A stretch of DNA of 64,000 nucleotides from an uncultured Candidatus Melainabacteria bacterium (lineage in GTDB: Bacteria > Cyanobacteriota > Vampirovibrionia > Gastranaerophilales > Gastranaerophilaceae), in contig CATLFB010000002.1 of NCBI GenBank assembly GCA_949927415.1, forward strand, positions 124,001 through 188,000. Reading direction: 5' to 3'. The position numbers were made by a program, and so were the translations under genes. Below the pieces are notes generated by a model, which made no database searches, had not been told where the DNA came from, and was given only the letters and a program-made list of their open reading frames with translations. Of the stretch, positions 1-64,000 are shown piece by piece (the first letter of the stretch is position 1; every line of letters begins with the position of its first letter).

Positions 1-1
1 C

Positions 2-985
2 GCAACGGATTTGGATTTGACAGTTGTAGCGCTTGTCGATGCGCAGGTTGAAGTTGAAGGCAGGATTACACTTCCTTCAAAGACGCTTAACGAGATAGTT
101 TCAAAGCTCGGCGATAAACTTATTACATTCGACATGAACGAGGGTGAAACGGTTGTAAATATCACTTGCCAGAACTCAAAGTTTGATATAATCGGTATTT
201 CGGCAAACGAATTTCCGCCGGAAGTGTATAATGTTGAAACAAATGACGAAAACAGTTTTGACATTGCAATCAAACCTTTGAACAAAGCTGTTCGACAAGC
301 CGGATTCGCAGCAGCCGGCTATGAATCCTCAAACCTTTTATCAGGTATAGTTTGTGACATTTCAGGCGATGTTTTGGAAATTGCATCAACTGACGGAAAC
401 CGCCTTGCGCGCGTTCGTGAAAAAATCGAAAACAAAGACGGACGCACAAGCCAGCTTATTATTCCGTCAAAAACCCTGAACGAGTTTACGAAAATGAGCG
501 CATTTATTGAAGAAGAATCTGTGAAAGTTTACACAGAGCGCACAAAAATGATTATCAAAAGCGAAAGAACAATGACTGTTTCAAGACTACTTGAAGGCCA
601 GTATCCGAAATACAACCAGCTTATTCCGAACGAAAGCCCGAAAGAAGCGCTTGTTAGTGTAAGTTCTTTAATTTCAGCGCTTGAACGTGTTTCGATTATG
701 GTTAACGACAAAACAAGCATTGTTAAACTTGCGTTTTCACAAGGAAAACTGAAACTTACAGCTGACACACCCGACAGCGGTAAATCTGAAGAAGAACTGG
801 AAATTGTTTATAATTCTGAAGATTTGGATATTGCATTCAACTACAAGTTTGTTCTTGAGGCTTTGAAAAACATGGATTGCGACAATGTCAAAATCGGTTT
901 GAACACAAGTTTATCAGCAACAGTTTTGCGTCCGGATTGCGAAGATGATTTTGTTTGCTTGATTATGCCGGTTCAAATCAGATAA
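2..985 (+). CDS. dnaN: DNA polymerase III sliding clamp (beta subunit), 5' end outside window
   Basis: The protein is the ring-shaped processivity clamp that tethers DNA polymerase III to DNA in the cytoplasm. The frame is open from base 2 (reading ATDLDLTVVALVDAQ), which matches the clamp segment around the family's TDL motif. About 45 N-terminal residues therefore lie upstream; the TTG at base 11 is not the real start. The rest shows the three-fold clamp pattern, with paired ITLPSKTLNE and LIIPSKTLNE segments in domains 1 and 2, a GNRLAR motif, and the typical C-terminal end CLIMPVQIR, which forms part of the protein-binding pocket. About 328 residues are visible, against roughly 370 for the family. 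A hairpin terminator follows directly, so it is probably the last gene of its transcript. Confidence 0.95.
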   Translation, partial: ATDLDLTVVALVDAQVEVEGRITLPSKTLNEIVSKLGDKLITFDMNEGETVVNITCQNSKFDIIGISANEFPPEVYNVETNDENSFDIAIKPLNKAVRQAGFAAAGYESSNLLSGIVCDISGDVLEIASTDGNRLARVREKIENKDGRTSQLIIPSKTLNEFTKMSAFIEEESVKVYTERTKMIIKSERTMTVSRLLEGQYPKYNQLIPNESPKEALVSVSSLISALERVSIMVNDKTSIVKLAFSQGKLKLTADTPDSGKSEEELEIVYNSEDLDIAFNYKFVLEALKNMDCDNVKIGLNTSLSATVLRPDCEDDFVCLIMPVQIR

Positions 986-1008
986 AGGTCGTTAAATAAT
1001 TTTATGGA

Positions 1009-1046
1009 AAATTCCTGTTTGCTTTATTTGCAGACGGGAATTTTTT
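1009..1046 (+). terminator. Rho-independent terminator after dnaN
   Basis: A 14-bp stem (AAATTCCTGTTTGC paired with GCAGACGGGAATTT, including G-U pairs), a short AT loop and a run of T at 1041-1046. It starts 24 bases after the dnaN stop codon. Confidence 0.85.
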
Positions 1047-1115
1047 AATCAGGCGTTTGTTCGTGAGCATCCTTATCTGACTTTACCTTCACTAAAACCT
1101 CCAAAATCCGAAGTT

Positions 1116-1644
1116 GTCATTGCGAGCGTACGCGTACTCTCAAGCATCCTGTTCCGTATAGTTCGAACATCTCACCAACGGCACAGGCAAGCAATCCAGC
1201 TTATTTTCATATTCATCCCTGTGAAAATATCACTTAATTCTATTATTTAGTCTCCGACGGGTCCTCCGCGGACAGCGGTCACTTCTTGTTTGCCCGCGTT
1301 TAACGGGTCTACGGGTTGCTCCGCCGGCTCCACGCCGCCGTGTGCACCCTTCGCCCTCAGCGGGCAATCCGCTTTGGCGGCAAAGTGACGCGAACCGCCG
1401 GCCTACACTTCGTACGCTAATCAATTGTAACGCTCAAGCCGTAACAGGCAAACTCGCTAGATTTTCATATTTTGCCACTATATTCTTCTACCGCACCGCT
1501 CAGACAAAGCCTGTTTAGCTGTTCTTTCGCTAACATTGATTGCGTACTTCGTTAAGTCCGGTTCCAACCCTGGACGCTACGAAGATGGGCGCGAAGAGAA
1601 TATTGCTTTTGGAAAGATGGGATTGTTTGATTTTCTTATTGAAA
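1116..1644. repeat. 0.53-kb dispersed repeat R1, copy 1
   Basis: This block is nearly identical to 5322-5846. It opens with GTCATTGCGAGCG, reaches AAGCAATCCAG about 75 bases later (a boundary pair seen in common intergenic repeats of many bacteria), and ends at TTTTCTTATTGAAA. The middle (about 1250-1420) is far richer in GC than the surroundings and contains several self-complementary runs, such as GCCCGCTGAGGGC. Copy 1 has six bases (AAGTCC, near 1554) that copy 2 lacks. I see no convincing gene in it. The rest of the 1050-1750 gap holds only the pgi promoter region. Confidence 0.85.
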
Positions 1645-1708
1645 CAGCTTTTAACAATAAAAATATCATTATCAACTAACCTTCCAAAAATCCTTTTTCA
1701 TGTTAAAG

Positions 1709-1714
1709 TATAAT
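1709..1714 (+). promoter_or_regulatory. Likely -10 box of the pgi promoter
   Basis: A perfect TATAAT lies 37 bases upstream of the pgi start. No good -35 hexamer stands 17 bases upstream. The call rests on the -10 box and its position. Confidence 0.5.
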
Positions 1715-1750
1715 TGAAAAGTTATTTTATTAACAAAAGGAGAGTGAAAA

Positions 1751-3058
1751 ATGACTCAAGTCTGTAATTGTAAATTAGGATTGTCGGTTGATTTCAAAGA
1801 TTTCGATTTTTCTAAATATGAAAGCAATGTTTCAAAATTCGTTTCTGAATTTTCGAAAAGAGCAAACCAAAAAGGCCAGTTTCTAAACTGGGTTAACCTT
1901 CCGCAAGAACAAATTAAACGCGTTGACGAGATTTATTCTCTTGCTGAGAATTTGAAAAACCAAACAGGCGCTAAGGTCTTGAGCGTTATGGGTATCGGCG
2001 GTTCAAAACACACTGTAGAACACATGTTAAGCATTAACGGCTTGAACGTTTGCCATGATGTTGTGAAATTTTATTCAGACGTTGACTCTGCAAGCTGGGA
2101 AAGATTCCTTCACAGACTCGGCGGGGACGTAACTTCTTCAAACTACATGATTGCGTCAAAATCAGGTTCAACATTCGAAACTAAAGACGGATTTTTGAGA
2201 ATTCAGGAAAGACTTATTGAGGCTTACAAATCTCAAGGCCAAACGCAAGTTGAAGCTGAAAAATCAGCCGCAAAACACTTTATCGCAGTAACTGACGCTA
2301 ACAAAGAAAAAAGCGAACTTAGAAGAACTTCAAACGAAAACGGCTGGCTAGGCGATTTGTTTATCCATGACGATGTCGGCGGAAGATTTTCAGCATTTGA
2401 CGATCATGCTTTGTTTACGCTTGCATGGGCAGGAATGAAAAAAGAAGACATGGTTAAAATGCTTGAGGCTGCTCAGGAAGTTTCAACAAAATCTTTGTCA
2501 GATTGTTTTGGCTGCAACAAGGCTTTAAAAGAAGGTATTTTTTGGGCTGACGCTAAGATGAACGGCATTGAAGCCTCTGTTCATCAGTATATGGGCGCAA
2601 TTTTTGAAAACACAGTTTACTGGCACGCTCAAATGCAGAACGAATCTGTAAAAGACACCTTAAAACAGGTTGCGAAAGTGCCTGATGCAATGCACCACAG
2701 TGCAGAAGCGCATTTCAACCCTGCAAACAAACTTGTTTTCGCCTTGACCGTTCCGAATGACCACGGCGAATGCAGAGAAAACGCTGAAAGCTATATTGAA
2801 GCTTTAAGCAAGTCTTACGAAGTTACAGGCGCGTTTTTCCTTGAAACCGTTGAAACTTGCGGTATGGGCTTAACTCCTCAGGCAGCAGGCGCAATGACTC
2901 AGTTGAGAGCGTTTGCGACAGTTTATCAGGAAATCGTTGAAAAGGTTACTCAAGGCGTTGAGTTTCCGGAAGTTCTAGACAGCGTACTTCAGCCGCACGT
3001 AGAATTCTACAAAAAGAATTTGAAAGGCGGAGTTGTTGTTCCTGGCAGAATTTCCTAG
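1751..3058 (+). CDS. pgi: Glucose-6-phosphate isomerase
   Basis: The enzyme interconverts glucose-6-phosphate and fructose-6-phosphate in glycolysis and gluconeogenesis, in the cytoplasm. The 435-residue product has the two SIS sugar-isomerase folds: a GIGGSKHTVEHML segment near residue 82, the phosphate-binding SKSGSTFETK segment near residue 137, and the family signature DDVGGRFSAF near residue 208. It is shorter than the enterobacterial enzyme (about 550 residues) and matches the compact bacterial class. Its C-terminal third is divergent. The start is fixed by a strong AAAGGAGAG ribosome site eight bases upstream. It stands alone, and its stop codon abuts a copy of repeat R2, which follows without any gap. 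Confidence 0.88.
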   Translation: MTQVCNCKLGLSVDFKDFDFSKYESNVSKFVSEFSKRANQKGQFLNWVNLPQEQIKRVDEIYSLAENLKNQTGAKVLSVMGIGGSKHTVEHMLSINGLNVCHDVVKFYSDVDSASWERFLHRLGGDVTSSNYMIASKSGSTFETKDGFLRIQERLIEAYKSQGQTQVEAEKSAAKHFIAVTDANKEKSELRRTSNENGWLGDLFIHDDVGGRFSAFDDHALFTLAWAGMKKEDMVKMLEAAQEVSTKSLSDCFGCNKALKEGIFWADAKMNGIEASVHQYMGAIFENTVYWHAQMQNESVKDTLKQVAKVPDAMHHSAEAHFNPANKLVFALTVPNDHGECRENAESYIEALSKSYEVTGAFFLETVETCGMGLTPQAAGAMTQLRAFATVYQEIVEKVTQGVEFPEVLDSVLQPHVEFYKKNLKGGVVVPGRIS

Positions 3059-3430
3059 GTGCTACGCACGTAGGAACACTGGGTCTGTCATATAGGTGCC
3101 GCTTTTGTGGGAATTAGACACTGAAGTTCAGGATTAGGACGAAGGCGCTTGGAACAACCAACGTCTTCTGACGATTCCTGCAAACTCCGACGACAATCGT
3201 CGCATCCCCTCTCCTGGTAGAGGAGAGGGCGGAATTTCTACTTGAGCCCGCTTAAAGCGGTGCGAAAGTTAGAAATTCGGGTGAGGTGCTACGCACGTAG
3301 ACGTATTGGAACTGAATGAGTTGAAAGCGCTTGTGAAAGAATTAGACGCTGGACATTCAGAATTAGGACAAGGGCGCTGGGAACGGGCAATGTTTTATGA
3401 CGGTTTCAGCAAATTCCAACGATAATAGTT
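3059..3430 (+). repeat. Intergenic repeat R2, one full and one truncated unit
   Basis: Each unit starts with GTGCTACGCACGTAG, then has a GGAACTGTCAT-like stretch, GGATTAGGAC, AACGTCTTCTGACG, a hairpin CCTCTCCTGGTAGAGGAGAGG, the stretch GAGCCCGCTTAAAGCGG and the end AATTCGGGTGAG. Unit 1 is 3059-3285. Unit 2 starts at 3286 and lacks the last third. Other copies are at 34393-35015, 37662-37890 and, inverted, 42500-42812. I see no gene in it. Confidence 0.85.
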
Positions 3431-3432
3431 AT

Positions 3433-3467
3433 ACAACCCTCTATTAAATAGTAGAGGGTTGTTTTTG
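3433..3467. terminator. Bidirectional hairpin terminator between pgi and the endonuclease IV-like gene
   Basis: ACAACCCTCTAT pairs with an AGAGGGTTGT arm across a short AT loop, followed by TTTTT. It lies between convergent genes, 12 bases beyond the end of the minus-strand gene, and may serve both. Confidence 0.75.
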
Positions 3468-3478
3468 AATACTTCAGA

Positions 3479-4327
3479 TTACAATGCCAAATACGTTTCC
3501 TTCAAAAGTTTTGCGTCTTCTTCTATATTCGGGCTTTCGCATACCAAAACACCCTTGACCTCAAATTCCTTCAAAACTTTTAGCAAATCCACATAATTCA
3601 TATCCGATTCTTTCAAGTTCAAATGCTGGCGCTCACCTTTCGCCGTGTATTCAATTCCCGCAAGATGTCCATGGAAATTTTCCAGCGCATAACGCCCGAT
3701 TTTATTTCCTATTGAATCCAGAATATACGAAAATTCGTCGTAAGTATTAAATTCACCGGCCGAGCGCGCATGCAGGTGAGAAAAATCAATGCAGGGCAAA
3801 ACATATTCAAACTCGTTAGACAAATTTATAATTTCATCCAAATCGCCCCACTGTGTAGCTTTTCCGGTTGTTTCAGGCCTAATCCAGACTTTGAAATTTT
3901 CAGAATCCATCCATTCAACAATTCGCGAAATCTGCCTTTTGACCTGTTTGTAAACTAAATCTTTTTCCTGCCCGAGATAGTATGCCGCATGGAAAGTTAT
4001 GCTGAAAGCGCCGGTGTCGCGCGCCGCAAGTGCTGTTTCAAAAATCCTTTGAGCGCTGGCATCAACCTTTTCTTCTTCTTTAGCATTTAGATTTACATAA
4101 AAAGGAGCATGAGCCGTGAGGATTAAATTTCGTTTTTTCACAGCCGAATTCACAAAACTGCGAGTCTCATTGCTCATCCGAACCCCATGGACAAATTCCA
4201 ACTCCATTCCGTCAAGATTTATATCGCTAAGGATTTCAAAAGCACGCGGATAACTTCCTTTTCCGGTGCTTAAAGGCATTCCGGCCGTTGAAAAATTCAA
4301 TTTATCAAAATTAAAAGACTTTTGCAA
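3479..4327 (-). CDS. Endonuclease IV-like TIM-barrel protein (AP endonuclease 2 family)
   Basis: The sequence resembles endonuclease IV, the zinc enzyme that nicks DNA at abasic sites. It has FSTAGMPLS at the N-terminus, HAPFYVNLN (family HAPYLINL), HAAYY (family HPG region), RPETTG, CIDFSHLHAR (family LDTCH), HLNLKESDM and a final CESP. These histidine, glutamate and aspartate positions fit the zinc site. The wording is closer to the archaeal branch than to E. coli Nfo, so the substrate is uncertain; a sugar isomerase-like role cannot be excluded. I chose the TTG at 4327, with GGAG eight bases upstream; a longer reading starts with a TTG at 4354. Either start overlaps the end of crcB, suggesting translational coupling. 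It is the last gene of a three-gene minus-strand cluster. Confidence 0.7.
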   Translation of the reverse strand: MQKSFNFDKLNFSTAGMPLSTGKGSYPRAFEILSDINLDGMELEFVHGVRMSNETRSFVNSAVKKRNLILTAHAPFYVNLNAKEEEKVDASAQRIFETALAARDTGAFSITFHAAYYLGQEKDLVYKQVKRQISRIVEWMDSENFKVWIRPETTGKATQWGDLDEIINLSNEFEYVLPCIDFSHLHARSAGEFNTYDEFSYILDSIGNKIGRYALENFHGHLAGIEYTAKGERQHLNLKESDMNYVDLLKVLKEFEVKGVLVCESPNIEEDAKLLKETYLAL

Positions 4328-4694
4328 AACTAACTCCAATCCAAACCGCCGCAAACCCGACGATTATACTAAACATAAAATATGTTAAAAACATTCCGTA
4401 CTGTGCGTTTTCAAACATTTTGAACAACTCCAGAGAAAAAGTGCTGAAAGTTGTCAACCCTCCGCAGAAACCCGCACCCAAAGCAAGTTTCAGGGATGTA
4501 TTAATTTCAGGTCTGTCTACAAAAAATGCATACAAAAACCCGAGAAGAAAACATCCGGCGATATTAACGGCAAATGTCGCGACAGGAAAATTTACACCTG
4601 TTCCGGCGAAATAGCGCAGAACACAAATTCCTGTCAGATATCTTAAAACAGCGCCGATGCCGCCGCCGATAAATACCGCGAAAAGATTTTGCAT
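4311..4694 (-). CDS. crcB: CrcB/FluC fluoride channel
   Basis: This small inner-membrane protein forms a dimeric channel that exports fluoride. The 127 residues contain four hydrophobic helices and the family hallmarks: GGGIGAVLRY at the start, the NIAGCFLLG segment with the conserved asparagine in helix 2, and GFCGGLTTFSTFS in helix 3, which holds the phenylalanine/threonine track and sodium site. Its length is normal for the family. It follows the C_GCAxxG_C_C gene by three bases and overlaps the endonuclease IV-like gene. I looked upstream of the cluster for a fluoride riboswitch and saw none. Confidence 0.93.
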   Translation of the reverse strand: MQNLFAVFIGGGIGAVLRYLTGICVLRYFAGTGVNFPVATFAVNIAGCFLLGFLYAFFVDRPEINTSLKLALGAGFCGGLTTFSTFSLELFKMFENAQYGMFLTYFMFSIIVGFAAVWIGVSFAKVF

Positions 4695-4697
4695 GCC

Positions 4698-5093
4698 TTA
4701 AACCTTGACCTTCAAAGCTTCTTCCAAAATTTCACAGACATCAGCAACGTATTTTGAACAGCGTTCTTTTCTGGCAGGTCCTGTTAAACCACCTGATAGA
4801 ACCCGGCAGCAGGTAACTTTGTTGAGTTTTTTGAATTCTTCAACTATAAATGCGGCTTTTTCTCTGGCGCAAACTTCATTTCCATAAGAGTTTTCGCGGC
4901 CGAAGTGAGAGCCTGCAATCATTTGCGCAGCAGAGACTGTCCCGCACACACAGCCCGAAGACATTCCTGAAGAAAAAGCGGTTGCAATAGAAATAAGCGA
5001 TTTGTCGCACAAACCTTCTTCAATCGCGGCTTTTATAATACTTTCACTGCAAGAGTGACCGTTTTTAAAATATTCGATAGCTTTATTTTTCAT
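4698..5093 (-). CDS. C_GCAxxG_C_C family (putative redox) protein
   Basis: The 131-residue protein matches the cysteine-spaced family named after its motif. CSESIIKAA stands near residue 15, SSGCVCGTVSAAQMIAG near residue 46 carries the central Cys-Gly motif, and CC plus further single cysteines occur in the second half. The family is predicted to be redox active or metal binding, but no reaction is established. There is no signal peptide or membrane helix. It is the first gene of the minus-strand cluster with crcB and the endonuclease IV-like gene. Confidence 0.75.
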   Translation of the reverse strand: MKNKAIEYFKNGHSCSESIIKAAIEEGLCDKSLISIATAFSSGMSSGCVCGTVSAAQMIAGSHFGRENSYGNEVCAREKAAFIVEEFKKLNKVTCCRVLSGGLTGPARKERCSKYVADVCEILEEALKVKV

Positions 5094-5141
5094 AAATTTT
5101 CCTCACAAAAGTGGTTATAGATTAATTCAGTATTTTATAAT

Positions 5142-5171
5142 ATTGTAGCACAATAAAAACAGCGGGTTGAA
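5142..5171 (-). promoter_or_regulatory. Candidate promoter of the crcB cluster
   Basis: On the minus strand, TTCAAC (5166-5171) and TACAAT (5142-5147) are separated by 18 bases and lie about 50 bases upstream of the first gene. The -10 box is good and the -35 box is weak. Confidence 0.35.
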
Positions 5172-5321
5172 ATTTAAAATAAAAGTTTTAAATTAAAAAA
5201 TCAGCACTGCTCCAATATCTTCATACACAACATCCTAGTATTAAATAGCCCTCTTCGCGTCCACCGCCGTGGCGTCCGGGGTTTTAACCGGCCTTAACGT
5301 AGATTTTCAAACTCCCATGTA

Positions 5322-5846
5322 GTCATTGCGAGCGTACGCGTACTCTCAAGCATCCTGTTCCGTATAGTTCGAACATCTCACCAACGGCACAGGCAAGCAA
5401 TCCAGCTTATTTTCATATTCATCCCTGTGAAAAATTCACTTAATTCTTTTATTTTTTGTCTCCGACGGGTCCTCCGCGGACAGCGGTCACTTCTTGTTTG
5501 CCCGCGTTTAACGGGTCAACGGGTTGCTCCGCCGGCTCCACGCCGCCGTGTGCACCCTTCGCCCTCAGCGGGCAATCCGCTTTGGCGGCAAAGTGACGCA
5601 AACCGCCGGCCTACACTTCGTACGCTAATCAATTGTAACGCTCAAGCCGTAACAGGCAAACTCGCTAGATTTTCATATTTTGCCACTATATTCTTCTACC
5701 GCACCGCTCAGACAAAGCCTGTTTAGCTGTTCTTTCGCTAACATTGATTGCGTACTTCGTTGGTTCCAACCCTGGACGCTACGGAGATGGGCGCGAAGAG
5801 AATATTGCTTTTGGAAAGATGGGATTGTTTGATTTTCTTATTGAAA
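5322..5846. repeat. 0.53-kb dispersed repeat R1, copy 2
   Basis: Nearly identical to 1116-1644 and in the same orientation. It differs by a few substitutions, a two-base length change near 5450 and the loss of six bases near 5760. The sequence flanking the two copies is unrelated, so the repeat ends are sharp at GTCATTGCG and TTATTGAAA. ORFs can be drawn through the GC-rich core on either strand, but they read as arginine-rich, low-complexity sequence. Confidence 0.85.
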
Positions 5847-5952
5847 AATTTTTAATACTGTAAATAGTTTGAAATTCACGTCAGTTGTAATATTTTTATT
5901 GTCTGATTTTTTTGTCGTATTTACCAATCAGACATTCATAATTCCCCTCACC

Positions 5953-5981
5953 TTGTAATAAAACAAATTTTTTGCTACAAT
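5953..5981 (+). promoter_or_regulatory. Promoter of the endonuclease Q-helicase gene
   Basis: TTGTAA (5953-5958) and TACAAT (5976-5981) are spaced 17 bases apart. A GAAAGGGG ribosome site at 5991-5998 and the ATG at 6005 follow. Confidence 0.65.
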
Positions 5982-6004
5982 TGACATGTTGAAAGGGGCA
6001 TTAT

Positions 6005-9001
6005 ATGTTGTATTACACCGATTTGCACATCCACTCGAAATATTCGCGCGCCACAAGCAAAAGCTGCAACCTCGAAGAACTCGCAATCTGGGCTAAGAAA
6101 AAAGGCCTGAGTTTAATTGGTACCGGCGACTTCACACATCCGGCTTGGTTTGCGGAGATTCAGGAAAAACTCGTCCCCTCGGACAACGGAACCTTCCGGC
6201 TAAAACCAGAAATCGAAAAACAAATCGGCGCCTCTGTAAAATTCATCCTCACAGTTGAAATTTCAACAATTTATAAAAAATGGGACAAAACCCGAAAAGT
6301 TCACCACGTGGTTTTCATGCCAAACCTCGAAACCGCGCAGAACTTTCGCTCAAAACTCGACGCAATCGGGAATATCAAATCCGACGGCCGTCCGATTTTA
6401 GGGCTTGACTCGCGCAATCTTCTGGAAACCGTTCTGGAATCAGGTGAAGGTGGCTATATAATCCCCGCGCACATCTGGACTCCATGGTTTTCGGTTCTCG
6501 GCTCAAAATCAGGGTTTGACTCAATCGAAGACTGTTACGGCGATTTGTCAGAACATATTTTTGCAGTAGAAACCGGACTTTCATCAGACCCTGAAATGAA
6601 CTGGCACGTATCAAAACTCGACAAATTCAGGCTTGTTTCAAATTCCGACGCGCATTCGCCCTCAAAACTCGCGCGCGAAGCAACTTTCTTCACCAAAGAC
6701 CCCGACTATTACTCCATCATGCACGCCTTAAAAACCGGCGAAGGTTACGGCGGCACAGTGGAATTTTTCCCGGAAGAAGGCAAATACCACGAAGACGGCC
6801 ACCGGAAATGCGGCGTCTCGCTGACTCCTGAGGAAACAAGAAAACTCAACGGCATTTGTCCTGTTTGCGGTAAGCCCCTGACAATTGGTGTCTGGTATCG
6901 TGTGAATGAACTTTCCGATCGCTTTGGCGAAGTTACACCGCCCGAAACAGCCGGCGATGTTTGCAGTCTTGTGCCTTTGCAGGAAATTATCTCCGAAATT
7001 ATGAATGTCGGCCCCGCAAGTAAATCTGTCACTTGCGAATACGAAAGACTTATCCATAAATTCGGCTCGGAACTTTCGATTTTGCAAGACATTCCGACTG
7101 ATGAAATTTCAAAAGCTTCGACACTTCTCGGTGAAGGTATTTCGCGCCTGAGAAAGGGTCAAGTCATAAAACAAGCGGGTTTTGACGGCGAATATGGCGT
7201 GATAAAACTTTTTGAAGAAGGTGAAATAGTAAAAAAAAATTTCGTAAACCTTAAATTAAACATTGATATTCCCTCATCAGAACCGGCAAAATCAGCGGCA
7301 GAAAAAATCAAGCCTCTGCCAAAATCCAAGCAAACTCAGGTATCGGAAAATTTTCCGGCAACCGGCTCGCCGCAATGGCTTGCGCTAAATAACACGCAGG
7401 TATCAACACAAACTCCGGATGCCGCAGCACATCCCGCGCAAAAAGAACAATCCGCCCAAAAAGGTTTGGACGAATTCCAGCAAAGTGCGGTTGAAAGCGA
7501 AGAAAATCAGCTTTTAATCACAGCCGGCCCCGGCTCCGGTAAAACAACAGTTTTGACGCGCAGAATTGCGCATTTGATTAAAGACAAAAACATTGCGCCC
7601 GAAAACTTTCTTGCCATAACTTTTACACGCCGCGCGGCAGGCGAAATGCGCGAAAGACTTGAAAAAATCTTAGGCGCCAAATCAGAATTGATAAATATTC
7701 ACACATTTCACTCGCTATGCTTTTCGATTTTGAAAAAGAATTATGAAAAAGCCGGATTGAGCGAGGATTTCACCGTAATGTCAGAGCAGGAAAAGGCGCT
7801 TTTAGATGATGAAGAACTTCTCAAAAACGCGCTTTCTTTTGATGATTTGATTCTTTTGACCGTAAAACTTCTTGAAGAAAACGTTGAGATTTTGTCGCAA
7901 TACAAAGAGCGTTTTAAATATGTTTCGGTAGATGAATTTCAGGATATTGACGAAAACCAGTATAAATTAATCAGACTTTTAGTGCCGGCGGACGGAAATA
8001 TTTTCGTAATCGGCGACCCGAATCAGGCGATTTACGGCTTTCGCGGAGGAAACTCTAAGTTTTTTGAAAATTTCAAAGAGGATTACGCAAACACTGTCAC
8101 GATAAACCTGAAAAACAATTACCGCTCGACAAACAGTATTGTTGATGCGTCAAATCAGATGATTAACTGTTTCAATATCGTGTCGGTTTTCGACAGGCCC
8201 CATGAAAAAATCACAATCCACACAGCGCCCACAGACAAGGCAGAGGCTGAATTTATCGCAAGCACAATCGAAAAATTAATCGGCGGCCACAGCTTTTTCT
8301 CAATAGATTCGGACAGGACAGATGGCGGGGAATGCGATTACTCATTTTCGGATTTCGCAATCCTTTACCGCACATCCACACAGCTTCCGCCAATCATTGA
8401 GGCGCTCAAAAGAACAGGAATGCCGTTTGTGAAGTTATCAAACGACCTTCTTTGCGAGCAAAAACCTGTCAAAGAACTTCTTAAATCTTTGAATAGCGAA
8501 AAATCTGTGGAAGAACAGTTAGAAGAACTTTCAGAGGAATTCAGCGAAAAAATTGAAGAAAATATTTTCAAATATTTGAAAAATCTGGCGAAAAATTATC
8601 CCGACAAAAACGAATTTTTACATGAAGTATCAGTTCTTACAGAAGCCGATACGCTGGATGAGCGCGCCGACAGAATCAGGCTGATGACACTTCATGCCTC
8701 AAAAGGTTTGGAATTCAAATGCGTATTTCTGGCAGGGCTTGAAGATGAAATCCTTCCGCTTTACCGCGCAAAAGAGCCGGAAGAAATTGAAGAAGAACGC
8801 CGGCTTTTGTATGTCGGAATGACAAGGGCAAAGACGCGGCTGTTTTTGAGCCATGCCGAAAAAAGGTTCTGGCTCGGAAGTGTGAGAAACCTTGGAATTT
8901 CGCCGTTTCTGGTGAAAATCAAAGAAGACCTTTTGAATTTGAGTAAATTCGAAAAAACTTACAAGGAAAAAGATAATCTTGAACAGTTGAGTTTGTTTTA
9001 A
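6005..9001 (+). CDS. Endonuclease Q (PHP domain) fused to UvrD-type helicase
   Basis: Residues 1 to about 410 match endonuclease Q, a PHP-family metallo-nuclease that in archaea nicks DNA 5' of uracil, hypoxanthine and abasic sites. Metal ligands are visible: HIH (8-10), GTGDFTH (D42, H45), E85, HH (100-101), H156 and SDAH (D215, H217). A zinc ribbon follows (C269, C285, C288). A polar linker (about 420-485) leads to a superfamily 1 helicase: Walker A AGPGSGKTT (K513), TFTRRAAGEM, DEFQDIDE, GDPNQAIYGFRG, NNYRS, TLHASKGLEF and YVGMTRAK. The helicase is compact, with little of subdomain 2B. One chain could thus nick at a deaminated base and unwind from it. It is 23 bases upstream of a second helicase, probably in one operon. 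Confidence 0.88.
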   Translation: MLYYTDLHIHSKYSRATSKSCNLEELAIWAKKKGLSLIGTGDFTHPAWFAEIQEKLVPSDNGTFRLKPEIEKQIGASVKFILTVEISTIYKKWDKTRKVHHVVFMPNLETAQNFRSKLDAIGNIKSDGRPILGLDSRNLLETVLESGEGGYIIPAHIWTPWFSVLGSKSGFDSIEDCYGDLSEHIFAVETGLSSDPEMNWHVSKLDKFRLVSNSDAHSPSKLAREATFFTKDPDYYSIMHALKTGEGYGGTVEFFPEEGKYHEDGHRKCGVSLTPEETRKLNGICPVCGKPLTIGVWYRVNELSDRFGEVTPPETAGDVCSLVPLQEIISEIMNVGPASKSVTCEYERLIHKFGSELSILQDIPTDEISKASTLLGEGISRLRKGQVIKQAGFDGEYGVIKLFEEGEIVKKNFVNLKLNIDIPSSEPAKSAAEKIKPLPKSKQTQVSENFPATGSPQWLALNNTQVSTQTPDAAAHPAQKEQSAQKGLDEFQQSAVESEENQLLITAGPGSGKTTVLTRRIAHLIKDKNIAPENFLAITFTRRAAGEMRERLEKILGAKSELINIHTFHSLCFSILKKNYEKAGLSEDFTVMSEQEKALLDDEELLKNALSFDDLILLTVKLLEENVEILSQYKERFKYVSVDEFQDIDENQYKLIRLLVPADGNIFVIGDPNQAIYGFRGGNSKFFENFKEDYANTVTINLKNNYRSTNSIVDASNQMINCFNIVSVFDRPHEKITIHTAPTDKAEAEFIASTIEKLIGGHSFFSIDSDRTDGGECDYSFSDFAILYRTSTQLPPIIEALKRTGMPFVKLSNDLLCEQKPVKELLKSLNSEKSVEEQLEELSEEFSEKIEENIFKYLKNLAKNYPDKNEFLHEVSVLTEADTLDERADRIRLMTLHASKGLEFKCVFLAGLEDEILPLYRAKEPEEIEEERRLLYVGMTRAKTRLFLSHAEKRFWLGSVRNLGISPFLVKIKEDLLNLSKFEKTYKEKDNLEQLSLF

Positions 9002-9024
9002 ATTTTCTTTGTTTACGGAGAATT

Positions 9025-11238
9025 ATGGAAGAAAAAACCGGAAAATTGAATAGAAAATTGGACTTTTCAGAACCCAAAAAAGTCATTGATTTTTTGACGT
9101 CAGAAGATAAAGATTACGCAGAACTGCTGGATGTCGCAAACGAACTTTGCGGACAAATCGAGACGCCGCACACAAACCTTGACGGACAGAAATTTCACAC
9201 AATCAGCCAGTGCATTCTTGAATGTTTCAAACGGCTTTGCGGATTTAATTCAACAAAATGGGTTTCTGATAAAAAGCTTGACTATGAACTTAAAACCGGC
9301 GAAAATTTCATAACTTTCACGCGCATAAACGCAAAACAGGAAAAATGTTTGTACAAAATCGCAAACTTTGACCAGATTGATTTCGAAAGCGGTTTTGCGG
9401 ATGAATACGAAGTTATAAACGGAACCGAAAGCGTTTCAAATACATCAAACTCTTCCGGCGCAAAAGATGAAAAAACATACGTAATTCCGAAATCCGCTGC
9501 CTCTTATTTTAAGAAAAGTCCAGAAAAAGAGCCGGAACCTGCAAAAGAAGATGATGCTACATTAAAAAAAATCAACGATTTTCTAAGAAACGGCGACAAC
9601 GTATTTGTCACAGGCCATGCGGGCACCGGAAAAAGCTACATTCTTCGAAAATTAAAAGAAAAATACAAAAAAAATCTGACAATCACAAGCACCACAGGGA
9701 TTGCGGCCGTGAATGTCAAAGGTCAGACGCTTCATTCATGGGCCGGTGTGGGGCTTTGCAGAAACACTATTGCCGCAACTGTTGAAAAGATTAAAACCCG
9801 CTCAACACAATGCAGGCAGATAAAAAATTGCAAAATGCTTGCTATTGACGAGATTTCCATGCTGAATGTCGAAACTTTTGAATATGTTAATGAAGTTTTG
9901 AAGCAAATTCGCGAAAATGACGCGCCTTTTGGCGGGATTCAGGTGATTTTTATCGGCGACTTTTTCCAGCTTCCGCCGGTCGAGAAGGGTGATGTTGGCG
10001 CGGATGGTCAAAAGGGGAGCGCAGCGACAGGCAGGAATGGTCAAAGGCTGACTAACATTGACGCAGATAGTATAAAAAGAAAATACTGTTTTGAAACGGG
10101 TTTGTGGCAGGATTTGAATTTGAAAAATGTTGTTCTCAAAAAAAATTACCGCCAGAATGAAGAAAAATTTATAAACGCGCTATCAAACATGCGCATAAAT
10201 CGGCTGAATGATGAAGATATTGAACTTTTTTCCACCCGCTCAGTCACATCAGACACCTCCGGAACAAATATTCTGCACATATTTTCGACCAACGAAGAGG
10301 CAAACAATTATAATTCAGTAAAATTCAATGCTCTCGAGCGCAAAGTAACTGTTTTCAACTCAAAAGACGGGGTTTACAGAGGCAAAGAACTTGTTTTTGA
10401 AGATTTCAACCAGCGCGAAGAAATGATTCTGGAGATTTTTAACAAAAGCTGCCGCGCTGACAAGGAAATTGCGCTTAAAATCGGATGCAAAGTGATGCTT
10501 CTGGTTAACATGGATTTTGATAAAGGCTTGATTAACGGTGCTTGCGGAACAGTTCAAAAATTCAATAATGATACGATTAATATAACCTTTGACAACGGCG
10601 TGAATGCGAATATTCCGCTTCATGAATTCGAATACTATTACAATGACGCGGTTGTGGCAGTGCGGCGTCAGTATCCTTTGAAACTCGCTTACGGAATAAC
10701 GATTCACAAGTCGCAGGGAATGACTTTGAATAAACTTGTTGTTGACTGCAAAAGAATTTTCGAACGCGGTCAGGTTTACGTTGCAATGAGCCGCGTAAAG
10801 TCGCTTGATGGTTTGTATTTGAAATCTTTTGACCCTGAAAAAGTTTTGTGTGATGAAAAAGTTGCCGAATTTTATGAACAATTGGAAGAATCACCCGCGC
10901 TTAACCTCCCCGATGAGCCCCGGAGTTTTGGCAGGCCGAAAAGTTACGATGACAGCAGCGATACAGAAATAAAAGCACTTGCGGCAGATTTCGTAAAAGA
11001 ATATGACGGGCTGTACGGCAAAAGCGGCATAAGCAAAATCCTGACTGGAAGCAAAGCTATCAAGGTGAATGATTACAACGAAAAAATTCTTTTATCACGC
11101 TATTATGGTGCAGTCACGGGCAGAACGCGAAAAGCTGTTGATGAAATCATTGCCGGCATGATTGAAGACAATATTTTAACAATCAAGCATGTAAGTTTTG
11201 GCCGGCCGGTTTTGTGTTTCAACAGGGGCAGAAAGTAA
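9025..11238 (+). CDS. PIF1-family ATP-dependent DNA helicase
   Basis: The 737-residue protein has a PIF1/RecD-like superfamily 1B core: Walker A GHAGTGKSYI near residue 200, STTGIAAVN, a LHSWAG segment, Walker B AIDEISM, GDFFQLPPV, NYRQ, and the C-terminal HKSQGMTL and YVAMSRV motifs. Such enzymes unwind DNA 5' to 3' and act on stalled forks or G-quadruplexes. The first 170 residues match nothing I recognise. The last 90 (from about 650) look like a winged-helix or RQC-like module ending in GRPVLCFNRGRK. An ACGGAGAATT ribosome site fixes the ATG. Co-transcription with the endonuclease Q-helicase fusion suggests a shared DNA-repair role; this is inference. Confidence 0.85.
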   Translation: MEEKTGKLNRKLDFSEPKKVIDFLTSEDKDYAELLDVANELCGQIETPHTNLDGQKFHTISQCILECFKRLCGFNSTKWVSDKKLDYELKTGENFITFTRINAKQEKCLYKIANFDQIDFESGFADEYEVINGTESVSNTSNSSGAKDEKTYVIPKSAASYFKKSPEKEPEPAKEDDATLKKINDFLRNGDNVFVTGHAGTGKSYILRKLKEKYKKNLTITSTTGIAAVNVKGQTLHSWAGVGLCRNTIAATVEKIKTRSTQCRQIKNCKMLAIDEISMLNVETFEYVNEVLKQIRENDAPFGGIQVIFIGDFFQLPPVEKGDVGADGQKGSAATGRNGQRLTNIDADSIKRKYCFETGLWQDLNLKNVVLKKNYRQNEEKFINALSNMRINRLNDEDIELFSTRSVTSDTSGTNILHIFSTNEEANNYNSVKFNALERKVTVFNSKDGVYRGKELVFEDFNQREEMILEIFNKSCRADKEIALKIGCKVMLLVNMDFDKGLINGACGTVQKFNNDTINITFDNGVNANIPLHEFEYYYNDAVVAVRRQYPLKLAYGITIHKSQGMTLNKLVVDCKRIFERGQVYVAMSRVKSLDGLYLKSFDPEKVLCDEKVAEFYEQLEESPALNLPDEPRSFGRPKSYDDSSDTEIKALAADFVKEYDGLYGKSGISKILTGSKAIKVNDYNEKILLSRYYGAVTGRTRKAVDEIIAGMIEDNILTIKHVSFGRPVLCFNRGRK

Positions 11239-11268
11239 AATTTTAACAAAATGTTCGCCGAAAAAAAA

Positions 11269-11294
11269 TAGCCATGTGGCTATATATTTTTATT
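11269..11294 (+). terminator. Terminator after the PIF1-type helicase gene
   Basis: ATAGCCA pairs with TGGCTAT around a two-base loop, followed by a T-rich tract, 30 bases after the stop codon. Confidence 0.65.
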
Positions 11295-11331
11295 GCTTTC
11301 AGTGATATAATTTTCAGGTTGGAGACTGGAA

Positions 11332-12081
11332 GTGACTATATTAAATACTATAAAAAATTTCCCGAAAGAACATCGGGTTTTGTTAACGGCATTAATAATA
11401 TCTTTTTTGTGCGCGCTTGTGCCTTTTTTCTTGTTTAAGCCTGAAGTTGGTGATATATCAAGGATATTTGAAATATTTTATGTATTTATACCTGTCGCGA
11501 TTATTGCAATAATAAACATAACCGCTTGCGCAATGAATAAAGATTTTCCGCTCATTGCAAAGGTTTTGTCAGGAATTCTGAACAGTTTAATAATAATGGT
11601 TCAGATTCTTGGTACAATATTTTTAATCAGTTTAGTTCATTCTCTTGATGAAGATATGAAAAGTTACGACGACCCTGCCCAATACCAAAAAGCACTTACA
11701 AGTATTGTTCATCCGCAAAGAGTTGCGCATTTTCCATCCGAAATTCCGTCTTTTGCAAAAGATGTTGAATTGCACAAAAGCCAAAATTCATGGTTTGGAA
11801 GTGAGGCAATAATTTTAAAATTTACTGCAACTCAGGAATATATTGATAATGAACTGGAAAAAAATCAATTTATATCAGTAGAATTGCCCGGCAATTATGC
11901 CCATGAGTTTGACGGAATGCTGACAGATAATTCAAGAGTCAGTATAGAAGGATTCACTTTTTATGTCTTGAGCGACCATTATTATGAAAACCTTCATGGA
12001 AAATCTTTCCCGTTTCATTACGGAATCGGAATCAACCATGATTTGAACCGGATTATTTATTATTACACGTGCCCGGATTAA
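11332..12081 (+). CDS. Unknown membrane protein
   Basis: I do not recognise this 249-residue protein. It has three hydrophobic helices (about residues 18-37, 45-64 and 78-104), then a soluble domain of about 140 residues. The topology is typical of a membrane-anchored sensor or secretion accessory protein, but nothing identifies one. The start is a GTG preceded by GGAGACTGGAA. An upstream TATAAT at 11306-11311 could be its -10 box, so it is probably transcribed separately from the helicases. It faces the next gene tail to tail. Confidence 0.6.
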   Translation: MTILNTIKNFPKEHRVLLTALIISFLCALVPFFLFKPEVGDISRIFEIFYVFIPVAIIAIINITACAMNKDFPLIAKVLSGILNSLIIMVQILGTIFLISLVHSLDEDMKSYDDPAQYQKALTSIVHPQRVAHFPSEIPSFAKDVELHKSQNSWFGSEAIILKFTATQEYIDNELEKNQFISVELPGNYAHEFDGMLTDNSRVSIEGFTFYVLSDHYYENLHGKSFPFHYGIGINHDLNRIIYYYTCPD

Positions 12082-12094
12082 TTTGGAATCGGGT

Positions 12095-12394
12095 TTATTT
12101 TTGGTTTTGAATCAATTTTGCGGCTTTTTTAATCTGAATAGCGCGTTTTCTAATCGGCTGTAATTCTATTAAATGTTTTAATGCCCGGGATGCGCTTCGA
12201 AGATACAAAGAGCCGAAAAGTGACGTCAAACCAATATCATGCGGCTCCCAGTGCGGCAGACGGAAAACTTCAGCGCCGGCCGCCAAACCTGACATCAGCG
12301 CCATATCCATATTTCTGTTATATTTTGCGCGCACTGTGTTTTTCTGAAAATAACGCTTCACAGGCTGTTCAATTTTTGGATTAATTTTTATCAT
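12095..12394 (-). CDS. Small hypothetical protein
   Basis: A 99-residue basic protein of unknown function, with no signal peptide. It begins MIKINPKIEQ and has a mildly hydrophobic middle (about 30-75) ending in a lysine-rich helix. The ribosome site is poor (TAGGAAT close to the ATG). The gene is 48 bases downstream of the autotransporter on the same strand and could be read through from it. Coding potential is plausible but not certain. Confidence 0.45.
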   Translation of the reverse strand: MIKINPKIEQPVKRYFQKNTVRAKYNRNMDMALMSGLAAGAEVFRLPHWEPHDIGLTSLFGSLYLRSASRALKHLIELQPIRKRAIQIKKAAKLIQNQK

Positions 12395-12442
12395 ATTCCT
12401 AATTTATTATAAACAAGAAAATAAAAAATTTTGCTATTACTT

Positions 12443-15400
12443 TTAAAGTTTTATTGTGGAAGATGATTTCTTTTCTTTGATTACTGTGCGCTTGATAGGA
12501 ACAACATTCTTTTCTTTTTTCGCAGATTTGCCTAAAGCCCATCTGAATCCTGTTGAAAAGGCAATACCGTTTCTTCCGCCGTTTCTAATCATTGTTTGGA
12601 AGTATCCGGTGAATCTGTCGCTCCACATCTTTTGAATACCGACACCGTACTGAACGTAGGGTTTCACAGATAACTGCGGCAATGTTACGTCATTTGCTTT
12701 GACATTTGTGTCGCCCAATATACTTGTCACCAAATCTACAGATGCATAAACCTGAGTATTATTTTTCAGATTTCCGATAAATTTAACTCCCGGTACAATC
12801 TGGATTGCATGCAGAGGGTCTGAATCTATGCTGACATTTGCTTTGTTTCTAAAATCAAAGGTATTAACAAAGGTGTATCCCAAAAACAGTGTTGGCTGAA
12901 TTATAAATTTGCCTTCTTTGATTTCCCAGTTGTATCCTGTTTTACTTGCGATACCTGCTGTTAGCATTGTAAAGTCATCATGCCCGTAGATTGTATCAGC
13001 ATCACCTGAACTTGCACCTGTGGAAACTGTTAAACCTGTGAAGAAATTATTTTTGTATAACGTTCCTGTAACACCTAAAACACCGCCGTTTTGGTTCATG
13101 CTGACGTTGCTGTAGCTTTGTCTGGAACCGTTATAGCCAACGAACGTTGAAATAACTCCCTTAAATCCGTGTTTTAAGTCGTATAAATCACTGTCACCGC
13201 CATACAAAGAGCCGTATGTTGTATTAGATACATTTGGACCGCCCTGGAGGTTAACTTTTTCAAATGATACGTAAGGCTTAACCCACATTGCTTGTGAAGT
13301 TTCAGGCAAAGGAGAGCGTGAATACGCCGGAGTATCGGTAATCGCATAATGATTGGCCTGTTCTGCGGCAAATCTTGCGCTCCGTGCATATTTCATATAT
13401 CTGTCCATGTGGTAAAAACCTGATTGTAAGGTTTCTAATTGGGTTAAGTATCCGCCGATTTGTGCAGCAACAGGCGTTGCCATAACAGCAGGGTTCACGG
13501 CTTCATAAGTCGGCGTATATCCGCCCATTCTTGTGAAATCCAAATAACCGTCAGCATAAGATACCGCATATTTTTGAATCGGCCCCATTACTGATTTAAC
13601 ATTCGGATTCAGCGCAATTCTTTCATCGTGAGCCAACGCTCCGTACGCAATCTCAACAGATGTGTTTTCTAATAGACTGTCGCTAAGAACATTTATGCCG
13701 TCTTGATTGATTATGAACCGGCCGTCACCATGAACAAATTCAGCACCAATCTTATCGGCTTTAATTTCCTCTAAATCTACATCAAGTTTAAGATTTACAT
13801 TGCCGTTTAGAACAATGTTTTTAACATATATATTTTCCAAACTTGCAGGGTTCGGGTTTGTTGTAAATGTGCCGTCATTGTTACGGACAAGAGCCGTATT
13901 TTGAAGATTCAAGGTCGAGGCATTATACATACTTAATGTATCCAATTCGCCCAGTGAAGCGTTTTGTATGAACGCTAATTCACCTTGCGTAATTGCAAGT
14001 TCCCCGTTCAAATTTGCCGTGCCGCTGACTATTAATCTTCCGTCGCCGCTTTTTACAAGTTTACCTGAACCTGTTATTTTATCATTCAATATAAAATCAT
14101 TGGTATTGTGAAGTCTCAGGCTTGCATCTTGTGAGATATTTGTTGTGCCGTTGATATATTTATCATTAGCCGAATGTGAAAAGAACGCGGCGGAACCTTT
14201 TTTGATATTCAAATCTCCGTTGAAGCCAGAATTATCTCCGGATAAGGTTACATTTTTGCCGCCGGTTATATCAACTGATGTTCCTGTCTGCGCGCGGATA
14301 GAACCGATTATTATGTCGGATTTATCGTTATTAAGAGTTAACTTACCGCTTTCAGCGATATTGGTTATGCCTGAAATGTAGCTGTCAGTTGAATCTGTTT
14401 GAGTAAATATAACCTCGCTGCCGTTTAAAATATTCAGCGTTCCGAAAAATCCGTTATTGCGTCCTGAAAGATTTAATGTTCCTTCGCCGGTTTTATTAAA
14501 CACGCCGTTTCCGCCAAGACCGCTTAAGATATTTCCGCTGTGGCCTGCTGCAATTTCATAATTAACGTTTGTAAACGGTCCGGAGATGTAAATATCGTTT
14601 TTGCCGTTTTTGTCTGTGTTATTTGCAAAATTAGTTTCTAATATATGCATATTTGCTGAAGTGTAAATAGCACCGCCATTTCCAAAGGATGCGTTTCCTT
14701 TGATTTCTCCGCCAGCAATATTAAATTCACCGGATTTAATATTGCTGATTGCGCCGCCGTCTTTTGCAGATACGCTTGAATTGATATTAACTTTATCCAA
14801 CAATATTTTAGCATTTTCATTGTTTGCAAAAACAACCGAACCGCCTCTGTCTATTGCTACGGCTTCCTTTATCGTCAAATCGGATACTGTAAGTTCTGTT
14901 GCCTGAGTAACGGCAAACATTGAATATTTTTTGTCGCCAGTTACAACAGTGCCGCGGTCTTTGTCGCCCAGAACGGCAAATTTACCGGAATTTGTAACTC
15001 CTAAATTGGATGTGATTATATATGTCGGGTCATCTTCTGTTGTGTAGTTGAAGTTAAAACCTCTTATGCCGTCGAGCCTGTTCATTTCACCCAGCGAATT
15101 TCCGTCAGATGCTTTAACTGCGGTTAATTCTAAATCCGTACCTTTTGTTTTTACATCGTATGTATAAGCCTGGGTTGCCCATCTGTCAATTGATTTATCT
15201 TCATCAAAAGTCAATCCGTCCAGAACATTCAGCGAATATGTTTTACCTAAACCATCATCTGATTTTCTATCGTTAATGTGAAATTGTGTGAGTGCAACTT
15301 TTATTGCTCCGGCATCTGAATTGTTTACTTTTAAGGTATCAATTTTTGCATCTTTTGCACCATCTCTTAGCAACAAATCAACGTCAAGTTTCAAGCCTGT

Positions 15401-18400
15401 ATTTTCAACAGTCAGGTTATTAAACTCTCTGTTGAAAGTTTTGTGGCCGTCCTGAGTCAGGTCAATAACCGAATCTATAACACTATATTTTCCTTGTGTG
15501 TAGTTGCTGTTAGTGAATGCAATTGTTGTATTATTAAAGATTACATTATTTCCGTTAGAATTTGCGATTTCATCTTTAAGCGTAAATCCTGCATTGTTGA
15601 ATTGCATTGTTGAATTGTTTGATTCAGCAAATTGGAATTTATTATCTATTAAAATGTTAGCGCCGCTTGCCGCTGTGTAATTCAATTTACCTGATTTAAC
15701 ATTCATTGCAAAATCGGCAGTGGATGTATTTTTGCCTATAACATCGAGTAATGCGCCCTCAACATTTGCTTTACCTGTAAAACTGTTTTTGTTGGCATCA
15801 AATGTTAATTTTTCACTGCCGCTGTAATTCAACGTACCGTTTCCGGAAACTTTTTCTAAAATGGATTCTTTTGAGGCGGTATAATTTAGAGCACCGTCTT
15901 TTGAAATTTCTGTTGAACCTGAAATGTATTCATTTGCATCATCATGGGTGAATGATAAATTTCCGGCATCTACTTTAATCGAGCCTGAATATTTTGAATT
16001 GTCACCAAGTAAATTCAAGGTACCTGATTCGGTTTTTACGACCTTGCCGCTGCCTGACAAATCTTTGATTTGAATATCTTTTTTGTTATCAATATCAAAT
16101 TCGCCGTCGACATTATAGGTAGTTTCGTTTCCAAAGAATTCAGCACCTGCAGTTGAGTCTGAATAGGCCAATGTGCCTGAATTTACGTCAACTTTACCGT
16201 TAAATTCAGAATTGTCATTGTGAAGATTTAACTTGCTGTTACCTTTTTTGATGAATTTACCAAGTCCGGTGATTTTATTGATTAAATTATCATATTTTGC
16301 TGTTGTAATTTCCAGTTCTGCATTTTCCCGAATTTCCACATCGCCTCTGACAAATTTGTTATTTTCGTTAGAATAAGCCAGAGTTCCCGCATTTATATCG
16401 GTTTTGCCTGTAAACCCGCTGTTATCACCTTTTAAAACAGCTTTACCGGAGCCTTTTTTAACAAGACTGCCGCTGTTTGCATTTTTACTTGAAATATTTT
16501 TGATTTCAGTTTGACCTGAAAGAACATCAACATTTAAAGCCGCATTATCAAGAACAGTATTACCGCTGAAATATTTATCGGAAGATTCAGGATTATAAAC
16601 ATAAGTCAGGGAACCTTCATTAATGTTGGCATATCCGCTAAATTTGCTGTTATCGCCGGTTAAAGAAATATCGCCTACGCCGGTTTTATTTACGGTTCCT
16701 TCTCCTGTCAGGTTTTGAATATGGTCATTTTGAGCGTTTGAGTAGTTAAGTGTTGTATTTTGTGCAAGCTTAACTGAGCCATTTACAAAACCGTTTTCGG
16801 TATTTTGTGTATAATTCAGATTGGATTCGTTAATATTTAATGCACCGGTAAAGAGTTTATTATCGCCGGTTAAATTGATATCGCCTGCGGCTGTTTTATT
16901 TAGAGTTCCTTCTCCTGAAAGATTTTGAATATGATCAGACAAGGCATTTGAATAATTCAGAGTTGTGTCTTTTGCAAGTTTAACAGAGCCGCTTACAAAA
17001 CCATCAGCAACGGTTTGGATATAATCTACACTGCCGTGGACTGCTTCAAATTTTCCGGTTAATTCGTTATTTACGCCTGATAAAGTTAATTTTGCATTAC
17101 CGTCTTTTACAAAATTACCGCTTCCGGCAATACCGCTTTTAATAAAAGAATCACCGTTTACTGCTTCAGTATCTTCAGTTGCGGGGATGTTGTCCGTATT
17201 AAATGTAACAACAGCGTCTCCGTCGATATAAATATCGTTTGAACCGTTTCCTTGAGTATTCAGGGCTGTTGTACCGAAATTTGAATTTCTTATTGTCAAA
17301 TCCGAGTTAGTATAAATTACACCGCCTCTGCCGCCGGCATTGTTATTATCAGCTCTAACTCCTTCTAAAATCATACCCTTTGAAGTGTTGTAAATTGAAC
17401 CGCCGTCACCTGATGCAGAGTTATCTGTAATTCTGCTGCCGTTTAATACAAATTCATCGCTTAGAATATTTGCAATCGCTCCGCCGTTACCTGCTATTAC
17501 TCTGTTATTTTCAAAATTTACATTACCGAGTCTTGCATAAGCCGTCGCATTATTAGCATAGATTGCAGAACCGTCTTTGATATCTTTTACGCCGGCTCTC
17601 AAGGTATCTTTTAGAGTAATATCAGTCATGTCAAATTGCGTATCATTTACAAGCATAAACATTGAACCGTTTTCTCTGCCTTGAGTAAATTCTTGCGAAT
17701 CAATTACGTAATATTCTTTGCCGTCGATTGTTTCCATATGGACGTCAACTTCATGCGGAACAGCATTTTCGATACCCTTGATGTATTCCGTGTAATAATA
17801 TTTGCCGTCTTTTTCAAAGAATCTGTCGGTTTCGGTTGTTGATTCAAACCTTAATTCATTGAATGCACCTGAAATCACGCCGCCGTTAGGAGTTTTTTCA
17901 CTTTTACCCATAAGTACAAAGTGGCCTTTTGTTGTTTCGTCTAAATCTCTGTAGATGTGATAATCTTGATTTTCTACAAATGAGAAACCTCTGTTGCCGC
18001 CTTGATTATCAGCGGATAAATTGATATTAAATCTGTTCAAATCTCTGAGGGTTTCACTGCTTGAAAAACCTCCGTACTCAACAGAAATACTATCGGCTGT
18101 GTGGCTGTATTCATCTTGTATACCTTCAACACCTAATGATGTTGCGGAGTTGAATTTATATTTATAAACATTTGTGGCCCAGCTCAATACCTGAATATTG
18201 TTTTCTGTGGCTATTTGAAGATTGTTGTTCCCGTAAATAACCCTTAACGGTTTGTTGTAGGTAAAAATACCGCCGTTATCATCTCTGATACCGACTTTTA
18301 TCAGGTTAAGAATACCGCTGCCTGAATTTGCTGTTATTGTATCTGTTATAGGATTACGAGGAGTTGAAATATCGGCATATAAGTTCAAATCCAGCGAAAT

Positions 18401-21400
18401 ATTATTATTATCGCCGACTGAATTTAATGAATCAAAGATATAATTATCACCCGCATAGTGAGCAGGGTTTTCGCCTGCGGCATTGTTGTGGATGTGCATT
18501 AATAAATCCAGTGTTGAACCGTCTTTTAGAACATAATTATTGCCGATTTTGAAATCATATCCGTTCAGATTACCATTCGGAGTTCCCTCAATATCGTTAA
18601 ACCCGAAGACGGCATTATTCATTGTCACGGTATTTCCTGTTTGAGGAATTACGGAATTGAACAAATACTCACCGTTTGTAAAGCTGATATTATTCTGTCC
18701 TGTTGTATTTAACCAATTGCTGCCGATTGTATAATTACCGTCTGCAACAGCTGTCATATTAAAAGATGCGCCATTATTTAAAGATATTTTAGCAAAATCA
18801 CTGCCTTCGGATAATGAAAGTGTTGTCTTGTCGGTATCGTAATTCAAAATTCCGCTGTAATTGTTGATTTGGGTATTTGCGCTAAAGAAATTGTTTGTAT
18901 TGTTTCTTTCGATAAAGTTTACAATACCTTCTTTTCTATCCATATCCGGATGATTAATATTGAAGATTCCTTTATATTTATCAGCGTTTCCGGTAATATT
19001 TAAGCTGCCGGAACCTGTATAACTGATAACTCCGTTGTTATCAGATAGAATATCGCCTGAAACAGAAATCGGAGCGGTAATATTCAATACATTATTATTG
19101 TTTATGGAACCGCCGATAACATCACTTGTCAAAGTTGAGGAAGATGTGTTTGAAATTGTCCAGTTAGAATTTTCAAGTCCGCCGCTGATAAGAGTTTTAC
19201 CGTCTTCGGTTGTAATATTTTGATTTGTTAGTTTGCCGCCGATAACGTAATTGCCGCTTGCTGTTATGTTTCCGTTTTCTGAGGCTTTGTCAGATGTCGA
19301 AATAGAATTTGCGATATCAAATTCCAAATTTTCATCTGAGGTGATATTCATTGTACCGTCATTGATAATATTGCCGCTGGTACCGTTTGCCAATTTTGAA
19401 GTTGAATCTTTTGTCGAATTGATATTCAGTTCACCTTTGTTGTAAATATAGGTTTCAAGGTTGCCTGAAAATTCAACATCGTTTAATGTCAATTTTCCTT
19501 CATTATGAATTGCAGAGGCTTTTGCATCTCTTGCCAACAGGTTGTTTTGGAACTTGGAATCAGAAATAACAATTTCTTTGCCTTCTGCCATGCCTGCATT
19601 TTCTCCGACAAATACGGCGGATTCATTTGCATTGAAAAGTACATTATCAACCTTAACACCGGCGTCTCGAGAGGTTACATTTATAACGGAACCGTTTTTG
19701 CCGGATGCTGAGGTAATTGTTACATCCTGAACATCAAGATTGGTTTCTGCTGACAGGTCAAACAATGCCAAACCTAAAGCATCAATTGTATCGCTCCTGT
19801 CATTTGAGCGTCCTAAAATATGGAGGGTTCCTGCAAGAGTTGATGCGATAGTGTTATCGGTTTCATCCGTCGAAACTTTATATAATGCTTTATCGTCAGT
19901 ATTCCAGGTAAATGTTCTTTCACTGTCGCGCAAATGGTTCATAATATACAATGACCTTGCTTTCAGCGATGAAGTCAGTTTTAGTGAATCCGGAGACGCT
20001 TTTGTCAAAGTATAATCATAGGCTAAATTATCATTACTGATAAAATCTTCATATTCATCATCCGTAAATTCAGCACCTGTCAATACTTTAACAGTTTCAT
20101 TTAAGATGTTTCTGTCGACGCGGTTTTCAGAAATTATATCAACATCTGTCAACTTAAATTTGCCGCTTGAACTTTGAGCGGAAATCGTATCAACTGTAAT
20201 GTTATCCCCAAATGACAAATCCAGAGTTACATCCGTACTTGTCCCAAGGTCAAGTTCGTTGAATGTCGTATTTGTTGTTGTTTTATTTTGCAAATCCAGT
20301 GATGAATTTTTAATAGCAACATTGCCTGAAAAATCAGTGTCGGCTTTTGCACTCAAAGTTACATCAGATCCATCAAGGATTGTATAATTGCCTTTATAAG
20401 AAGTTCCCGTAATATTAACATTAGAACCTTCGCCCACAGAAATAGTGTTGCCTTGAGCATTTTTTACATCTTCTGCAAGCGTAAAATCCGCGCCGTTAAA
20501 TGTAATACCGGCACCGTTTGCACCGTCGGCAAAAGAAATTTTTGAACTGTTATCGAAAGTAAATGAATCCCCTGCCGCGTTTTTGTATTCTAATTGAGCA
20601 TTCCCGCCAATATTTGCCTCAAAATCAAACTGTCCTTGAGTATTTTGAGCACCTACATTTGCAATTGTCTTACCGCCGCTTGCATTTAGTGTGCCGACAA
20701 GCCCGCTTTTGCCGCCGGTTTTATCTGATGTAAATGTTAAATCCGCATTGCCTGATTTATTAATTGTACCTTTACCAACAACATTATTTAAGGTGATATC
20801 GTAAGTATCATTATTAGTCAGTTCCAGAACGGTATCTTGAGCCAAATTATAGGTTTGAGCGTTTAAGAAACTTTTGTCTTCACCCGAAGTGTATGAAATT
20901 TTACCGTTATTGAGATTGATAGTGCCACTAAAACTTGAGTTCTGACCGTTAAGAGTTACTGTGCCTTCGCCCTGCTTTGTAAAGACTCCGGAACCAAAAG
21001 AGCCGCAAGTTATATTTGCCAGAACATCATTGGAATTATTAATTATCAATTCGGAATTTTTGTTTATTGAGTTAGTGCTTGATTTAAAATATTGATCGAC
21101 ATATTCAACAATGCCGCTGTTTACCGTAACTACGGCTGTAGCCTTTGAAACGTCACCGTTAAACGTTAATTTGCCGTCACCTGTTTTTACAATTGTTGCG
21201 CTGCTGCCGTCAAGGGCAGTAAGATTCGCGGATTTGTTTTTTTCTACCCAATCATAGGAAACATAAGAATTCTCTCCGCTAAGTGAAACTTTTGTGATAG
21301 AATCCGTACCGGAAAATGAAAGTACGGAATTGTCTTTAACGACTGTTGTTCCCAAAAATTCCCTGTTGTCACCTGACAAAACTAAATGCGCACCTTCATC

Positions 21401-23140
21401 TACGGTAATTTTACTTGACGCATTTTCAGATGCAATACCGCCGGTTGATGTCGTATCGTATGTGCTGTCATCCGTATTTTTGATAGTTAAATTCGCGCCG
21501 CTTGCAAGATAGATATCTTTACCGCTTGTGGCACTATTATTCTGGAAAACAACATTATCCTGAAGTATAATGTCTGTCGTTGTATAAATTGCACCGCCGC
21601 GGCCTGTGGTTAGTGTATTATTTTTGAAAATAGTATTTTGTATAACAGGAAGTACTCCGGTATTATAAATTGCACCGCCATCGCCTTCTCCTATTGTATT
21701 TCCGACAAAACTGCTGTTTATAATCCCATTTGTAATGGTACCATCGTTATAGATTACACCGCCCTTTGTATTTTTTGCATTGACGCTTGAACCCTCAAAT
21801 ATTGCGTCCGTAATTGATGCAATAGAAGACTTTTCATGGTTGTAAATTACGCCGCCTTCTGCCCTCGCGCTTGGAGCGTCAATATAGTTTCCTGTAAATC
21901 TGCCGCTGATGTTTTTTATACTTGCCCCGAGTCCGTTCGGGTTCCATACGGCAGTCGTACGGGTATCAAAACTGTTAGCAATAACACTGCCCCGTGCAAT
22001 TAGGTCTCCGCTTGTTTTGGTGACAATAACATGGTTGTTATTAAAAATACTGTTCTTATCACCAATATCGCTCATTTGTCCATAGTTAAATATCGCACCG
22101 CCCTCGGCTGATGAAACACCCTGTGCGTAGTTGGAATAAAAATTACCTTTAATATTCCCGACAGGAGTTCTGGCATTGACATACAAAGCCCCGCCGGTAC
22201 CTGCGCCGACACCTTCACCTTTGACGTAGTTTTCAATAAAGTCACCTGTGATATTTCCCAGTTCTGATGTTGCAAAGGTATAAATAGCACCGCCTTGAGA
22301 ACCTCTGTTATTGGAAGAACTGTTTGCACGAGCGTGGTTTCGAATAAAATCGCCGGTGATATCGCCTATTTTTGCATATTGACCGTTATCTATCGCACCG
22401 CCTTGCGAATAATTGTTACTTTCAACATAATTGCCGATAAAGTTGGCGTTTATCGCCCCGATAGAAGAATAGCTATCTGCTTTTCCGGAACCTGTTGTCT
22501 GCATAGCTCCGCCGGACGTCGCCAAAGTGCTTGTAACATAATTACCGACAAAGTTTCCTGCAATTTCTTTAATCCTTTGACCTGTATGAGTACCGGTTAT
22601 ATTGATAGCTCCGCCTGCCGGATATCCCGAATTTGTAGTAATATAATTACCGATAAAATCTCCGATAATAGAACCGTTGCCATTATCTGCCATAGCAATA
22701 CGCACAACAGCACCTTGATTTGTCGATGAATTATTTACAAAAGTTCCGGTAATTGATCCGGGGTAATTAGATGTATTATCTATTAAACCGGAAGAACCGC
22801 CTACATGATTTGCATAATTTTCATTAGACCAGTCTGCAACAGCACTGATTCCGTCTATGCTATAATTTTTTGAAGATGAGCCTGAACCGAAATGGTTCGT
22901 ATTATCTCTTTGAGGATTGGTTAAATCTATACGGTTATAATTGTAAGTTACATTATTAGTTGTAGAATTATAAACGGCCTCTTTAATAACATTGTTCGCT
23001 TCCGCACCGACCGGAGTAAAAGTATAAACGCTATCGGAACCTAAAGTATTCGCATTGGCGGCAGTAAACGGAATAAACAATGCCAAACTTACATAAAAAG
23101 CTTTGGCAAGCTTATTAAAAGAAGTTTTTTTATTAATCAA
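12443..23140 (-). CDS. Giant autotransporter adhesin, 3565 residues
   Basis: This is a type V secreted surface protein. A TTG start with GAGGATTAATT upstream gives a Sec signal peptide (residues 1-30, ending AANA). Residues 30 to about 560 are Chlamydia Pmp-like repeats rich in GGAI(Y) and FxxN. The centre is built of many autotransporter-associated beta-strand units (SGxGxLxKxGxGxLxLxGxNxxFxG), with near-identical tandem units around 16,680-17,010, and GGAIYxxxD segments recur at least four times. A helical linker (LETLQSGFYHMDRYM) leads to a C-terminal beta-barrel of about 280 residues ending near FSTGFRWAL. Oddly, about 28 lysine-rich residues follow that last strand, where autotransporters normally stop at an aromatic residue. 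Its ligand is unknown. Confidence 0.92.
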   Translation of the reverse strand: MINKKTSFNKLAKAFYVSLALFIPFTAANANTLGSDSVYTFTPVGAEANNVIKEAVYNSTTNNVTYNYNRIDLTNPQRDNTNHFGSGSSSKNYSIDGISAVADWSNENYANHVGGSSGLIDNTSNYPGSITGTFVNNSSTNQGAVVRIAMADNGNGSIIGDFIGNYITTNSGYPAGGAINITGTHTGQRIKEIAGNFVGNYVTSTLATSGGAMQTTGSGKADSYSSIGAINANFIGNYVESNNYSQGGAIDNGQYAKIGDITGDFIRNHARANSSSNNRGSQGGAIYTFATSELGNITGDFIENYVKGEGVGAGTGGALYVNARTPVGNIKGNFYSNYAQGVSSAEGGAIFNYGQMSDIGDKNSIFNNNHVIVTKTSGDLIARGSVIANSFDTRTTAVWNPNGLGASIKNISGRFTGNYIDAPSARAEGGVIYNHEKSSIASITDAIFEGSSVNAKNTKGGVIYNDGTITNGIINSSFVGNTIGEGDGGAIYNTGVLPVIQNTIFKNNTLTTGRGGAIYTTTDIILQDNVVFQNNSATSGKDIYLASGANLTIKNTDDSTYDTTSTGGIASENASSKITVDEGAHLVLSGDNREFLGTTVVKDNSVLSFSGTDSITKVSLSGENSYVSYDWVEKNKSANLTALDGSSATIVKTGDGKLTFNGDVSKATAVVTVNSGIVEYVDQYFKSSTNSINKNSELIINNSNDVLANITCGSFGSGVFTKQGEGTVTLNGQNSSFSGTINLNNGKISYTSGEDKSFLNAQTYNLAQDTVLELTNNDTYDITLNNVVGKGTINKSGNADLTFTSDKTGGKSGLVGTLNASGGKTIANVGAQNTQGQFDFEANIGGNAQLEYKNAAGDSFTFDNSSKISFADGANGAGITFNGADFTLAEDVKNAQGNTISVGEGSNVNITGTSYKGNYTILDGSDVTLSAKADTDFSGNVAIKNSSLDLQNKTTTNTTFNELDLGTSTDVTLDLSFGDNITVDTISAQSSSGKFKLTDVDIISENRVDRNILNETVKVLTGAEFTDDEYEDFISNDNLAYDYTLTKASPDSLKLTSSLKARSLYIMNHLRDSERTFTWNTDDKALYKVSTDETDNTIASTLAGTLHILGRSNDRSDTIDALGLALFDLSAETNLDVQDVTITSASGKNGSVINVTSRDAGVKVDNVLFNANESAVFVGENAGMAEGKEIVISDSKFQNNLLARDAKASAIHNEGKLTLNDVEFSGNLETYIYNKGELNINSTKDSTSKLANGTSGNIINDGTMNITSDENLEFDIANSISTSDKASENGNITASGNYVIGGKLTNQNITTEDGKTLISGGLENSNWTISNTSSSTLTSDVIGGSINNNNVLNITAPISVSGDILSDNNGVISYTGSGSLNITGNADKYKGIFNINHPDMDRKEGIVNFIERNNTNNFFSANTQINNYSGILNYDTDKTTLSLSEGSDFAKISLNNGASFNMTAVADGNYTIGSNWLNTTGQNNISFTNGEYLFNSVIPQTGNTVTMNNAVFGFNDIEGTPNGNLNGYDFKIGNNYVLKDGSTLDLLMHIHNNAAGENPAHYAGDNYIFDSLNSVGDNNNISLDLNLYADISTPRNPITDTITANSGSGILNLIKVGIRDDNGGIFTYNKPLRVIYGNNNLQIATENNIQVLSWATNVYKYKFNSATSLGVEGIQDEYSHTADSISVEYGGFSSSETLRDLNRFNINLSADNQGGNRGFSFVENQDYHIYRDLDETTKGHFVLMGKSEKTPNGGVISGAFNELRFESTTETDRFFEKDGKYYYTEYIKGIENAVPHEVDVHMETIDGKEYYVIDSQEFTQGRENGSMFMLVNDTQFDMTDITLKDTLRAGVKDIKDGSAIYANNATAYARLGNVNFENNRVIAGNGGAIANILSDEFVLNGSRITDNSASGDGGSIYNTSKGMILEGVRADNNNAGGRGGVIYTNSDLTIRNSNFGTTALNTQGNGSNDIYIDGDAVVTFNTDNIPATEDTEAVNGDSFIKSGIAGSGNFVKDGNAKLTLSGVNNELTGKFEAVHGSVDYIQTVADGFVSGSVKLAKDTTLNYSNALSDHIQNLSGEGTLNKTAAGDINLTGDNKLFTGALNINESNLNYTQNTENGFVNGSVKLAQNTTLNYSNAQNDHIQNLTGEGTVNKTGVGDISLTGDNSKFSGYANINEGSLTYVYNPESSDKYFSGNTVLDNAALNVDVLSGQTEIKNISSKNANSGSLVKKGSGKAVLKGDNSGFTGKTDINAGTLAYSNENNKFVRGDVEIRENAELEITTAKYDNLINKITGLGKFIKKGNSKLNLHNDNSEFNGKVDVNSGTLAYSDSTAGAEFFGNETTYNVDGEFDIDNKKDIQIKDLSGSGKVVKTESGTLNLLGDNSKYSGSIKVDAGNLSFTHDDANEYISGSTEISKDGALNYTASKESILEKVSGNGTLNYSGSEKLTFDANKNSFTGKANVEGALLDVIGKNTSTADFAMNVKSGKLNYTAASGANILIDNKFQFAESNNSTMQFNNAGFTLKDEIANSNGNNVIFNNTTIAFTNSNYTQGKYSVIDSVIDLTQDGHKTFNREFNNLTVENTGLKLDVDLLLRDGAKDAKIDTLKVNNSDAGAIKVALTQFHINDRKSDDGLGKTYSLNVLDGLTFDEDKSIDRWATQAYTYDVKTKGTDLELTAVKASDGNSLGEMNRLDGIRGFNFNYTTEDDPTYIITSNLGVTNSGKFAVLGDKDRGTVVTGDKKYSMFAVTQATELTVSDLTIKEAVAIDRGGSVVFANNENAKILLDKVNINSSVSAKDGGAISNIKSGEFNIAGGEIKGNASFGNGGAIYTSANMHILETNFANNTDKNGKNDIYISGPFTNVNYEIAAGHSGNILSGLGGNGVFNKTGEGTLNLSGRNNGFFGTLNILNGSEVIFTQTDSTDSYISGITNIAESGKLTLNNDKSDIIIGSIRAQTGTSVDITGGKNVTLSGDNSGFNGDLNIKKGSAAFFSHSANDKYINGTTNISQDASLRLHNTNDFILNDKITGSGKLVKSGDGRLIVSGTANLNGELAITQGELAFIQNASLGELDTLSMYNASTLNLQNTALVRNNDGTFTTNPNPASLENIYVKNIVLNGNVNLKLDVDLEEIKADKIGAEFVHGDGRFIINQDGINVLSDSLLENTSVEIAYGALAHDERIALNPNVKSVMGPIQKYAVSYADGYLDFTRMGGYTPTYEAVNPAVMATPVAAQIGGYLTQLETLQSGFYHMDRYMKYARSARFAAEQANHYAITDTPAYSRSPLPETSQAMWVKPYVSFEKVNLQGGPNVSNTTYGSLYGGDSDLYDLKHGFKGVISTFVGYNGSRQSYSNVSMNQNGGVLGVTGTLYKNNFFTGLTVSTGASSGDADTIYGHDDFTMLTAGIASKTGYNWEIKEGKFIIQPTLFLGYTFVNTFDFRNKANVSIDSDPLHAIQIVPGVKFIGNLKNNTQVYASVDLVTSILGDTNVKANDVTLPQLSVKPYVQYGVGIQKMWSDRFTGYFQTMIRNGGRNGIAFSTGFRWALGKSAKKEKNVVPIKRTVIKEKKSSSTIKL
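16680..17010 (-). repeat. Tandem near-identical units inside the autotransporter passenger
   Basis: Two consecutive units of about 210 bases encode almost the same text, including LNYSNA(L/Q)(S/N)DHIQNL and GxVKLAxxTTLNYSN. They are the most recent-looking duplication in the gene and a likely site of length variation by recombination. Confidence 0.65.
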
Positions 23141-23172
23141 AATTAATCCTCATACTTATAGCTTATATTAAT

Positions 23173-23181
23173 ATTATAACA
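23173..23181 (-). promoter_or_regulatory. Extended -10 promoter of the autotransporter
   Basis: The minus strand reads TGTTATAAT, an extended -10 box, about 33 bases upstream of the TTG start. No clear -35 hexamer is present, as expected for extended -10 promoters. Confidence 0.55.
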
Positions 23182-23407
23182 TTTTTTTCAAAGAATTAAT
23201 GAATAAAATTTTTATACATTCCCCCAAAAAACAGGCAGCAACCGGCTCAAACTGTTGTCAACAGGCAAAAAACAGTTTTGTAAAAAAAATACAAAATTAT
23301 TCTTTTTATTGTACCATAAACGTTGCTGCAACAGGGTTTAAGATATGTTACAAAATATTTCATATTTCGTTACAATTACGAATTAATTGTTGTTAATTAT
23401 TAAAAAT

Positions 23408-23441
23408 AAAAAAGACGATAACAGATGTCATCGTCTTTTTT
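23408..23441. terminator. Hairpin terminator next to the tRNA-like remnant
   Basis: AAAAAAGACGAT pairs perfectly with ATCGTCTTTTTT around a ten-base loop. Its layout copies that of the terminator beside the real tRNA-Ala at 26333-26364: a hairpin, then ATGGTGGAGGTTA. Confidence 0.75.
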
Positions 23442-23471
23442 ATGGTGGAGGTTATTCTTCACCATTCGAAC
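23442..23471 (-). other. Possible degenerate tRNA 3'-end (attachment-site-like direct repeat)
   Basis: ATGGTGGAGGTTA is identical to 26365-26377, the acceptor-stem and CCA end of tRNA-Ala. ATTCGAAC, the T-loop sequence, follows in both places but is offset here by five extra bases. The T-stem cannot pair, so this is not a working tRNA. The rest of 23141-23558 holds the autotransporter promoter and nothing else I can name. Confidence 0.45.
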
Positions 23472-23558
23472 AAATAAAACAACACAAAATTCATATTGAT
23501 TTAGACAATAAGATATTTTATGTTTATTTTAATTTAAAATTTGCAGCTTAATATGTAA

Positions 23559-23717
23559 TCATAGCTGATTTAACTTCAACTTCTTTCGTTTTTTGAGCCA
23601 TTCGTTAAATGCACGAACATTTTCAGGATTTTTATAAAATTCTATTGCACCATCTAAAACAGCGATTGCCATTGCTCTTACTTCTTTTTGTGGAATTTTT
23701 TCAACGTAAATTTTCAT
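23559..23717 (-). CDS. Unannotated 52-residue small protein
   Basis: The ORF begins MKIYVEKIPQKEVRAM and ends LKKRKKLKLNQL. It has an excellent ribosome site, AAGGAG, five bases before the ATG (CTCCTT on the plus strand at 23724-23729). It is basic, amphipathic and has no signal peptide. I do not recognise the family. It is divergent from the kinase gene, with 62 bases between the two starts, so the two probably share a control region. The upstream part of a longer kinase ORF reading runs antisense through it, which argues against that longer reading. Confidence 0.6.
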   Translation of the reverse strand: MKIYVEKIPQKEVRAMAIAVLDGAIEFYKNPENVRAFNEWLKKRKKLKLNQL

Positions 23718-23779
23718 TTTGTCTCCTTTCAATTAATAACTTTAGATATAGATATTTTTGTGATATACCTATACTTAAT

Positions 23780-24940
23780 ATGTACAGGAATTATATAGCA
23801 ACATTAAAAAGGGAAATGGAATTTGATAATGAATTTATTGAATTCTATAATGATTTTGAAAATGAAGATATAAAATTAATACTATCTACTCTGCATACAA
23901 ATTTAGTAAATTTATTTAATATCCTAAATGAAAGATTGCCAACCTATAACTATACTGCTCATTTTTGGGCAGATCCCAGCAGGGATTTAATCAATGCAAT
24001 TCAAACAACCCTTACGTTACAAAGAAAATTAAAAAATACAATCTATGCTTTTGAAATTGAAGAATATAATAAAAGTATAATTGAAAAATGCAAATCATTT
24101 TTACAGCCAAGCGGTGGAAGTACTATTCCTGAAAACATGGATAAAATAGATCTTTATTATGCCTACCCTATATTTAAAAAGCTAAATAATATAACAGTTA
24201 CTTCTCCCAATAAAAATTTTAATGCCATACTTAAGCCAATTGGTTCCGGTTCATATGCTAATACATATTCTTATATTGATGAATTTTATAATAGAACCTT
24301 TGCAATAAAACAAGCTAAAAAAGACTTAAACGAAAAAGAATTAGCTCGCTTTAAGCAAGAATTTGAAATAATGAACAATTTAAAATCGCCATATGTTGTT
24401 GAAGTTTTTAAATATAATGAACTTAAAAATTGTTATATTATGGAATATATGGATTATTCATTAGATAAATATATTTATGAGAACAATTCAAGTTTAAATA
24501 TCTCAAAAAGAAAAAATATGGTACTACAAATTTTAAAGGCTTTTGAATACATACATTCTAAAAAAATACTTCATCGAGATATAAGTCCTAAAAATATTCT
24601 TATAAAAATTTATGATGATGTAATAGTTATAAAAATTGCAGACTTTGGATTGGTTAAAATCCCAGAAAGTGAATTAACTTCTACCAATACAGAATTTAAA
24701 GGTTATTTCAACGATCCTTGCTTGAAACTTGAAGGTTTTAGTACTTACAACCTATTGCATGAAATTTATGCATTAACAATGACAATTATTTTTATAATGT
24801 CTGGAAAAACAAATGTCTCCAAAATTTCTGATAGTCGTTTACAAACACTCATTAAAAAAGGATTAAACCCAGATAAAAAAGAAAGATATCAGTCTTTGTT
24901 AGAATTAAAAAATGATTTTTTAAAATTGTATGCTCATTAA
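23780..24940 (+). CDS. Hanks-type serine/threonine protein kinase
   Basis: The C-terminal 230 residues form a eukaryotic-like kinase: glycine loop IGSGSYANTY, catalytic lysine in FAIKQ, catalytic loop HRDISPKNIL, and DFG in IADFGLV. All key residues are present, so it should be active. The N-terminal 150 residues are an unknown helical domain; there is no membrane helix or extracellular sensor, so the protein is cytoplasmic. An in-frame reading reaches back to 23609, but it crosses the small gene on the other strand. I chose the ATG at 23780; another ATG at 23816 has AAAGGGAA in front. The sequence is markedly more AT-rich than most genes in the window, suggesting horizontal acquisition. Confidence 0.82.
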   Translation: MYRNYIATLKREMEFDNEFIEFYNDFENEDIKLILSTLHTNLVNLFNILNERLPTYNYTAHFWADPSRDLINAIQTTLTLQRKLKNTIYAFEIEEYNKSIIEKCKSFLQPSGGSTIPENMDKIDLYYAYPIFKKLNNITVTSPNKNFNAILKPIGSGSYANTYSYIDEFYNRTFAIKQAKKDLNEKELARFKQEFEIMNNLKSPYVVEVFKYNELKNCYIMEYMDYSLDKYIYENNSSLNISKRKNMVLQILKAFEYIHSKKILHRDISPKNILIKIYDDVIVIKIADFGLVKIPESELTSTNTEFKGYFNDPCLKLEGFSTYNLLHEIYALTMTIIFIMSGKTNVSKISDSRLQTLIKKGLNPDKKERYQSLLELKNDFLKLYAH

Positions 24941-24974
24941 TTAATAATAAAGGAAGAAATTTTTTATACAATCT

Positions 24975-25160
24975 TTAATTTGAAACTTGGTGCTTAATTC
25001 TCTTTTTTATATCATCGTAACTAATTTTATTTTTTCGCATATAAATAAGAAACTTTATTTCTTCAAGTGTTAAATCTTTTTCTATAGTATATTCTTTACC
25101 CTCTTCTTCAAGAGATTCAAATTCCTGTAATAATTTCTGTATTTCTTTTTCATTTTCCAT
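24975..25160 (-). CDS. Small acidic hypothetical protein
   Basis: A 61-residue, highly charged, mostly helical protein (MENEKEIQKLLQEFESLEE at the start). I cannot name a family. It lies tail to tail with the kinase and in the same AT-rich stretch. A TATAAA-like box is close upstream but no clear ribosome site is visible. The lack of stops and the amphipathic pattern make it likely but not certain to be real. Confidence 0.45.
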   Translation of the reverse strand: MENEKEIQKLLQEFESLEEEGKEYTIEKDLTLEEIKFLIYMRKNKISYDDIKKRIKHQVSN

Positions 25161-25312
25161 ATTTATTTTATATCATATACAAAATAGAACATCAATTTGA
25201 AATTGCCTATTCTTGTCTCCGTTTTTCTTGTCATTATCTAATTTTTCTTAAATTTGCATAATGTAAATGTACAGTCGGTTCGATTATTTTGAACAGAGAG
25301 TTTGAGTTAAAA

Positions 25313-25375
25313 TGTAGGTTGGCATTACTATGCCAACAATTATAATTTCGTCGGATTAAGTAAATCCGACCTACA
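25313..25375. repeat. Palindromic intergenic element
   Basis: The outer arms TGTAGGT and ACCTACA enclose two hairpins, TTGGCATTACTATGCCAA and GTCGGATTAAGTAAATCCGAC. It would fold into a three-way junction in DNA or RNA. A related hairpin is at 26116-26144. Confidence 0.65.
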
Positions 25376-25385
25376 AAACTTACTC

Positions 25386-25868
25386 TTAATTTTTTAATTT
25401 TGCAGCCGATAATAGTTTGGTTTCTCCTGTATCACTCAAATTTTTAATAATTATACTATTATCTTCAAATATGGGTAAAATATAGTCTTTATATATCTTT
25501 GCTAAATTGCGCGGCAGAGAATATTCACGATTTGTCCAAACAGGTAAATGTTCTACAAAAGAATTACGTTTATTGAAAAATTCCCCTGTAACAACCTCTT
25601 CGTGAATATCAAAATCAAATTCATAAAGATGACTTATAAATCCTTCTTTTACAGCTCCACTAAAAACATCTGTTTCTAATTCACCTATTTTATTGTTACC
25701 CTTAAAAACATCCAAAAATATTTCATCAGTATCTTTGCCTAAACTTCTGCACATTTGGGTAAAAGTTCTTTTAATACCTTTAGGAATAATTTTATCTCTA
25801 TCAAGAATTGTAACCTTTGCTCCAAATGTTTGATTATAATTATTATTTTGTATTCTTTGTACTTGCAT
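25386..25868 (-). CDS. Hypothetical protein with QTFGAK N-terminal motif
   Basis: A 160-residue soluble protein of unknown function. It opens MQVQRIQNNNYNQTFGAKV; from memory, an asparagine-rich start followed by (T/S)F(G/K)(A/G)K recurs at the N-terminus of many otherwise unrelated proteins in Gastranaerophilales-type genomes. No catalytic motif is visible. The motif is the best small clue to lineage in the window. A TATTAAT box 20-30 bases upstream may be its promoter. Confidence 0.6.
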   Translation of the reverse strand: MQVQRIQNNNYNQTFGAKVTILDRDKIIPKGIKRTFTQMCRSLGKDTDEIFLDVFKGNNKIGELETDVFSGAVKEGFISHLYEFDFDIHEEVVTGEFFNKRNSFVEHLPVWTNREYSLPRNLAKIYKDYILPIFEDNSIIIKNLSDTGETKLLSAAKLKN

Positions 25869-26115
25869 TTTTCTACTCTTTATTTCATATTAATAACACG
25901 TAAAAATATTTTTTGCTAGTTAATGGGTCAGATTTTAATACGACAACTTCATATTACTCAAACTACTCTTTTATTACTCAGGGGTAAAGTTGGCTTGTTG
26001 CGTGACTGTAAGGCTAATTTTAATTGAAATAAAAGTTCCTAAGAGCCCAGTAAAAGAGTAAAAAGACCGTTTTAAAATAAAATATTCAACCTATATCCGA
26101 CCAGCTAAGATTTAG

Positions 26116-26144
26116 TGTTGTTGGGCAGGTATGCCCAACCGACA
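26116..26144. repeat. Hairpin related to the 25313 element
   Basis: GTTGGGC AGGTAT GCCCAAC forms a seven-base-pair hairpin, like the first arm of the palindromic element at 25313. I see no gene in the rest of 25869-26332. Confidence 0.5.
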
Positions 26145-26332
26145 CATGAAATACTTCCGAGCAAACTACTCAGAAAAATACACATAATGTAAAGAATATA
26201 ACAAAAAATGCTTAAAAGGATAGAAGACTCGAACACATGAAACTTAGTAATAATGTGCATTTTAGTATTTAAAAATATTTTTTATTAAAAATAAAGAAAA
26301 AACAAATTTTGCCAAAATGCAACAATAGCAAT

Positions 26333-26364
26333 AAAAAAGACCGTTTTAAACGGTCTTTTTTTTA
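26333..26364. terminator. Terminator of tRNA-Ala
   Basis: AAAAAGACCGTTT pairs with AAACGGTCTTTTT, giving a near-perfect palindrome with T runs on both strands, immediately 3' of the minus-strand tRNA gene. Confidence 0.85.
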
Positions 26365-26365
26365 A

Positions 26366-26441
26366 TGGTGGAGGTTAGGAGATTCGAACTCCTGACCCCC
26401 TGCGTGCAAAGCAGGTGCTCTACCAGCTGAGCTAAACCCCC
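26366..26441 (-). tRNA. tRNA-Ala (anticodon UGC)
   Basis: The minus strand folds into a complete cloverleaf. The acceptor GGGGGTT pairs with AACCTCC (one G-U pair), the D arm is AGCTCAGCTGGTAGAGC, the anticodon stem CCTGC/GCAGG holds loop TTTGCAC with anticodon TGC, the T-loop is TTCGAAT, and the discriminator is A. CCA is encoded in the DNA. A strong terminator follows. Confidence 0.97.
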
Positions 26442-26625
26442 ATGAAGTTCTTTTTACAGTTTTTAACTGCCCGGTTTGTCTAAACTTCTGCTCATCGCTT
26501 CTGTCTAAACCTTTTATTCATTTGTCACAATATTTATTTTACATGCTGATTTTTTTTTGTAAAGTCCTTTTTTTAATTTTTGTTATTTTTTTATTTACGC
26601 GCGCAAATTATGCTATTATTTCTCT

Positions 26626-27399
26626 ATGAAAATACTTTTGTTTTTTATATTAATCTTAATCTTTTGGGCACTCATAATCGAACCCTACATTATTACTGTT
26701 AAAAAAATAAAAATTCAGGATAAAAGCCTTGCCGGACTAAAAATCGTTTTCGCAACAGATTTTCATTACAAAAAATATGAAAAATTCCGGCTCAAACGCG
26801 ATGTGAAAAAAATTAATCAACAAAATCCGGATATAATCCTTCTCGGCGGCGATTTCGTGAACGGCCACAGACAAGGCAACGCGCTTAATCACGAGATAAT
26901 CGGCATGGAATTCGGAAAACTACGCTCAAAACACGGCACCTTTGCGGTTCTCGGAAACCATGATGTCTGGCAGGATGCTGCAGGAATTTCCGAAAGCCTG
27001 CGCAAAAATAATATTACAGTTTTGAAAAATTCAAACGCAAAATCAGGCCCAATCTATATTGCCGGAGTCGAAGACCTTCAAACCCAAAAGCCTGACATTG
27101 AAAAAGCTCTGAAAAATACTTCCGCTCCGCGAATACTTCTGACCCACACACCAGATGTGATTGAAGAGGTTCCGAAAACTGTAAACCTCACGCTTGCCGG
27201 ACATCTCCATGGCGGACAGGTTAATTTTCCGTTCCTTGGCGCAGTCACAACGCCTTCTAAATACGGTACAAAATACGCTTACGGGCTTTTTGATGTAAAC
27301 GGGCGCAAAATGTTTGTCTCAAAAGGTATCGGGACAAGCATTCTTCCAATAAGGTTTCTTTGCCCGCCGCAAATCGTTGTGTTTGAATTTTTTGAATAA
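26626..27399 (+). CDS. Membrane-anchored metallophosphoesterase (YkuE-like)
   Basis: Calcineurin-type phosphoesterase of 257 residues with one N-terminal membrane helix (residues 3-20). The dimetal site is complete: DFHY (DxH), GGDFVNG, GNHDVW, THTPD and GHLHGGQ. Related proteins hydrolyse phospholipid-type or UDP-linked substrates, but the substrate here is unknown. The start ATG lies only seven bases after TGCTATTAT, an extended -10 box at 26611-26619, and there is no ribosome site. The message may therefore begin at or next to the start codon. It stands alone; repeat M1 follows. Confidence 0.85.
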   Translation: MKILLFFILILIFWALIIEPYIITVKKIKIQDKSLAGLKIVFATDFHYKKYEKFRLKRDVKKINQQNPDIILLGGDFVNGHRQGNALNHEIIGMEFGKLRSKHGTFAVLGNHDVWQDAAGISESLRKNNITVLKNSNAKSGPIYIAGVEDLQTQKPDIEKALKNTSAPRILLTHTPDVIEEVPKTVNLTLAGHLHGGQVNFPFLGAVTTPSKYGTKYAYGLFDVNGRKMFVSKGIGTSILPIRFLCPPQIVVFEFFE

Positions 27400-27410
27400 A
27401 GTTTTGATAG

Positions 27411-27599
27411 TAAGTGAGAGGTGAAAGGTGAATAGTGAAAGGTCGGTAACAGGGGGGTATATCTTTTAAATCCGACGATTTCAGTTTTTAATAATATTAA
27501 CAGAAAAAATTTTGTTGAAAATTATTATCTGATACGGTCTTTTCACCTTTCACTATGTTCTTTTCACCCTATAACCGACCTTTCACTTTTCACTTCACG
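27411..27599. repeat. Intercistronic element M, copy 1
   Basis: An element of roughly 185 bases with the arms GTGAAAGGTGAATAGTGAAAGG and, inverted, ACCTTTCACTATG. The core holds AAATCCGACGATTTCAG, a hairpin like AACAGAAAAATTCTGTT and GATACGGTCTTTTCACC. Further copies are at 29191-29369, 30938-31127 and 43564-43742. The last codons and the TGA of the upstream EmrB-like gene are written in its edge (GTGAAGTGA). Confidence 0.8.
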
Positions 27600-29146
27600 C
27601 CTTGCTTAATCTTTTTCATCAAAAGCAAAAGCGGAATCGAGGCAATACAAAGCACCCCGAAGATTCTGAAAGAATCAATAAATGCCCACAGAGTCGACTG
27701 CTTAATTAGTTGCCCGTACATTGAATACTGCGCCATGTACTGCGAAACCGCGTGTTCTGTGTATGCAGCAAGCGCGCCTGCTGTTGATTGCATTCTTTCA
27801 ACAAAAACCGGATTGAGATCGTTCATTTTTCCGACCATCATGTACTGGTGCACCTGCGCAAAACGCGTAAGCATTGTCGCAACAAGAGATGTTCCGATGG
27901 CGCTTCCGATATTTTTCAGCAAGTTCTGTATGCCTGTGGCGTTTGTCATTTGTTCGTTTTTCAACGTATCAACCGACAAATTCATAATCGGCACCATCGC
28001 CAGCCCCATGCCGATTCCCATAAAAAAGTTCGGCACCGCAATATTCATATTTGAAATCTGTAAATTTAAAGACCCGAAGACCAAACTCGCTCCGCCCAAC
28101 AACGCCAGCCCGATAGCAACAAGTATTCTATTGTCGATTTTGTTTGAGAAAGATGCGGTTAAAACCATGGCTGTCATACTTCCAAGCCCGCGCGGCATCA
28201 TAGTTGCGCCGCTTAAGAATGCTGTATATCCCATCATGCTCTGCAAAAATTGCGGCAGAATCGCCAACGATGCGTACAAGACAGCCTGAATTACAACCTG
28301 AATAATCGTTCCGGCCGAAAAGTTTCTGTCTTTGAAAACAGACAAATCAACAAGTGACTCCTTATTTGTCAACTGCGAATGGAAGAACAAAACGCATGCA
28401 ATCATTGAAACTGCAAAAGTCCAGCAAATCCAAGGCGCATTAAACCAATCTGCGTTGTTGCCTTTATCGAGCACTGTTTGAAGGGTTACGAGCCAAACTG
28501 TAAGGTATAAAAAGCCTTTGCCGTCGATTTTCACATTTTTTTGTTTTTTTGCATACGGCGGGTCTTCGACAAGTTTTTTACAAAGTATTGCGGCAATACA
28601 TCCGAAAGGAACGTTTATATAAAAAATCCATGGCCATGTCCAGTTATCCGTAATCCAGCCGCCAAGAACCGGCCCGATAATCGGCGCTAAAATTACCCCC
28701 ATGCCAAATACTGACATTGCAAGTCCGCGTTTTTCTTTGTCGAAAGCTTCAAGCATAATTGCCTGAGAAATAGGCAAAATTCCGCCGCCGCCAAAGCCCT
28801 GAAGAATTCTTGCAAAAATCATGAATTCTATATTTTTTGCCATGCCGCAAAGCATGGAAGCGATTGTGAATACTAAAATACTTATGATAAAGAAATTTTT
28901 TCGTCCGAAAACTTTACTGAAAAAATCGACAGCCGGAATTACGATACCTGCGGCGATTAAGTATGAGGTCAAAATCCACATGCTCTCATCGCGTGTTGCC
29001 GAAAAACTTCCGGCCATATGCGGCAGTGCAACGTTTCCGATAGTCCCGTCAAGCACGTAAATAAATACGGCAAGCATAACAGGAATAATCATAATCCAGG
29101 GGTTAACTTTTGGTTTCCATTGTTGGTCGGGAGTTGGGTTTGGCAT
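27590..29146 (-). CDS. emrB: EmrB-type drug:proton antiporter (DHA2, 14 helices), paralog 1
   Basis: Inner-membrane major facilitator exporter of 518 residues. Family motifs include LDGTIGNVALPHMAGSF in helix 1 (motif D1-like), RILQGFGGGGILP (motif B) and GPVLGGWITDNWTWPWIFY (motif C), which mark the DHA2 drug-export family. With EmrA and TolC it should expel hydrophobic toxins across both membranes. It is about as long as, and very similar to, its neighbour at 29364, so the pair arose by tandem duplication. AAAGGAT lies before the ATG. It is the last gene of the marR-emrA-emrB-emrB operon. Confidence 0.9.
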   Translation of the reverse strand: MPNPTPDQQWKPKVNPWIMIIPVMLAVFIYVLDGTIGNVALPHMAGSFSATRDESMWILTSYLIAAGIVIPAVDFFSKVFGRKNFFIISILVFTIASMLCGMAKNIEFMIFARILQGFGGGGILPISQAIMLEAFDKEKRGLAMSVFGMGVILAPIIGPVLGGWITDNWTWPWIFYINVPFGCIAAILCKKLVEDPPYAKKQKNVKIDGKGFLYLTVWLVTLQTVLDKGNNADWFNAPWICWTFAVSMIACVLFFHSQLTNKESLVDLSVFKDRNFSAGTIIQVVIQAVLYASLAILPQFLQSMMGYTAFLSGATMMPRGLGSMTAMVLTASFSNKIDNRILVAIGLALLGGASLVFGSLNLQISNMNIAVPNFFMGIGMGLAMVPIMNLSVDTLKNEQMTNATGIQNLLKNIGSAIGTSLVATMLTRFAQVHQYMMVGKMNDLNPVFVERMQSTAGALAAYTEHAVSQYMAQYSMYGQLIKQSTLWAFIDSFRIFGVLCIASIPLLLLMKKIKQGVK

Positions 29147-29190
29147 TTTTATCCTTTGTAGTTGGGTAACGAGAAGTGTTTTGGGCGGGA

Positions 29191-29369
29191 GTAGTGAAAA
29201 GTGAAATGTGAGTAGTGAGAGGTCGGTAACGGTAAATTATTATTTTTAAAATCCGACGATTTTAGTTTTTTATAACATTAACAGAAAAATTCTGTTGAAA
29301 TATAATTATCTGAAATGGTCTTTTCACCTTTCACTATGTTCTTTTCACTCTTTAACTCCCCTTTCACGC
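29191..29369. repeat. Intercistronic element M, copy 2
   Basis: Same element as at 27411-27599, lying between the two EmrB genes. The core AAATCCGACGATTTTAG and hairpin AACAGAAAAATTCTGTT are well conserved. The TGA of the upstream EmrB-like gene overlaps its edge. Confidence 0.8.
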
Positions 29370-30914
29370 TTTCTCACTCTTCAATATAAACATAAACGGC
29401 AGTAAAATAAAACAAGCAATGGCAAAAACTTTAAACGTTGTCATATACGCACAAAGTGTCGACTGCTGCAAAAGCTGGTTATAAAGCATTTTTCCTGCCA
29501 TATTCGCAGCATTCACCATATCTCCTGCCTGAGAGAGAAATGAAGAGGCATACATGCTTAATCTTTCGGCAAAAACAGGATTTGTATCAACCATAGATTT
29601 TACAAGCCCGTTCTGGTGGATTTGCGAAAACCTCGAAATCATTGTTGCAACAAGAGAAGTCCCGATAGCACCCCCTATTGTCTGCAAAAGGTTCTGAAGG
29701 CCGGCCGCATTTGTCATCTGGTCGTTTCTTAATGTGATACATGAGAGGGTTTTAATAGGCATCATGGTAAATATCAGCCCGAACCCGAAAACCATATTCG
29801 GAATTGCGATATTCATCGGGTTTATTTGAAGATTCAAAAGCCCGAGCATCCATCCGCCAAGCGCCAGGCATGAAAGCCCCGCAAGACCGTAGGTTCTGTA
29901 AGTAAATCTTCCGCCCAAACCGCCGAAAATCAGAAGCGCAATCAGTGCCCCGACTCCGCGCGGCATAATTGCCAATCCGCTTAAAAATGAGTCGTACCCG
30001 AGCATATATTGAAGCATTTGCGGCAGAATTGCAAGAGACGCCAGAAGCACCGCATTAATCATGATAATCATAGCGGTTCCGCAAAGAAAGTTGCCGTCTT
30101 TCAAAACATCGAGTTTGACAAGCGGATTTTTCCCCTTGATTTGTGAGACAAAAAACATTATCCCGCCGATAACTGCAACTGCTGTCAGCCAGCAAATCCA
30201 TGGCGCATTGAACCAATCTGCGTCGTTGCCTTTGTCGAATACAACCTGCAAAGGAATCAACCAGATACAAAGCCACATAAATCCGAATTTATCCAGATGG
30301 ACATTTTTTTGTCTTCTTGCATAGGGCGGATCTTCCAAAAATTTTCTCGCAAGCGCGATACACAAAATTCCGACGGGCACATTAATGAAGAAAATAAACG
30401 GCCAAGACCAGTTTTCGGTAATCCATCCGCCCATAACAGGCCCCAAAATCGGCGCGACAATTACGACAAGCCCGAAAACAGCCATTGCCTTGTTTCTCGC
30501 CTCACCCGTAAAGCTTTCCATACAAACGGCCTGCGCCATCGGCATAAGACATCCGCCGCCCATCCCCTGAAGCGCGCGCGCAACAACAATCATTCCGATT
30601 GAATTTGAAATTCCGCACAAGAAAGATGCGACAGTAAATAAAAGCACGCCAAGGCAGAAGAAGTTTTTCCTGCCTATAAATTTGCAGAAAAAATCAATCA
30701 TCGGGATTACGATACTGCTTGCCATCAGGTAGCTCGTCAAAACCCAGATTGATTCCTGGCTGCTGACTGAATAAGACCCTGCAATATGCGGCAGTGCAAC
30801 GTTTGCAACTGTTTCATCCAGCGCATACATGAATGTCGCAAGCATTACGGGCAAAATCAAAAGCCACGGGTTATTTTTGGGTTTCCATTGTTGGTCGGTT
30901 GTTTGGTCTGGCAT
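29364..30914 (-). CDS. EmrB-type drug:proton antiporter, paralog 2
   Basis: A 516-residue DHA2 exporter with the same 14-helix layout as its neighbour: LDETVANVALPHIAGSYS in helix 1, ARALQGMGGGCLMP and GPVMGGWITENWSWPFIF. Where paralog 1 has Gly in helix 1 (LDGT), this one has the more usual Glu (LDET), which may alter proton coupling or substrates. It is between emrA and paralog 1, separated from each by a copy of element M. Having two inner-membrane pumps with a single EmrA suggests that the partners are shared or that the two pumps have different drug spectra; this is inference. Confidence 0.9.
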   Translation of the reverse strand: MPDQTTDQQWKPKNNPWLLILPVMLATFMYALDETVANVALPHIAGSYSVSSQESIWVLTSYLMASSIVIPMIDFFCKFIGRKNFFCLGVLLFTVASFLCGISNSIGMIVVARALQGMGGGCLMPMAQAVCMESFTGEARNKAMAVFGLVVIVAPILGPVMGGWITENWSWPFIFFINVPVGILCIALARKFLEDPPYARRQKNVHLDKFGFMWLCIWLIPLQVVFDKGNDADWFNAPWICWLTAVAVIGGIMFFVSQIKGKNPLVKLDVLKDGNFLCGTAMIIMINAVLLASLAILPQMLQYMLGYDSFLSGLAIMPRGVGALIALLIFGGLGGRFTYRTYGLAGLSCLALGGWMLGLLNLQINPMNIAIPNMVFGFGLIFTMMPIKTLSCITLRNDQMTNAAGLQNLLQTIGGAIGTSLVATMISRFSQIHQNGLVKSMVDTNPVFAERLSMYASSFLSQAGDMVNAANMAGKMLYNQLLQQSTLCAYMTTFKVFAIACFILLPFMFILKSEKA

Positions 30915-30937
30915 TTTTGTTCCTTTTTTGGGGGCTT

Positions 30938-31127
30938 AAGTGAAAGGTGTTTTATTAATGTGAGAAGTGAGTGGTGAAAAGTGAAAGGTCGGTAACAGGG
31001 GGTATATCTTTAAAATCCGGCGATTTCAGTTTTTTATAACATTAACAGAAAAATTCTGTTGAAATATAATTATCTGAAACGGTCTTTTCACCTTTCACCT
31101 CTCACTTTAAGCCCCTCTCACGTTCTC
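30938..31127. repeat. Intercistronic element M, copy 3
   Basis: Lies between emrA and EmrB paralog 2. It has the same core (AAATCCGGCGATTTCAG, AACAGAAAAATTCTGTT, GGTCTTTTCACCTTTCACC). The emrA gene ends in GTGAAGTAG right at its edge. Confidence 0.8.
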
Positions 31128-32135
31128 CTACTTCACTCTAACCTTTGGCACCACTGACATTCCGGGTACAATGTTGAATTCGTTCGGGTCGATTTCTTCT
31201 GTGAAAACGATTTTTACTGGAATTCTCTGAACAATTTTTACAAACGAACCGACTGCATTTTCCGGCGGGAAAAGGCTTGATTTGGCGCCTGATGCACGCT
31301 GGATGCTGTCAATTTTTCCTTTGAATGTGCGGTTTGGATAGGTGTCGATTTTTATCGCAACTTCCTGTCCGGGTTTCATGTGACGAAGCTGGTTTTCTTT
31401 AAAGTTTGCAACAATCCATACATCGTTCGGAACTATTACAAACAAAGGTGTTCCGACATTTACATACATGCCTTTTTCAACGCGTCTGTTCGAAACCGTT
31501 CCGCTTTGCGGCGCGTAGATGTTTGTGTATGAAAGATTAAGTTCAGCCTGATCTTTCAAAGCTTTTGCTTCCTTCAAATCAGCGTCCGCAACTTTGTTAT
31601 TTGACTGTGAAAGCAATGCCTGCTCTGCCTGCGTTAAGCTTGCAAGTGCAGCATCATAAGCTGCCTGAGCATTGTCAAGCGTTTGTTTTGATACAGCACC
31701 CTCTTTGTAAAGGTTTGTGTATCTGTCCAAATCCTTTTTGGCAACATCTATTTTAGTCTGCTGGGCTGAAAAAATTGCTTTTGCGTTTTTCTGATTCAAA
31801 AGTACGCGTTCATATTTTGCTTTTTTCTCATCGAGTTTTGCTTTGTAATCCGCAGAATCGATTTTCGCAACCAGTTGGCCTTCTTTTACAGGCTGGTTGT
31901 CGGTTATGAACACTTCCGTAATCTGTCCGCTGACACGCGGTGCAACCTGTACGGTCGTAGTTTCGACATACGCATCATCCGTTGATTGATACATTAGCGC
32001 ATCATGAATTGCGTAAGCCGCCGCGCCGCCAACAACAAGCGCCAGCGCCAGTGCAATAAATCTTTTGCGCGGTTTGCTTTCTTTTTTCTCTTCCGGCTGA
32101 AGGTTTTGTTCTTCTGTTTTGATGTTTTCTTCCAT
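31128..32135 (-). CDS. emrA: EmrA-type membrane fusion protein
   Basis: Periplasmic adaptor of 335 residues that links an EmrB pump to a TolC channel. It has a short acidic cytoplasmic tail, one membrane helix (about residues 27-45), the family phrase QSTDDAYVETTTV, a split lipoyl domain (VAPRVSGQI ... IYAPQSGTVSNRRVEKG), a long coiled-coil hairpin between the lipoyl halves (about 85-200), and a C-terminal beta-barrel ending VPGMSVVPKVRVK. It is 18 bases downstream of the MarR regulator and is the first pump gene of the operon. Confidence 0.92.
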   Translation of the reverse strand: MEENIKTEEQNLQPEEKKESKPRKRFIALALALVVGGAAAYAIHDALMYQSTDDAYVETTTVQVAPRVSGQITEVFITDNQPVKEGQLVAKIDSADYKAKLDEKKAKYERVLLNQKNAKAIFSAQQTKIDVAKKDLDRYTNLYKEGAVSKQTLDNAQAAYDAALASLTQAEQALLSQSNNKVADADLKEAKALKDQAELNLSYTNIYAPQSGTVSNRRVEKGMYVNVGTPLFVIVPNDVWIVANFKENQLRHMKPGQEVAIKIDTYPNRTFKGKIDSIQRASGAKSSLFPPENAVGSFVKIVQRIPVKIVFTEEIDPNEFNIVPGMSVVPKVRVK

Positions 32136-32153
32136 TGTTTATCCTCTGTTCGT

Positions 32154-32624
32154 TTATATATTAGTGTCTATCATTTGTTCCAGTTCTATCCTGAAAGCTT
32201 TTAATACGCTTTGAACCTTTGTCCAGGTTTCTTTCGGAATTTTGTTTGTAACGTTTTCGAAATAATGTTTAATCTTTTTGTTAATAAAATTAAGTTCTTT
32301 ATATCCTTTTTCGGTAATCCCCATTTTTTTAACAAGCCTGTTATTTTTAGTATCTATAAACCGTGTTATAAATCCTTTTGATTCTAAAACCTCAAGAATT
32401 CTTCCGGTGTTTGCCCTGTCTTTTATAATAAGTTTCGCCAAATCACGCTGGCAAATCCCCGCATTTATAGAAATTGTATCAAGAGCGGCATATTCATCCA
32501 TCGTAATACCGATTTCAAGCTTTTCAAAAAGCTGTTTGCCCAGCATCTTCATCAATCTTGAAGTTTGTTCCAGTTCGTAATGTATACTGTCAGTATAGTG
32601 TTCTAATTTTGTATCTTTATCCAT
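32154..32624 (-). CDS. MarR-family transcriptional regulator
   Basis: A winged-helix dimer that typically represses its own drug-efflux operon and is released by ligands. Of 156 residues, positions about 45-110 form the wHTH: ITMDEYAALDTIS, CQRDLAKLI (recognition helix region), GRILEVLESKGFITR, and the wing IDTKNNRLVKKMGITEKG. An upstream TTG at 32630 is in frame, but the ATG at 32624 with AAGAAG in front is preferred. The gene heads the minus-strand operon with emrA and two EmrB genes and is divergent from the TolC gene. A palindrome lies just upstream. Confidence 0.87.
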   Translation of the reverse strand: MDKDTKLEHYTDSIHYELEQTSRLMKMLGKQLFEKLEIGITMDEYAALDTISINAGICQRDLAKLIIKDRANTGRILEVLESKGFITRFIDTKNNRLVKKMGITEKGYKELNFINKKIKHYFENVTNKIPKETWTKVQSVLKAFRIELEQMIDTNI

Positions 32625-32654
32625 TTTCAAATCTTCTTTGTTATTTCAAATTAT

Positions 32655-32684
32655 GTTGTAAAAAATATATGTTGCATTTACAAC
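32655..32684. promoter_or_regulatory. Candidate MarR operator
   Basis: GTTGTAAA (32655-32662) and TTTACAAC (32677-32684) are a perfect inverted pair with 14 bases between them. A second overlapping dyad, TGTTG-CATTTA-CAACA, is at 32670-32685. It lies in the spacer between the divergent marR operon and TolC gene, where an autoregulator would bind. Confidence 0.5.
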
Positions 32685-32721
32685 AATATTATGCTAACAT
32701 AGGATTATGAAAATTGCAAGT

Positions 32722-32847
32722 GGATTTTCGGTAGGGTGAAAGGAGCGTGAACGACTGTAACCCGAAACATCCAAAGCACCGTAGTGAGCGGCAAAATTCC
32801 GTAAGGAATTTGAAGCGAGCGCAAGGTGCGGGACGGCCGAATAATCC
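32722..32847. repeat. Repeat R3 with inverted ends, in the TolC leader
   Basis: It runs from GGATTTTCGG to CCGAATAATCC, which are inverted copies of each other, with AGCGGCAAAATTCCGTAAGGAA inside as a hairpin. A second, truncated unit runs on to about 32890. The same family occurs at 37263-37660. Confidence 0.75.
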
Positions 32848-32927
32848 AAACAGATTTTCGGCAGGGTGAAGTGAGCGTGAGCAAGCGAAACCCAAACAAC
32901 ACAAATCAGCGACACAATGAGGACAAA

Positions 32928-34325
32928 ATGAAAAAGATAATCTCAACAGCGTTATTAGCAAGTATTATAACCATGAACATCACACCCGTTTTGGCGGCAG
33001 AAACAGCTGTTTCAACTGCTTCTCCAAAGCAATTCAAAAGCATGGTCAAAAAAGGTAAAAAAGTTAATGACAACTACAAATATGACTATGTAAACCTTGA
33101 TTGGTGGGACGTATTTGATGACGAAATTTTGAGCGGATATATTCAAAAAGCCGTTGCAAACAATTATGATTTGAAAGCGGCAACATTGAATGTTGAAGAG
33201 TTTTACCAGCAGACAAGAATTCAATTTGCAAATGAATTGCCGCAAGCCACAACAATGGGTGGCGGCGGGCTTACGAAAATGCCGGGCGCCACAAACACAA
33301 GCGCAGGTTTCGGCTTGCCGATTATCGTAAATTACGAAGCGGATATTTTCTTGAAAAACAGGGACAAAACCAAATCCACAAAGAAACTTTATGAAAACTC
33401 ACAATTCGATGAACGCGCAGCATACATTGCAATCGCAGGCGCTGTCGGCTCAACTTATTTAAACATCGTGAATTTGGACAAATCAATTGAAATCCAGTCT
33501 GAAATTGTTACTTTAAGAAAAAAGATTTACGAAATCATGCAAATTAGTAACAAAGAAGGTTTGACATCGACTGCGGACACGCTCAAGGCCAACAAATCTT
33601 ACATTCAAAGCGAAACAGATTTGATTGAGATGAAAAAGCAGAGAGAAATTTTGCTGAATCAAATGAGCGTGCTTATTGGTGAAAGCCCTGAAAGCGGTCA
33701 GGAATTGAGAAGAGCGTCTTTAGACAGCATAAATTACGACAACAAAATTCCTGAATATATCGCGTCAGAAGTAATTATTCAGCGTCCGGATTATTTGAAG
33801 GCCGAAAACAGCGTGGTTAAGGCCGGAATTGATGTAAGAGTTGCTAAAAAAGAACTTTTGCCAAGTTTAAACCTTACAGGTTTGGCTTTGTTTAATGCGA
33901 CAGATATCGGAAGTTTGTTTACAACAAAGAACATGCTGCTGGGACTCGGGGGAGGGCTTTTGATGCCGTTATTTACCGGCGGTCAGAGGATTGCAAACAT
34001 CAGGCTGAAAAAAGCGACATACGAAAGAATTTTACAGAATTATTATCAGACAAATTTGACTGCACTTCAGGAGGTAAACGATTCTCTTGTCAAGGTAAGA
34101 ATGGACAAGGAAAAGGTTGACAAAACCCTGAAACAGGCAAATTTAGAGCGTGCTGACTTCAAATACACGGAGATGAAATACAATGAAGGAACGATTTCGC
34201 TTCTGGATTTGATACAGCACAAGGAAAATCTGCTTTATATAGACCGGCTTGTTGCGCAGAACAAGGTAGAATTCATGATTGATTATATAGGTTTGTATAA
34301 AGCGACAGGAAGTAAGCTACAATAA
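32928..34325 (+). CDS. TolC-like outer-membrane efflux channel
   Basis: Outer-membrane factor of about 465 residues that completes tripartite drug efflux with EmrA and EmrB. The start is the ATG at 32928, with GAGGA upstream. It gives a clean signal peptide (MKKIISTALLASIITMNITPVLAAE), whereas the longer in-frame reading from 32826 runs back into repeat R3. Two homologous halves are visible: WWDVFDDEILSGYIQKAV and later LTGLALFNATDIGSLF, with long coiled coils and the end YNEGTISLLDLIQHKENLL. A terminator follows at 34359. It is divergent from the marR operon. Confidence 0.9.
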   Translation: MKKIISTALLASIITMNITPVLAAETAVSTASPKQFKSMVKKGKKVNDNYKYDYVNLDWWDVFDDEILSGYIQKAVANNYDLKAATLNVEEFYQQTRIQFANELPQATTMGGGGLTKMPGATNTSAGFGLPIIVNYEADIFLKNRDKTKSTKKLYENSQFDERAAYIAIAGAVGSTYLNIVNLDKSIEIQSEIVTLRKKIYEIMQISNKEGLTSTADTLKANKSYIQSETDLIEMKKQREILLNQMSVLIGESPESGQELRRASLDSINYDNKIPEYIASEVIIQRPDYLKAENSVVKAGIDVRVAKKELLPSLNLTGLALFNATDIGSLFTTKNMLLGLGGGLLMPLFTGGQRIANIRLKKATYERILQNYYQTNLTALQEVNDSLVKVRMDKEKVDKTLKQANLERADFKYTEMKYNEGTISLLDLIQHKENLLYIDRLVAQNKVEFMIDYIGLYKATGSKLQ

Positions 34326-34358
34326 TCATCACCTCTTTACTTTAATACAAAGTGAAGC

Positions 34359-34390
34359 GCCGGTAATTCCTCAATTACCGGCTTTATTTT
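34359..34390 (+). terminator. Terminator of the TolC gene
   Basis: GCCGGTAATT pairs perfectly with AATTACCGGC around CCTC, followed by TTTATTTT, 33 bases after the stop. Confidence 0.9.
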
Positions 34391-34392
34391 GT

Positions 34393-35015
34393 GTGCTACG
34401 CACGTAGGTACATTGGGTCTGTCATACAGATGGCGCTTTTTAATGGATTAGGCGCGGAAGTGCAGAATTAGGACAATAGCGCTCGGAACGACCAACGTCT
34501 TCTGACGATGTCTACAAAATCCAAACGATAATCGTGGCATCCCCTCTCCTGGTAGAGGAGAGGGTAGAATTTCAACTTGAGCCCGCTTAAAGCGGTGCGA
34601 AAGTTAGAAATTCGGGTGAGGTGCTACGCACGTAGGGACCTCGGAACTGTCATACCAGAATCGCTTTTGAAAGGATTAGGCAGTTGGACATTCAGGATTA
34701 GGACAGCGGCGCTTGTAAAGGGCGACGTCTTTTGACGATATTTGTTGTATGCCACAAGGCAATGACGTACGTAGACGTATTGGAACTGTCATACCGGAGC
34801 CGCTTTTGCAAGAATTAGGCTAGGAAGTCCTGAATTAGGACAGGGGCGCTTGGAAAGAGCGACGTCTTTTGACGATTATTGTGAACCCTGATGATTTTAT
34901 TACGCACGTAGACACACTGGAACTGTCATACCGGGGCCGCTTTTAAGGGAATTAGACAAAGAAATCCGAAATTATTACAAAGCCGCTTGGAACGGCCAAT
35001 GTCTTTTGCCGATAT
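34393..35015 (+). repeat. Array of about four R2 units, progressively decayed
   Basis: Unit 1 (34393-34620) is full length with the hairpin CCTCTCCTGGTAGAGGAGAGG. Units starting at 34621, about 34764 and about 34901 keep the ACGCACGTAG head, the GGAACTGTCATACC stretch and the AACGTCTTTTGACG-like stretch, but lack the tail. No gene is visible in 34391-35220. Confidence 0.8.
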
Positions 35016-35177
35016 TCGCGAAGAGTTAAAGTTTATCTCACAGCACCTTTTGTAGTTTTGATTTAGCAAATGGCCGCCGGATAAGAATTATCCACGCGAA
35101 TTACCTTTTACGGTAATGTGAGCCGCGTGCAATAACGTACATAATCAGGTATAAGTTTGTTTTTTAAAGAAACTTTA

Positions 35178-35201
35178 AGGGTTTTTGCGGACAAAAACCC
35201 T
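35178..35201 (+). promoter_or_regulatory. 5'-leader hairpin of the SLH gene
   Basis: AGGGTTTTTG pairs with CAAAAACCCT around CGGA, and AAGGAGG follows ten bases later. With no T run after it, this is more likely an mRNA-stabilising leader hairpin than a terminator. Confidence 0.5.
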
Positions 35202-35220
35202 CAAACACAAGGAGGTAAAA

Positions 35221-37260
35221 ATGACTATTAAAAAACTTACTGTGGCAGCTGCGATTGCCGTTGGAATAGCAACGTGTTCCTTGAATCAAGCAATGGCGGC
35301 TTGCCCCTGCGAACAGCCAATGCCGACAGTAACAGGCCCGGCTTGTCCGATTGAAGAGGCTATGCCGGTCGTAACAGGCCCTGCATGCCCTTGCGAAACC
35401 AAGGCTCCAAAATGCAACAAATGCGAAAAAGCATTGCCTGATTGCGAATGCCAAAAAGCTGACCCGTGCGATCCGTGCGAAAAACAAAAATCAGACTGCG
35501 GCTGCAATGACGAAATCAGCTGCGATGGTCCGGCAGAACCTGCCGCTGCAGTTTGCCCAGGCACAGGCAAACCTGACAGAAAAGACATGAAACAGGTTTA
35601 CGGCTACCCGAACGCAATCTACGGTGCTAACAACTACGTAGGTCAGCCGGCTAATTCAATCTTCTCTACTGATGTTCCGATGGCAGGAACTCCCAGAGTT
35701 CTTTCTTCAAACATCAACGGTACAACCGTTTCAACTAACGGACAGGTTACAGGTGCAGCTTCTCAGCTTCCGTGCCTGAACGAAGACCCTGCCCGCCACA
35801 ACGGTATTTTGATTGACAGAAACGAAAGACATATGGACGGAAACAACTGCCCGCTTGATTTGCAAACAGAAAATTCAATCGAAGCTATCAGAAAAAGCTT
35901 CGTTCCTTACGAAATCAAGGGGGAGGGATGCCCTCTGGGAGCAGCTGCCCCTGCAATAAATTCTTGCATGTTCCCGGATGTTCCAAATAACTACTGGGCT
36001 TCATGCGACATCGACAAACTTGCTATCAATGATGTTGTTGTAGGCTACCCGGATGGTATGTTTAAGCCGAACAGAAACATTTCACGCGCAGAATTCGCAA
36101 CAATGCTTGTTAAAGGTTTCAACCTTGACAACTGCGGTTTGACTCGTGAAAGCATGTTCAAAGATGTTCCTGCTTCAAACTGGGCTAATGCTGCTATCGC
36201 TAAGGCAGTAGATGAAAATCTTCTTGCAGGATATCCTAACGGCAAATTCGAGCCTAACCACCCTGTAACACGTGCCGAAGCTTTGACAACAATCGCAAAA
36301 GGTATGACCTGCGACATCGACCAGTGCAAAGCTGACGAAATCTTAAGCAAATACGCAGACGGAAACACAGTTCCTAACTGGGCAAGAATTCCGGTTGCAA
36401 AATCACTTCAGAACGGCGCATTGAAAGATATGCCGAACCCGAACATGATTATGCCTCACAAAGACGCAACACGTGCAGAAATCGCATCAATGATGCAAAC
36501 AGTTCGTGTAGCACTTGGTTACGACACAAACCCGAAAACAGCCAACAACATTTGTCCGGCATGCCCTGTAAACAAAAACGCATTTGTTGAACAGGAAGAA
36601 ATCGTAAAAATTCCGACATTGAAAGTTAAGATGATTGACCAGTTGACAGCTAAATCTTCACACGTTGGTCAGTACTTCAGAGCAAACACTCTTGAAGACA
36701 TAACAATCAACGGCGTAACATATCCTTGCGGCTCAACAGTAACCGGTCAGGTTGTTGAAGTAATCAGACCTTCAGGCTGTGACAAAGGTGCTTTAAAATT
36801 GTCATTCACATCAATCAAGAACGGCGATTGCAAAGCAAACTTGCCGAAACAAATCTTGCAGGCACAGGTAAACAAATCAAAACAGGTTAACCCTGTAGCA
36901 AGACTAGTAGAAGCGCCGTTTACATTGGCTGGTTCACTTGTTGGTGTAGCAGGCCGTACAGTCGGCGGTGTGGTAACAAACCTGGGTAACGCAGTAGAAA
37001 ACGTTTCAAACGATGCAGGTTACATGTTAGGCCACGTATTCCAGGGCAAATTTGGTGCAGCAGCGCGTAACCTTGGAGACGGAATTTGGGAAACAGTTAA
37101 GGCACCGATTGACGTAACAAGAACGGCGTTATCAGGAACAATGGGCTTATTCCAGACAACAGGCGACGAGATTGCTTACCTTGTGGATCCGAAAGGATAC
37201 AAAATCTCAGCGGTTAACCCGAGAGAACACATCACAATAGCCTTCGGCTGTTCGGAATAA
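35221..37260 (+). CDS. Secreted SLH-domain envelope protein with cysteine-rich head
   Basis: The ATG at 35221 has a perfect AAGGAGGT site and gives a signal peptide (MTIKKLTVAAAIAVGIATCS, cleaved near AMA). Residues 25-110 are cysteine-proline rich (CPCEQPMP, CETKAPKCNKCEKALPDCEC). Three SLH domains follow (about 240-430), with YPDGMFKPNRNISRAEFA, YPNGKFEPNHPVTRAEA and MPHKDATRAEIA; SLH modules bind peptidoglycan-linked polymers. The last 200 residues carry a beta segment and a glycine/valine-rich amphipathic stretch. No porin barrel is seen, so it is probably a periplasmic or envelope-tethering protein. Codon use is very uniform and the ribosome site optimal, which suggests high expression. 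Confidence 0.85.
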   Translation: MTIKKLTVAAAIAVGIATCSLNQAMAACPCEQPMPTVTGPACPIEEAMPVVTGPACPCETKAPKCNKCEKALPDCECQKADPCDPCEKQKSDCGCNDEISCDGPAEPAAAVCPGTGKPDRKDMKQVYGYPNAIYGANNYVGQPANSIFSTDVPMAGTPRVLSSNINGTTVSTNGQVTGAASQLPCLNEDPARHNGILIDRNERHMDGNNCPLDLQTENSIEAIRKSFVPYEIKGEGCPLGAAAPAINSCMFPDVPNNYWASCDIDKLAINDVVVGYPDGMFKPNRNISRAEFATMLVKGFNLDNCGLTRESMFKDVPASNWANAAIAKAVDENLLAGYPNGKFEPNHPVTRAEALTTIAKGMTCDIDQCKADEILSKYADGNTVPNWARIPVAKSLQNGALKDMPNPNMIMPHKDATRAEIASMMQTVRVALGYDTNPKTANNICPACPVNKNAFVEQEEIVKIPTLKVKMIDQLTAKSSHVGQYFRANTLEDITINGVTYPCGSTVTGQVVEVIRPSGCDKGALKLSFTSIKNGDCKANLPKQILQAQVNKSKQVNPVARLVEAPFTLAGSLVGVAGRTVGGVVTNLGNAVENVSNDAGYMLGHVFQGKFGAAARNLGDGIWETVKAPIDVTRTALSGTMGLFQTTGDEIAYLVDPKGYKISAVNPREHITIAFGCSE

Positions 37261-37262
37261 TT

Positions 37263-37660
37263 GGATTTTCGGTAGGGTGGAGGCCGTGAGGCCGAAACCC
37301 GTCACATCCGAAGCACCGCAGAGAGCGACAAAATCGCGGGAGCGATTTGAAGCGAGCGTAAGGTGCGGGACAGCCGAATAATCCAAGAGCGGATTTTGCG
37401 TAGGGTGAAGCGAAGCCGAAGCGCGAATAGCGCGTAGGCTGAGCGGAACTCGAAGGAGCGCGGAGCATAATGAGCGGAAGTTTTGCGAAAGCAAAATGAA
37501 GCGAATGACTGCGGAGCGTGAAGCAATAATCCAAGAACGGATTTTCGGTAGGGTGGAGGCCGTGAGGCCGAAACCCGTCACATCCGAAGCCCCGCAGAGA
37601 GCGGCAAAATCGCGGGAGCGATTTGAAGCGAGCGAAAGATGCAGGATGGCCGAATAATCC
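37263..37660. repeat. Three R3 units behind the SLH gene
   Basis: Units at 37263-37384, 37391-37532 (divergent) and 37539-37660 each run from GGATTTT to AATAATCC. Units 1 and 3 are nearly identical and contain the hairpins GGCCGTGAGGCC and AATCGCGGGAGCGATT. ORFs drawn across them are repeat artefacts. Confidence 0.8.
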
Positions 37661-37661
37661 A

Positions 37662-37890
37662 GTGCTACGCACGTAGACACACTGGAACTGTCATACAGAT
37701 CCCGCTTATTGAAGAATCAGGCGCTGGACGTTCAGGATTAGGACGGAGGCGCTTGGAAAGAACAACGTCTTCTGACGCTTTCCACAAAATCCGACGACAA
37801 TCGTCGCATCCCCTCTCCTGGTAGAGGAGAGGGTGGAATTTCAACTTGAGCCCGCCTAAAGCGGCGCGAAAGTTAGAAATTCGGGTGAGG
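37662..37890 (+). repeat. Full-length R2 unit
   Basis: It follows the R3 block directly, from GTGCTACGCACGTAG to TCGGGTGAGG, with the CCTCTCCTGGTAGAGGAGAGG hairpin inside. Nothing further is visible up to the terminator at 37991. Confidence 0.85.
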
Positions 37891-37990
37891 TGGTGCGGGA
37901 CAGCCGAAAAATCATAGACTGATTTCCGGGCATATCAACACCCTAAGTCCGAAACATTAAAGCCGAATAACTTAAAAGGCATATACAAAA

Positions 37991-38021
37991 CCGTCAGTGA
38001 AAACTGACGGCTTTGTTTTTT
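37991..38021 (+). terminator. Rho-independent terminator
   Basis: CCGTCAGT pairs with ACTGACGG around a GAAA tetraloop, followed by CTTTGTTTTTT. It is the first clear plus-strand terminator after the SLH gene, 730 bases downstream, so the R3 and R2 repeats may be part of that transcript. Confidence 0.85.
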
Positions 38022-38092
38022 GCAATGAAATCTGTTAACATGAATCTTCTATAGATATTTTATTGCGTAATCCCTTAAGAATACAGCTAAAA

Positions 38093-39130
38093 TCATTCGT
38101 TAACAATTGCGATTTTTATAACATTTTCTAACTTTTCCTCAAAAACTTTATACGCATCTTCAATATCCCGAAGCTGGTATTTGTGCGTAATCAGAGGAGT
38201 TGTATCTATTTTTCCCTGTTCGATTAGCGATAATATTTCATCACAATCGCAGCCGTCAACTCCGCCTGTTTTGAATGTTAGATTCTTTCCATACATATCA
38301 GGCAGAGGTAAAACCATCGGCTTATCATATAATGCAACTATTGTCACGATGGCATTTGGCCTTGCAGATTGCCATGCCATTTGAAAGGTTTCTTCACTTC
38401 CCGCAACTTCCAAAACAACATCCGCTCCTTTATGTTCGCTTTCTTTTTTCACAACTTCAAGGCAGTTGTCGGGTTCGGTCACGATGATTTGCGGATAATG
38501 CTTTTTCACAAAATCTCGTCTTATCTGGTCCTTTTCGCAACAAATAATTTTCTTTGGATTTTTTAACATAGCGCATAGCAAAGTGCATATTCCTGTCGGG
38601 CCTGCTCCGATGATTAGCACCGTGTCTTCTTCTTTGATGTCAGAAATGCGTACCGCCCAAAACCCCGTTGCAAGTATGTCTCCCGTAAAAAGAGCCTGTT
38701 CGTCCGTAACAGTTTCGGGGATTTTATTTAAACCGTTATTTGCAAAAGGCACACGAACGTATTCTGCCTGAGCGCCGTCTATGCGGCAGCCCAAAGCCCA
38801 GCCGCCGTTTTTGTCCTCGCAATTGTTGACATAACCATTTTTGCAGAAAAAACATTCTCCGCAAAAGGTTTCAACATTAACGCTTACCCTGTCTCCGACT
38901 TTTACATTTTTAACATCAGACCCGACATCTTCTACAATTCCGACCATCTCATGGCCGACTGTTATACCTGAAACAGCTTTTGGCACAGAGCCATGCTTTA
39001 TGTGAATATCGCTTGTGCAGATGCTGCTCATTGTAACGCGGACAATAGCGTCTTTTGAATCCAAAATCTGCGGTTTATTTTTTTCTTTAAGTTCAAAAAC
39101 TCCGGGTCTTGTATAAGTGCAGGCTAACAA
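38093..39130 (-). CDS. Zinc-dependent alcohol dehydrogenase (MDR family)
   Basis: NAD(P)-dependent oxidoreductase of 345 residues. Catalytic zinc ligands are seen in SSICTSDIHIKHG (Cys), GHEMVG (His-Glu) and downstream. A structural zinc site reads CGECFFCKNGYVNNC. The Rossmann nucleotide site is IIGAGPTGICTL. The sequence resembles butanediol, sorbitol and threonine dehydrogenase-like enzymes, but the substrate cannot be read from the sequence. The start is TTG with AAAAGGAG eight bases upstream. It has its own transcript on the minus strand. Confidence 0.88.
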   Translation of the reverse strand: MLACTYTRPGVFELKEKNKPQILDSKDAIVRVTMSSICTSDIHIKHGSVPKAVSGITVGHEMVGIVEDVGSDVKNVKVGDRVSVNVETFCGECFFCKNGYVNNCEDKNGGWALGCRIDGAQAEYVRVPFANNGLNKIPETVTDEQALFTGDILATGFWAVRISDIKEEDTVLIIGAGPTGICTLLCAMLKNPKKIICCEKDQIRRDFVKKHYPQIIVTEPDNCLEVVKKESEHKGADVVLEVAGSEETFQMAWQSARPNAIVTIVALYDKPMVLPLPDMYGKNLTFKTGGVDGCDCDEILSLIEQGKIDTTPLITHKYQLRDIEDAYKVFEEKLENVIKIAIVNE

Positions 39131-39263
39131 AATTTTCTCCTTTTAATAATACGCTGAAATCATAAAACTATTGTAAAAATTATAACACACAAGCGAATTG
39201 CACGAAAATTTTTGACAAATTGGTTTCCGCGGCTTTGTGAAAGATATGCACCGGCAAATTAAC

Positions 39264-39980
39264 TCAGGAAAGCTTTGCAATCTTAAGTTTAAAAACATTC
39301 TCAAGGTTTACGCCGGACAATACATAGGATATCAAATCTTCGGGTTTTATGTCGTGAATGTTTTCAAACTTCGGAAACACGCCGACAACCCGCGTATCTG
39401 TGTATTTGTCAATGAGTTTTGGCAGATTTTTGATATTATCATCATCTGTCCGGTAAGGGCAGTCGGTCACGATTACTCCGCTCAGTTTGACATTCTTCAC
39501 AACCGCATGGTTAATCATTATCAAAATATCGTTTATTGTCGAAGTTTCCGGAGAGACCACAAACAATACAGGAAGGTCAAGAAGTTTTATTAAATCGATT
39601 TCCAGAAAATCATTCGCAAGAGGCGTTGCAATCCCGTGCGTGCCGTTTACAAGAAAGCATTCAAAGTTGTCTTTGACTTTAAGATAGTTTTCCAGAATCA
39701 TTTCAGGATTAATTTTGACTTTTTTCTTTTCTGCCGCGATAAGCGGAAGTTCGTTGCTTGCAAACATGTAACTGTAAAATGTTTTGACGTTTTTGTCGGC
39801 GCGTTTTATATAGGACAAATCCGGCGCCTCAACACGGCCGTTTTTCGCCATGCCGCCTTTTAAAACAGGCGCATACACTCCCGTTGTATAGCCAAGACTC
39901 TGCATTGTTGCGGCAAGCCCGGCTGTTACAATATTTTTTCCTGAATCATTCTGTGAACCTGTGATAAAAACGTCTAACAT
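39264..39980 (-). CDS. Dethiobiotin synthetase-like P-loop ATPase, motif altered
   Basis: A 238-residue protein with the BioD fold (AAA_26). The nucleotide loop reads GSQNDSGKNIVTAG, where BioD normally has GTDTxVGKT; threonine after the lysine is replaced by asparagine. The BioD lysine motif (KP) is replaced by YAPVLKGG, and the later VEGAGG-like loop reads VNGTHGIATPL. ATP binding is likely, but true dethiobiotin synthesis is doubtful. No other biotin gene is in the window. It may be a divergent BioD or a relative with another amidoligase or carboxylase-type substrate. It lies 19 bases after the xerD-like gene on the same strand. Confidence 0.6.
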   Translation of the reverse strand: MLDVFITGSQNDSGKNIVTAGLAATMQSLGYTTGVYAPVLKGGMAKNGRVEAPDLSYIKRADKNVKTFYSYMFASNELPLIAAEKKKVKINPEMILENYLKVKDNFECFLVNGTHGIATPLANDFLEIDLIKLLDLPVLFVVSPETSTINDILIMINHAVVKNVKLSGVIVTDCPYRTDDDNIKNLPKLIDKYTDTRVVGVFPKFENIHDIKPEDLISYVLSGVNLENVFKLKIAKLS

Positions 39981-39999
39981 AGATTAAATCCTAGCACGC

Positions 40000-40866
40000 T
40001 CAACCCTGTATTGCAAAGTAAACCTCCTTCAGACGTTTTTTGCTTATGTGCGTGTAAAGCTGGGTTGTGGAAACATCGCTGTGGCCCAAAAGTTCCTGAA
40101 CAACCCTCAAATCAGCGCCGTTTTCAAGCAAATGCGTCGCAAACGTATGCCTTAAGGTGTGAGGTGAAATTGATTTGTTTATTTTTCCGCCCAGTTTGTG
40201 GATAAATGTGTAAACTTCCTGACGGTTTACGTTTTTGCCATCAGGGTTCAGAAGAAGGTTTTTGGAAGTTTTGCGCGTCTTTTGCAGAATAAAATCGCGC
40301 TCTTTCAAGTACATTTTTATTGCATGCAAAGCTTTTGAGCCAACAGGAACAATTCTTTCTTTAGAGCCTTTGCCGGTGCATTGAAGGTATTTCGCGGAAA
40401 TATCAATATCCGTAATTTTTAAATTTACCAGCTCCGACACACGAAGCCCGCATCCGTAAAGAAGTTCCAGAATGACTTTTTCGAGTTTGTTGAGATTTTC
40501 CGACAGAATCGTGTTTATTTCTTCAAACGTGATTACTTTCGGAAGTTTTTGCGGAATCTTCGGCGGCTCAAGCGTCAGCGCAGGATTTTTTTCGCAAATT
40601 TCGTTTGCGCAAAGCCATTTGAAAAATCCGCGCAATGATGCGGTTTTTCGCATTACGCTTGTGGGAGTGAGTTTGTTTTCGTGGAGTTTTAGAATATATC
40701 CGTTTATGTGCGTCCTGTCTATTTTTTGAAGTTCTTCAACGTTTTTTGAAATACAGAATTCCAAAAACTCCGACAAATCACGTCTGTAAGCGTCAATCGT
40801 ATTTTTAGAAAGACCCCTTTCCACTTCCAGAAACTCAAGATATTCCGATAAAATTTGCAAATCCAT
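40000..40866 (-). CDS. xerD: XerC/XerD tyrosine recombinase
   Basis: Site-specific recombinase of 288 residues that resolves chromosome dimers at dif. The N-terminal SAM-like core-binding domain starts SEYLEFLEVERGLSKNTIDAYRRD. The catalytic domain has all active residues: Arg in GCGLRVSEL, Lys in GKGSKER, HTLRHTFAT, GH in LLGHSDV and the nucleophile Tyr in TTQLYTHI. Length and motifs are those of housekeeping Xer enzymes rather than integrases of mobile elements. The start ATG has no clear ribosome site. Confidence 0.9.
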   Translation of the reverse strand: MDLQILSEYLEFLEVERGLSKNTIDAYRRDLSEFLEFCISKNVEELQKIDRTHINGYILKLHENKLTPTSVMRKTASLRGFFKWLCANEICEKNPALTLEPPKIPQKLPKVITFEEINTILSENLNKLEKVILELLYGCGLRVSELVNLKITDIDISAKYLQCTGKGSKERIVPVGSKALHAIKMYLKERDFILQKTRKTSKNLLLNPDGKNVNRQEVYTFIHKLGGKINKSISPHTLRHTFATHLLENGADLRVVQELLGHSDVSTTQLYTHISKKRLKEVYFAIQG

Positions 40867-40948
40867 AAATTAAAATTACTCTTTTTCCTAAAATTTTTCA
40901 ATATTTCGTAAAGAATTTGTAAAACAAAATTCTACATCCCGCCGCATG

Positions 40949-42352
40949 TTATTTCGGAACGGAGAAGGTAAATTTAACGTAATTGTCCGGCTCGCTTTCG
41001 ACTTTAATATTGCCGTTGTGGGCGTCGATTATTCTCTTTGCGATGTAGAGGCCAAGGCCGGAATTTATGTTTTTATGCTTGTCAGCGTAGCTTATGTATT
41101 TTAAAAATATTTCGTCGGGATTTTTTACATCCATTCCGACCCCGAAGTTTGTAATCGAAAAAATCAGCGAATTCGGGCTTTCTTTAATTTCCATAACAAC
41201 TTTTGACTTTTGAATTCCATGCTCAATTGTGTTGATGATGAGGTTGTGGATAACCCTTTTAATCTCGACTTCATCCATCATTGCAAAAACGTTGCGGGCT
41301 GAACAGTTCAGGATATATTTCATGTGTTTTTCTTCAAAAAGGTATTTTGTATCTTCGATACATTTGATTGCGATGTTTTTAAGCGAGCATTTTGTTTTTT
41401 CAAGAACGAGGTTTTCGCTTTCGACCTTGTATTTTTGCGTAATATTTTCAACAAGATTTTTCATGTATTTTGCGGCGCTCAGAATGTCTGTGATGATTTC
41501 TTTTTGAAGCAAATCCATTTTGGAGGAATTTTTATTCAGAAGTTCAAGCGCGCAGATTTCCGCATAAATCGGTGTTTTCAAATCATGAGTGACCATTGCA
41601 AGAAAAGTTTCTTTTTTATCGTTAAGCGCATCGCGCAGACATTTTGTTTTCAGCATATTATAAATCTGGCTTCTGATAACTGAAACTTCGAACGGTTTTT
41701 CTATGTAGGCGCATGAGCCCATGTTGTAGCCCATGATTTTGTTTTCGGCGTCAGAAAGTGCTGATATAAACATTATCGGAGTGTCAGCGTTTATGCTTGA
41801 ATGTTTTATTATCTGAGCCAAATCAAATCCTGACATATCAGGCATCATAACATCCAATAAAAACAGGTCGAAGCGTTCTTTGAGTGCAAGTTTGCTGGCA
41901 TCAACAGGTTTCAGGAAGGTCGTGATGTCAACATTAAGCACCGATAAAGTTTCGATGAGCAAATCGACATTCATTTGGTTGTCGTCCACAACCATGACTT
42001 TCAGACCCTTAAGTGAGCCGTAATTGTGGATGTCATTTGTATGCGGCTGGGTTTTTCTCTGAATCTTAAAGTAATCCTGGACAAGTTTTATATCAACAGG
42101 ATACGGAATAACGTTTTTTACTCCGTTCGAATTTGCGAGGAGAATATTTTTCCGTGAGATTTCTGACGCTGCTAGCCATATTTCAAGATTCGGGAATTTT
42201 TTACTAATCTTTTTAACTATATGTAAATCTTTAAAATCAGTTTTTGCTATACAGAGTTTCTTTTTCGAAAGACCGGAAATATCATCCAATTCTTTTATAT
42301 TATCGACGAAAACGAGGTTTTCGTTTTCCATGTAATTTTTAAGGTTCTGCAT
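40949..42352 (-). CDS. Cytoplasmic receiver-histidine kinase with N-terminal pseudo-receiver
   Basis: A signalling protein of 467 residues in the order pseudo-receiver, receiver, HisKA, HATPase. The true receiver (about 115-235) has the acidic pair VVDDNQ, the phospho-acceptor in LFLLDVMMPDMSG and the lysine in YIEKPF. The kinase part has the histidine in VTHDLKTP, an N box around VIHNLIINTIEHG and a G box SGLGLYIAKR. The first 105 residues end in a receiver-like pattern but lack the phospho-acceptor. There is no membrane helix or sensor domain, so input probably comes through the receiver. The ATG is only nine bases from the -10 box, with no ribosome site; a second ATG is at 42331. Confidence 0.85.
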   Translation of the reverse strand: MQNLKNYMENENLVFVDNIKELDDISGLSKKKLCIAKTDFKDLHIVKKISKKFPNLEIWLAASEISRKNILLANSNGVKNVIPYPVDIKLVQDYFKIQRKTQPHTNDIHNYGSLKGLKVMVVDDNQMNVDLLIETLSVLNVDITTFLKPVDASKLALKERFDLFLLDVMMPDMSGFDLAQIIKHSSINADTPIMFISALSDAENKIMGYNMGSCAYIEKPFEVSVIRSQIYNMLKTKCLRDALNDKKETFLAMVTHDLKTPIYAEICALELLNKNSSKMDLLQKEIITDILSAAKYMKNLVENITQKYKVESENLVLEKTKCSLKNIAIKCIEDTKYLFEEKHMKYILNCSARNVFAMMDEVEIKRVIHNLIINTIEHGIQKSKVVMEIKESPNSLIFSITNFGVGMDVKNPDEIFLKYISYADKHKNINSGLGLYIAKRIIDAHNGNIKVESEPDNYVKFTFSVPK

Positions 42353-42360
42353 ATATCAAT

Positions 42361-42388
42361 ATGATATACTCTAATGGGGAACACTCAA
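42361..42388 (-). promoter_or_regulatory. Promoter of the histidine kinase
   Basis: On the minus strand, TTGAGT (42383-42388) and TATCAT (42361-42366) are spaced 16 bases apart. Transcription would start within a few bases of the first ATG. Confidence 0.5.
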
Positions 42389-42499
42389 TTAGCCACCCGG
42401 GCTATTTCATGCATAATTCATCAAATTAATTCATTTGGGATAATAATGCGCGGGTAATTTTGCACCTGATTAGCTACAGGTGTTTGAAAATCCACCAGC

Positions 42500-42812
42500 G
42501 TCCCGTCTTAATTCGGCACTTTCCTGCATAATTCCCTCAAAAGCGGCTTTCACCTAATTCAGTTCCAATACGTCTACGTAGTACCTCACCCGAATTTCTA
42601 ACTTTCGCACCGCTTTAAGCGGGCTCAAGTTGAAATTCCACCCTCTCCTCTACCAGGAGAGGGAATGCGACGATTTTCGTCAGATTTTAGAGGTGTAGTC
42701 AGAAGACGTTGTTCGTTCCCAGCGGTTTTTCCTAATTCTGTACTTCTGTGCCTGATTCTTTCAAAAGCGCTCTTCCCCTAATTCAGTTCCGATGTTCCTA
42801 CGTGCGTAGCAC
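42500..42812 (-). repeat. R2 repeat, inverted, entering the hyf small-subunit gene
   Basis: A full unit lies at 42584-42812 in reverse orientation, followed by a truncated one to about 42500. The head sequence (GTGCTACGCACGTAGGAACA on the minus strand) is read as the last codons of the gene that ends at 42778. The rest of the 42353-42777 gap holds only a small hairpin (CACCTG/CAGGTG) near 42475 and the kinase promoter. Confidence 0.8.
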
Positions 42813-43545
42813 CGTAGCACAGGATGGCGTTGATGAATGTTAGGGGGTGGACAGGGCAGCCGGGAATGTATAAATCTATCGGGTATTTTTCTAAAAATTC
42901 GCGGTTTAATTTTTCAGAATTTTGGAAAACTCCGCCGCTGATGGCACAAGCCCCGCAAAGAATAACAATTTTCGGATCCGGCGTTGACTTGTAACAGTCT
43001 TCAAGCGCGTAGGCCATATTTTCCGTAATCGGTCCGGTAATCACAATACCGTCGGCATGCCTTGGCGATGCCACAAAATCAATCCCAAAACGTCCCATGT
43101 CAAAGTTTACGTTCGAACAAGCGTTCAATTCCATCTCGCAGCCGTTGCAGCCGCCTGCTGAAACCTGTCTGAGTTTTAGTGAGCGTCCAAAAATTCTGTG
43201 GATTTCTTCGCGAACTTCAAACGCGGTTTTTCTGAACTCTTCAAATGTCGTTTCAGGCGTTACGATTAACTTTTCTCTGTTTGTTGAAGCGAGTTTGTAC
43301 TCGTTTGTGAATTCAACGGCTTTGCATGCGTTTGCGCAGGCGCCGCAGAATGTGCATTTGCCCATATCTATTGATAGATTTTCAGTGTTCAGCGCGCCTG
43401 TCGGACAAACCCCTTTGCAGGGCGTGATGTCAACGTCCGAGTTGAGTTTCGGGAATCCCCTGAACTGGCTTCGCATTGGAGCGTTTTCAATATCTTTTAT
43501 AAATTGTTCGCCTTGATATATTCTTAGTTTTAATGTTTCTAGCAT
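42778..43545 (-). CDS. hyfI: Hyf-like complex small subunit fused to a 4Fe-4S ferredoxin domain
   Basis: Electron-transfer subunit related to the NiFe-hydrogenase group 4 small subunit and NuoB. The proximal cluster ligands are all present: GGCNGCEMEL (C133, C136), CGAC (C197) and PGCPVHP (C230). The N-terminal third is a ferredoxin domain (HyfH-like). One full 4Fe-4S motif is present (C64, C67, C70, C74), while the partner motif is degenerate (CKGVCPTG). The last 11 residues (GATHVGTSELN) are encoded by repeat R2, so the natural C-terminus was replaced. It is the last gene of the operon, separated from the large subunit by element M copy 4. AAAAGGAA precedes the ATG. Confidence 0.85.
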   Translation of the reverse strand: MLETLKLRIYQGEQFIKDIENAPMRSQFRGFPKLNSDVDITPCKGVCPTGALNTENLSIDMGKCTFCGACANACKAVEFTNEYKLASTNREKLIVTPETTFEEFRKTAFEVREEIHRIFGRSLKLRQVSAGGCNGCEMELNACSNVNFDMGRFGIDFVASPRHADGIVITGPITENMAYALEDCYKSTPDPKIVILCGACAISGGVFQNSEKLNREFLEKYPIDLYIPGCPVHPLTFINAILCYGATHVGTSELN

Positions 43546-43563
43546 TGTTTGTTCCTTTTTTTT

Positions 43564-43742
43564 AAGTGAAAGGTGTTTTATTGAGTGAAATGTGAGAGGT
43601 GAGTAGTGAAAGGTCGGTTACGGAGAATTCATTATTTGTAAAAATCCGATGGTTTTAGTTTTTATAACAAAAAAAGAAAATTTTTGTCGAAAATCAACTC
43701 CCGATACGGTCTTTTCACCTCTCACATTTCACTTTTCACCTA
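43564..43742. repeat. Intercistronic element M, copy 4
   Basis: The most divergent copy, lying between the large- and small-subunit genes of the hyf-like operon and beginning directly behind the large-subunit stop codon. It keeps the GTGAAAGGTCGGTTAC arm, AAATCCGATGGTTTTAG, and GATACGGTCTTTTCACC. Confidence 0.75.
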
Positions 43743-45197
43743 TTACAAATCATTTCCGCAGTACGACAAATTGAAACTCTTGTTGCAGAGCGGAAAATCT
43801 GATATCCCGTTGTTTCTGACAGCCATCGCAAGCCCGTACCAGTTGTTGAAGGACGGGTCTTTAATCTTGCAGCGCGTAATTTTTCCGTCGTTGTCGGTTA
43901 TGAATGTTTGAACAACTTCGCCGCGCCAGCCTTCTGTCATTGAAACAACAAATTTGTCAGACGCAAGTGCATTTGTACACGAGATATAGAGCGCTTCGCC
44001 TTCAAAATCAGGCAGCATTTTCATGAATTTTCTAATTAATGAAAGCGATTGCATGATTTCTTTGTACCTTATGCGCGTTCTTGAGTAAACATCGCCGGCA
44101 GCCTTGAATTTTTTGTCGTCTTTGTCCAAAAACCACTTGTCAGGAAAATCGAAACGAGTGTCAAGTTCCACACCTGACGCGCGGCCCGCAGGGCCGACAA
44201 GGCCTAAGGCTTTTGCGTTTTCGAAACTTACAACACCTGTTCTTTCAAGCCTTGAAATAACTGTTGGCGATTTAAGCATTGTGGTTGTGGTGCGTTTGAC
44301 ATCATCCCCGACTTTTTCGAGGGTTTTCAGTATATTTTCGGCAAGTTCCTGTGATATGTCAAAATTTACGCCGCCAACTCTTATCAAACCGCGTCCAAAA
44401 CGGCTTCCGCAAATTTCAAGAAGCGAATTTATCACCAAAGTTCTTGTTGCACCAAAGATTGCCGCACCCATTTGATAGGCAGTATCGCCGGCGATTGCGC
44501 CTAAATCCCCGATGTGGATTGCCGCGCGCTCCATCTCAAGTGCGATAAGTCTTATTAATTGTGCGCGGTTTGAAATCTGAATTCCCGCCAAAGCTTCCAT
44601 TGCGCGCGAATAGGCCAGATTGTATGCGATAACGCTGTCGCCGCAGACTGATTCTGCTAGCTGGTTTGTCGGGTTTTGCACGAACAAATCTTCAACGCCT
44701 CTGTTCTGGTATCCGAGACGGATTTCCAAATCGTAAACCTTTTCGCCGTTGCACATAAACCTGAAATGTCCGGGTTCGATGACGCCCGCATGGATTGGCC
44801 CGACGCCGACCTGGTGAATTTCTTCGCCTTTGATTTCAAAGAACGGGTATTCTTTCTTGTGGTCACGAACAGGTTTAAGCCACGGATGGCCGAGGGGTTC
44901 TATGCCGTATTGTTCGAAAAATTCCCGCTCAAACATGTGGAATGCCGGAAGGGTTTTTGTGATTGATTCGTAGGACTTTTTGTCTGCGCCAAAAAATGAT
45001 GATGAAATATATAGTTTGCCTTCTTCATCGTCTGCCAGAACCACGTAAAGCTTTACGCCGTCAAAAACTTTGTCGCCGAAAAATCCGACAACGCGTTTTT
45101 TTATTTCGATAATTTCTTTTCTCAAATCGTTTATATCAAGACATGGGATGTCTTGTAGATTTACAGGTTTGTTATTTTCGGTAATTATCCAGTTCAT
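43743..45197 (-). CDS. hyfG: Hyf-like complex large subunit (NuoC-NuoD type) lacking standard NiFe ligands
   Basis: A 484-residue fusion of a NuoC-like domain (1 to about 120) and a hydrogenase large-subunit/NuoD-like domain. GPIHAGVIEPGHFRF and RLGYQNRGVEDLF are typical of the group 4 hydrogenase/complex I branch. The nickel site is incomplete. The first motif, normally RxCGxC, reads SVCGDS (C185 kept, second Cys replaced by Ser, Arg by Ser). The C-terminal DPCxxC reads DFPLCNKSFNLSYC (C471 and C480, wrong spacing). This pattern fits the energy-converting hydrogenase-related (Ehr) complexes, whose substrate is unknown. There is no C-terminal maturation peptide and no hyp maturation gene in the window. 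Confidence 0.82.
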   Translation of the reverse strand: MNWIITENNKPVNLQDIPCLDINDLRKEIIEIKKRVVGFFGDKVFDGVKLYVVLADDEEGKLYISSSFFGADKKSYESITKTLPAFHMFEREFFEQYGIEPLGHPWLKPVRDHKKEYPFFEIKGEEIHQVGVGPIHAGVIEPGHFRFMCNGEKVYDLEIRLGYQNRGVEDLFVQNPTNQLAESVCGDSVIAYNLAYSRAMEALAGIQISNRAQLIRLIALEMERAAIHIGDLGAIAGDTAYQMGAAIFGATRTLVINSLLEICGSRFGRGLIRVGGVNFDISQELAENILKTLEKVGDDVKRTTTTMLKSPTVISRLERTGVVSFENAKALGLVGPAGRASGVELDTRFDFPDKWFLDKDDKKFKAAGDVYSRTRIRYKEIMQSLSLIRKFMKMLPDFEGEALYISCTNALASDKFVVSMTEGWRGEVVQTFITDNDGKITRCKIKDPSFNNWYGLAMAVRNNGISDFPLCNKSFNLSYCGNDL

Positions 45198-45201
45198 ATT
45201 G

Positions 45202-46638
45202 TTACCCCGCTAATCCTGTGATTGTGCCGTTTATCAATTCATTTACAAAGTGCGGAATGTAAATTCCGAGAGCGAACGCCATCAAAAGCATTACAATTTG
45301 CGGGAAATACATGCCAAAACTTACTTCTTTTACGTTTTCGTCGTAATTTTTGCCTTCATGGGGTTCGCCAAAACTCATTTTTACAACAGCCTTGCCGAGT
45401 CCATAAAGCACGATTGTCAAAAGAACCACGAAAAGTCCGCAAAGTATATAATGTTTTTGAAAAATCATTGATTTTATCATCAAAAATTCGCTTATGAATA
45501 AAACAGAAGGCGGGAATGCAACGATTCCTAAAAACGACGCAATCCAGAGCCAGCCTGTTTTTTTGTCTGTTTTCAAAAGTCCAGTGACTGATTTTATTTT
45601 TTTTGTTTTGAAGATTTCCAAAATATTTCCGCTTGTTAAGAAGAACGATGCTTTTATCAGCGAATGGCCTATCATGTGAAGGATTGCGGCATAAATTGCG
45701 AGTCCTCCGACAGCGCATCCGATAACCAAAATCCCCATGTTTTCAACTGAAGAATAAGCCAGCATTCTTTTGTAATTGTTTATGTGGAAAACGAACACGG
45801 CCGTTATGAAAAGCGATAAAAATCCCATCACAAGCATCATCAGTTTTCCAAAATCCGCACATCCTGCAAGAACCGTTATTTTGTATACTTTCAAGATGAT
45901 TAAGAAAGCTGAATTCAACAACGCGGCTGACAAAAGCGCTGAAACCGGTGACGGAGATTCCGAGTGCGCGTCCGGAAGCCAGAAGTGAACAGGCGCCAAG
46001 CCCATTTTTGTGCCGATTCCAAAAAGGATAAACACAAACGCGAGTTTCAGCCAGAAAGGATTGAAGATGTGCGCGTTTGCCATAAGTTCGTGGTAATAGA
46101 GTGAATTCATATTTCCGGTTGCGATTGTGAGAAGGATTATTCCGACAAACGCCAATGCGATACCGATTGAGCAGATGTAAACATATTTCCAGCCGGCTTC
46201 GACCGAACTTTTTGTTCTGCTGAACAGTATCAAATATGCGCTTGCAAGGGTTGTTGCTTCGATGAAGACCCATGAAAGCCCGAGGTTTGTGCTCAAAATT
46301 GCGCCCGTCATTGAAAGTACAAATATCAGCATCATGTATGAATAATGCCTCAATCTGCGGCAATCCGTGGTTTCATGTTTGATGTATCCGTTGTTGTAAA
46401 TCGCAACTGCCATAAACACGATTGAGAGCAAAAGCATAAATACAATGTTTGATGAGTCTGCGCAGAAGTATTTGCTTGAGCCTACAGGAAGATGCATTGA
46501 CATGCAAATCGAAATCACTAGATGCATGAGCGCATAAACATTTATAAAAAAGTTGTTCATCCATTTTGCTTTGAAAATGCACATGATTAAGCAAGCCAAA
46601 ATGGGAAATATCAAAAGTAAATTAATCATCATATTCAC
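45202..46638 (-). CDS. hyfF: Hyf-like complex proton-pumping subunit (NuoN/NuoM type)
   Basis: A 478-residue antiporter-like inner-membrane subunit with about 14 helices. The discontinuous-helix and channel motifs are present: WVFIEATTLASAYL, FILFGIGTKMGLAPVHFWLPDAHSESPSPVSALLS, the lysine/histidine-bearing segment KRMLAYSSVENMGIL, and HMIGHSLIKASFFLTSG. Subunits of this kind move protons or sodium ions in step with electron transfer. It overlaps the upstream gene by 17 bases and is four bases from the large-subunit gene, so expression is tightly coupled. Confidence 0.88.
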   Translation of the reverse strand: MNMMINLLLIFPILACLIMCIFKAKWMNNFFINVYALMHLVISICMSMHLPVGSSKYFCADSSNIVFMLLLSIVFMAVAIYNNGYIKHETTDCRRLRHYSYMMLIFVLSMTGAILSTNLGLSWVFIEATTLASAYLILFSRTKSSVEAGWKYVYICSIGIALAFVGIILLTIATGNMNSLYYHELMANAHIFNPFWLKLAFVFILFGIGTKMGLAPVHFWLPDAHSESPSPVSALLSAALLNSAFLIILKVYKITVLAGCADFGKLMMLVMGFLSLFITAVFVFHINNYKRMLAYSSVENMGILVIGCAVGGLAIYAAILHMIGHSLIKASFFLTSGNILEIFKTKKIKSVTGLLKTDKKTGWLWIASFLGIVAFPPSVLFISEFLMIKSMIFQKHYILCGLFVVLLTIVLYGLGKAVVKMSFGEPHEGKNYDENVKEVSFGMYFPQIVMLLMAFALGIYIPHFVNELINGTITGLAG

Positions 46639-47272
46639 AATCCTTCAAATCTGATAACTGTGTAACTTCCAGGCCGTCGAATTCTTTGTTGATTCTGTTT
46701 ACCAGAAGTCCCAAAATAAATACTGCAATAAATACATCAAGCAGCACGCCCAAATTCACGATAACAGGCATTTCCTTTGCAACGGAAAGAGAAAGCAGGA
46801 AAATCCCGTTTTCCATTGTGATAAACTCGATTACGTTTGTGAGGATTTTGTGCTTAATCGTGATGAGAATAAGGCTTATGATTATCACCGCAATCGAAAC
46901 ACCGAAGTAAACAGGGTTAATCATCTTGATGCCCGGGAAATTGAAATCCGAAATCAAAAATCCGCCAAAAAGAATTACGCTTGAGATGAACAAGCAGTAA
47001 AAATGCGGAATATTTGCTTCCATATCTCTGTATTCGTGGGTTTGTTTAACTATTTTGTTCAAAAATGCCGGAATCACGATTGCTTTGACAAGCAGGGTTT
47101 CGCAGGTGAGGAAAAGAAAGTTCAAAACATCTGTCTTTTCCATGCCGAACCAGCAAATCAAAAACAACAAAATTCCCTGCAGAACAAGAATTCTAATATG
47201 TGCCATCAAGCGGCTTGTGGCCGCCATATAGAGCATTGTTAATCCGAATAAAATTATTAGTGCGTTTTCCAT
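46622..47272 (-). CDS. hyfE: Hyf-like complex membrane subunit E (NuoK-like)
   Basis: A small membrane protein of 216 residues with about seven helices. The phrase EFITMENGIFLLSLS is the typical HyfE segment with a membrane-buried glutamate equivalent to the NuoK proton path. A second buried acid lies in CETLLVKAIVIPAFL. The C-terminus is acidic. It lies between the NuoH-like and NuoN-like genes, as in hydrogenase-4 and Ehr operons. Confidence 0.85.
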   Translation of the reverse strand: MENALIILFGLTMLYMAATSRLMAHIRILVLQGILLFLICWFGMEKTDVLNFLFLTCETLLVKAIVIPAFLNKIVKQTHEYRDMEANIPHFYCLFISSVILFGGFLISDFNFPGIKMINPVYFGVSIAVIIISLILITIKHKILTNVIEFITMENGIFLLSLSVAKEMPVIVNLGVLLDVFIAVFILGLLVNRINKEFDGLEVTQLSDLKDCEYDD

Positions 47273-47281
47273 TTTTTCTTC

Positions 47282-48202
47282 CTAGTTTCCGTAAATTCTT
47301 ATAGCTGTTAGAGAAAGAATTATTAATGCAAATGAAGACATTGCAAAAATGAATTCAAAAACATGTGACATTCTAAGTCGGGCAATGCAGGATTCAAGAG
47401 TTCCGACAAACACTGCGATTACAAAAAGCGCCGCAACATAACATAAAGCCGAATACCAGAACCCGATTAAGTGCATCGGGATTAGCAATGCAGCGATTAA
47501 GGATTCCAAAATCACCATCTTGATTCCGGCAGCCCATGTGATAAGCCCCAAATCCTGTCCTGAATTGTCCAGAATCATAACTTCATGAATCATTGTCAAT
47601 TCCAAATGAGTTGTCGGGTCATCCACCGGCACGCGGCAACATTCTGTAAGAAGCATTACAACAAGTGCAAGAACAGCAAGCAGGGTTATCAAAATTCCCA
47701 TCACGCCGGCTTTTTCAAGAATCATTGAAAGGCTCTGGAATGTGTAATTTCCGGTCAAAGCAATTAATGATGCCATGATGATAAAAAATGCGGGCTCAAC
47801 AATTGTTGTAAAGCAGGCTTCGCGGCTTGCGCCCATGCCTTCAAAACTGCTTCCTGTATCCATCGCGGAAATCAGCGCGAAAAACTTTCCAAATCCCAGA
47901 ATGTACGCGAATAGTATAAATCCGCCTTCCATATTGATAACCGGCTGGCCGTTAATCATCGGGACAAAAAGTCCTGCAACAAGGGTTGTCGCAAAGATTA
48001 CGAGCGGCGCAAGCCTGAAAATCCAGGTTGTGGTATTGCTTATCACGCAGTCTTTTTTCATCAATCTTACAAAATCCCATAGCGGCTGCCAGATTGAAAC
48101 GCCTTTGCGGCCTGCCCAGAACGCTTTTGTCTTTTTTATTACACCGATTACGAGAAACGGCGCGAATAATAGTATTATTAAATTAATCAAGTTTGTAATC
48201 AT
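47282..48202 (-). CDS. hyfC: Hyf-like complex membrane anchor subunit C (NuoH-like)
   Basis: The 306-residue NuoH/HycD-type subunit couples the soluble redox arm to the membrane arm. It carries the most conserved NuoH segment, here TECCRVPVDDPTTHLELTMIHE, with the buried glutamates, and an N-terminal KKTKAFWAGRKGVSIWQPL loop that contacts the small subunit. About eight helices are predicted. It is six bases downstream of the NuoL-like gene. Confidence 0.9.
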   Translation of the reverse strand: MITNLINLIILLFAPFLVIGVIKKTKAFWAGRKGVSIWQPLWDFVRLMKKDCVISNTTTWIFRLAPLVIFATTLVAGLFVPMINGQPVINMEGGFILFAYILGFGKFFALISAMDTGSSFEGMGASREACFTTIVEPAFFIIMASLIALTGNYTFQSLSMILEKAGVMGILITLLAVLALVVMLLTECCRVPVDDPTTHLELTMIHEVMILDNSGQDLGLITWAAGIKMVILESLIAALLIPMHLIGFWYSALCYVAALFVIAVFVGTLESCIARLRMSHVFEFIFAMSSFALIILSLTAIRIYGN

Positions 48203-48208
48203 TTTTAC

Positions 48209-50194
48209 CTACCCTAAAAATACTAATGCGATTAGTGCTAAAATTAAGAATATCAAACCGTAGAGGATATATTGCTGAATGTTTCCGTTCTGGATTCTTT
48301 CGAATACAGTGAAGAATTTTTCAATATCTTTTATGAACGGTTTTATAATGTAAGCTTCTTCAACATCTTCAATATGCAGACAGAAGTGAGCGTCTTTTGG
48401 GAAAAGTTCTTTCGGCTTTTTGATGTCGAAAACTTTCTTGAACAAAGGCGTCAGCATTGACAAAAACGGGCTTGCGTAAGATGATGCCGTATATTGTATG
48501 TGATTGTTTCCTTTGTCGTAGCCGCAGCCCCAGGTGCAGTGTGAAGCGGCTTTTTTGTTTGCGAGTTTTCTGAGAATTGCAAGCGCCAAAATGAACGCCA
48601 GAAGTCCGAATGCCGTAAACGAAATTGTCTGCAGCAAACCGACAATTGCGGGAGTTTCGATTGCGCCTGTGAAAAGTGAAACCGGCTTTGTCACGAGTTC
48701 AAAAACGAACTGCGGGAATATACCGATTAAAAGCGTCATCACAGCTAAACAAATCATCGGGAAAATCATTGAAGATACAACGTCTTCTTTAACATGTTCA
48801 GCGTGTTCAGATCTGGCCATACCTAAGAATGTTATGCTGTAGAGTTTTGTGAAACAAAGGATTGCCATTGTTCCGACAAGCGCCAATCCGGCCAGTGAGA
48901 GAATCATGAGAACAAGCATTCCGAGATTACCGGTTAAAGCGCCCTTGAGCATTCCAAAATATATCAAAAATTCGCTTATAAATCCGTTAAATGGCGGCAA
49001 GCCGCAAATTGCAATTGAGCCAATCAGGCAAAGCAGTGCTGTTTTCGGCATTGATTTCAAAAGTCCGCCAAGAACTTCGATATTTCTTGTGTGGGTTTTG
49101 TTGTAAACAGAGCCTGCCGCAAAGAACATCAATTCTTTGAAGATTGAGTGGTTTAAAATATGCAAAATACATCCGCCAAAACCAAGCACCGCAACCGGCA
49201 TTGAATGGTGTGCCAGCCCGAGCATTCCAACGCCCATGCCGATTCCGATTATTCCGATATTTTCGATTGATGAATATGCAAGCAGTCTTTTCAAATCGCG
49301 CTGCGTGATTGCATAAAGGATTCCGTACAATGCTGTGATAACAGAGATTATCAAAACAAAATATGAAATTCCGGCGGTCGGAATAACAATAAGAGAAAGA
49401 ATTCTCAAAATCCCGTAGATTCCGGTCTTAATCATAACGCCCGACATCACCGCAGACACATGGCTCGGTGCCGCGGGGTGTGCTTCCGGAAGCCAGTTGT
49501 GGAAAGGCACAAATCCGGCTTTTATTCCGAATCCGACAAAGGCAAGCATAAACACAAGGTTTGCGAATTGTGCGTTTTGGCTCAAAATTTCTTTGAAAGA
49601 ATTAAAATCGTAACTTCCGGATTTTAAAGTCAGCAAAACAAATGCCAGAATGATAAATATTACTGACACATGCATGTAGATTAAATATTTTATTCCGGCA
49701 TTGAGAACTTCTTTTTTGTTGTCTTCGAAAATCACAAGGAAAAAAGATGAAAGCGACATGATTTCCCACGTAATCAGGAAGAACATAACGTTTTGAATTG
49801 TTACAACGCCGAGCATTGAAGAAATCAGCATTGAGAGGAAAAGGCAGTGTGAAGAAACATTCATCCCCTTTTCCATGTAAGGTTTCATATAGCCGTTAGC
49901 GTAAACGCATCCCAAAAAACTCATCACTGAAATAAATGAGATGAAAAACGCCGAAAGCGGGTCGACGACAAACTTTATCGCGCCAAACATCCCGTTAAAA
50001 ATGTTTGGAACCGCAACAAGGCTCTCGCCGCTTGCAAAAACGTTTACGGCTGTCATCAAGCACAGAATCATCGAGATAAATGCGAAGAATGACACAACTT
50101 TCAGCTTCCGTTTTTCGCTGAAAAATAAAGACATAGCACCGCCAATGATTGGGGTTAGTAAAGCATAGTAAAAAATTTCCATATCCATATCCAA
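48209..50194 (-). CDS. hyfB: Hyf-like complex large antiporter subunit B (NuoL-like)
   Basis: The first gene of the six-gene operon encodes a 661-residue inner-membrane subunit with about 16 helices. The proton-channel motifs are visible: FFLITWEIMSLSSFFLV, FGIKAGFVPFHNWLPEAHPAAPSHVSAVMSGVMIK, QRDLKRLLAYSSIENIG and HILNHSIFKELMFF. The C-terminal loop has the HyfB hallmark TWGCGYDK and QYTASSYASPF. With subunits C, E and F it forms a membrane arm with two antiporter-like modules. The start is one of two ATGs near GGATATGGATATGG. Confidence 0.9.
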   Translation of the reverse strand: MDMDMEIFYYALLTPIIGGAMSLFFSEKRKLKVVSFFAFISMILCLMTAVNVFASGESLVAVPNIFNGMFGAIKFVVDPLSAFFISFISVMSFLGCVYANGYMKPYMEKGMNVSSHCLFLSMLISSMLGVVTIQNVMFFLITWEIMSLSSFFLVIFEDNKKEVLNAGIKYLIYMHVSVIFIILAFVLLTLKSGSYDFNSFKEILSQNAQFANLVFMLAFVGFGIKAGFVPFHNWLPEAHPAAPSHVSAVMSGVMIKTGIYGILRILSLIVIPTAGISYFVLIISVITALYGILYAITQRDLKRLLAYSSIENIGIIGIGMGVGMLGLAHHSMPVAVLGFGGCILHILNHSIFKELMFFAAGSVYNKTHTRNIEVLGGLLKSMPKTALLCLIGSIAICGLPPFNGFISEFLIYFGMLKGALTGNLGMLVLMILSLAGLALVGTMAILCFTKLYSITFLGMARSEHAEHVKEDVVSSMIFPMICLAVMTLLIGIFPQFVFELVTKPVSLFTGAIETPAIVGLLQTISFTAFGLLAFILALAILRKLANKKAASHCTWGCGYDKGNNHIQYTASSYASPFLSMLTPLFKKVFDIKKPKELFPKDAHFCLHIEDVEEAYIIKPFIKDIEKFFTVFERIQNGNIQQYILYGLIFLILALIALVFLG

Positions 50195-50227
50195 ATAATT
50201 TATAATCTTATTTTCACGTACAAGTCC

Positions 50228-50256
50228 GTTGTAAATCTAACAAGGGCAAAAGTCAA
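50228..50256 (-). promoter_or_regulatory. Promoter of the hyf-like operon
   Basis: On the minus strand, TTGACT (50251-50256) and TACAAC (50228-50233) are spaced 17 bases apart, about 34 bases upstream of the first gene. Confidence 0.5.
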
Positions 50257-50342
50257 GAAGATTTTAAGGATGTTAAAGTTATATAAAAATTATGTACAAA
50301 AATGAAAAATTTGACTTAAGAGTTTAAACGGGTGTGAAAATA

Positions 50343-50351
50343 TGTTATAAT
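50343..50351 (+). promoter_or_regulatory. Extended -10 promoter of the DUF2971 gene
   Basis: TGTTATAAT is a full extended -10 box. It stands 89 bases upstream of the chosen start. TTTAAA is at the -35 position with 17 bases between. Confidence 0.6.
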
Positions 50352-50440
50352 GAATTATGTAATGAGTTGAATCGCGGATTAGGAAAAATCGGATTTTTTT
50401 AATTGCGCGACGGGCTTAAATGCAGTTTTCGGAGTTGAAT

Positions 50441-51358
50441 ATGATTGATTATGACGGTTTGCTGAAAAAAATTCCAAAGGTGAAGAAGATTCTTGATGAC
50501 GGGTCGAACTTAAACCTTTACCATTACACAAAGCCCGAGAAGCTGCTGAGCATTCTTGAATCCGGCACAATCAGATTTTCAAACGCGCTTTATCTGAATG
50601 ACAAAGAGGAAGTGACATATTCATACAAACTTATAGGCACGCTGATTGATGAGATGCCGGCTTTGAATCCGGAACTTTTTGGCCGGATAAAAGAGCATTT
50701 TAACAGGAAATATAAAAACATAATAACCGGCAGTGATACGTATAGCAACCGTTACGAATATTATACAATTTCGTTTTCGACAGACAGCGACAATTTGACG
50801 CTTTGGAACGGATATTCGAAAGGCCGTACATACACGGGCTACAACATCGGATTTTGCAAGAAAGATTTGATTGCGGATATGGAAAAACAGGGATTTCATG
50901 CTGTTTACGGAAACATAATTTACGAGCGCGAAATTCAGACGACTATTTTGAGGTTGATTTTTGAAAAGTGGAATAAACAGTTTGAGAAAATCGCTTTTGC
51001 GCGCAAAAGCCAAAAATCTATCGAAAAACAGCAGAATATTATGTTTGAATTGATTGATATTTTGAGCGTTGTGAGTTTGTTTTTCAAAAACCCTTATTTT
51101 AAGGACGAAAAGGAATACAGAATTATTTTCATCAACCATTTCAGTATGAACGGTTACAAGCAGACGAAGATTTTCGAGAAAAACGGGCTTTTCATACCAT
51201 ACATTGAATACAAATTTATGAAGCGTACGGTAAGTTCAATCAATATCGGCCCGACACTGGAAGAGAATATTTTTTACACAAGCACCTGCCGCATGCTGGC
51301 GAATTTTGGCTACGACAAAAAGACTGTAAATCGCTCGAAGATTCCGTTGAGGTATTAA
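50441..51358 (+). CDS. DUF2971 domain protein
   Basis: A 305-residue soluble protein with the DUF2971 pattern: LYHYTKPEKLLSILESGTIRFSNALYLNDKEE, then ISFSTDSDNLTLWNGY and KDEKEYRIIF. The function of the family is not settled; members are common in defence-rich and accessory regions. I chose the ATG at 50441, with GGAG eight bases upstream, over the ATG at 50420, which has no ribosome site. The gene stands alone, between the divergent hyf-like operon and the convergent glycan operon. Confidence 0.8.
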   Translation: MIDYDGLLKKIPKVKKILDDGSNLNLYHYTKPEKLLSILESGTIRFSNALYLNDKEEVTYSYKLIGTLIDEMPALNPELFGRIKEHFNRKYKNIITGSDTYSNRYEYYTISFSTDSDNLTLWNGYSKGRTYTGYNIGFCKKDLIADMEKQGFHAVYGNIIYEREIQTTILRLIFEKWNKQFEKIAFARKSQKSIEKQQNIMFELIDILSVVSLFFKNPYFKDEKEYRIIFINHFSMNGYKQTKIFEKNGLFIPYIEYKFMKRTVSSINIGPTLEENIFYTSTCRMLANFGYDKKTVNRSKIPLRY

Positions 51359-51448
51359 AGTAAATATTAGGAGTGCACCGGAGGTTAACTTTTTTAAATG
51401 ATGCTTTTTATTTTGGAAATTTTGTGCTTTCAGGGTTTTGTGGGTTTC

Positions 51449-51477
51449 AGAAAGGCCGCGCAGCGCGCGGCCTTTCT
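51449..51477. terminator. Strong hairpin terminator between convergent genes
   Basis: AGAAAGGCCGCGC pairs with GCGCGGCCTTTCT, a perfect 13-bp stem with a three-base loop. It separates the DUF2971 gene from the end of the glycan operon and can serve both. Confidence 0.85.
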
Positions 51478-51496
51478 TACTTAAATATTTAAAAAA

Positions 51497-53410
51497 TTAT
51501 ATACTTTTAATTTTTTGTTTATAAATTTTCTTTTTTATTTTGTATCGCTGTTTTGTTTTTCCTGAAACGAAATTTAAAAAGATTTTATACTTCCAGTATT
51601 TCAGCAAATTTTTTCTGTAATCTTTGAGATTGGAAAGTGAAAAATTAATATAATTATTCTGGTTAGCCGAATTCATTCTCAATAAAATCTCTTCGTAAAA
51701 AGGTGATTTTCTGGCGTATTCCCACCAGATTTCAGAGTAGTTTTCGCTCGGACAAAACCATGGTTTTGTGGTTCCTGCAAAGTGCATAATTTTTGGATTT
51801 TTTTCATCTTTTTTATATTGTTCATAAAAAGTTTTTGGCATAAAATCCAGGATTGTTTTGTAATAAAAATTTGCTACCGGAAAGTTCCACGATGTATCTA
51901 TGTATTTAATGCCATTTTTGAAAAACGCATTAAGCCCGTCCTGCTCTAAGATTCTGAACTGGGTTTTGGATACCAAATCAAGCATTTTAGATGAAATATT
52001 ATTATCGTTAAAATATTTTATATTTATGAGCATCACTCCGGTATTAAAATATTTATAATTATCTTCTAATTTCAGCTTTTCGCACAGGTATTTTCCCCAG
52101 TTTAAGCTGTCGTTGCGGTTATTTACAAATGCTCCCATTATTAAATCTTTGCAAGCCGCAAGCGGATAATTTGTTATGTCTTCGCTGTATAAAACAGACG
52201 GATCTTTCAAAAATAACAAATCAACATCTGTAAATAATACCTTTTCGAAATTTTTTAAAATCAATGGTGAAGTCAGTCTAAAATAGCATTCAAGATTGTA
52301 GTTTGGCGGAAATTTTAAATTATATCCTTTTAAAATCGGTGTCGGATTGACAAACCTTAATGAAATATTTTCGCATTCGATTTGCTTTTTGAGAATGTTT
52401 TTGTTTCTTTCTGTGATGCTTCTTTCAAAAATTATGATGTCATAATTTTGTTCCGGATTAACAACTTTTTTCAACGATTCGAGGCATGTTGAAAGATAAG
52501 GAACATATTCATTGCTCGAACTCATTGCGATAACATTATTATTATTATCGAATGCCGGTTTTAAATCTGAGTTTGCTTCTTCGGTGTTTAAAATAAAAGA
52601 TGAATATAATTCTTTGATGCATTTTGATTTGTCTTTGTGTTTTTTGAAAGCATAGAGAGATAAAATAAATTCTCCCATATACCCCAGCACCCTTGCTGCT
52701 TTTTCAGAATAAGTGACAACATTAATCTGTTTTTTGAATTCTTCTAATATTGAAAATAAAAATTCGGAATATTCAAAAAATTCTTCCTTTTTCATAATAA
52801 ACATATTATAAAAATATCTGTAAGGTCCTTTATTTAATTCTTTTATTTCTTCAGCATACTGCGGATAAATTTGCGAAATCAATTTCATACAATTTTCGTA
52901 ATCTGACTCATTAGAACCATGACAATTTTTTACAAAATCTTCTTTTCCATTTTTGCAATTCAAATATTTTTCATTGGCTTTTTTTATAAAAATAATATCT
53001 GTGCCAAGAACGGTTTCTTTAATATGCAAGTCATCAAGACCGGTTTCAGAAAAATAATCCTCTGTAATATAATCAAACTTGAAGGCAGAATATCCATACT
53101 CGAAAGTTTTATTCTGAACTGTCGGGCTGTATTTTTCATTAAAAATAAAATGCCTTCTGTAGTGCATGAAACCAATATAATCCGGATTGCCGATTTTGTC
53201 GTAATTTTTCCATGCCCAATACTGCGCAGAAAGTTCTGCGTAATAAGGGTTTTCTGCAGAAATATTCTCGCCCGTGTCATCTCCAATCATCCCATCAAAA
53301 GCTTCCGCTGCAATCGCGCGTCCTGTCTGAATCGGTTTTATAATATCCGTTTCGATGATTTTGTGCTTGTCTTTGTATGTTACAAAAATTCTAATATCTT
53401 TCTTTTCCAT
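51497..53410 (-). CDS. DUF4422-GT8 glycosyltransferase with basic C-terminal tail
   Basis: A 637-residue cytoplasmic glycosyltransferase. Residues 1 to about 250 are a DUF4422 domain (FVTYKDKHK, GDDTGENIS, QYWAWKNYD, GFMHYRRHF). Residues 290-575 are a GT8 retaining glycosyltransferase with the metal-binding FTDVDLLFL (DxD) and FNTGVMLIN, ending near IMHFAGTTKPW. The last 45 residues form a basic tail, KYWKYKIFLNFVSGKTKQRY, shared with three neighbours. Unlike them, it has no homopolymer tract before the tail, so its tail is fixed. The donor and acceptor sugars are unknown. It is the last gene of the operon; AAAAGGAG precedes the ATG. Confidence 0.85.
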   Translation of the reverse strand: MEKKDIRIFVTYKDKHKIIETDIIKPIQTGRAIAAEAFDGMIGDDTGENISAENPYYAELSAQYWAWKNYDKIGNPDYIGFMHYRRHFIFNEKYSPTVQNKTFEYGYSAFKFDYITEDYFSETGLDDLHIKETVLGTDIIFIKKANEKYLNCKNGKEDFVKNCHGSNESDYENCMKLISQIYPQYAEEIKELNKGPYRYFYNMFIMKKEEFFEYSEFLFSILEEFKKQINVVTYSEKAARVLGYMGEFILSLYAFKKHKDKSKCIKELYSSFILNTEEANSDLKPAFDNNNNVIAMSSSNEYVPYLSTCLESLKKVVNPEQNYDIIIFERSITERNKNILKKQIECENISLRFVNPTPILKGYNLKFPPNYNLECYFRLTSPLILKNFEKVLFTDVDLLFLKDPSVLYSEDITNYPLAACKDLIMGAFVNNRNDSLNWGKYLCEKLKLEDNYKYFNTGVMLINIKYFNDNNISSKMLDLVSKTQFRILEQDGLNAFFKNGIKYIDTSWNFPVANFYYKTILDFMPKTFYEQYKKDEKNPKIMHFAGTTKPWFCPSENYSEIWWEYARKSPFYEEILLRMNSANQNNYINFSLSNLKDYRKNLLKYWKYKIFLNFVSGKTKQRYKIKKKIYKQKIKSI

Positions 53411-53508
53411 ATCTTTTCTCCTTTTACTCTTCTTTTTTCTGTTGTTACGCGGCTTGTTTTATGCCGTGTCCAAGATGAGATCTCGGAGAATATATGGTGA
53501 AAGATTGA

Positions 53509-55368
53509 CTATCTTCGTCCTTTGATTTTGGCTTTGTAAATACGTTTTTTGTGATAATATCTTGTGCGGGTTTCTTTGGAACCGAAGTTTTGCAAGATTT
53601 TGTATTTCCAGTATTTGGCGTAATCGCTGATTTGACGCGTGTTTCCGGGGGGGGGGGGCATCGGTATTGCACTCATGGCCATCCTTTTCAGAATTTCTTC
53701 ATAAAAAGGTGTTTTCCGTGCATATATCCACCAATGTTCGCTTTTTTCTTTTTCCGGATTGCTCCAGGGTTTCAGAATTCCGTTGTAATGTATAATTTCA
53801 GGCGATTCTTCCGCTTTTTTTACTTCTTCTGTTGAAAAATGCGGTATGTATTTCTTGAATTCTTCATATTCCACCATGGGTGTGTAATTCCATTTGAAAT
53901 CGAGTTCTTTATAATCGTCTTCAAATACTATATTAAACGGGTCCTGATCAAGAAATTCGTAATTGTTTTTCAGTAACAAATCCTTTATTTTATCACCTTT
54001 TTCTTTTGTAAATAAATTCAGGTTGTAAACCATTATGCCGGCGTTAAAATAATCAAACAAATTTTTTATTTTTAATTTTTCTTTTAAATATTTACTTTGT
54101 TTTTTAGAAGTTACCAGGCACTGCATTATGTAATCTTTTGCCGCTGCAATCGGTTTGTCCAGAGTCATTTTGTGCAATTCAACCAAATCCGAAAGGATTA
54201 AGGTATCAGAATCTATGAATATCAAATTATTTTCTGATGTAAACAATTGCGGAATAAGCATCCTGAAATAGGTTTCGATTGTAATGTGCGGCAATACTTT
54301 GAAATTGTAGTTGAAAAAATTCATATTTATAAATTCAAGCGAGAGGTTTTCAGTGGTGTAATTTTCCAACAGAATGTTTTTATTTCTTTTTGAAATATCA
54401 CGCGTCAGAATATAAACCTTGTATTTATAAGCGCAGTTGAGGTGTTCTTTCAGTGATTCCAGCGCAGTTGAAAGGTATGGTGTATAAAAATCTGACGATG
54501 ACATTACAATGTTTATAGTGTTTGAATCGCACTTGACATGTGAGATTTCTTCAACATTTTTGAGGAATGTAATCGGCGTTTCTTTAATTTTGCATTTCTT
54601 TTCTTCGCGTTTTTTCTCTATGAAAATTGTTAACAGCCTTTCGGACAGATAACCCAGTGTTCTTATTGCGTCATTACAGTAAAGCGACATATCTATCTGT
54701 TTTTCAAGTTCCGACAAAATCGTAAATAAGAAGTTGTTATATTCAAAGAAAATCTCTTTTTTCATTACAAACATGTTATACCAGTGGTTGTATTCCAAAT
54801 CCGGTAATTTATTTATAACGCTCCGGTATTCCGGGAAGAATTTAACAACTGTTTCAAGCATTAAATCATAATCTGCGCTTTGCAAATGGCAGTTTTCCGT
54901 ATAAGCGTTTCTTGTCAAATCTTTTTTGTTTTTGAGAAACTCAATTTTTCTAAGCATTATTTTGCTGCAAACTATTATGTCATTGCCGGATACAAAATTC
55001 GCTATATCTTTGTCGTTGAGGGATATTTTGCGGACGTAATCTTCATTGAAATTTTCAAATTCTACACATCCGATAATATTAGGACTCAAGTGCTCATCGT
55101 TAAAGATGAAATGCCGTCTGTAATGCATGAATCCGACATAATCCGGATTACCGATTTTATCGTAATTTTTCCAAACCCAATATTGGGCGCTGATTTCAGA
55201 ATACTTCGGATTTTTTTCAGAAATATTCTCGCCCGTATCGTCACCAATCATCCCCTCGAAAGCTTCCGCCGCAATTGCACGACCTGTCTGAATCGGTTTT
55301 ATAATATCGGTTTCGATGATTTTGTGTTTGTCTTTGTAAGTTACAAAAATTTTAATACTATTTTCCAC
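53509..55368 (-). CDS. DUF4422-GT8 glycosyltransferase, phase-variable tail, in frame
   Basis: A 619-residue paralog of the neighbour at 51497. The first 110 residues are almost the same (TYKDKHKIIETDIIKPIQTG; GDDTGENIS). The GT8 domain has FIDSDTLIL (DxD) and FNAGIMVYN, ending IIHYNGILKPW. A run of twelve C on the coding strand (53647-53658) encodes four prolines at residues 571-574. It is followed by the shared tail, KYWKYKILQNFGSKETRTRY, to residue 619. At twelve C the tail is in frame; a change of one base would replace it. The start is GTG with AAGGAG upstream. Confidence 0.85.
   Translation of the reverse strand: MENSIKIFVTYKDKHKIIETDIIKPIQTGRAIAAEAFEGMIGDDTGENISEKNPKYSEISAQYWVWKNYDKIGNPDYVGFMHYRRHFIFNDEHLSPNIIGCVEFENFNEDYVRKISLNDKDIANFVSGNDIIVCSKIMLRKIEFLKNKKDLTRNAYTENCHLQSADYDLMLETVVKFFPEYRSVINKLPDLEYNHWYNMFVMKKEIFFEYNNFLFTILSELEKQIDMSLYCNDAIRTLGYLSERLLTIFIEKKREEKKCKIKETPITFLKNVEEISHVKCDSNTINIVMSSSDFYTPYLSTALESLKEHLNCAYKYKVYILTRDISKRNKNILLENYTTENLSLEFINMNFFNYNFKVLPHITIETYFRMLIPQLFTSENNLIFIDSDTLILSDLVELHKMTLDKPIAAAKDYIMQCLVTSKKQSKYLKEKLKIKNLFDYFNAGIMVYNLNLFTKEKGDKIKDLLLKNNYEFLDQDPFNIVFEDDYKELDFKWNYTPMVEYEEFKKYIPHFSTEEVKKAEESPEIIHYNGILKPWSNPEKEKSEHWWIYARKTPFYEEILKRMAMSAIPMPPPPGNTRQISDYAKYWKYKILQNFGSKETRTRYYHKKRIYKAKIKGRR
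53647..53658 (-). repeat. Homopolymer tract C12 (coding strand), in-frame state
   Basis: Twelve G on the plus strand inside the glycosyltransferase gene, 45 codons before its end. Tracts of this length slip readily during replication. As written, the downstream tail is in frame. Confidence 0.9.
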
Positions 55369-55448
55369 TTTTGTCTCCTTGCAAAAATTTGGTTTTAAAG
55401 CATTTTTTCAGCTATTCAACCAAATTTTTGAGGAGAATATGTGAAAAT

Positions 55449-55566
55449 CTACTTTAATAAAATTTTTGCGTTTCTTATTTTTTGTTTATAAATACGTTTT
55501 TTGCAGCGATATCTGCTTTTTGTTTTTCCTGATACAAAATTTGCTAAGAATTTGTACTTCCAATAC
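55449..55566 (-). pseudogene. Out-of-frame C-terminal tail of the GT8 gene
   Basis: This stretch continues the minus-strand GT8 gene in the shifted frame and encodes KTKSRYRCKKRIYKQKIR and a TAG at 55449-55451. It is closely related at the DNA level to the tail of the 863-residue gene (56590-56720). It is silent only because of the present tract length. Confidence 0.75.
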
Positions 55567-56577
55567 TTAAGCACATTTTTGCGATAATGTACCAAATCCC
55601 TTATCAATTCTACATTTGCGGGGGAGGGGGCACGCCGACGCCCCTTTCAGGCACATTCTACGGATAATCTCTTCGTAGAACGGAGATTTTCTCGCAATAA
55701 CCCACCATTCGGCCGCAAAATCTTCGGTCGGGTCAAACCACGGCTTTTCGCGGTCGGCAAAGTGCAAAATTTTCGGCTCTTTTACTGCCAAATATTTTGC
55801 TCTGATAAAATCTGACATGTTTTCCAGATATTTTGCATCTTTCATGTGTTTTTGCAAAGGCGGATAATTCCATTCATTCGGAAGCCAGTAACATTTGTCA
55901 TTCAACAGTTCGTTCAATGCATCCTGATCGACAATGTTGTAGTTGAAATTCGAAACCATTTCCATCAACTTTATTGAACAGTCGTGCGCATTAAAGTAGT
56001 CAATATTCATAATTATGACGCCTGCCTGAAAATATTTGTCGTGATCTTTGAGTTTCAAAGTTTCATACATATATTTCACGGCTTTTTTACCGAAAATGCC
56101 CAGAAGCGCTGACATTAAGCACTCTTCCGTTGCAGCAATCGCACAGTCTTTTATATCAATATTGAAAAGATTTTTGACATCTTCCAGAATCAACAAGTCT
56201 GAATCTAAAAACAGGATTTTGCTGTATTTTTTCATAAAAAGAGGGATTACAAGTCTGAAGTAAGTTTCGATTGTGATATGGCCGGGCGCGTAAAGATTCA
56301 AATCTTTAAAAATTTCTTTCACATTTACAAATCTGATTGAGAAATTTGGCCTGTCGCAGATTTCCGAAAGCTGGTTTTTGTTGAATTCTGACATGTCTTT
56401 TGTGAAAACAACGCAATCATAGTTATAATTATCATCGCTTTTTTCAATAATACTCTGGAGCGTAATCCCCAGATACGGCGCGAAATAATCCGATGATGCA
56501 AATGTTATCGGAATAACATTTTTGTCAAAAACAATATCTAATTCTTTGATTTTGTTTAAATTCTCTAGCTTCATCAT
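55567..56577 (-). CDS. GT8 glycosyltransferase, tail out of frame
   Basis: A GT8 enzyme without a DUF4422 domain; 336 residues as written. The catalytic part is intact: FASSDYFAPYLGITLQSI at the start, FLDSDLLIL (DxD), FQAGVIIMN and ILHFADREKPW. After RRMCLKGASACPL the reading frame crosses CCCCCTCCCCC and ends in an unrelated stretch (RKCRIDKGFG ...). In another frame the DNA encodes the family tail, YRKNVLKYWKYKFLANFV, ending at 55449. Deleting one base in the tract joins the two and yields 375 residues without a stop. The start is at 56577 or the adjacent ATG at 56574, after AGGGG. It is eight bases behind the 863-residue gene. Confidence 0.82.
   Translation of the reverse strand: MMKLENLNKIKELDIVFDKNVIPITFASSDYFAPYLGITLQSIIEKSDDNYNYDCVVFTKDMSEFNKNQLSEICDRPNFSIRFVNVKEIFKDLNLYAPGHITIETYFRLVIPLFMKKYSKILFLDSDLLILEDVKNLFNIDIKDCAIAATEECLMSALLGIFGKKAVKYMYETLKLKDHDKYFQAGVIIMNIDYFNAHDCSIKLMEMVSNFNYNIVDQDALNELLNDKCYWLPNEWNYPPLQKHMKDAKYLENMSDFIRAKYLAVKEPKILHFADREKPWFDPTEDFAAEWWVIARKSPFYEEIIRRMCLKGASACPLPRKCRIDKGFGTLSQKCA
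55620..55630 (-). repeat. Interrupted 11-base C tract (CCCCCTCCCCC), out-of-frame state
   Basis: The plus strand reads GGGGGAGGGGG. Total length is 11, like the neighbouring tracts, with one central substitution. One base less restores the tail. Confidence 0.8.
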
Positions 56578-56585
56578 GCCCCTTT

Positions 56586-59177
56586 CTAATTTATAAAATT
56601 TTTAACATTTCTGACTTTTTGCTTATACAACCGTTTTTTAAGACGATATCTGCTTTTTGTTTTTCCTGTTACGAAATTTGTTAAGATTTTGTACTTCCAA
56701 TATTTAAGCACATTCTTGCGGTAAAGTGCAACATCCCTTAATAATTCGGCATTTTTTACATTGTAATCCTCTACAACCCTTGTCATTTCTGCGATTGCTG
56801 GGGGGGGGGGCAGCGCTGATTCCTCATCCGGATTAACTTTGCCTATTATCTCATTATTAAAAGGAGATTTTCCCATGTTATCACGCAGTTCGTCCGTAAA
56901 GTATTTAACAAGATTGTTTACCTCGGTATACAAACAACTTTTATCCGGCTTTGTATTTAAAACATTTCTTATATGATTTATTTCGATTTCCCTACGGTTT
57001 AGCTTTTGCAAAGCTTCATCCGCAAGACTCATCAAAGCCTCGTTGGTCGTTCCCTGAACGTCAAGCGAAAGGTCATATTCCTGATTCAGATGATTCTTAA
57101 GCCATTGCAGCGAAAATTCTTTATTTTTGTTCAGAATACTCTCTACTTCTGCCCAGTTTATATCTTCAAAAAGGTCGTCGCGGTTATCGAGATTTTCGTC
57201 GAAATTCACAAACCTGTTTTCAAGATGAAGCATTTTGAACAACGATTCAAACCGCTCTTTGCCGCGCAAAACATTCTTCATGCAGATGAAAGGTTTGTTG
57301 AAAATTATCGCAAGGCAGCAGCCATGGAATGAATCCGCAATAAAGAGTTTGCAATTTTTGATGTAATAAAGCCAATCTTCGACGCTGATTTGGAAATTCT
57401 GGCTGATATCGATAATTTCGTTTGCCCTGTAACGTTTTTTGATATATTCCAGATGGTCTTTTTTGCCATGAAGATTGTCGAGTACGTAGTAGCAGATAAA
57501 ATCTTTTTCATCTCTTGTTGAATCCGAAATAATGTTTTCCCACAAACTTTTGTCCGGCAAAAACACCGGATCAAGAACATGCGTGGCATCGACGTCAAAT
57601 TCTTCTTTGCAAATTGTGACGCCCGAATCTTCGCGAACGGAAATTCCCTGAAATCTGTTCAACAACACTCTTACCAGCTGTTTGTTGAGATAATTTCCTT
57701 CGTATGTGTTGCAGGCAAAGCTTGCCGCATAAGCAAACTTCGGCTTGTTATAATCAGCAAACGCAAGAAAGCAGTTGTTGTCGTAATCCCTGAATTCCGG
57801 CCAATTGCGAAGTTGTTCAACGCCGTATCTCCAAACCTGGTCTGAACCGACAATAAATTTATTCACCCTGTTATTAAGTCTTTTCAAATCGGTTTTGTCA
57901 TGGCAGAGTTCAGTGAGGTTGAAATATTTTGCGGCGAATTTTTCGGAAATTCCGCCCAAATAACTTCTGTCATAGAACCATTTCGGAATCCAGTTGATTG
58001 TTTTGACTGCAAATCCGAGGCTTTTAACGGTTTCCTGAAGCGCATAGGCTGTGCACATTGCGCCGTAGTTGTTGCACCACCAGAAGTTTAAAATTGCACA
58101 GTATTTGTAGGAATTTTCGTAAGTTTCGTTGAATGATTTTTCCGGAATTTGTTTGAAAAATTCTTCACGGAAGGCATTTTCGCGGCTCGGATGAAAAAGC
58201 GGGTAATTATAATGAGTCAATTGCGAATCCATTTTTTCAAGCGACACTATGCGCGGTGAAATTTTTTCAAGGTAATCTTTGCCTTTTTGGGTGTGGGTGA
58301 AAACAACCGAAACGCCCATGTGATTGTATAATTCGGGTCTATATACATTTATACCCCAGAAATCCCCGAGGGTTATGTCAGACACTCTTTCGGGTTTTGC
58401 AAATTTGCATTCGCCGCAGGATTTGCGCAAATAAAGATTGTCCCCGAATCCGTCCATGAATTTGCTATCTTTAATCTTGTTGTCGGGTGTTGTTACGATT
58501 AAATGCGTGCAGGTCCATCCCTCTTCTTTGCTTCGAAATTCTACTTTGCAAATATTTTCATCACCGAAATTTTCTTTTAAATATTTCTGCCAGACTTTGC
58601 TGTTTGGAACCCCGTGGCAAACAACGTCGGCAGTGAAAAGCTTCTCATAATCTTTTTGCAAAAATCCGTAAAGTCCGGCAATTTGGCAGGGTGTTCCTGT
58701 GAAGAAAACAAATTTGTCATCTTCAAGAAGATTTTTAACATCGCGATAAATATTTCCGATTTTGCTTTGAATATATTTGCTTCCGCGAAGTTTTGCCAAA
58801 TCCTCTTTGTTATCGACGATTATATGTTCAACGTTCCAATCGTTATCGAACGCGGCGCCGCAAACATAGCCGCCTTTTTCCAGAATTTTTTCTGCAAGAA
58901 GCGTAAATATTCCGCCGGATGAACTTTTCATTTGAATTTCTTCATTGGCTCGTGCAGCGTAGCATTCGGCTTGTTTTTCATGGAATTTTGCATTTAAAAC
59001 AGGACAAACTTTTTTGCACATACCGCAATTTGTGCATTTTTCATGGTCAACCTGCGGATACAGAAAGCCTTCTTTATCTTCTGCCATGGTAATCGCGCCG
59101 GCAGGACAAATATTTTGGCATGATGCGCAGCCGCTGCATTGATTATATTCAATTATGTCTAGATATTTGTCGTACAA
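56586..59177 (-). CDS. Ferredoxin-FrhB/FdhB-polysaccharide pyruvyltransferase fusion with phase-variable tail
   Basis: An 863-residue multidomain protein. Residues 8-60 bind two 4Fe-4S clusters (C14, C17, C20, C24; C48, C51, C54, C58). About 70-355 is a coenzyme F420 hydrogenase/dehydrogenase beta-subunit domain (SSSGGIFTLLAE, FTGTPCQIAGL, SCGECKFAKPERVSDITLGDFWG). About 365-690 is a polysaccharide pyruvyltransferase domain (NYGAMCTAYALQETV, IVGSDQVWR, ADSFHGCCLAIIF). Eleven C (56800-56810) encode prolines at 790-793, then the shared tail KYWKYKILTNFVTGKTKSRY follows. It probably adds pyruvate or a related acid to a surface glycan with an electron-transfer step. The TTG start has GAGGAATTATC in front. 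Confidence 0.85.
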   Translation of the reverse strand: MYDKYLDIIEYNQCSGCASCQNICPAGAITMAEDKEGFLYPQVDHEKCTNCGMCKKVCPVLNAKFHEKQAECYAARANEEIQMKSSSGGIFTLLAEKILEKGGYVCGAAFDNDWNVEHIIVDNKEDLAKLRGSKYIQSKIGNIYRDVKNLLEDDKFVFFTGTPCQIAGLYGFLQKDYEKLFTADVVCHGVPNSKVWQKYLKENFGDENICKVEFRSKEEGWTCTHLIVTTPDNKIKDSKFMDGFGDNLYLRKSCGECKFAKPERVSDITLGDFWGINVYRPELYNHMGVSVVFTHTQKGKDYLEKISPRIVSLEKMDSQLTHYNYPLFHPSRENAFREEFFKQIPEKSFNETYENSYKYCAILNFWWCNNYGAMCTAYALQETVKSLGFAVKTINWIPKWFYDRSYLGGISEKFAAKYFNLTELCHDKTDLKRLNNRVNKFIVGSDQVWRYGVEQLRNWPEFRDYDNNCFLAFADYNKPKFAYAASFACNTYEGNYLNKQLVRVLLNRFQGISVREDSGVTICKEEFDVDATHVLDPVFLPDKSLWENIISDSTRDEKDFICYYVLDNLHGKKDHLEYIKKRYRANEIIDISQNFQISVEDWLYYIKNCKLFIADSFHGCCLAIIFNKPFICMKNVLRGKERFESLFKMLHLENRFVNFDENLDNRDDLFEDINWAEVESILNKNKEFSLQWLKNHLNQEYDLSLDVQGTTNEALMSLADEALQKLNRREIEINHIRNVLNTKPDKSCLYTEVNNLVKYFTDELRDNMGKSPFNNEIIGKVNPDEESALPPPPAIAEMTRVVEDYNVKNAELLRDVALYRKNVLKYWKYKILTNFVTGKTKSRYRLKKRLYKQKVRNVKNFIN
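56800..56810 (-). repeat. Homopolymer tract C11 (coding strand), in-frame state
   Basis: Eleven G on the plus strand, read as CTG followed by CCC CCC CCC CCA. It is 70 codons before the end of the gene; the tail is in frame as written. Confidence 0.9.
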
Positions 59178-59228
59178 GATAATTCCTCCAGCGGATTAAT
59201 TCCGTTTTCTATAAAATATGACGGTGAT

Positions 59229-59912
59229 TTACGCGACCAATTGATGCCGGTTTTCTTCACCACAGCCGGGACGCCTGCAATAAGAAAGCCCCCCCCCCCT
59301 TGACTGAAATGCCCTTGTTACAAGGCTTTTAGCGCCAACAATGGAGTTTTCCGGAATGATTGCGTTTTTTAAAATCAGACAGCTTTCGCCTATCCAACAG
59401 TGATTTTGGATTTGAACCTGAGACGTTCTGGCGTTTTGAATTTGTTGAGTGTTGATATCAAAGACGGCGTGTCCGTCAGCGCCTCTTATGGTTGTAAAAC
59501 CTGCGAACATGCAGTCTTCTCCGATTAGAACATCGGATTCTTCAACCAGCATTATGTTGCAGTTATGCATTGTTGTATTTTTTCCGATAGTAAGCTTTTG
59601 ATTTTTTCCGTAAAATGCAAAAATTTTGTTTTTTGTAAAATTTGTCGTGGAGCCTATTTCAACATACGCACCATCGTTATGTATTTCGGGATAATTGCCG
59701 ATTTTTATTATGGAACCTTCTGAACAAAACGGCTTAAAGATTCTTACAATATTGTTTGACCCGTATATTTCAATACTCAGCCCTTCAATTTTTTCATCTG
59801 GCTGTAATTCTCTTTCGCAGCCATTTTCTTCCACAACTATAATTCTGTTGTTGGCGCCTTTTATATCGTAGGGCTTAGTGCGCTTTTTCATAAATCTTTT
59901 TAACAGTGACAT
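59229..59912 (-). CDS. Hexapeptide-repeat acetyltransferase, frameshifted at a G11 tract
   Basis: A left-handed beta-helix acyltransferase that O- or N-acetylates sugars. The hexapeptide ladder runs from about IKIGNYPEIHNDGAYVEIGS to IGESCLILKNAIIPENSIVGAKSLVTRAF, with the catalytic region near HNCNIML and GADGHAVFD. As written, the chain then enters RGGGLSYCRRPGC and stops at 59229. In another frame the DNA reads FLIAGVPAVVKKTGINWSRK, the normal end of this family. Ten instead of eleven G would restore it, giving 250 residues and a stop at 59159 that overlaps the next gene's start. The start is the ATG at 59912 (GGAGAAG upstream), overlapping the flavoprotein gene by 13 bases. Confidence 0.82.
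   Translation of the reverse strand: MSLLKRFMKKRTKPYDIKGANNRIIVVEENGCERELQPDEKIEGLSIEIYGSNNIVRIFKPFCSEGSIIKIGNYPEIHNDGAYVEIGSTTNFTKNKIFAFYGKNQKLTIGKNTTMHNCNIMLVEESDVLIGEDCMFAGFTTIRGADGHAVFDINTQQIQNARTSQVQIQNHCWIGESCLILKNAIIPENSIVGAKSLVTRAFQSRGGGLSYCRRPGCGEENRHQLVA
59289..59299 (-). repeat. Homopolymer tract G11 (coding strand), out-of-frame state
   Basis: Eleven C on the plus strand, at the junction between the beta-helix and the C-terminal AGVPA segment of the acetyltransferase. One base less restores the family C-terminus. Confidence 0.9.
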
Positions 59913-61183
59913 ATCTTCTCCATAGCTATTTTCATTCCGTCTGCAAACGCCTGATGCGTCCACATGTATTCCCATTTGCCAAATCGGCCGATGCTTTCTA
60001 TTCCGACAGATTCGAGATAATCTAAAACAATCTCGCGGTTTTTGTAAATGTTTTTGTCAAAAATTACATTCGCATACTTTTCAAATCGAATATCTTTTAC
60101 GACAATTTCGTCTTCTGTGAAAAGCCCCATTGCGGTTAACTTTTCAATCGTGTTTTTCAAAACAGCATCAGCCTCAGGAATTTCAGCCCTGTTTGAGAAG
60201 AAAATTTCTGCCTGAAGCGAACTGCAGCCTTCCGGTACATTATCAGGAGACTTCAAACTTGGTGAATATACGCGGCTTGAGAGGATATCTTCATCATAAA
60301 TATAGAACCACAGATGTTTTGCGACATCAGGCCTTTTAAATCCAAGTGAGACCATATATCCGGAGGTGTGCATCAAATTTTCGCCCGCGCGCTTGATATC
60401 AAGCGGAATTCCGTCAATCATTTTCACGATTTCAGGCAGCGGAAGAGTCGAAATCAGGCGTGAATATTTGGTTTCGGTGCCGTCTTTAAATGTTACAGTT
60501 TTGGCTGTCGGATTGATTTTCACGGCTTCTTTGTTGAATCTGATATCCAGATCTTCGCGGCAGTCGTTCAGAATCGAGCGGAAACCGCCTTTTTTCGGGT
60601 ATTTCATGTGCGAAGTGTAGTAGAAATTTTTGTCCTGAACTTCGAAGGCGCCTTTCAGAACCTCATCCAAATCGGGTTTGTGCATTCTGTTTCCGACCCA
60701 TTTTGTCTCAAGTTCTTTCGGCTCCACTCCCCAGTATTTGCGCGTGTAGCGGAAGGGAAAATTCTCTGCAAAATAATCGCCGTATTGTACTCTAAGCCAG
60801 TCTTCGTAGTTTTCGAGTTCTTCAAACGGTTTTTTCGGACGGTTGATGAAGCCTTTTATGATTTCTACTTTTTCATCCGCCGGCAAAGGCGCAAGATTGT
60901 TTTGCGCAGGGTGTTTCAGCCAGAATCCTTTGTAGAAGTTGCTTGAAACACTGGGGTGCGCAAATGTGGGTGACGATTTTTCGAAGATATTTCTGATGTA
61001 ATCGTCGGGGGCGAAGGTGAAGTGAACAAACTTGTCAAAACGAAAGCCGTTTATGGTGAAGTTTGCGCACAATCCGCCCCAATCGCCGTTACGTTCATAG
61101 ATTACGGGTTTTTCGCCATTTTTTTCAAGATGATAGCCCGCAGAAATCCCTGCTATTCCGCTTCCTAAAATTACAGTTTCCAT
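59900..61183 (-). CDS. FAD-dependent oxidoreductase, UDP-galactopyranose mutase/protoporphyrinogen oxidase-like
   Basis: A flavoprotein of 427 residues. The dinucleotide-binding motif VILGSGIAGISAGYHLEKNG opens the chain, followed by ERNGDWGGLCANF and, at the C-terminus, SIGRFGKWEYMWTHQAFADGMKIA, which closes the FAD site. The general layout is shared by UDP-galactopyranose mutases and amine oxidases. In the glycan operon a sugar-nucleotide mutase or oxidase is the likely role, but the substrate cannot be read from the sequence. It is 16 bases downstream of the CDP-glucose dehydratase gene and overlaps the acetyltransferase gene. Confidence 0.8.
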   Translation of the reverse strand: METVILGSGIAGISAGYHLEKNGEKPVIYERNGDWGGLCANFTINGFRFDKFVHFTFAPDDYIRNIFEKSSPTFAHPSVSSNFYKGFWLKHPAQNNLAPLPADEKVEIIKGFINRPKKPFEELENYEDWLRVQYGDYFAENFPFRYTRKYWGVEPKELETKWVGNRMHKPDLDEVLKGAFEVQDKNFYYTSHMKYPKKGGFRSILNDCREDLDIRFNKEAVKINPTAKTVTFKDGTETKYSRLISTLPLPEIVKMIDGIPLDIKRAGENLMHTSGYMVSLGFKRPDVAKHLWFYIYDEDILSSRVYSPSLKSPDNVPEGCSSLQAEIFFSNRAEIPEADAVLKNTIEKLTAMGLFTEDEIVVKDIRFEKYANVIFDKNIYKNREIVLDYLESVGIESIGRFGKWEYMWTHQAFADGMKIAMEKICHC

Positions 61184-61199
61184 AGCTTCTCCGATAATT

Positions 61200-62324
61200 T
61201 TATTTCGCAGCTAATGCAGGAGTTTTCTCTGAAGTTTCCCAAAGGTAGCCTTTGTCTGTGTGAGCTTGAATTTGTTTTTTGCAATATTCGAACATATCGT
61301 CGTTGTGGAGCGCTTCTTTGTACCAATCTACAGTGAATTCGATTGCTTCGTAGAATGAAAGCTGGGCTTTCCAATCGAGCATTCTGTAAGCTTTTGTGAC
61401 ATCCAGGCTCAGAAGAGTATTTTCATGAACCATATTCGGGCTTGAAGCGTCAACTACTTTACCTTGACCGTAGTATTTAACGAGATATTCAACAACATCC
61501 CAAACGGTTTTGTTGCACTCAATCGGAGGGCCGAAGTTGAATCCTTCCGAGTATTTTACCGGCTCTTCCATAAGTTTTTGGCCGACACGAAGATATCCGC
61601 TCAAAGGTTCAAGAACATGTTCCCACGGACGGGTTGCTTTCGGGCTTCTGATTTCGATATCTTTGCCTTCTTCGATGAATCTTATGCAGTCCGGAATAAG
61701 TCTGTTATCAGACCAATCGCCGCCGCCGATTACGTTTCCGGCACGGACTGATGCGATTGCTTTTCCGTGTTTTGCGTAGTCTTTTGTGTTGAAGTATGAA
61801 TTTCTGTATGAAGAAATCAACAATTCAGCGCAGCCTTTTGAAGATGAATACGGGTCATAACCGCCCATTCTGTCGGTTTCTTTGTAGCCCCAGATTTGTT
61901 CAACGTTTTCGTAGCATTTGTCTGATGTAATCATTACGACTGTTTTTATGCAATCGAATTTTCTGACTGCTTCAAGAACGTTCAATGAACCCATTACGTT
62001 TGTTTCGTAAGTGAATTTCGGATTGTCATAAGCTGTTCTGACGAGAGCTTGAGCTGCTAAGTGGAAAACTACTTCCGGCTGATATTTGCGGATTGTTTCT
62101 TCCAATTTTTCGCTGTCGCGCACGTCTCCTTTAACATCTGCAAACAAATGTTTTTCAAGGTGAGATGCTTTGTAGTTGCCGCGCTGTGAATACGGTTCCA
62201 ACGCATATCCGACAACGTTTGCGCCAAGCATTGTAAGCCAGATTGAAAGCCAGCTTCCTTTAAAACCGGTGTGGCCTGTAACTAAAACTGTTTTGCCTTT
62301 GTATACGTTATTAAAATTAGACAT
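61200..62324 (-). CDS. rfbG: CDP-glucose 4,6-dehydratase
   Basis: A short-chain dehydrogenase of 374 residues that converts CDP-glucose to CDP-4-keto-6-deoxyglucose with bound NAD. The nucleotide loop is TGHTGFKGSWLSIWL, a phrase typical of RfbG. The catalytic Tyr-Lys pair is in YDPYSSSKGCAE, and MITSDKCYEN supplies the catalytic Ser/Thr-Asp region. The SVRAGNVIGGGDWSDNRLIPD segment is another family signature. It overlaps the upstream epimerase gene by eight bases and follows rfbF in pathway order. Confidence 0.93.
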   Translation of the reverse strand: MSNFNNVYKGKTVLVTGHTGFKGSWLSIWLTMLGANVVGYALEPYSQRGNYKASHLEKHLFADVKGDVRDSEKLEETIRKYQPEVVFHLAAQALVRTAYDNPKFTYETNVMGSLNVLEAVRKFDCIKTVVMITSDKCYENVEQIWGYKETDRMGGYDPYSSSKGCAELLISSYRNSYFNTKDYAKHGKAIASVRAGNVIGGGDWSDNRLIPDCIRFIEEGKDIEIRSPKATRPWEHVLEPLSGYLRVGQKLMEEPVKYSEGFNFGPPIECNKTVWDVVEYLVKYYGQGKVVDASSPNMVHENTLLSLDVTKAYRMLDWKAQLSFYEAIEFTVDWYKEALHNDDMFEYCKKQIQAHTDKGYLWETSEKTPALAAK

Positions 62325-63234
62325 TCAATAATTCTCCCTTATTTTGTTCTTTCCACCAATCTATTGTTTCTTTCAGGCCTTCTTCCAGTGAATATTTTTG
62401 GCTCCAGCCGGTTTGTTTCAATTTTTCGTTATTGCCCACGACAACTTCATCGCCGAACGCTGCGGGAATTGCACCATAGAGGATGTTTCCTTTGAAGTTT
62501 GTAAGTTCTGCGATTTTTTCAACGATAACTCTCAGTTGAACAGGTTTGCCCGAGCAAATATTTACAGCACCGGAAACGTCGCTTTCGAAAACATCGACAA
62601 TTCCGCAGGCAGTATCTTTTACGTGCAAATAATCCTGAAATTTCAGGCAGTCGCTAACCTTCACATCTTCACCTTTCAAGCATGAGTTGATAACAGAAGG
62701 CATCAATCTTTGTGATTTTTCGGCAGGTCCGTAAAGGTTGAAAATTCTCGGCCATTTGAATTCGATTCCGTTTTGTTTGCAGTAAACAGACGCGATTTTG
62801 TAAATGCTGTTTTTGCTTTCGCCGTATAATGTTTTCGGGCTGGTCGGAGTTTCATCTTCCAAAAGATAGCCGTATTTGTATTCGTATTCTGAAATTGTGC
62901 CGGCGCCTGTGAATCTTTTGCCGCCGTTTTCTTTGAAGTTTTTCAGCAAATTCAAAGTCGCAAGCGTCCAGTCTAAGTTCAAATCATGCACGTGGCATTT
63001 TGGTCCCACATACCATGCAAGATGTATCAGATTTTCGAATTTGTGTTCTTTTAAAAACTTATTTACGGATTCAGTATCCATAAGATTCATTTCATATTGC
63101 ACAAGTCCTTCTTTTTCCGGTGCAAAAGGCGGGTATACAAGCGAATGAACTTCATAGCCTCTTTTGATTAATTCATCGACCACGTTTCTGCCGATGAAAC
63201 CTGTTCCGCCTGTAATGAGAACTTTTTTATCCAT
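62317..63234 (-). CDS. NAD-dependent sugar epimerase/reductase
   Basis: An extended short-chain dehydrogenase of 305 residues with GGTGFIGRNVVDEL and the active-site pair YGESKNSI. Its place between the glucose-1-phosphate cytidylyltransferase and CDP-glucose dehydratase genes suggests that it acts on CDP-4-keto-6-deoxyglucose or a product of it, like CDP-abequose or CDP-paratose synthases. The exact stereochemistry cannot be deduced. The dideoxy-forming dehydratase RfbH is not in the window. It ends in an eight-base overlap with rfbG and begins one base after rfbF. Confidence 0.82.
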   Translation of the reverse strand: MDKKVLITGGTGFIGRNVVDELIKRGYEVHSLVYPPFAPEKEGLVQYEMNLMDTESVNKFLKEHKFENLIHLAWYVGPKCHVHDLNLDWTLATLNLLKNFKENGGKRFTGAGTISEYEYKYGYLLEDETPTSPKTLYGESKNSIYKIASVYCKQNGIEFKWPRIFNLYGPAEKSQRLMPSVINSCLKGEDVKVSDCLKFQDYLHVKDTACGIVDVFESDVSGAVNICSGKPVQLRVIVEKIAELTNFKGNILYGAIPAAFGDEVVVGNNEKLKQTGWSQKYSLEEGLKETIDWWKEQNKGELLNV

Positions 63235-63235
63235 T

Positions 63236-64000
63236 TTATACCTTTCCTGCCAAGCTTACGTATGCATTCTGTTTTTCCCAAACTTTCCACGGTGCATCTC
63301 CGGATTCCCACATTTCGTCAAGTTCGATTTTGTCTCTCAATGTGTCCATCGGACGCCAGAATCCGTGGTGTTTGTATGCAACAAGTCCGCCATGGTTTGC
63401 GATTGTTTCAAGTGGTCTTCTTTCAAAGATTTCTTTGTCGTTGCCGGCTTCGATGTAGTTCATAACTTCCGGTTCGCAAACGAAGAATCCGCCGTTAATC
63501 CATGCGCCGTCACCTTTTGGTTTTTCCTGGAATGAAGTGATTGTTCCGTCCTGTGCAATATTCAGCGCGCCAAAACGGCCTGATGGCTGAACTGATGTCA
63601 TTGTCATGATTTTGCCGGATTTTTTGTGGAAGTTTACAAGATCTGTAATGTTTACATTCGAAACGCCGTCGCCGTATGTGAGAAGGAATGGTTCGTTGCC
63701 GATATATTCCTGTGCTTTTTTAATTCGGGCACCGGTCATAGCATTCTGGCCCGTATAAAGCATTGTAACTTTCCATGGTTCCGTGCGCATTTTGTGAAGT
63801 TCGATTGTGTTGTAGCGCATATCAATTGTCAAATCAGAATATCTCTGATAATAGTGCACAAAATAATCTTTAATAATATGAGATTTGTACCCTGTGAGGA
63901 TAACGAAATCGTTAAATCCGTAATGAGAATAAATCTTCATAATATGCCAGAGGATTGGATAGCCTCCGATTTCGACCATAGGTTTCGGTTTTGAAACAGT
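63236..64000 (-). CDS. rfbF: Glucose-1-phosphate cytidylyltransferase, 5' end outside window
   Basis: The enzyme makes CDP-glucose from glucose-1-phosphate and CTP, the first step of the CDP-deoxysugar branch. The frame is open to the window end, reading TVSKPKPMVEIGGYPILWHI, which corresponds to about residue 18 onward. The N-terminal GGxGTR loop is therefore outside, and the internal ATG at 63979 is not the start. LTYGDGVSNVN holds the metal-binding aspartate, and FQEKPKGDGAWINGGFFV and YKHHGFWRPMDT are family hallmarks. It probably heads or continues an operon that extends upstream. Confidence 0.95.
   Translation of the reverse strand, partial: TVSKPKPMVEIGGYPILWHIMKIYSHYGFNDFVILTGYKSHIIKDYFVHYYQRYSDLTIDMRYNTIELHKMRTEPWKVTMLYTGQNAMTGARIKKAQEYIGNEPFLLTYGDGVSNVNITDLVNFHKKSGKIMTMTSVQPSGRFGALNIAQDGTITSFQEKPKGDGAWINGGFFVCEPEVMNYIEAGNDKEIFERRPLETIANHGGLVAYKHHGFWRPMDTLRDKIELDEMWESGDAPWKVWEKQNAYVSLAGKV

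Follow-up and report, generated by a model that had tools for sequence, protein, structure and literature searches.

The window, a stretch of 64 kb, contains a run of nine genes that extends on a single strand (-) from position 63979 down to 51497, with intergenic gaps of -76 to 198 bases. Given this shared orientation and spacing, the nine genes likely constitute an operon. The promoter-proximal end of the run holds NAD-dependent epimerase-like and RfbF-like nucleotidyltransferase genes (62317..63979), named from sequence only, followed by a sugar-nucleotide dehydratase gene resembling RfbG (61200..62324), likewise named from sequence and with relatives found, and by an FAD amine-oxidase-like gene identified with Pfam (59900..61183). 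Next come a hexapeptide acyltransferase-like gene (59159..59912; Pfam match on 59229-59975), a fusion of an Fe-S/FrhB_FdhB part with a polysaccharide pyruvyl transferase (56586..59177; Pfam; 863 aa), and two glycosyltransferase genes, GT2 with a GT8 domain (55449..56577) and GT1 with DUF4422 and GT8 (53509..55368; Pfam; 619 aa). The last gene (51497..53410) is a DUF4422 and GT8 paralogue of GT1.

Four of these genes carry a G/C tract, all read on the minus strand. Tract 1 (53647..53658), C12 on the coding strand and G12 on the plus strand, falls in the part of GT1 that links the GT8 domain to a basic C-terminal tail, and is in frame as assembled. Tract 2 (55620..55630) occupies the same linker position in GT2 and is not a homopolymer, reading GGGGGAGGGGG (G5AG5 on the plus strand, C5TC5 on the coding strand); it has one base too many for the tail, and GT2 as assembled ends after 336 aa (55567-56577). 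Tract 3 (56800..56810), C11 on the coding strand and G11 on the plus strand, is in frame and lies in the pyruvyl-transferase fusion, in the linker that precedes its tail. Tract 4 (59289..59299), G11 on the coding strand and C11 on the plus strand, is located near the end of the hexapeptide-repeat transferase and has one base too many.

Direct counts bore out the positions and lengths of the four tracts given in the preliminary description, as well as their uniqueness, no other G/C run of at least 7 bases being present in the 64 kb. Three runs of at least 11 bases were observed where a first-order Markov model of the window predicts 0.002. The frame assignments also stand: the genes with tracts at 53647 and 56800 are open for 619 and 863 aa, and in the two out-of-frame genes removal of a single base opens 375 aa (1128 nt including the stop) ending in the tail for the tract at 55620 and 271 aa for that at 59289, or 250 aa (753 nt) when counted from the start at 59912. 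The 753-nt acyltransferase product exists only with that base removed. The claim that all four tracts are prone to slippage holds for the three homopolymers, which are long enough to slip and exceed chance expectation as contingency loci do, and fails for the interrupted C5TC5 at 55620.

The C-terminal tail of the glycan genes

According to Pfam domain limits, the tract in each of the three glycosyltransferase-type genes is C-terminal to the last catalytic domain. The GT8 domain of GT1 ends at residue 537 and its tract is at residue 570; in the fusion, the pyruvyl transferase ends at residue 634 and the tract is at residue 789. Directly behind the tract the three genes share a basic tail, roughly YRKNxLKYWKYKIxxNFxxGKTKxRYxxKKRxYKxKI. 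The neighbouring paralogue of GT1 has the same tail without a tract and represents a stable, in-frame version of GT1. In the predicted structure of this paralogue (mean pLDDT 88), the GT8 domain is joined by a low-confidence linker (296-305) to helices 311-325 and 331-349, in the numbering of the modelled part.

The restored C-termini had been called typical of their family, and tract-free homologues in other genomes of the family do encode this linker and this tail in one continuous frame. Short, in-frame codons in homologous genomes had been named beforehand as evidence against phase variation. Several homologues have them, and they do not refute it, because homologues with and without tracts coexist in the Campylobacter phasome (PMC6321876).

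Since the tract lies behind the catalytic domains and in a flexible linker, a slip would change or remove the tail and leave the enzyme domain in place, which would amount to a swap rather than to an off-switch of the enzyme. The tail is basic and amphipathic-looking, suggesting that it probably attaches the enzyme to the membrane. Slippage in the three glycan genes would in that case remove or restore a membrane attachment, modulating the enzyme instead of abolishing it, and in the acyltransferase the tract would determine whether the protein's final portion is produced. The 16 genotype states of a surface glycan proposed earlier are consequently unsupported: with the tract at 55620 interrupted, no more than three tracts can slip, giving at most 8 states, and in three of the genes the predicted change is loss or exchange of a tail, with the glycosyltransferase or pyruvyl-transferase domain remaining intact.

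Poly-G phase variation is known for lgtC of Neisseria. LgtC (1g9r) matches the profile of the window glycosyltransferases (E 7e-37), which resemble it and the phase-variable LOS glycosyltransferases of Neisseria in belonging to the GT8 fold family, and differ from them in having the run between the catalytic domain and the C-terminal tail. We know of no tract in WbbM, whose likeness to the window enzymes is in the GT8 part. WbbM (6u4b) is the best solved relative of that part (E 1e-57), in a match that excludes the tail.

Tracts in prepilin-like genes

The genome that contains the window (2.18 Mb in 22 contigs) is closest to genomes mostly assembled from metagenomes and assigned to Candidatus Gastranaerophilales. 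It has 64 G/C tracts of at least 9 bases, where about 1.9 are expected, and their modal length is 12. We read in detail the stretches around tracts and prepilins. Most tracts are behind a ribosome-binding site and a start codon, in leaders such as MKKQTMTEFQGGG. About 45 of them lie 7-13 codons past the start of prepilin-like genes (leaders counted by eye), and one shifted frame past a tract continues into AFTLAEVLITLGIIGIVAAMTLPALI, which is prepilin-like. With most tracts in genes of this kind, confining the system to one glycan operon, as the preliminary description did, was too narrow.

Prepilins are recognised by a motif for cleavage and methylation ahead of a hydrophobic helix, and models of it matched proteins of these tract genes. 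The N_methyl model scored above its cut-off in two of three proteins tested (the third reached 20.5 against a cut-off of 21.2), and TIGR02532 did so in both of two. Within the stretches read, the motif was found in an open frame in 39 tract leaders; prepilin-like matches in the genome total 82. Tract-free prepilins have ordinary in-frame starts wherever a start can be placed. A contig end lies no more than 250 bases away from 9 of the 64 tracts, and in G086, a genome of another genus, assembler Ns occur inside tracts; both are expected, because such sites assemble badly.

A hairpin likely hides the ribosome-binding site in these leaders. The predicted accessibility of the site is 0.30, compared with 0.46 when the downstream sequence is shuffled, and tract length has a small effect on the predicted hairpin. 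Complementarity of the downstream sequence to the ribosome-binding site is greater within genes than between genes in the genus of the window genome (permutation p < 2e-4); the same comparison was not significant in G034 and G053, two genomes of other genera.

Two other accounts of the leaders were discarded. Their contexts looked repeat-like at first, as for a dispersed mobile element, but the shared flanks are coding sequence for the leader peptide and are wholly different between genera. Internal start codons behind the tract have no ribosome-binding site in the majority of this genome's genes, and have one in part of G003. A search of viral contigs for the leader pattern gave no match.

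Several smaller observations concern individual leaders. At about 12-20 bases past the G run, leaders in L068-L116 and L117-L176 carry GCTCCT, CTCCTT or TCTCCTTT, complementary to their own ribosome-binding site, with variation matched within the genus. The spacers between tract and cleavage site in L131 (G003), L246 (G034), and L081 and L083 (window genome) often carry repeated peptides (CHSELDSESIN.., EGATHVDICTNV, FTLAEGATHVETSAKK) that look like in-frame insertions of palindromic or minisatellite elements into the leader, a part that is cleaved off. A prepilin-like gene of the window genome (L069, 4002) has a G11 tract after the differing leader MTETLILPRKSLR, 11 codons before the cleavage motif. 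The longest run seen in this genome, C18 (L079, 10036), is outside any long reading frame.

Spread and targets of tracts in related genomes

Poly-G tracts appear to be a trait of the whole family, a group of uncultured gut bacteria related to cyanobacteria, and reach 176 runs in one genome. Runs of at least 10 bases are present in 93 of 117 genomes and 36 of 41 genera of the family. In a sample of the class, 39 of the 52 family genomes (75%) have at least 10 tracts (median 41, that same maximum of 176), and 8 of 95 genomes from other families reach this number (median 1).

Judged from their sequences, the tract genes of the window genome and its relatives have mainly surface and restriction-modification functions, comprising prepilins, glycosyltransferases, acyltransferases and DNA methyltransferases; these are the target classes of known phasomes. 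Among those of the relatives are two Acyl_transf_3 genes, one with a prepilin-type leader, and a glycosyltransferase of G053, named from sequence. A locus of G006 (L163, 1999-10031) holds three tandem and very similar copies of an N6_N4-type DNA methyltransferase with G12, G10 and G9 at the same place, together with a C5 methyltransferase with G10, and possibly represents a phase-variable methylation cluster. A second glycan locus (L027), in another genus of the family, lies beside an rfbG homologue and has three tracts. Two are associated with family 2 glycosyltransferase genes, one lying inside and the other near the end, and the third is just behind a tail of the same type in a GT8-like gene. 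L345 of G014 apparently represents this locus too.

Reading frames and probable slipped-strand phase variation

All 39 readable prepilin tracts of the window genome are out of frame, 36 by one extra base and 3 by one missing base. Seven genomes of the genus gave 96 prepilin tracts, of which 81 have one base too many, 10 one too few, and 5 are in frame (91 of 96 out of frame). Genomes of other genera revealed different distributions: 17 one too few and 5 in frame in G034 (n = 22); 12 one too many, 2 one too few and 2 in frame in G053; 16 one too few, 2 one too many and 1 in frame in G056 (n = 19); and 6 one too many, 1 one too few and 4 in frame in G086 (tracts free of Ns, counted by eye). Over the five genera, 147 of 164 prepilin tracts are out of frame (p = 7e-12, a value not to be taken literally because the copies are related). 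Chance predicts two thirds out of frame, and the shares in G086 and in G034, each taken alone, are not significantly different from this value. The offset is conserved within the genus and not across genera; since its direction differs between genera, the rule common to most of them is "mostly OFF" rather than a fixed offset. Four short or interrupted runs were also noted in prepilin leaders of the window genome (L207, L210, L221, L223), one in frame and three with one base too many in the absence of a slippable run.

We consider it probable that the tracts are contingency loci subject to slipped-strand phase variation. Mispairing at G/C runs of about 10-13 bases would reversibly change the frame of surface genes, mainly that of the approximately 45 prepilin-like genes. 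Because the run is just behind the ribosome-binding site and start codon, a slip would turn the whole prepilin on or off, and the assembled state, presumably that of the majority of cells, would be OFF for nearly all of them. Changes of one base introduced in silico alter the product accordingly, switching the prepilin on or off, or exchanging the tail or C-terminus in the window genes. This explanation is favoured by the excess of runs, their placement, the target classes, the second glycan locus, the spread in the family, the mostly out-of-frame prepilin tracts beside tract-free prepilins with ordinary starts, the one-base length differences between similar copies in relatives, the assembly breaks and the precedent of Bifidobacterium breve. 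Taking the tracts, their excess over chance, their frames, their placement and their spread in the family as observed, we infer switching within clones and a majority of OFF cells. The gut bacteria of this lineage thus probably hold a large slipped-strand repertoire, mostly OFF, and switch many surface genes randomly. Phase variation of several genes, proposed from the window alone, remains the best explanation, shorn of its state count and of its restriction to the operon.

Two observations do not sit easily with fast, random switching. In the window genome only 1 of 16 nearest pairs differs in tract length, although the flanks of these pairs differ by 316 substitutions, and the genome contains a MutS gene; conserved lengths and MutS speak against a very fast switch in this species. 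Length differs in 23 of 47 pairs across the genus and in 0 of 8 in G056, and several relatives show single-base differences between similar copies, such as G13 and G12 with 1 flank substitution. Furthermore, the fixed one-too-many offset of the genus (81 versus 10), which holds even over different phase arrangements, is not predicted by random switching.

The same offset is what recoding would explain, that is, RNA polymerase slippage or a +1 ribosome shift at GGGG/CCCC that sets a low expression while the DNA tract is no switch. Within the genus the one-too-many state recurs over different phase arrangements (31 of 46 outside the dominant arrangement), is found whether a tract is of the C or the G type, persists through edge substitutions that do not alter the total, and is kept over one compensated indel (G008 L152 versus G006 L157); three of the four short or interrupted tracts of the window genome share it, and lengths hardly vary in that genome. 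However, one base too few is usual in G034 and G056 and the state is mixed in G086, so that no single direction fits, and recoding as a family-wide programme is rejected on account of this change between genera. In-frame tract genes also exist within the genus (5 of 96), and tract genes other than prepilins, two of them in the window, are partly in frame. We retain recoding as the main rival within the genus, where the fixed offset leaves room for correction at the RNA level, and regard it as unlikely. Less probable again is a joint arrangement in which the one-too-many state of the genus would be a selected default, one slip away from ON. Correction at the RNA level, by RNA polymerase slippage or +1 frameshifting at GGGG/CCCC, would then provide a low basal level, and expression would be set by recoding and DNA slippage together at the same run.

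It is very improbable that frameshifts have left the glycan and prepilin genes as fixed pseudogenes or that the tract lengths are assembly errors. All data are consensus assemblies, and some tract genes have further stops or truncations; against this, frames are open on both sides of the tract, protein motifs are conserved over many genes and species, the run is held at 10-13 bases far above chance, and the window tails are intact in the alternative frame. Slightest of all is the likelihood that silent prepilin cassettes recombine into an expression site, as in pilS/pilE of Neisseria, and that the G run acts in recombination or forms a G-quadruplex: the many paralogues, nearly all silent, with conserved N-terminus, variable C-terminal part and a G-rich element at the 5' end would suit such a system, but every copy retains a start codon and a ribosome-binding site of its own, methyltransferase, acyltransferase and glycan genes also carry such runs, and no expression site was recognised.

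Proteobacteria, Campylobacterota and a few other groups supply most of the known examples of poly-G phase variation. The kind of mechanism favoured here, slipped-strand phase variation, is familiar; new to us are the organism and the scale, together with a prepilin repertoire that is mostly OFF and a position in glycan genes that would swap the tail. Searches of the open-licence literature returned nothing on phase variation in Gastranaerophilales or on phase-variable genes in Vampirovibrionia, which is weak evidence given that most subscription papers and preprints fall outside its scope, and for Melainabacteria they yielded only a flagellin survey. If phase variation is confirmed, these gut bacteria would vary pili, glycans and perhaps DNA methylation stochastically, and the broken-looking prepilin genes in their assemblies would be accounted for.

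Two known systems provide the closest comparisons. In B. breve a G11/G12 tract switches sortase-pilus genes, the run splitting a pilin gene into two frames, and replication slippage was measured (PMC9187656). The present case likewise concerns a gut commensal with a G run in a pilin gene, and differs in involving about 45 type IV prepilin-like genes, known from assembled sequence, instead of two loci of sortase pili with measured slippage. Genomes of C. jejuni have 18-39 phase-variable genes, mostly poly-G/C, as determined with PhasomeIt (PMC6321876). The likeness to Campylobacter extends to G/C runs within coding genes for surface structures and related functions, a narrow length mode, and homologues with and without runs. 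Unlike Campylobacter, the window genome belongs to an unrelated phylum, its main targets are prepilin-like and mostly OFF with the run in the leader, and the modal run length is 12.

Follow-up and report, generated by a model that had tools for sequence, protein, structure and literature searches.

A hexapeptide O-acetyltransferase gene in an uncultured member of the Gastranaerophilaceae is proposed here to be a translational phase-variable contingency locus, operating through slipped-strand mispairing at a run of 11 G, with the assembled allele in the OFF state; we put the probability of this at approximately 0.78. The window, by which we mean the whole 64,000 nt stretch of DNA that was analyzed, carries the gene on its minus strand within a polysaccharide operon. 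The bacterium probably flips both the acetylation of surface sugars and many of its pili on and off at random.

The G run and the two endings of the acetyltransferase

Three features of the gene need to be distinguished, where n denotes the number of G in the run:

59229 to 59912, minus strand: hexapeptide (left-handed β-helix) O-acetyltransferase, G11 form, 227 aa, OFF (Pfam PF00132, 3.2e-9; profile match to OatWY/NeuO)
59289 to 59299, minus strand: run of 11 G, read directly from the sequence, the proposed slippage site
59159 to 59288, minus strand: conserved enzyme C-terminus in another frame (FLIAGVPAVVKKTGINW...), reached at n = 10 or 13

The open reading frame begins with an ATG at 59912 and contains exactly 11 G; a run of at least nine G within this frame is beyond chance. 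As assembled, the protein acquires the tail RGGGLSYCRRPGCGEENRHQLVA, its last residues being ...TRAFQSRGGGLSYCRRPGCGEENRHQLVA, and terminates at 59231-59229. The sequence-only reading had located this stop correctly at 59229, but the end that it quoted, “RGGGLSYCRRPGC”, omits the ten final residues GEENRHQLVA. At n = 10 or 13 the segment directly behind the run is read one frame over, giving ...TRAFQSRGGG(G)FLIAGVPAVVKKTGINWSRKSPSYFIENGINPLEELSCTTNI and a stop at 59161-59159; at n = 9 or 12 there is an early stop after the run (...AFLLQASRLW). The conserved ending of the family (FLIAGVPAVVKKTGINWSR) is missing from the G11 product and is found in the n = 10 or 13 frame, and a change of a single unit, from G11 to G10, regains it. 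The gene contains no further stop or frameshift, and the sequence is intact and conserved on either side of the run.

What constitutes the normal ending was established from 29 relatives drawn from genomes of the same family, the best of which, in other species, are approximately 30-41% identical to the window enzyme. All 28 relatives that are free of a run possess an ending resembling ...VTKKFxEENxxIAGxPAKxxKxNINWxR, in general form (I/L)AGxPA...IxW; the remaining one, L054, has a run of its own. The proposal that the G10 frame, stopping at 59159, yields the normal ending of the family is thus borne out by the sequence and by these 28 proteins. Relatives ending like the G11 form, which the sequence-only reading had named as counter-evidence, amount to none of the 28. 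A model built from the 28 C-termini matches the out-of-frame segment with 22.7 bits (7.7e-6), the best of 2000 shuffles reaching 9.7, which answers the call for a comparison of the G10 ending with acetyltransferase relatives; the G11 tail gives no match to the same model. Searching named genomes with the window acetyltransferase as the sole query turned up no relative.

The hexapeptide repeat is recognized by Pfam PF00132 (3.2e-9), and the closest solved structures by family profile are OatWY (2wlc; 1.6e-49) and NeuO (3jqy; 1.1e-46), both of which carry the family ending. His148 and Trp173 of the window enzyme align with His147 and Trp171 of NeuO, residues that are catalytically important (PMC3046976), and are invariant in an alignment of 22 sequences. 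Both are present intact in the part of the chain that precedes the run. Taken together, the results support the view that the acetyltransferase is off as assembled and that the n = 1 mod 3 frame encodes its normal ending.

The terminal-loop run would gain or lose G through slipped-strand mispairing during replication. Lengths of 10 or 13 would allow the last coil and the C-terminus (IAGxPA...INW) to be made, giving a whole enzyme (ON), whereas n = 11, the assembled state, or n = 12 would lead into a short unrelated tail, with a product that is presumably inactive or impaired (OFF). Because the run is situated near the 3′-end, the OFF protein may retain some activity.

Runs in homologues, in the operon, and across the genome

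A pattern search of 383 genomes of the family, requiring codons for AGxPA or GNHxW no more than 30 nt after a run, recovered seven real run-bearing acetyltransferases: that of the window and six in other species, spanning different genera. In five the run occupies the shared terminal loop (window, G11; L138, G9, 41 nt from the start of its contig; L139, G10; L140, G9; L141, G10), and in two it sits just ahead of an IGNHVW turn (L149, G10; L150/L054, G13). As assembled, the conserved continuation is out of frame in all seven, with the number of missing or extra G varying from case to case. The homologue L046 in genome G087 possesses the equivalent loop without a run, and is in frame. Since random frames would leave all seven out of frame with a probability of approximately 0.06, a bias toward OFF is suggested rather than proven; the same figure counts slightly against random-phase switching. 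Three other pattern matches (L143, L144, and L151) were dropped as chance, there being no acetyltransferase upstream.

The order of genes on the minus strand is glucose-1-phosphate cytidylyltransferase, epimerase, CDP-glucose 4,6-dehydratase, FAD-dependent oxidoreductase, acetyltransferase, fusion protein, GT8, and two DUF4422-GT8 proteins, with the following features:

63236 to 63979, minus strand: glucose-1-phosphate cytidylyltransferase, 5′ part at the window edge (TIGR02623, 2.2e-104)
61200 to 62324, minus strand: CDP-glucose 4,6-dehydratase (TIGR02622, 2e-144)
59900 to 61183, minus strand: FAD-dependent oxidoreductase, overlapping the start of the acetyltransferase by 13 nt
59185 to 59189, minus strand: GGAGG ribosome-binding site, from the sequence, 7 nt before the downstream TTG
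56586 to 59177, minus strand: FrhB/FdhB-polysaccharide pyruvyl transferase fusion, 863 aa, TTG start
56800 to 56810, minus strand: run of 11 C on the coding strand (PPPP), ahead of the basic C-terminal tail of the fusion; in frame as assembled
55567 to 56577, minus strand: GT8 glycosyltransferase, its tail severed by a frameshift
55619 to 55632, minus strand: interrupted run TGCCCCCTCCCCCG (C5TC5) at the GT8 frameshift site
55458 to 55610, minus strand: detached GT8 tail (YRKNVLKYWKYKFLANF...) in another frame, 75% identical to the tail of the fusion
53509 to 55368, minus strand: DUF4422-GT8 protein, 619 aa
53647 to 53658, minus strand: run of 12 C on the coding strand (PPPP), before the tail of the 619-aa protein; in frame as assembled
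51497 to 53410, minus strand: DUF4422-GT8 protein with a similar tail and without a run

From these gene assignments the operon is predicted to make CDP-glucose-derived sugars, and the family matches of its members point to a surface-related function for the acetyltransferase, whose substrate would presumably be a surface polysaccharide. The C11 and C12 runs directly precede a common basic tail (YWKYKIL...), and the C5TC5 sequence of the GT8 gene is perhaps a former run that is now locked OFF. Slippage in the acetyltransferase run and in those of the two downstream genes would give rise to mixed surface glycans in the population. Among tail-bearing glycosyltransferases of other species, L114 carries two runs and five (L113, L115, L116, L117, and L118) have no run of at least 7 nearby.

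The G10 frame was earlier said to end in a stop that overlaps the TTG start of the fusion gene. The two genes do share 19 nt in that form, the frame running on for 18 nt after the first base of TTG 59177, but the stop and start codons have no base in common. In the G11 form, translation would stop 51 nt short of this TTG. Switching of the acetyltransferase could possibly alter the level of the downstream fusion protein by translational coupling, with which the geometry is compatible; the GGAGG placed 7 nt ahead of the TTG is a good ribosome-binding site from which the fusion gene can be translated alone, so that coupling is not required.

The genome as a whole contains 64 runs of at least nine G, where approximately 1.6 are expected from composition, and 58 of at least 11, where 0.06 are expected. 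Lowering the threshold to eight gives 66, and 38 of these are exactly 12 long. Within the window, G8 matches number 13 versus 0.24 in shuffles. Run counts in other family members, each species being represented by one genome, range from 0 to 128. Several of these runs are associated with glycan genes: at the L173 glycan locus an Acyl_transf_3 gene (G14) is in frame while an acetyltransferase (G13) and a 314-aa ORF (G15) are out of frame; beside other acetyltransferases are a DegT aminotransferase (L176; G10, out of frame) and a methyltransferase (L174; G9, in frame).

Most of the runs in the genome lie in short leader frames ahead of type IV pilin-like genes, nearly all of them out of frame. 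About half are followed on the same strand, at a distance of 25-250 nt, by a prepilin motif (FTLAEVLITLGIIG); an example of a leader frame is MKKQTITGFAGGGG-TRK-stop. Of 26 leaders with G12, 22 are out of frame at that length and would continue in frame into the prepilin if they had 11 or 14 G; among leaders of other lengths, two are in frame. The same type of leader occurs in G034, a member of another genus, as G10 out of frame (14 cases), G11 in frame (three), and G11 out of frame (one). Named relatives of a pilin from the genome are mostly in Candidatus Gastranaerophilales assemblies. Since the leader frames are nearly all off, a general bias toward OFF across the runs appears likely.

Alternative explanations

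Both forms of the acetyltransferase might be stable, working proteins that differ in activity, partner, or substrate, such that the run switches only the C-terminus. The position of the run, past the catalytic residues and at the last coil, agrees with this, as do the late runs described in Helicobacter canadensis, which alter only the C-terminus (PMC2823697); moreover, for the tail genes of the operon, with their two C runs placed before the tails, C-terminal switching would appear to fit better than ON/OFF. In the acetyltransferase, however, the part that is lost carries the C-terminal motif that the family conserves most strongly, and NeuO monomers join at their C-terminal sections (PMC3046976). 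The loss of a conserved portion of the enzyme makes ON/OFF switching more likely for this gene than switching of the H. canadensis type, and we consider a purely C-terminal switch unlikely here.

A second question is whether the true length is G10 (or G13), with G11 an assembly or sequencing error and the gene intact in most cells. A draft assembly may miscount a run by one, short reads are error-prone at G runs, and cultured Bifidobacterium breve most often had a run length other than the annotated one (PMC9187656). Neither the existence of the run nor its recurrence in six homologues and two neighboring genes depends on exact length, so both stand despite this caveat. Furthermore, the homologues are off by differing amounts and other runs of the genome are in frame, which argues against a uniform error; a fixed systematic error was ruled out, as different genes miss different numbers of G. 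That G11 is merely a length error is accordingly regarded as decidedly improbable.

Slippage could also be programmed, RNA polymerase or the ribosome producing some full-length enzyme from a gene that is permanently out of frame. Fixed recoding predicts what is seen in all seven run-bearing acetyltransferases and in nearly all pilin leaders, namely that they are out of frame, and 22 of the 26 G12 leaders agree both in length and in their off frame. On the other hand, run length and the number of missing G differ among the homologues, and a single leader design is present in G034 both as G10 (off) and as G11 (on), which looks like switching; programmed slippage must therefore be rated very improbable. 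Least credible is a decaying pseudogene, in which the frameshift is ordinary loss of function: six homologues share the out-of-frame state of the acetyltransferase, and the neighboring GT8 gene has lost its tail to a frameshift at an interrupted run, which can no longer slip easily, but the acetyltransferase has no other stop or frameshift, the sequence before and after its run is intact and conserved, and 11 G by chance is very unlikely.

Known switches and the Gastranaerophilales

Pathogens such as Neisseria, Haemophilus, Campylobacter, and Helicobacter provide the best-known cases of repeat-driven phase variation. The closest comparison for a phase-variable acetyltransferase is NeuO, the polysialic acid O-acetyltransferase of E. 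coli K1 (PDB 3jqy), where slippage in a repeat gives random ON/OFF O-acetylation of the polysaccharide (PMC3046976, PMC13001214). The window enzyme resembles it in fold, family, and catalytic His and Trp; NeuO is prophage-borne and has a heptanucleotide repeat at its 5′-end, whereas the window gene belongs to a polysaccharide operon and has a G run near its 3′-end. NeuO sets a direct precedent for switching in an O-acetyltransferase with this fold. Its O-acetylation protects against a capsule phage (PMC13001214). Switching in the window bacterium may be of benefit against phages or host antibodies. OatWY, the meningococcal polysialic acid O-acetyltransferase (PDB 2wlc), is closest by profile and shares the C-terminal ending IAGSPAKIVKENIVWGR with the window family; acceptor and organism differ, and the solved OatWY sequence is without a run in the terminal loop.

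For the run itself, the counterparts are found elsewhere. In H. canadensis, poly-G tracts of at least 10 near the 3′-ends of genes change only the C-terminus, and among the late-run genes described in the available part of that report there is no acetyltransferase, which the window gene is (PMC2823697). The sortase-pilus switch of B. breve consists of 10-12 G inside a coding sequence, with OFF lengths in the majority and slippage shown by deep sequencing (PMC9187656); like the window bacterium this is a gut commensal with in-gene G runs of similar length, but its pili are Gram-positive sortase pili, whereas the window case concerns a glycan enzyme, together with type IV pilin-like genes. The phasomes of Campylobacter and Neisseria, as far as the accessible portions of these reports extend, are genome-wide catalogues of repeat-driven phase variation in which poly-G is prominent (PMC6321876, PMC5953494). 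They come from a different phylum, and in the window genome most runs precede pilin-like genes.

The kind of switch is thus already known; the lineage, the Gastranaerophilales, comprises non-photosynthetic relatives of cyanobacteria, and a literature search returned no report joining it with phase variation; the one Melainabacteria paper matched for homopolymeric sequence deals, to judge from its title, with ribosomal protein trees. A broader reading, which we hold tentatively and at somewhat less than even odds, is that poly-G switching is lineage-wide in the Gastranaerophilaceae: surface enzymes and dozens of type IV pilin-like genes, the latter with a conserved leader frame ATGAAA...GAATTTCA-G12-CACCCGAAAATAA, would be OFF by default and mostly one G from ON, so that single slippages would bring in single pilins or glycan modifications, amounting to combined pilin and glycan antigenic variation. 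There is also a warning for annotation in that such genes seem broken in draft genomes, yet only the run length is off. If the proposal is true, a largely uncultured gut lineage uses repeat-driven phase variation on a large scale, and one genome per species would then hide mixed surface states that are relevant to phages, host antibodies, and colonization.

Transferases and a putative large surface protein in the window

The minus-strand polysaccharide operon that holds the hexapeptide O-acetyltransferase also encodes a GT8 glycosyltransferase and neighboring transferases with C runs.

55567-56577, minus strand: GT8 glycosyltransferase
56800-56810 and 53647-53658: C runs encoding PPPP in neighboring transferases
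12443-23140, minus strand: ORF of 3565 amino acids with many repeated motifs

A common basic tail (YWKYKIL..GKTKxRY..KK) directly follows both PPPP-coding C runs on the 3′ side; four copies of this tail are found in the source genome, all of them within the transferase locus of the window. An altered C-run length would remove the basic tail only. In the case of GT8, the reading frame shifts where a C run is interrupted (C5TC5), which separates the gene from its conserved basic C-terminal tail; the run and the tail together span 55458-55632 on the minus strand, and the run is perhaps a former switching run that became locked OFF. Elsewhere in the window, the 3565-residue ORF resembles a very large autotransporter-type surface protein.

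Poly-G leaders and contig ends

Most poly-G runs of the source genome, G000, fall within leader frames that are short and conserved and that precede type IV prepilin-like genes, the latter marked by the motif FTLAEVLITLGIIG. The leader pattern is ATGAAA...GAATTTCA-G12-CACCCGAAAATAA.

L063-L111: poly-G leader stretches in G000 (e.g., L102:3020-3031, L086:3011-3022, and L066:2959-2970)
L157-L171: the same kind of leader in G034, another genome of the family

In G000, 22 of the 26 G12 leaders are out of frame and would be joined to the pilin only at n = 11 or 14; in G034, 14 leaders are off with G10 and three are on with G11. The longest G000 run, G18 (G000:C1:388501-388518; L072:9002-9019), is intergenic, lying between two genes and outside any reading frame or pilin leader. 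Runs are also found at the ends of contigs C5 (6-17), C7 (6-17), and C16 and C18 (both near base 100). Since the same kind of run-bearing element is the starting point of several G000 contigs, the assembly has probably been broken by run-bearing repeats.

Runs across the Gastranaerophilaceae

Stretch L173 of genome G022 is a glycan locus with several runs from a genus other than that of G000, in which a run-bearing acetyltransferase is flanked by two further genes.

L173 1312-1325: G14 run, in frame, in an Acyl_transf_3 gene
L173 8466-8480: G15 run, out of frame, in an ORF of 314 amino acids

Family-wide, the number of runs of at least nine G per genome ranges from 0 to 128 across species. Because these counts differ between species, even inside one genus (G005, 0; G000, 64), they suggest that the poly-G system has been gained and lost repeatedly within the family.
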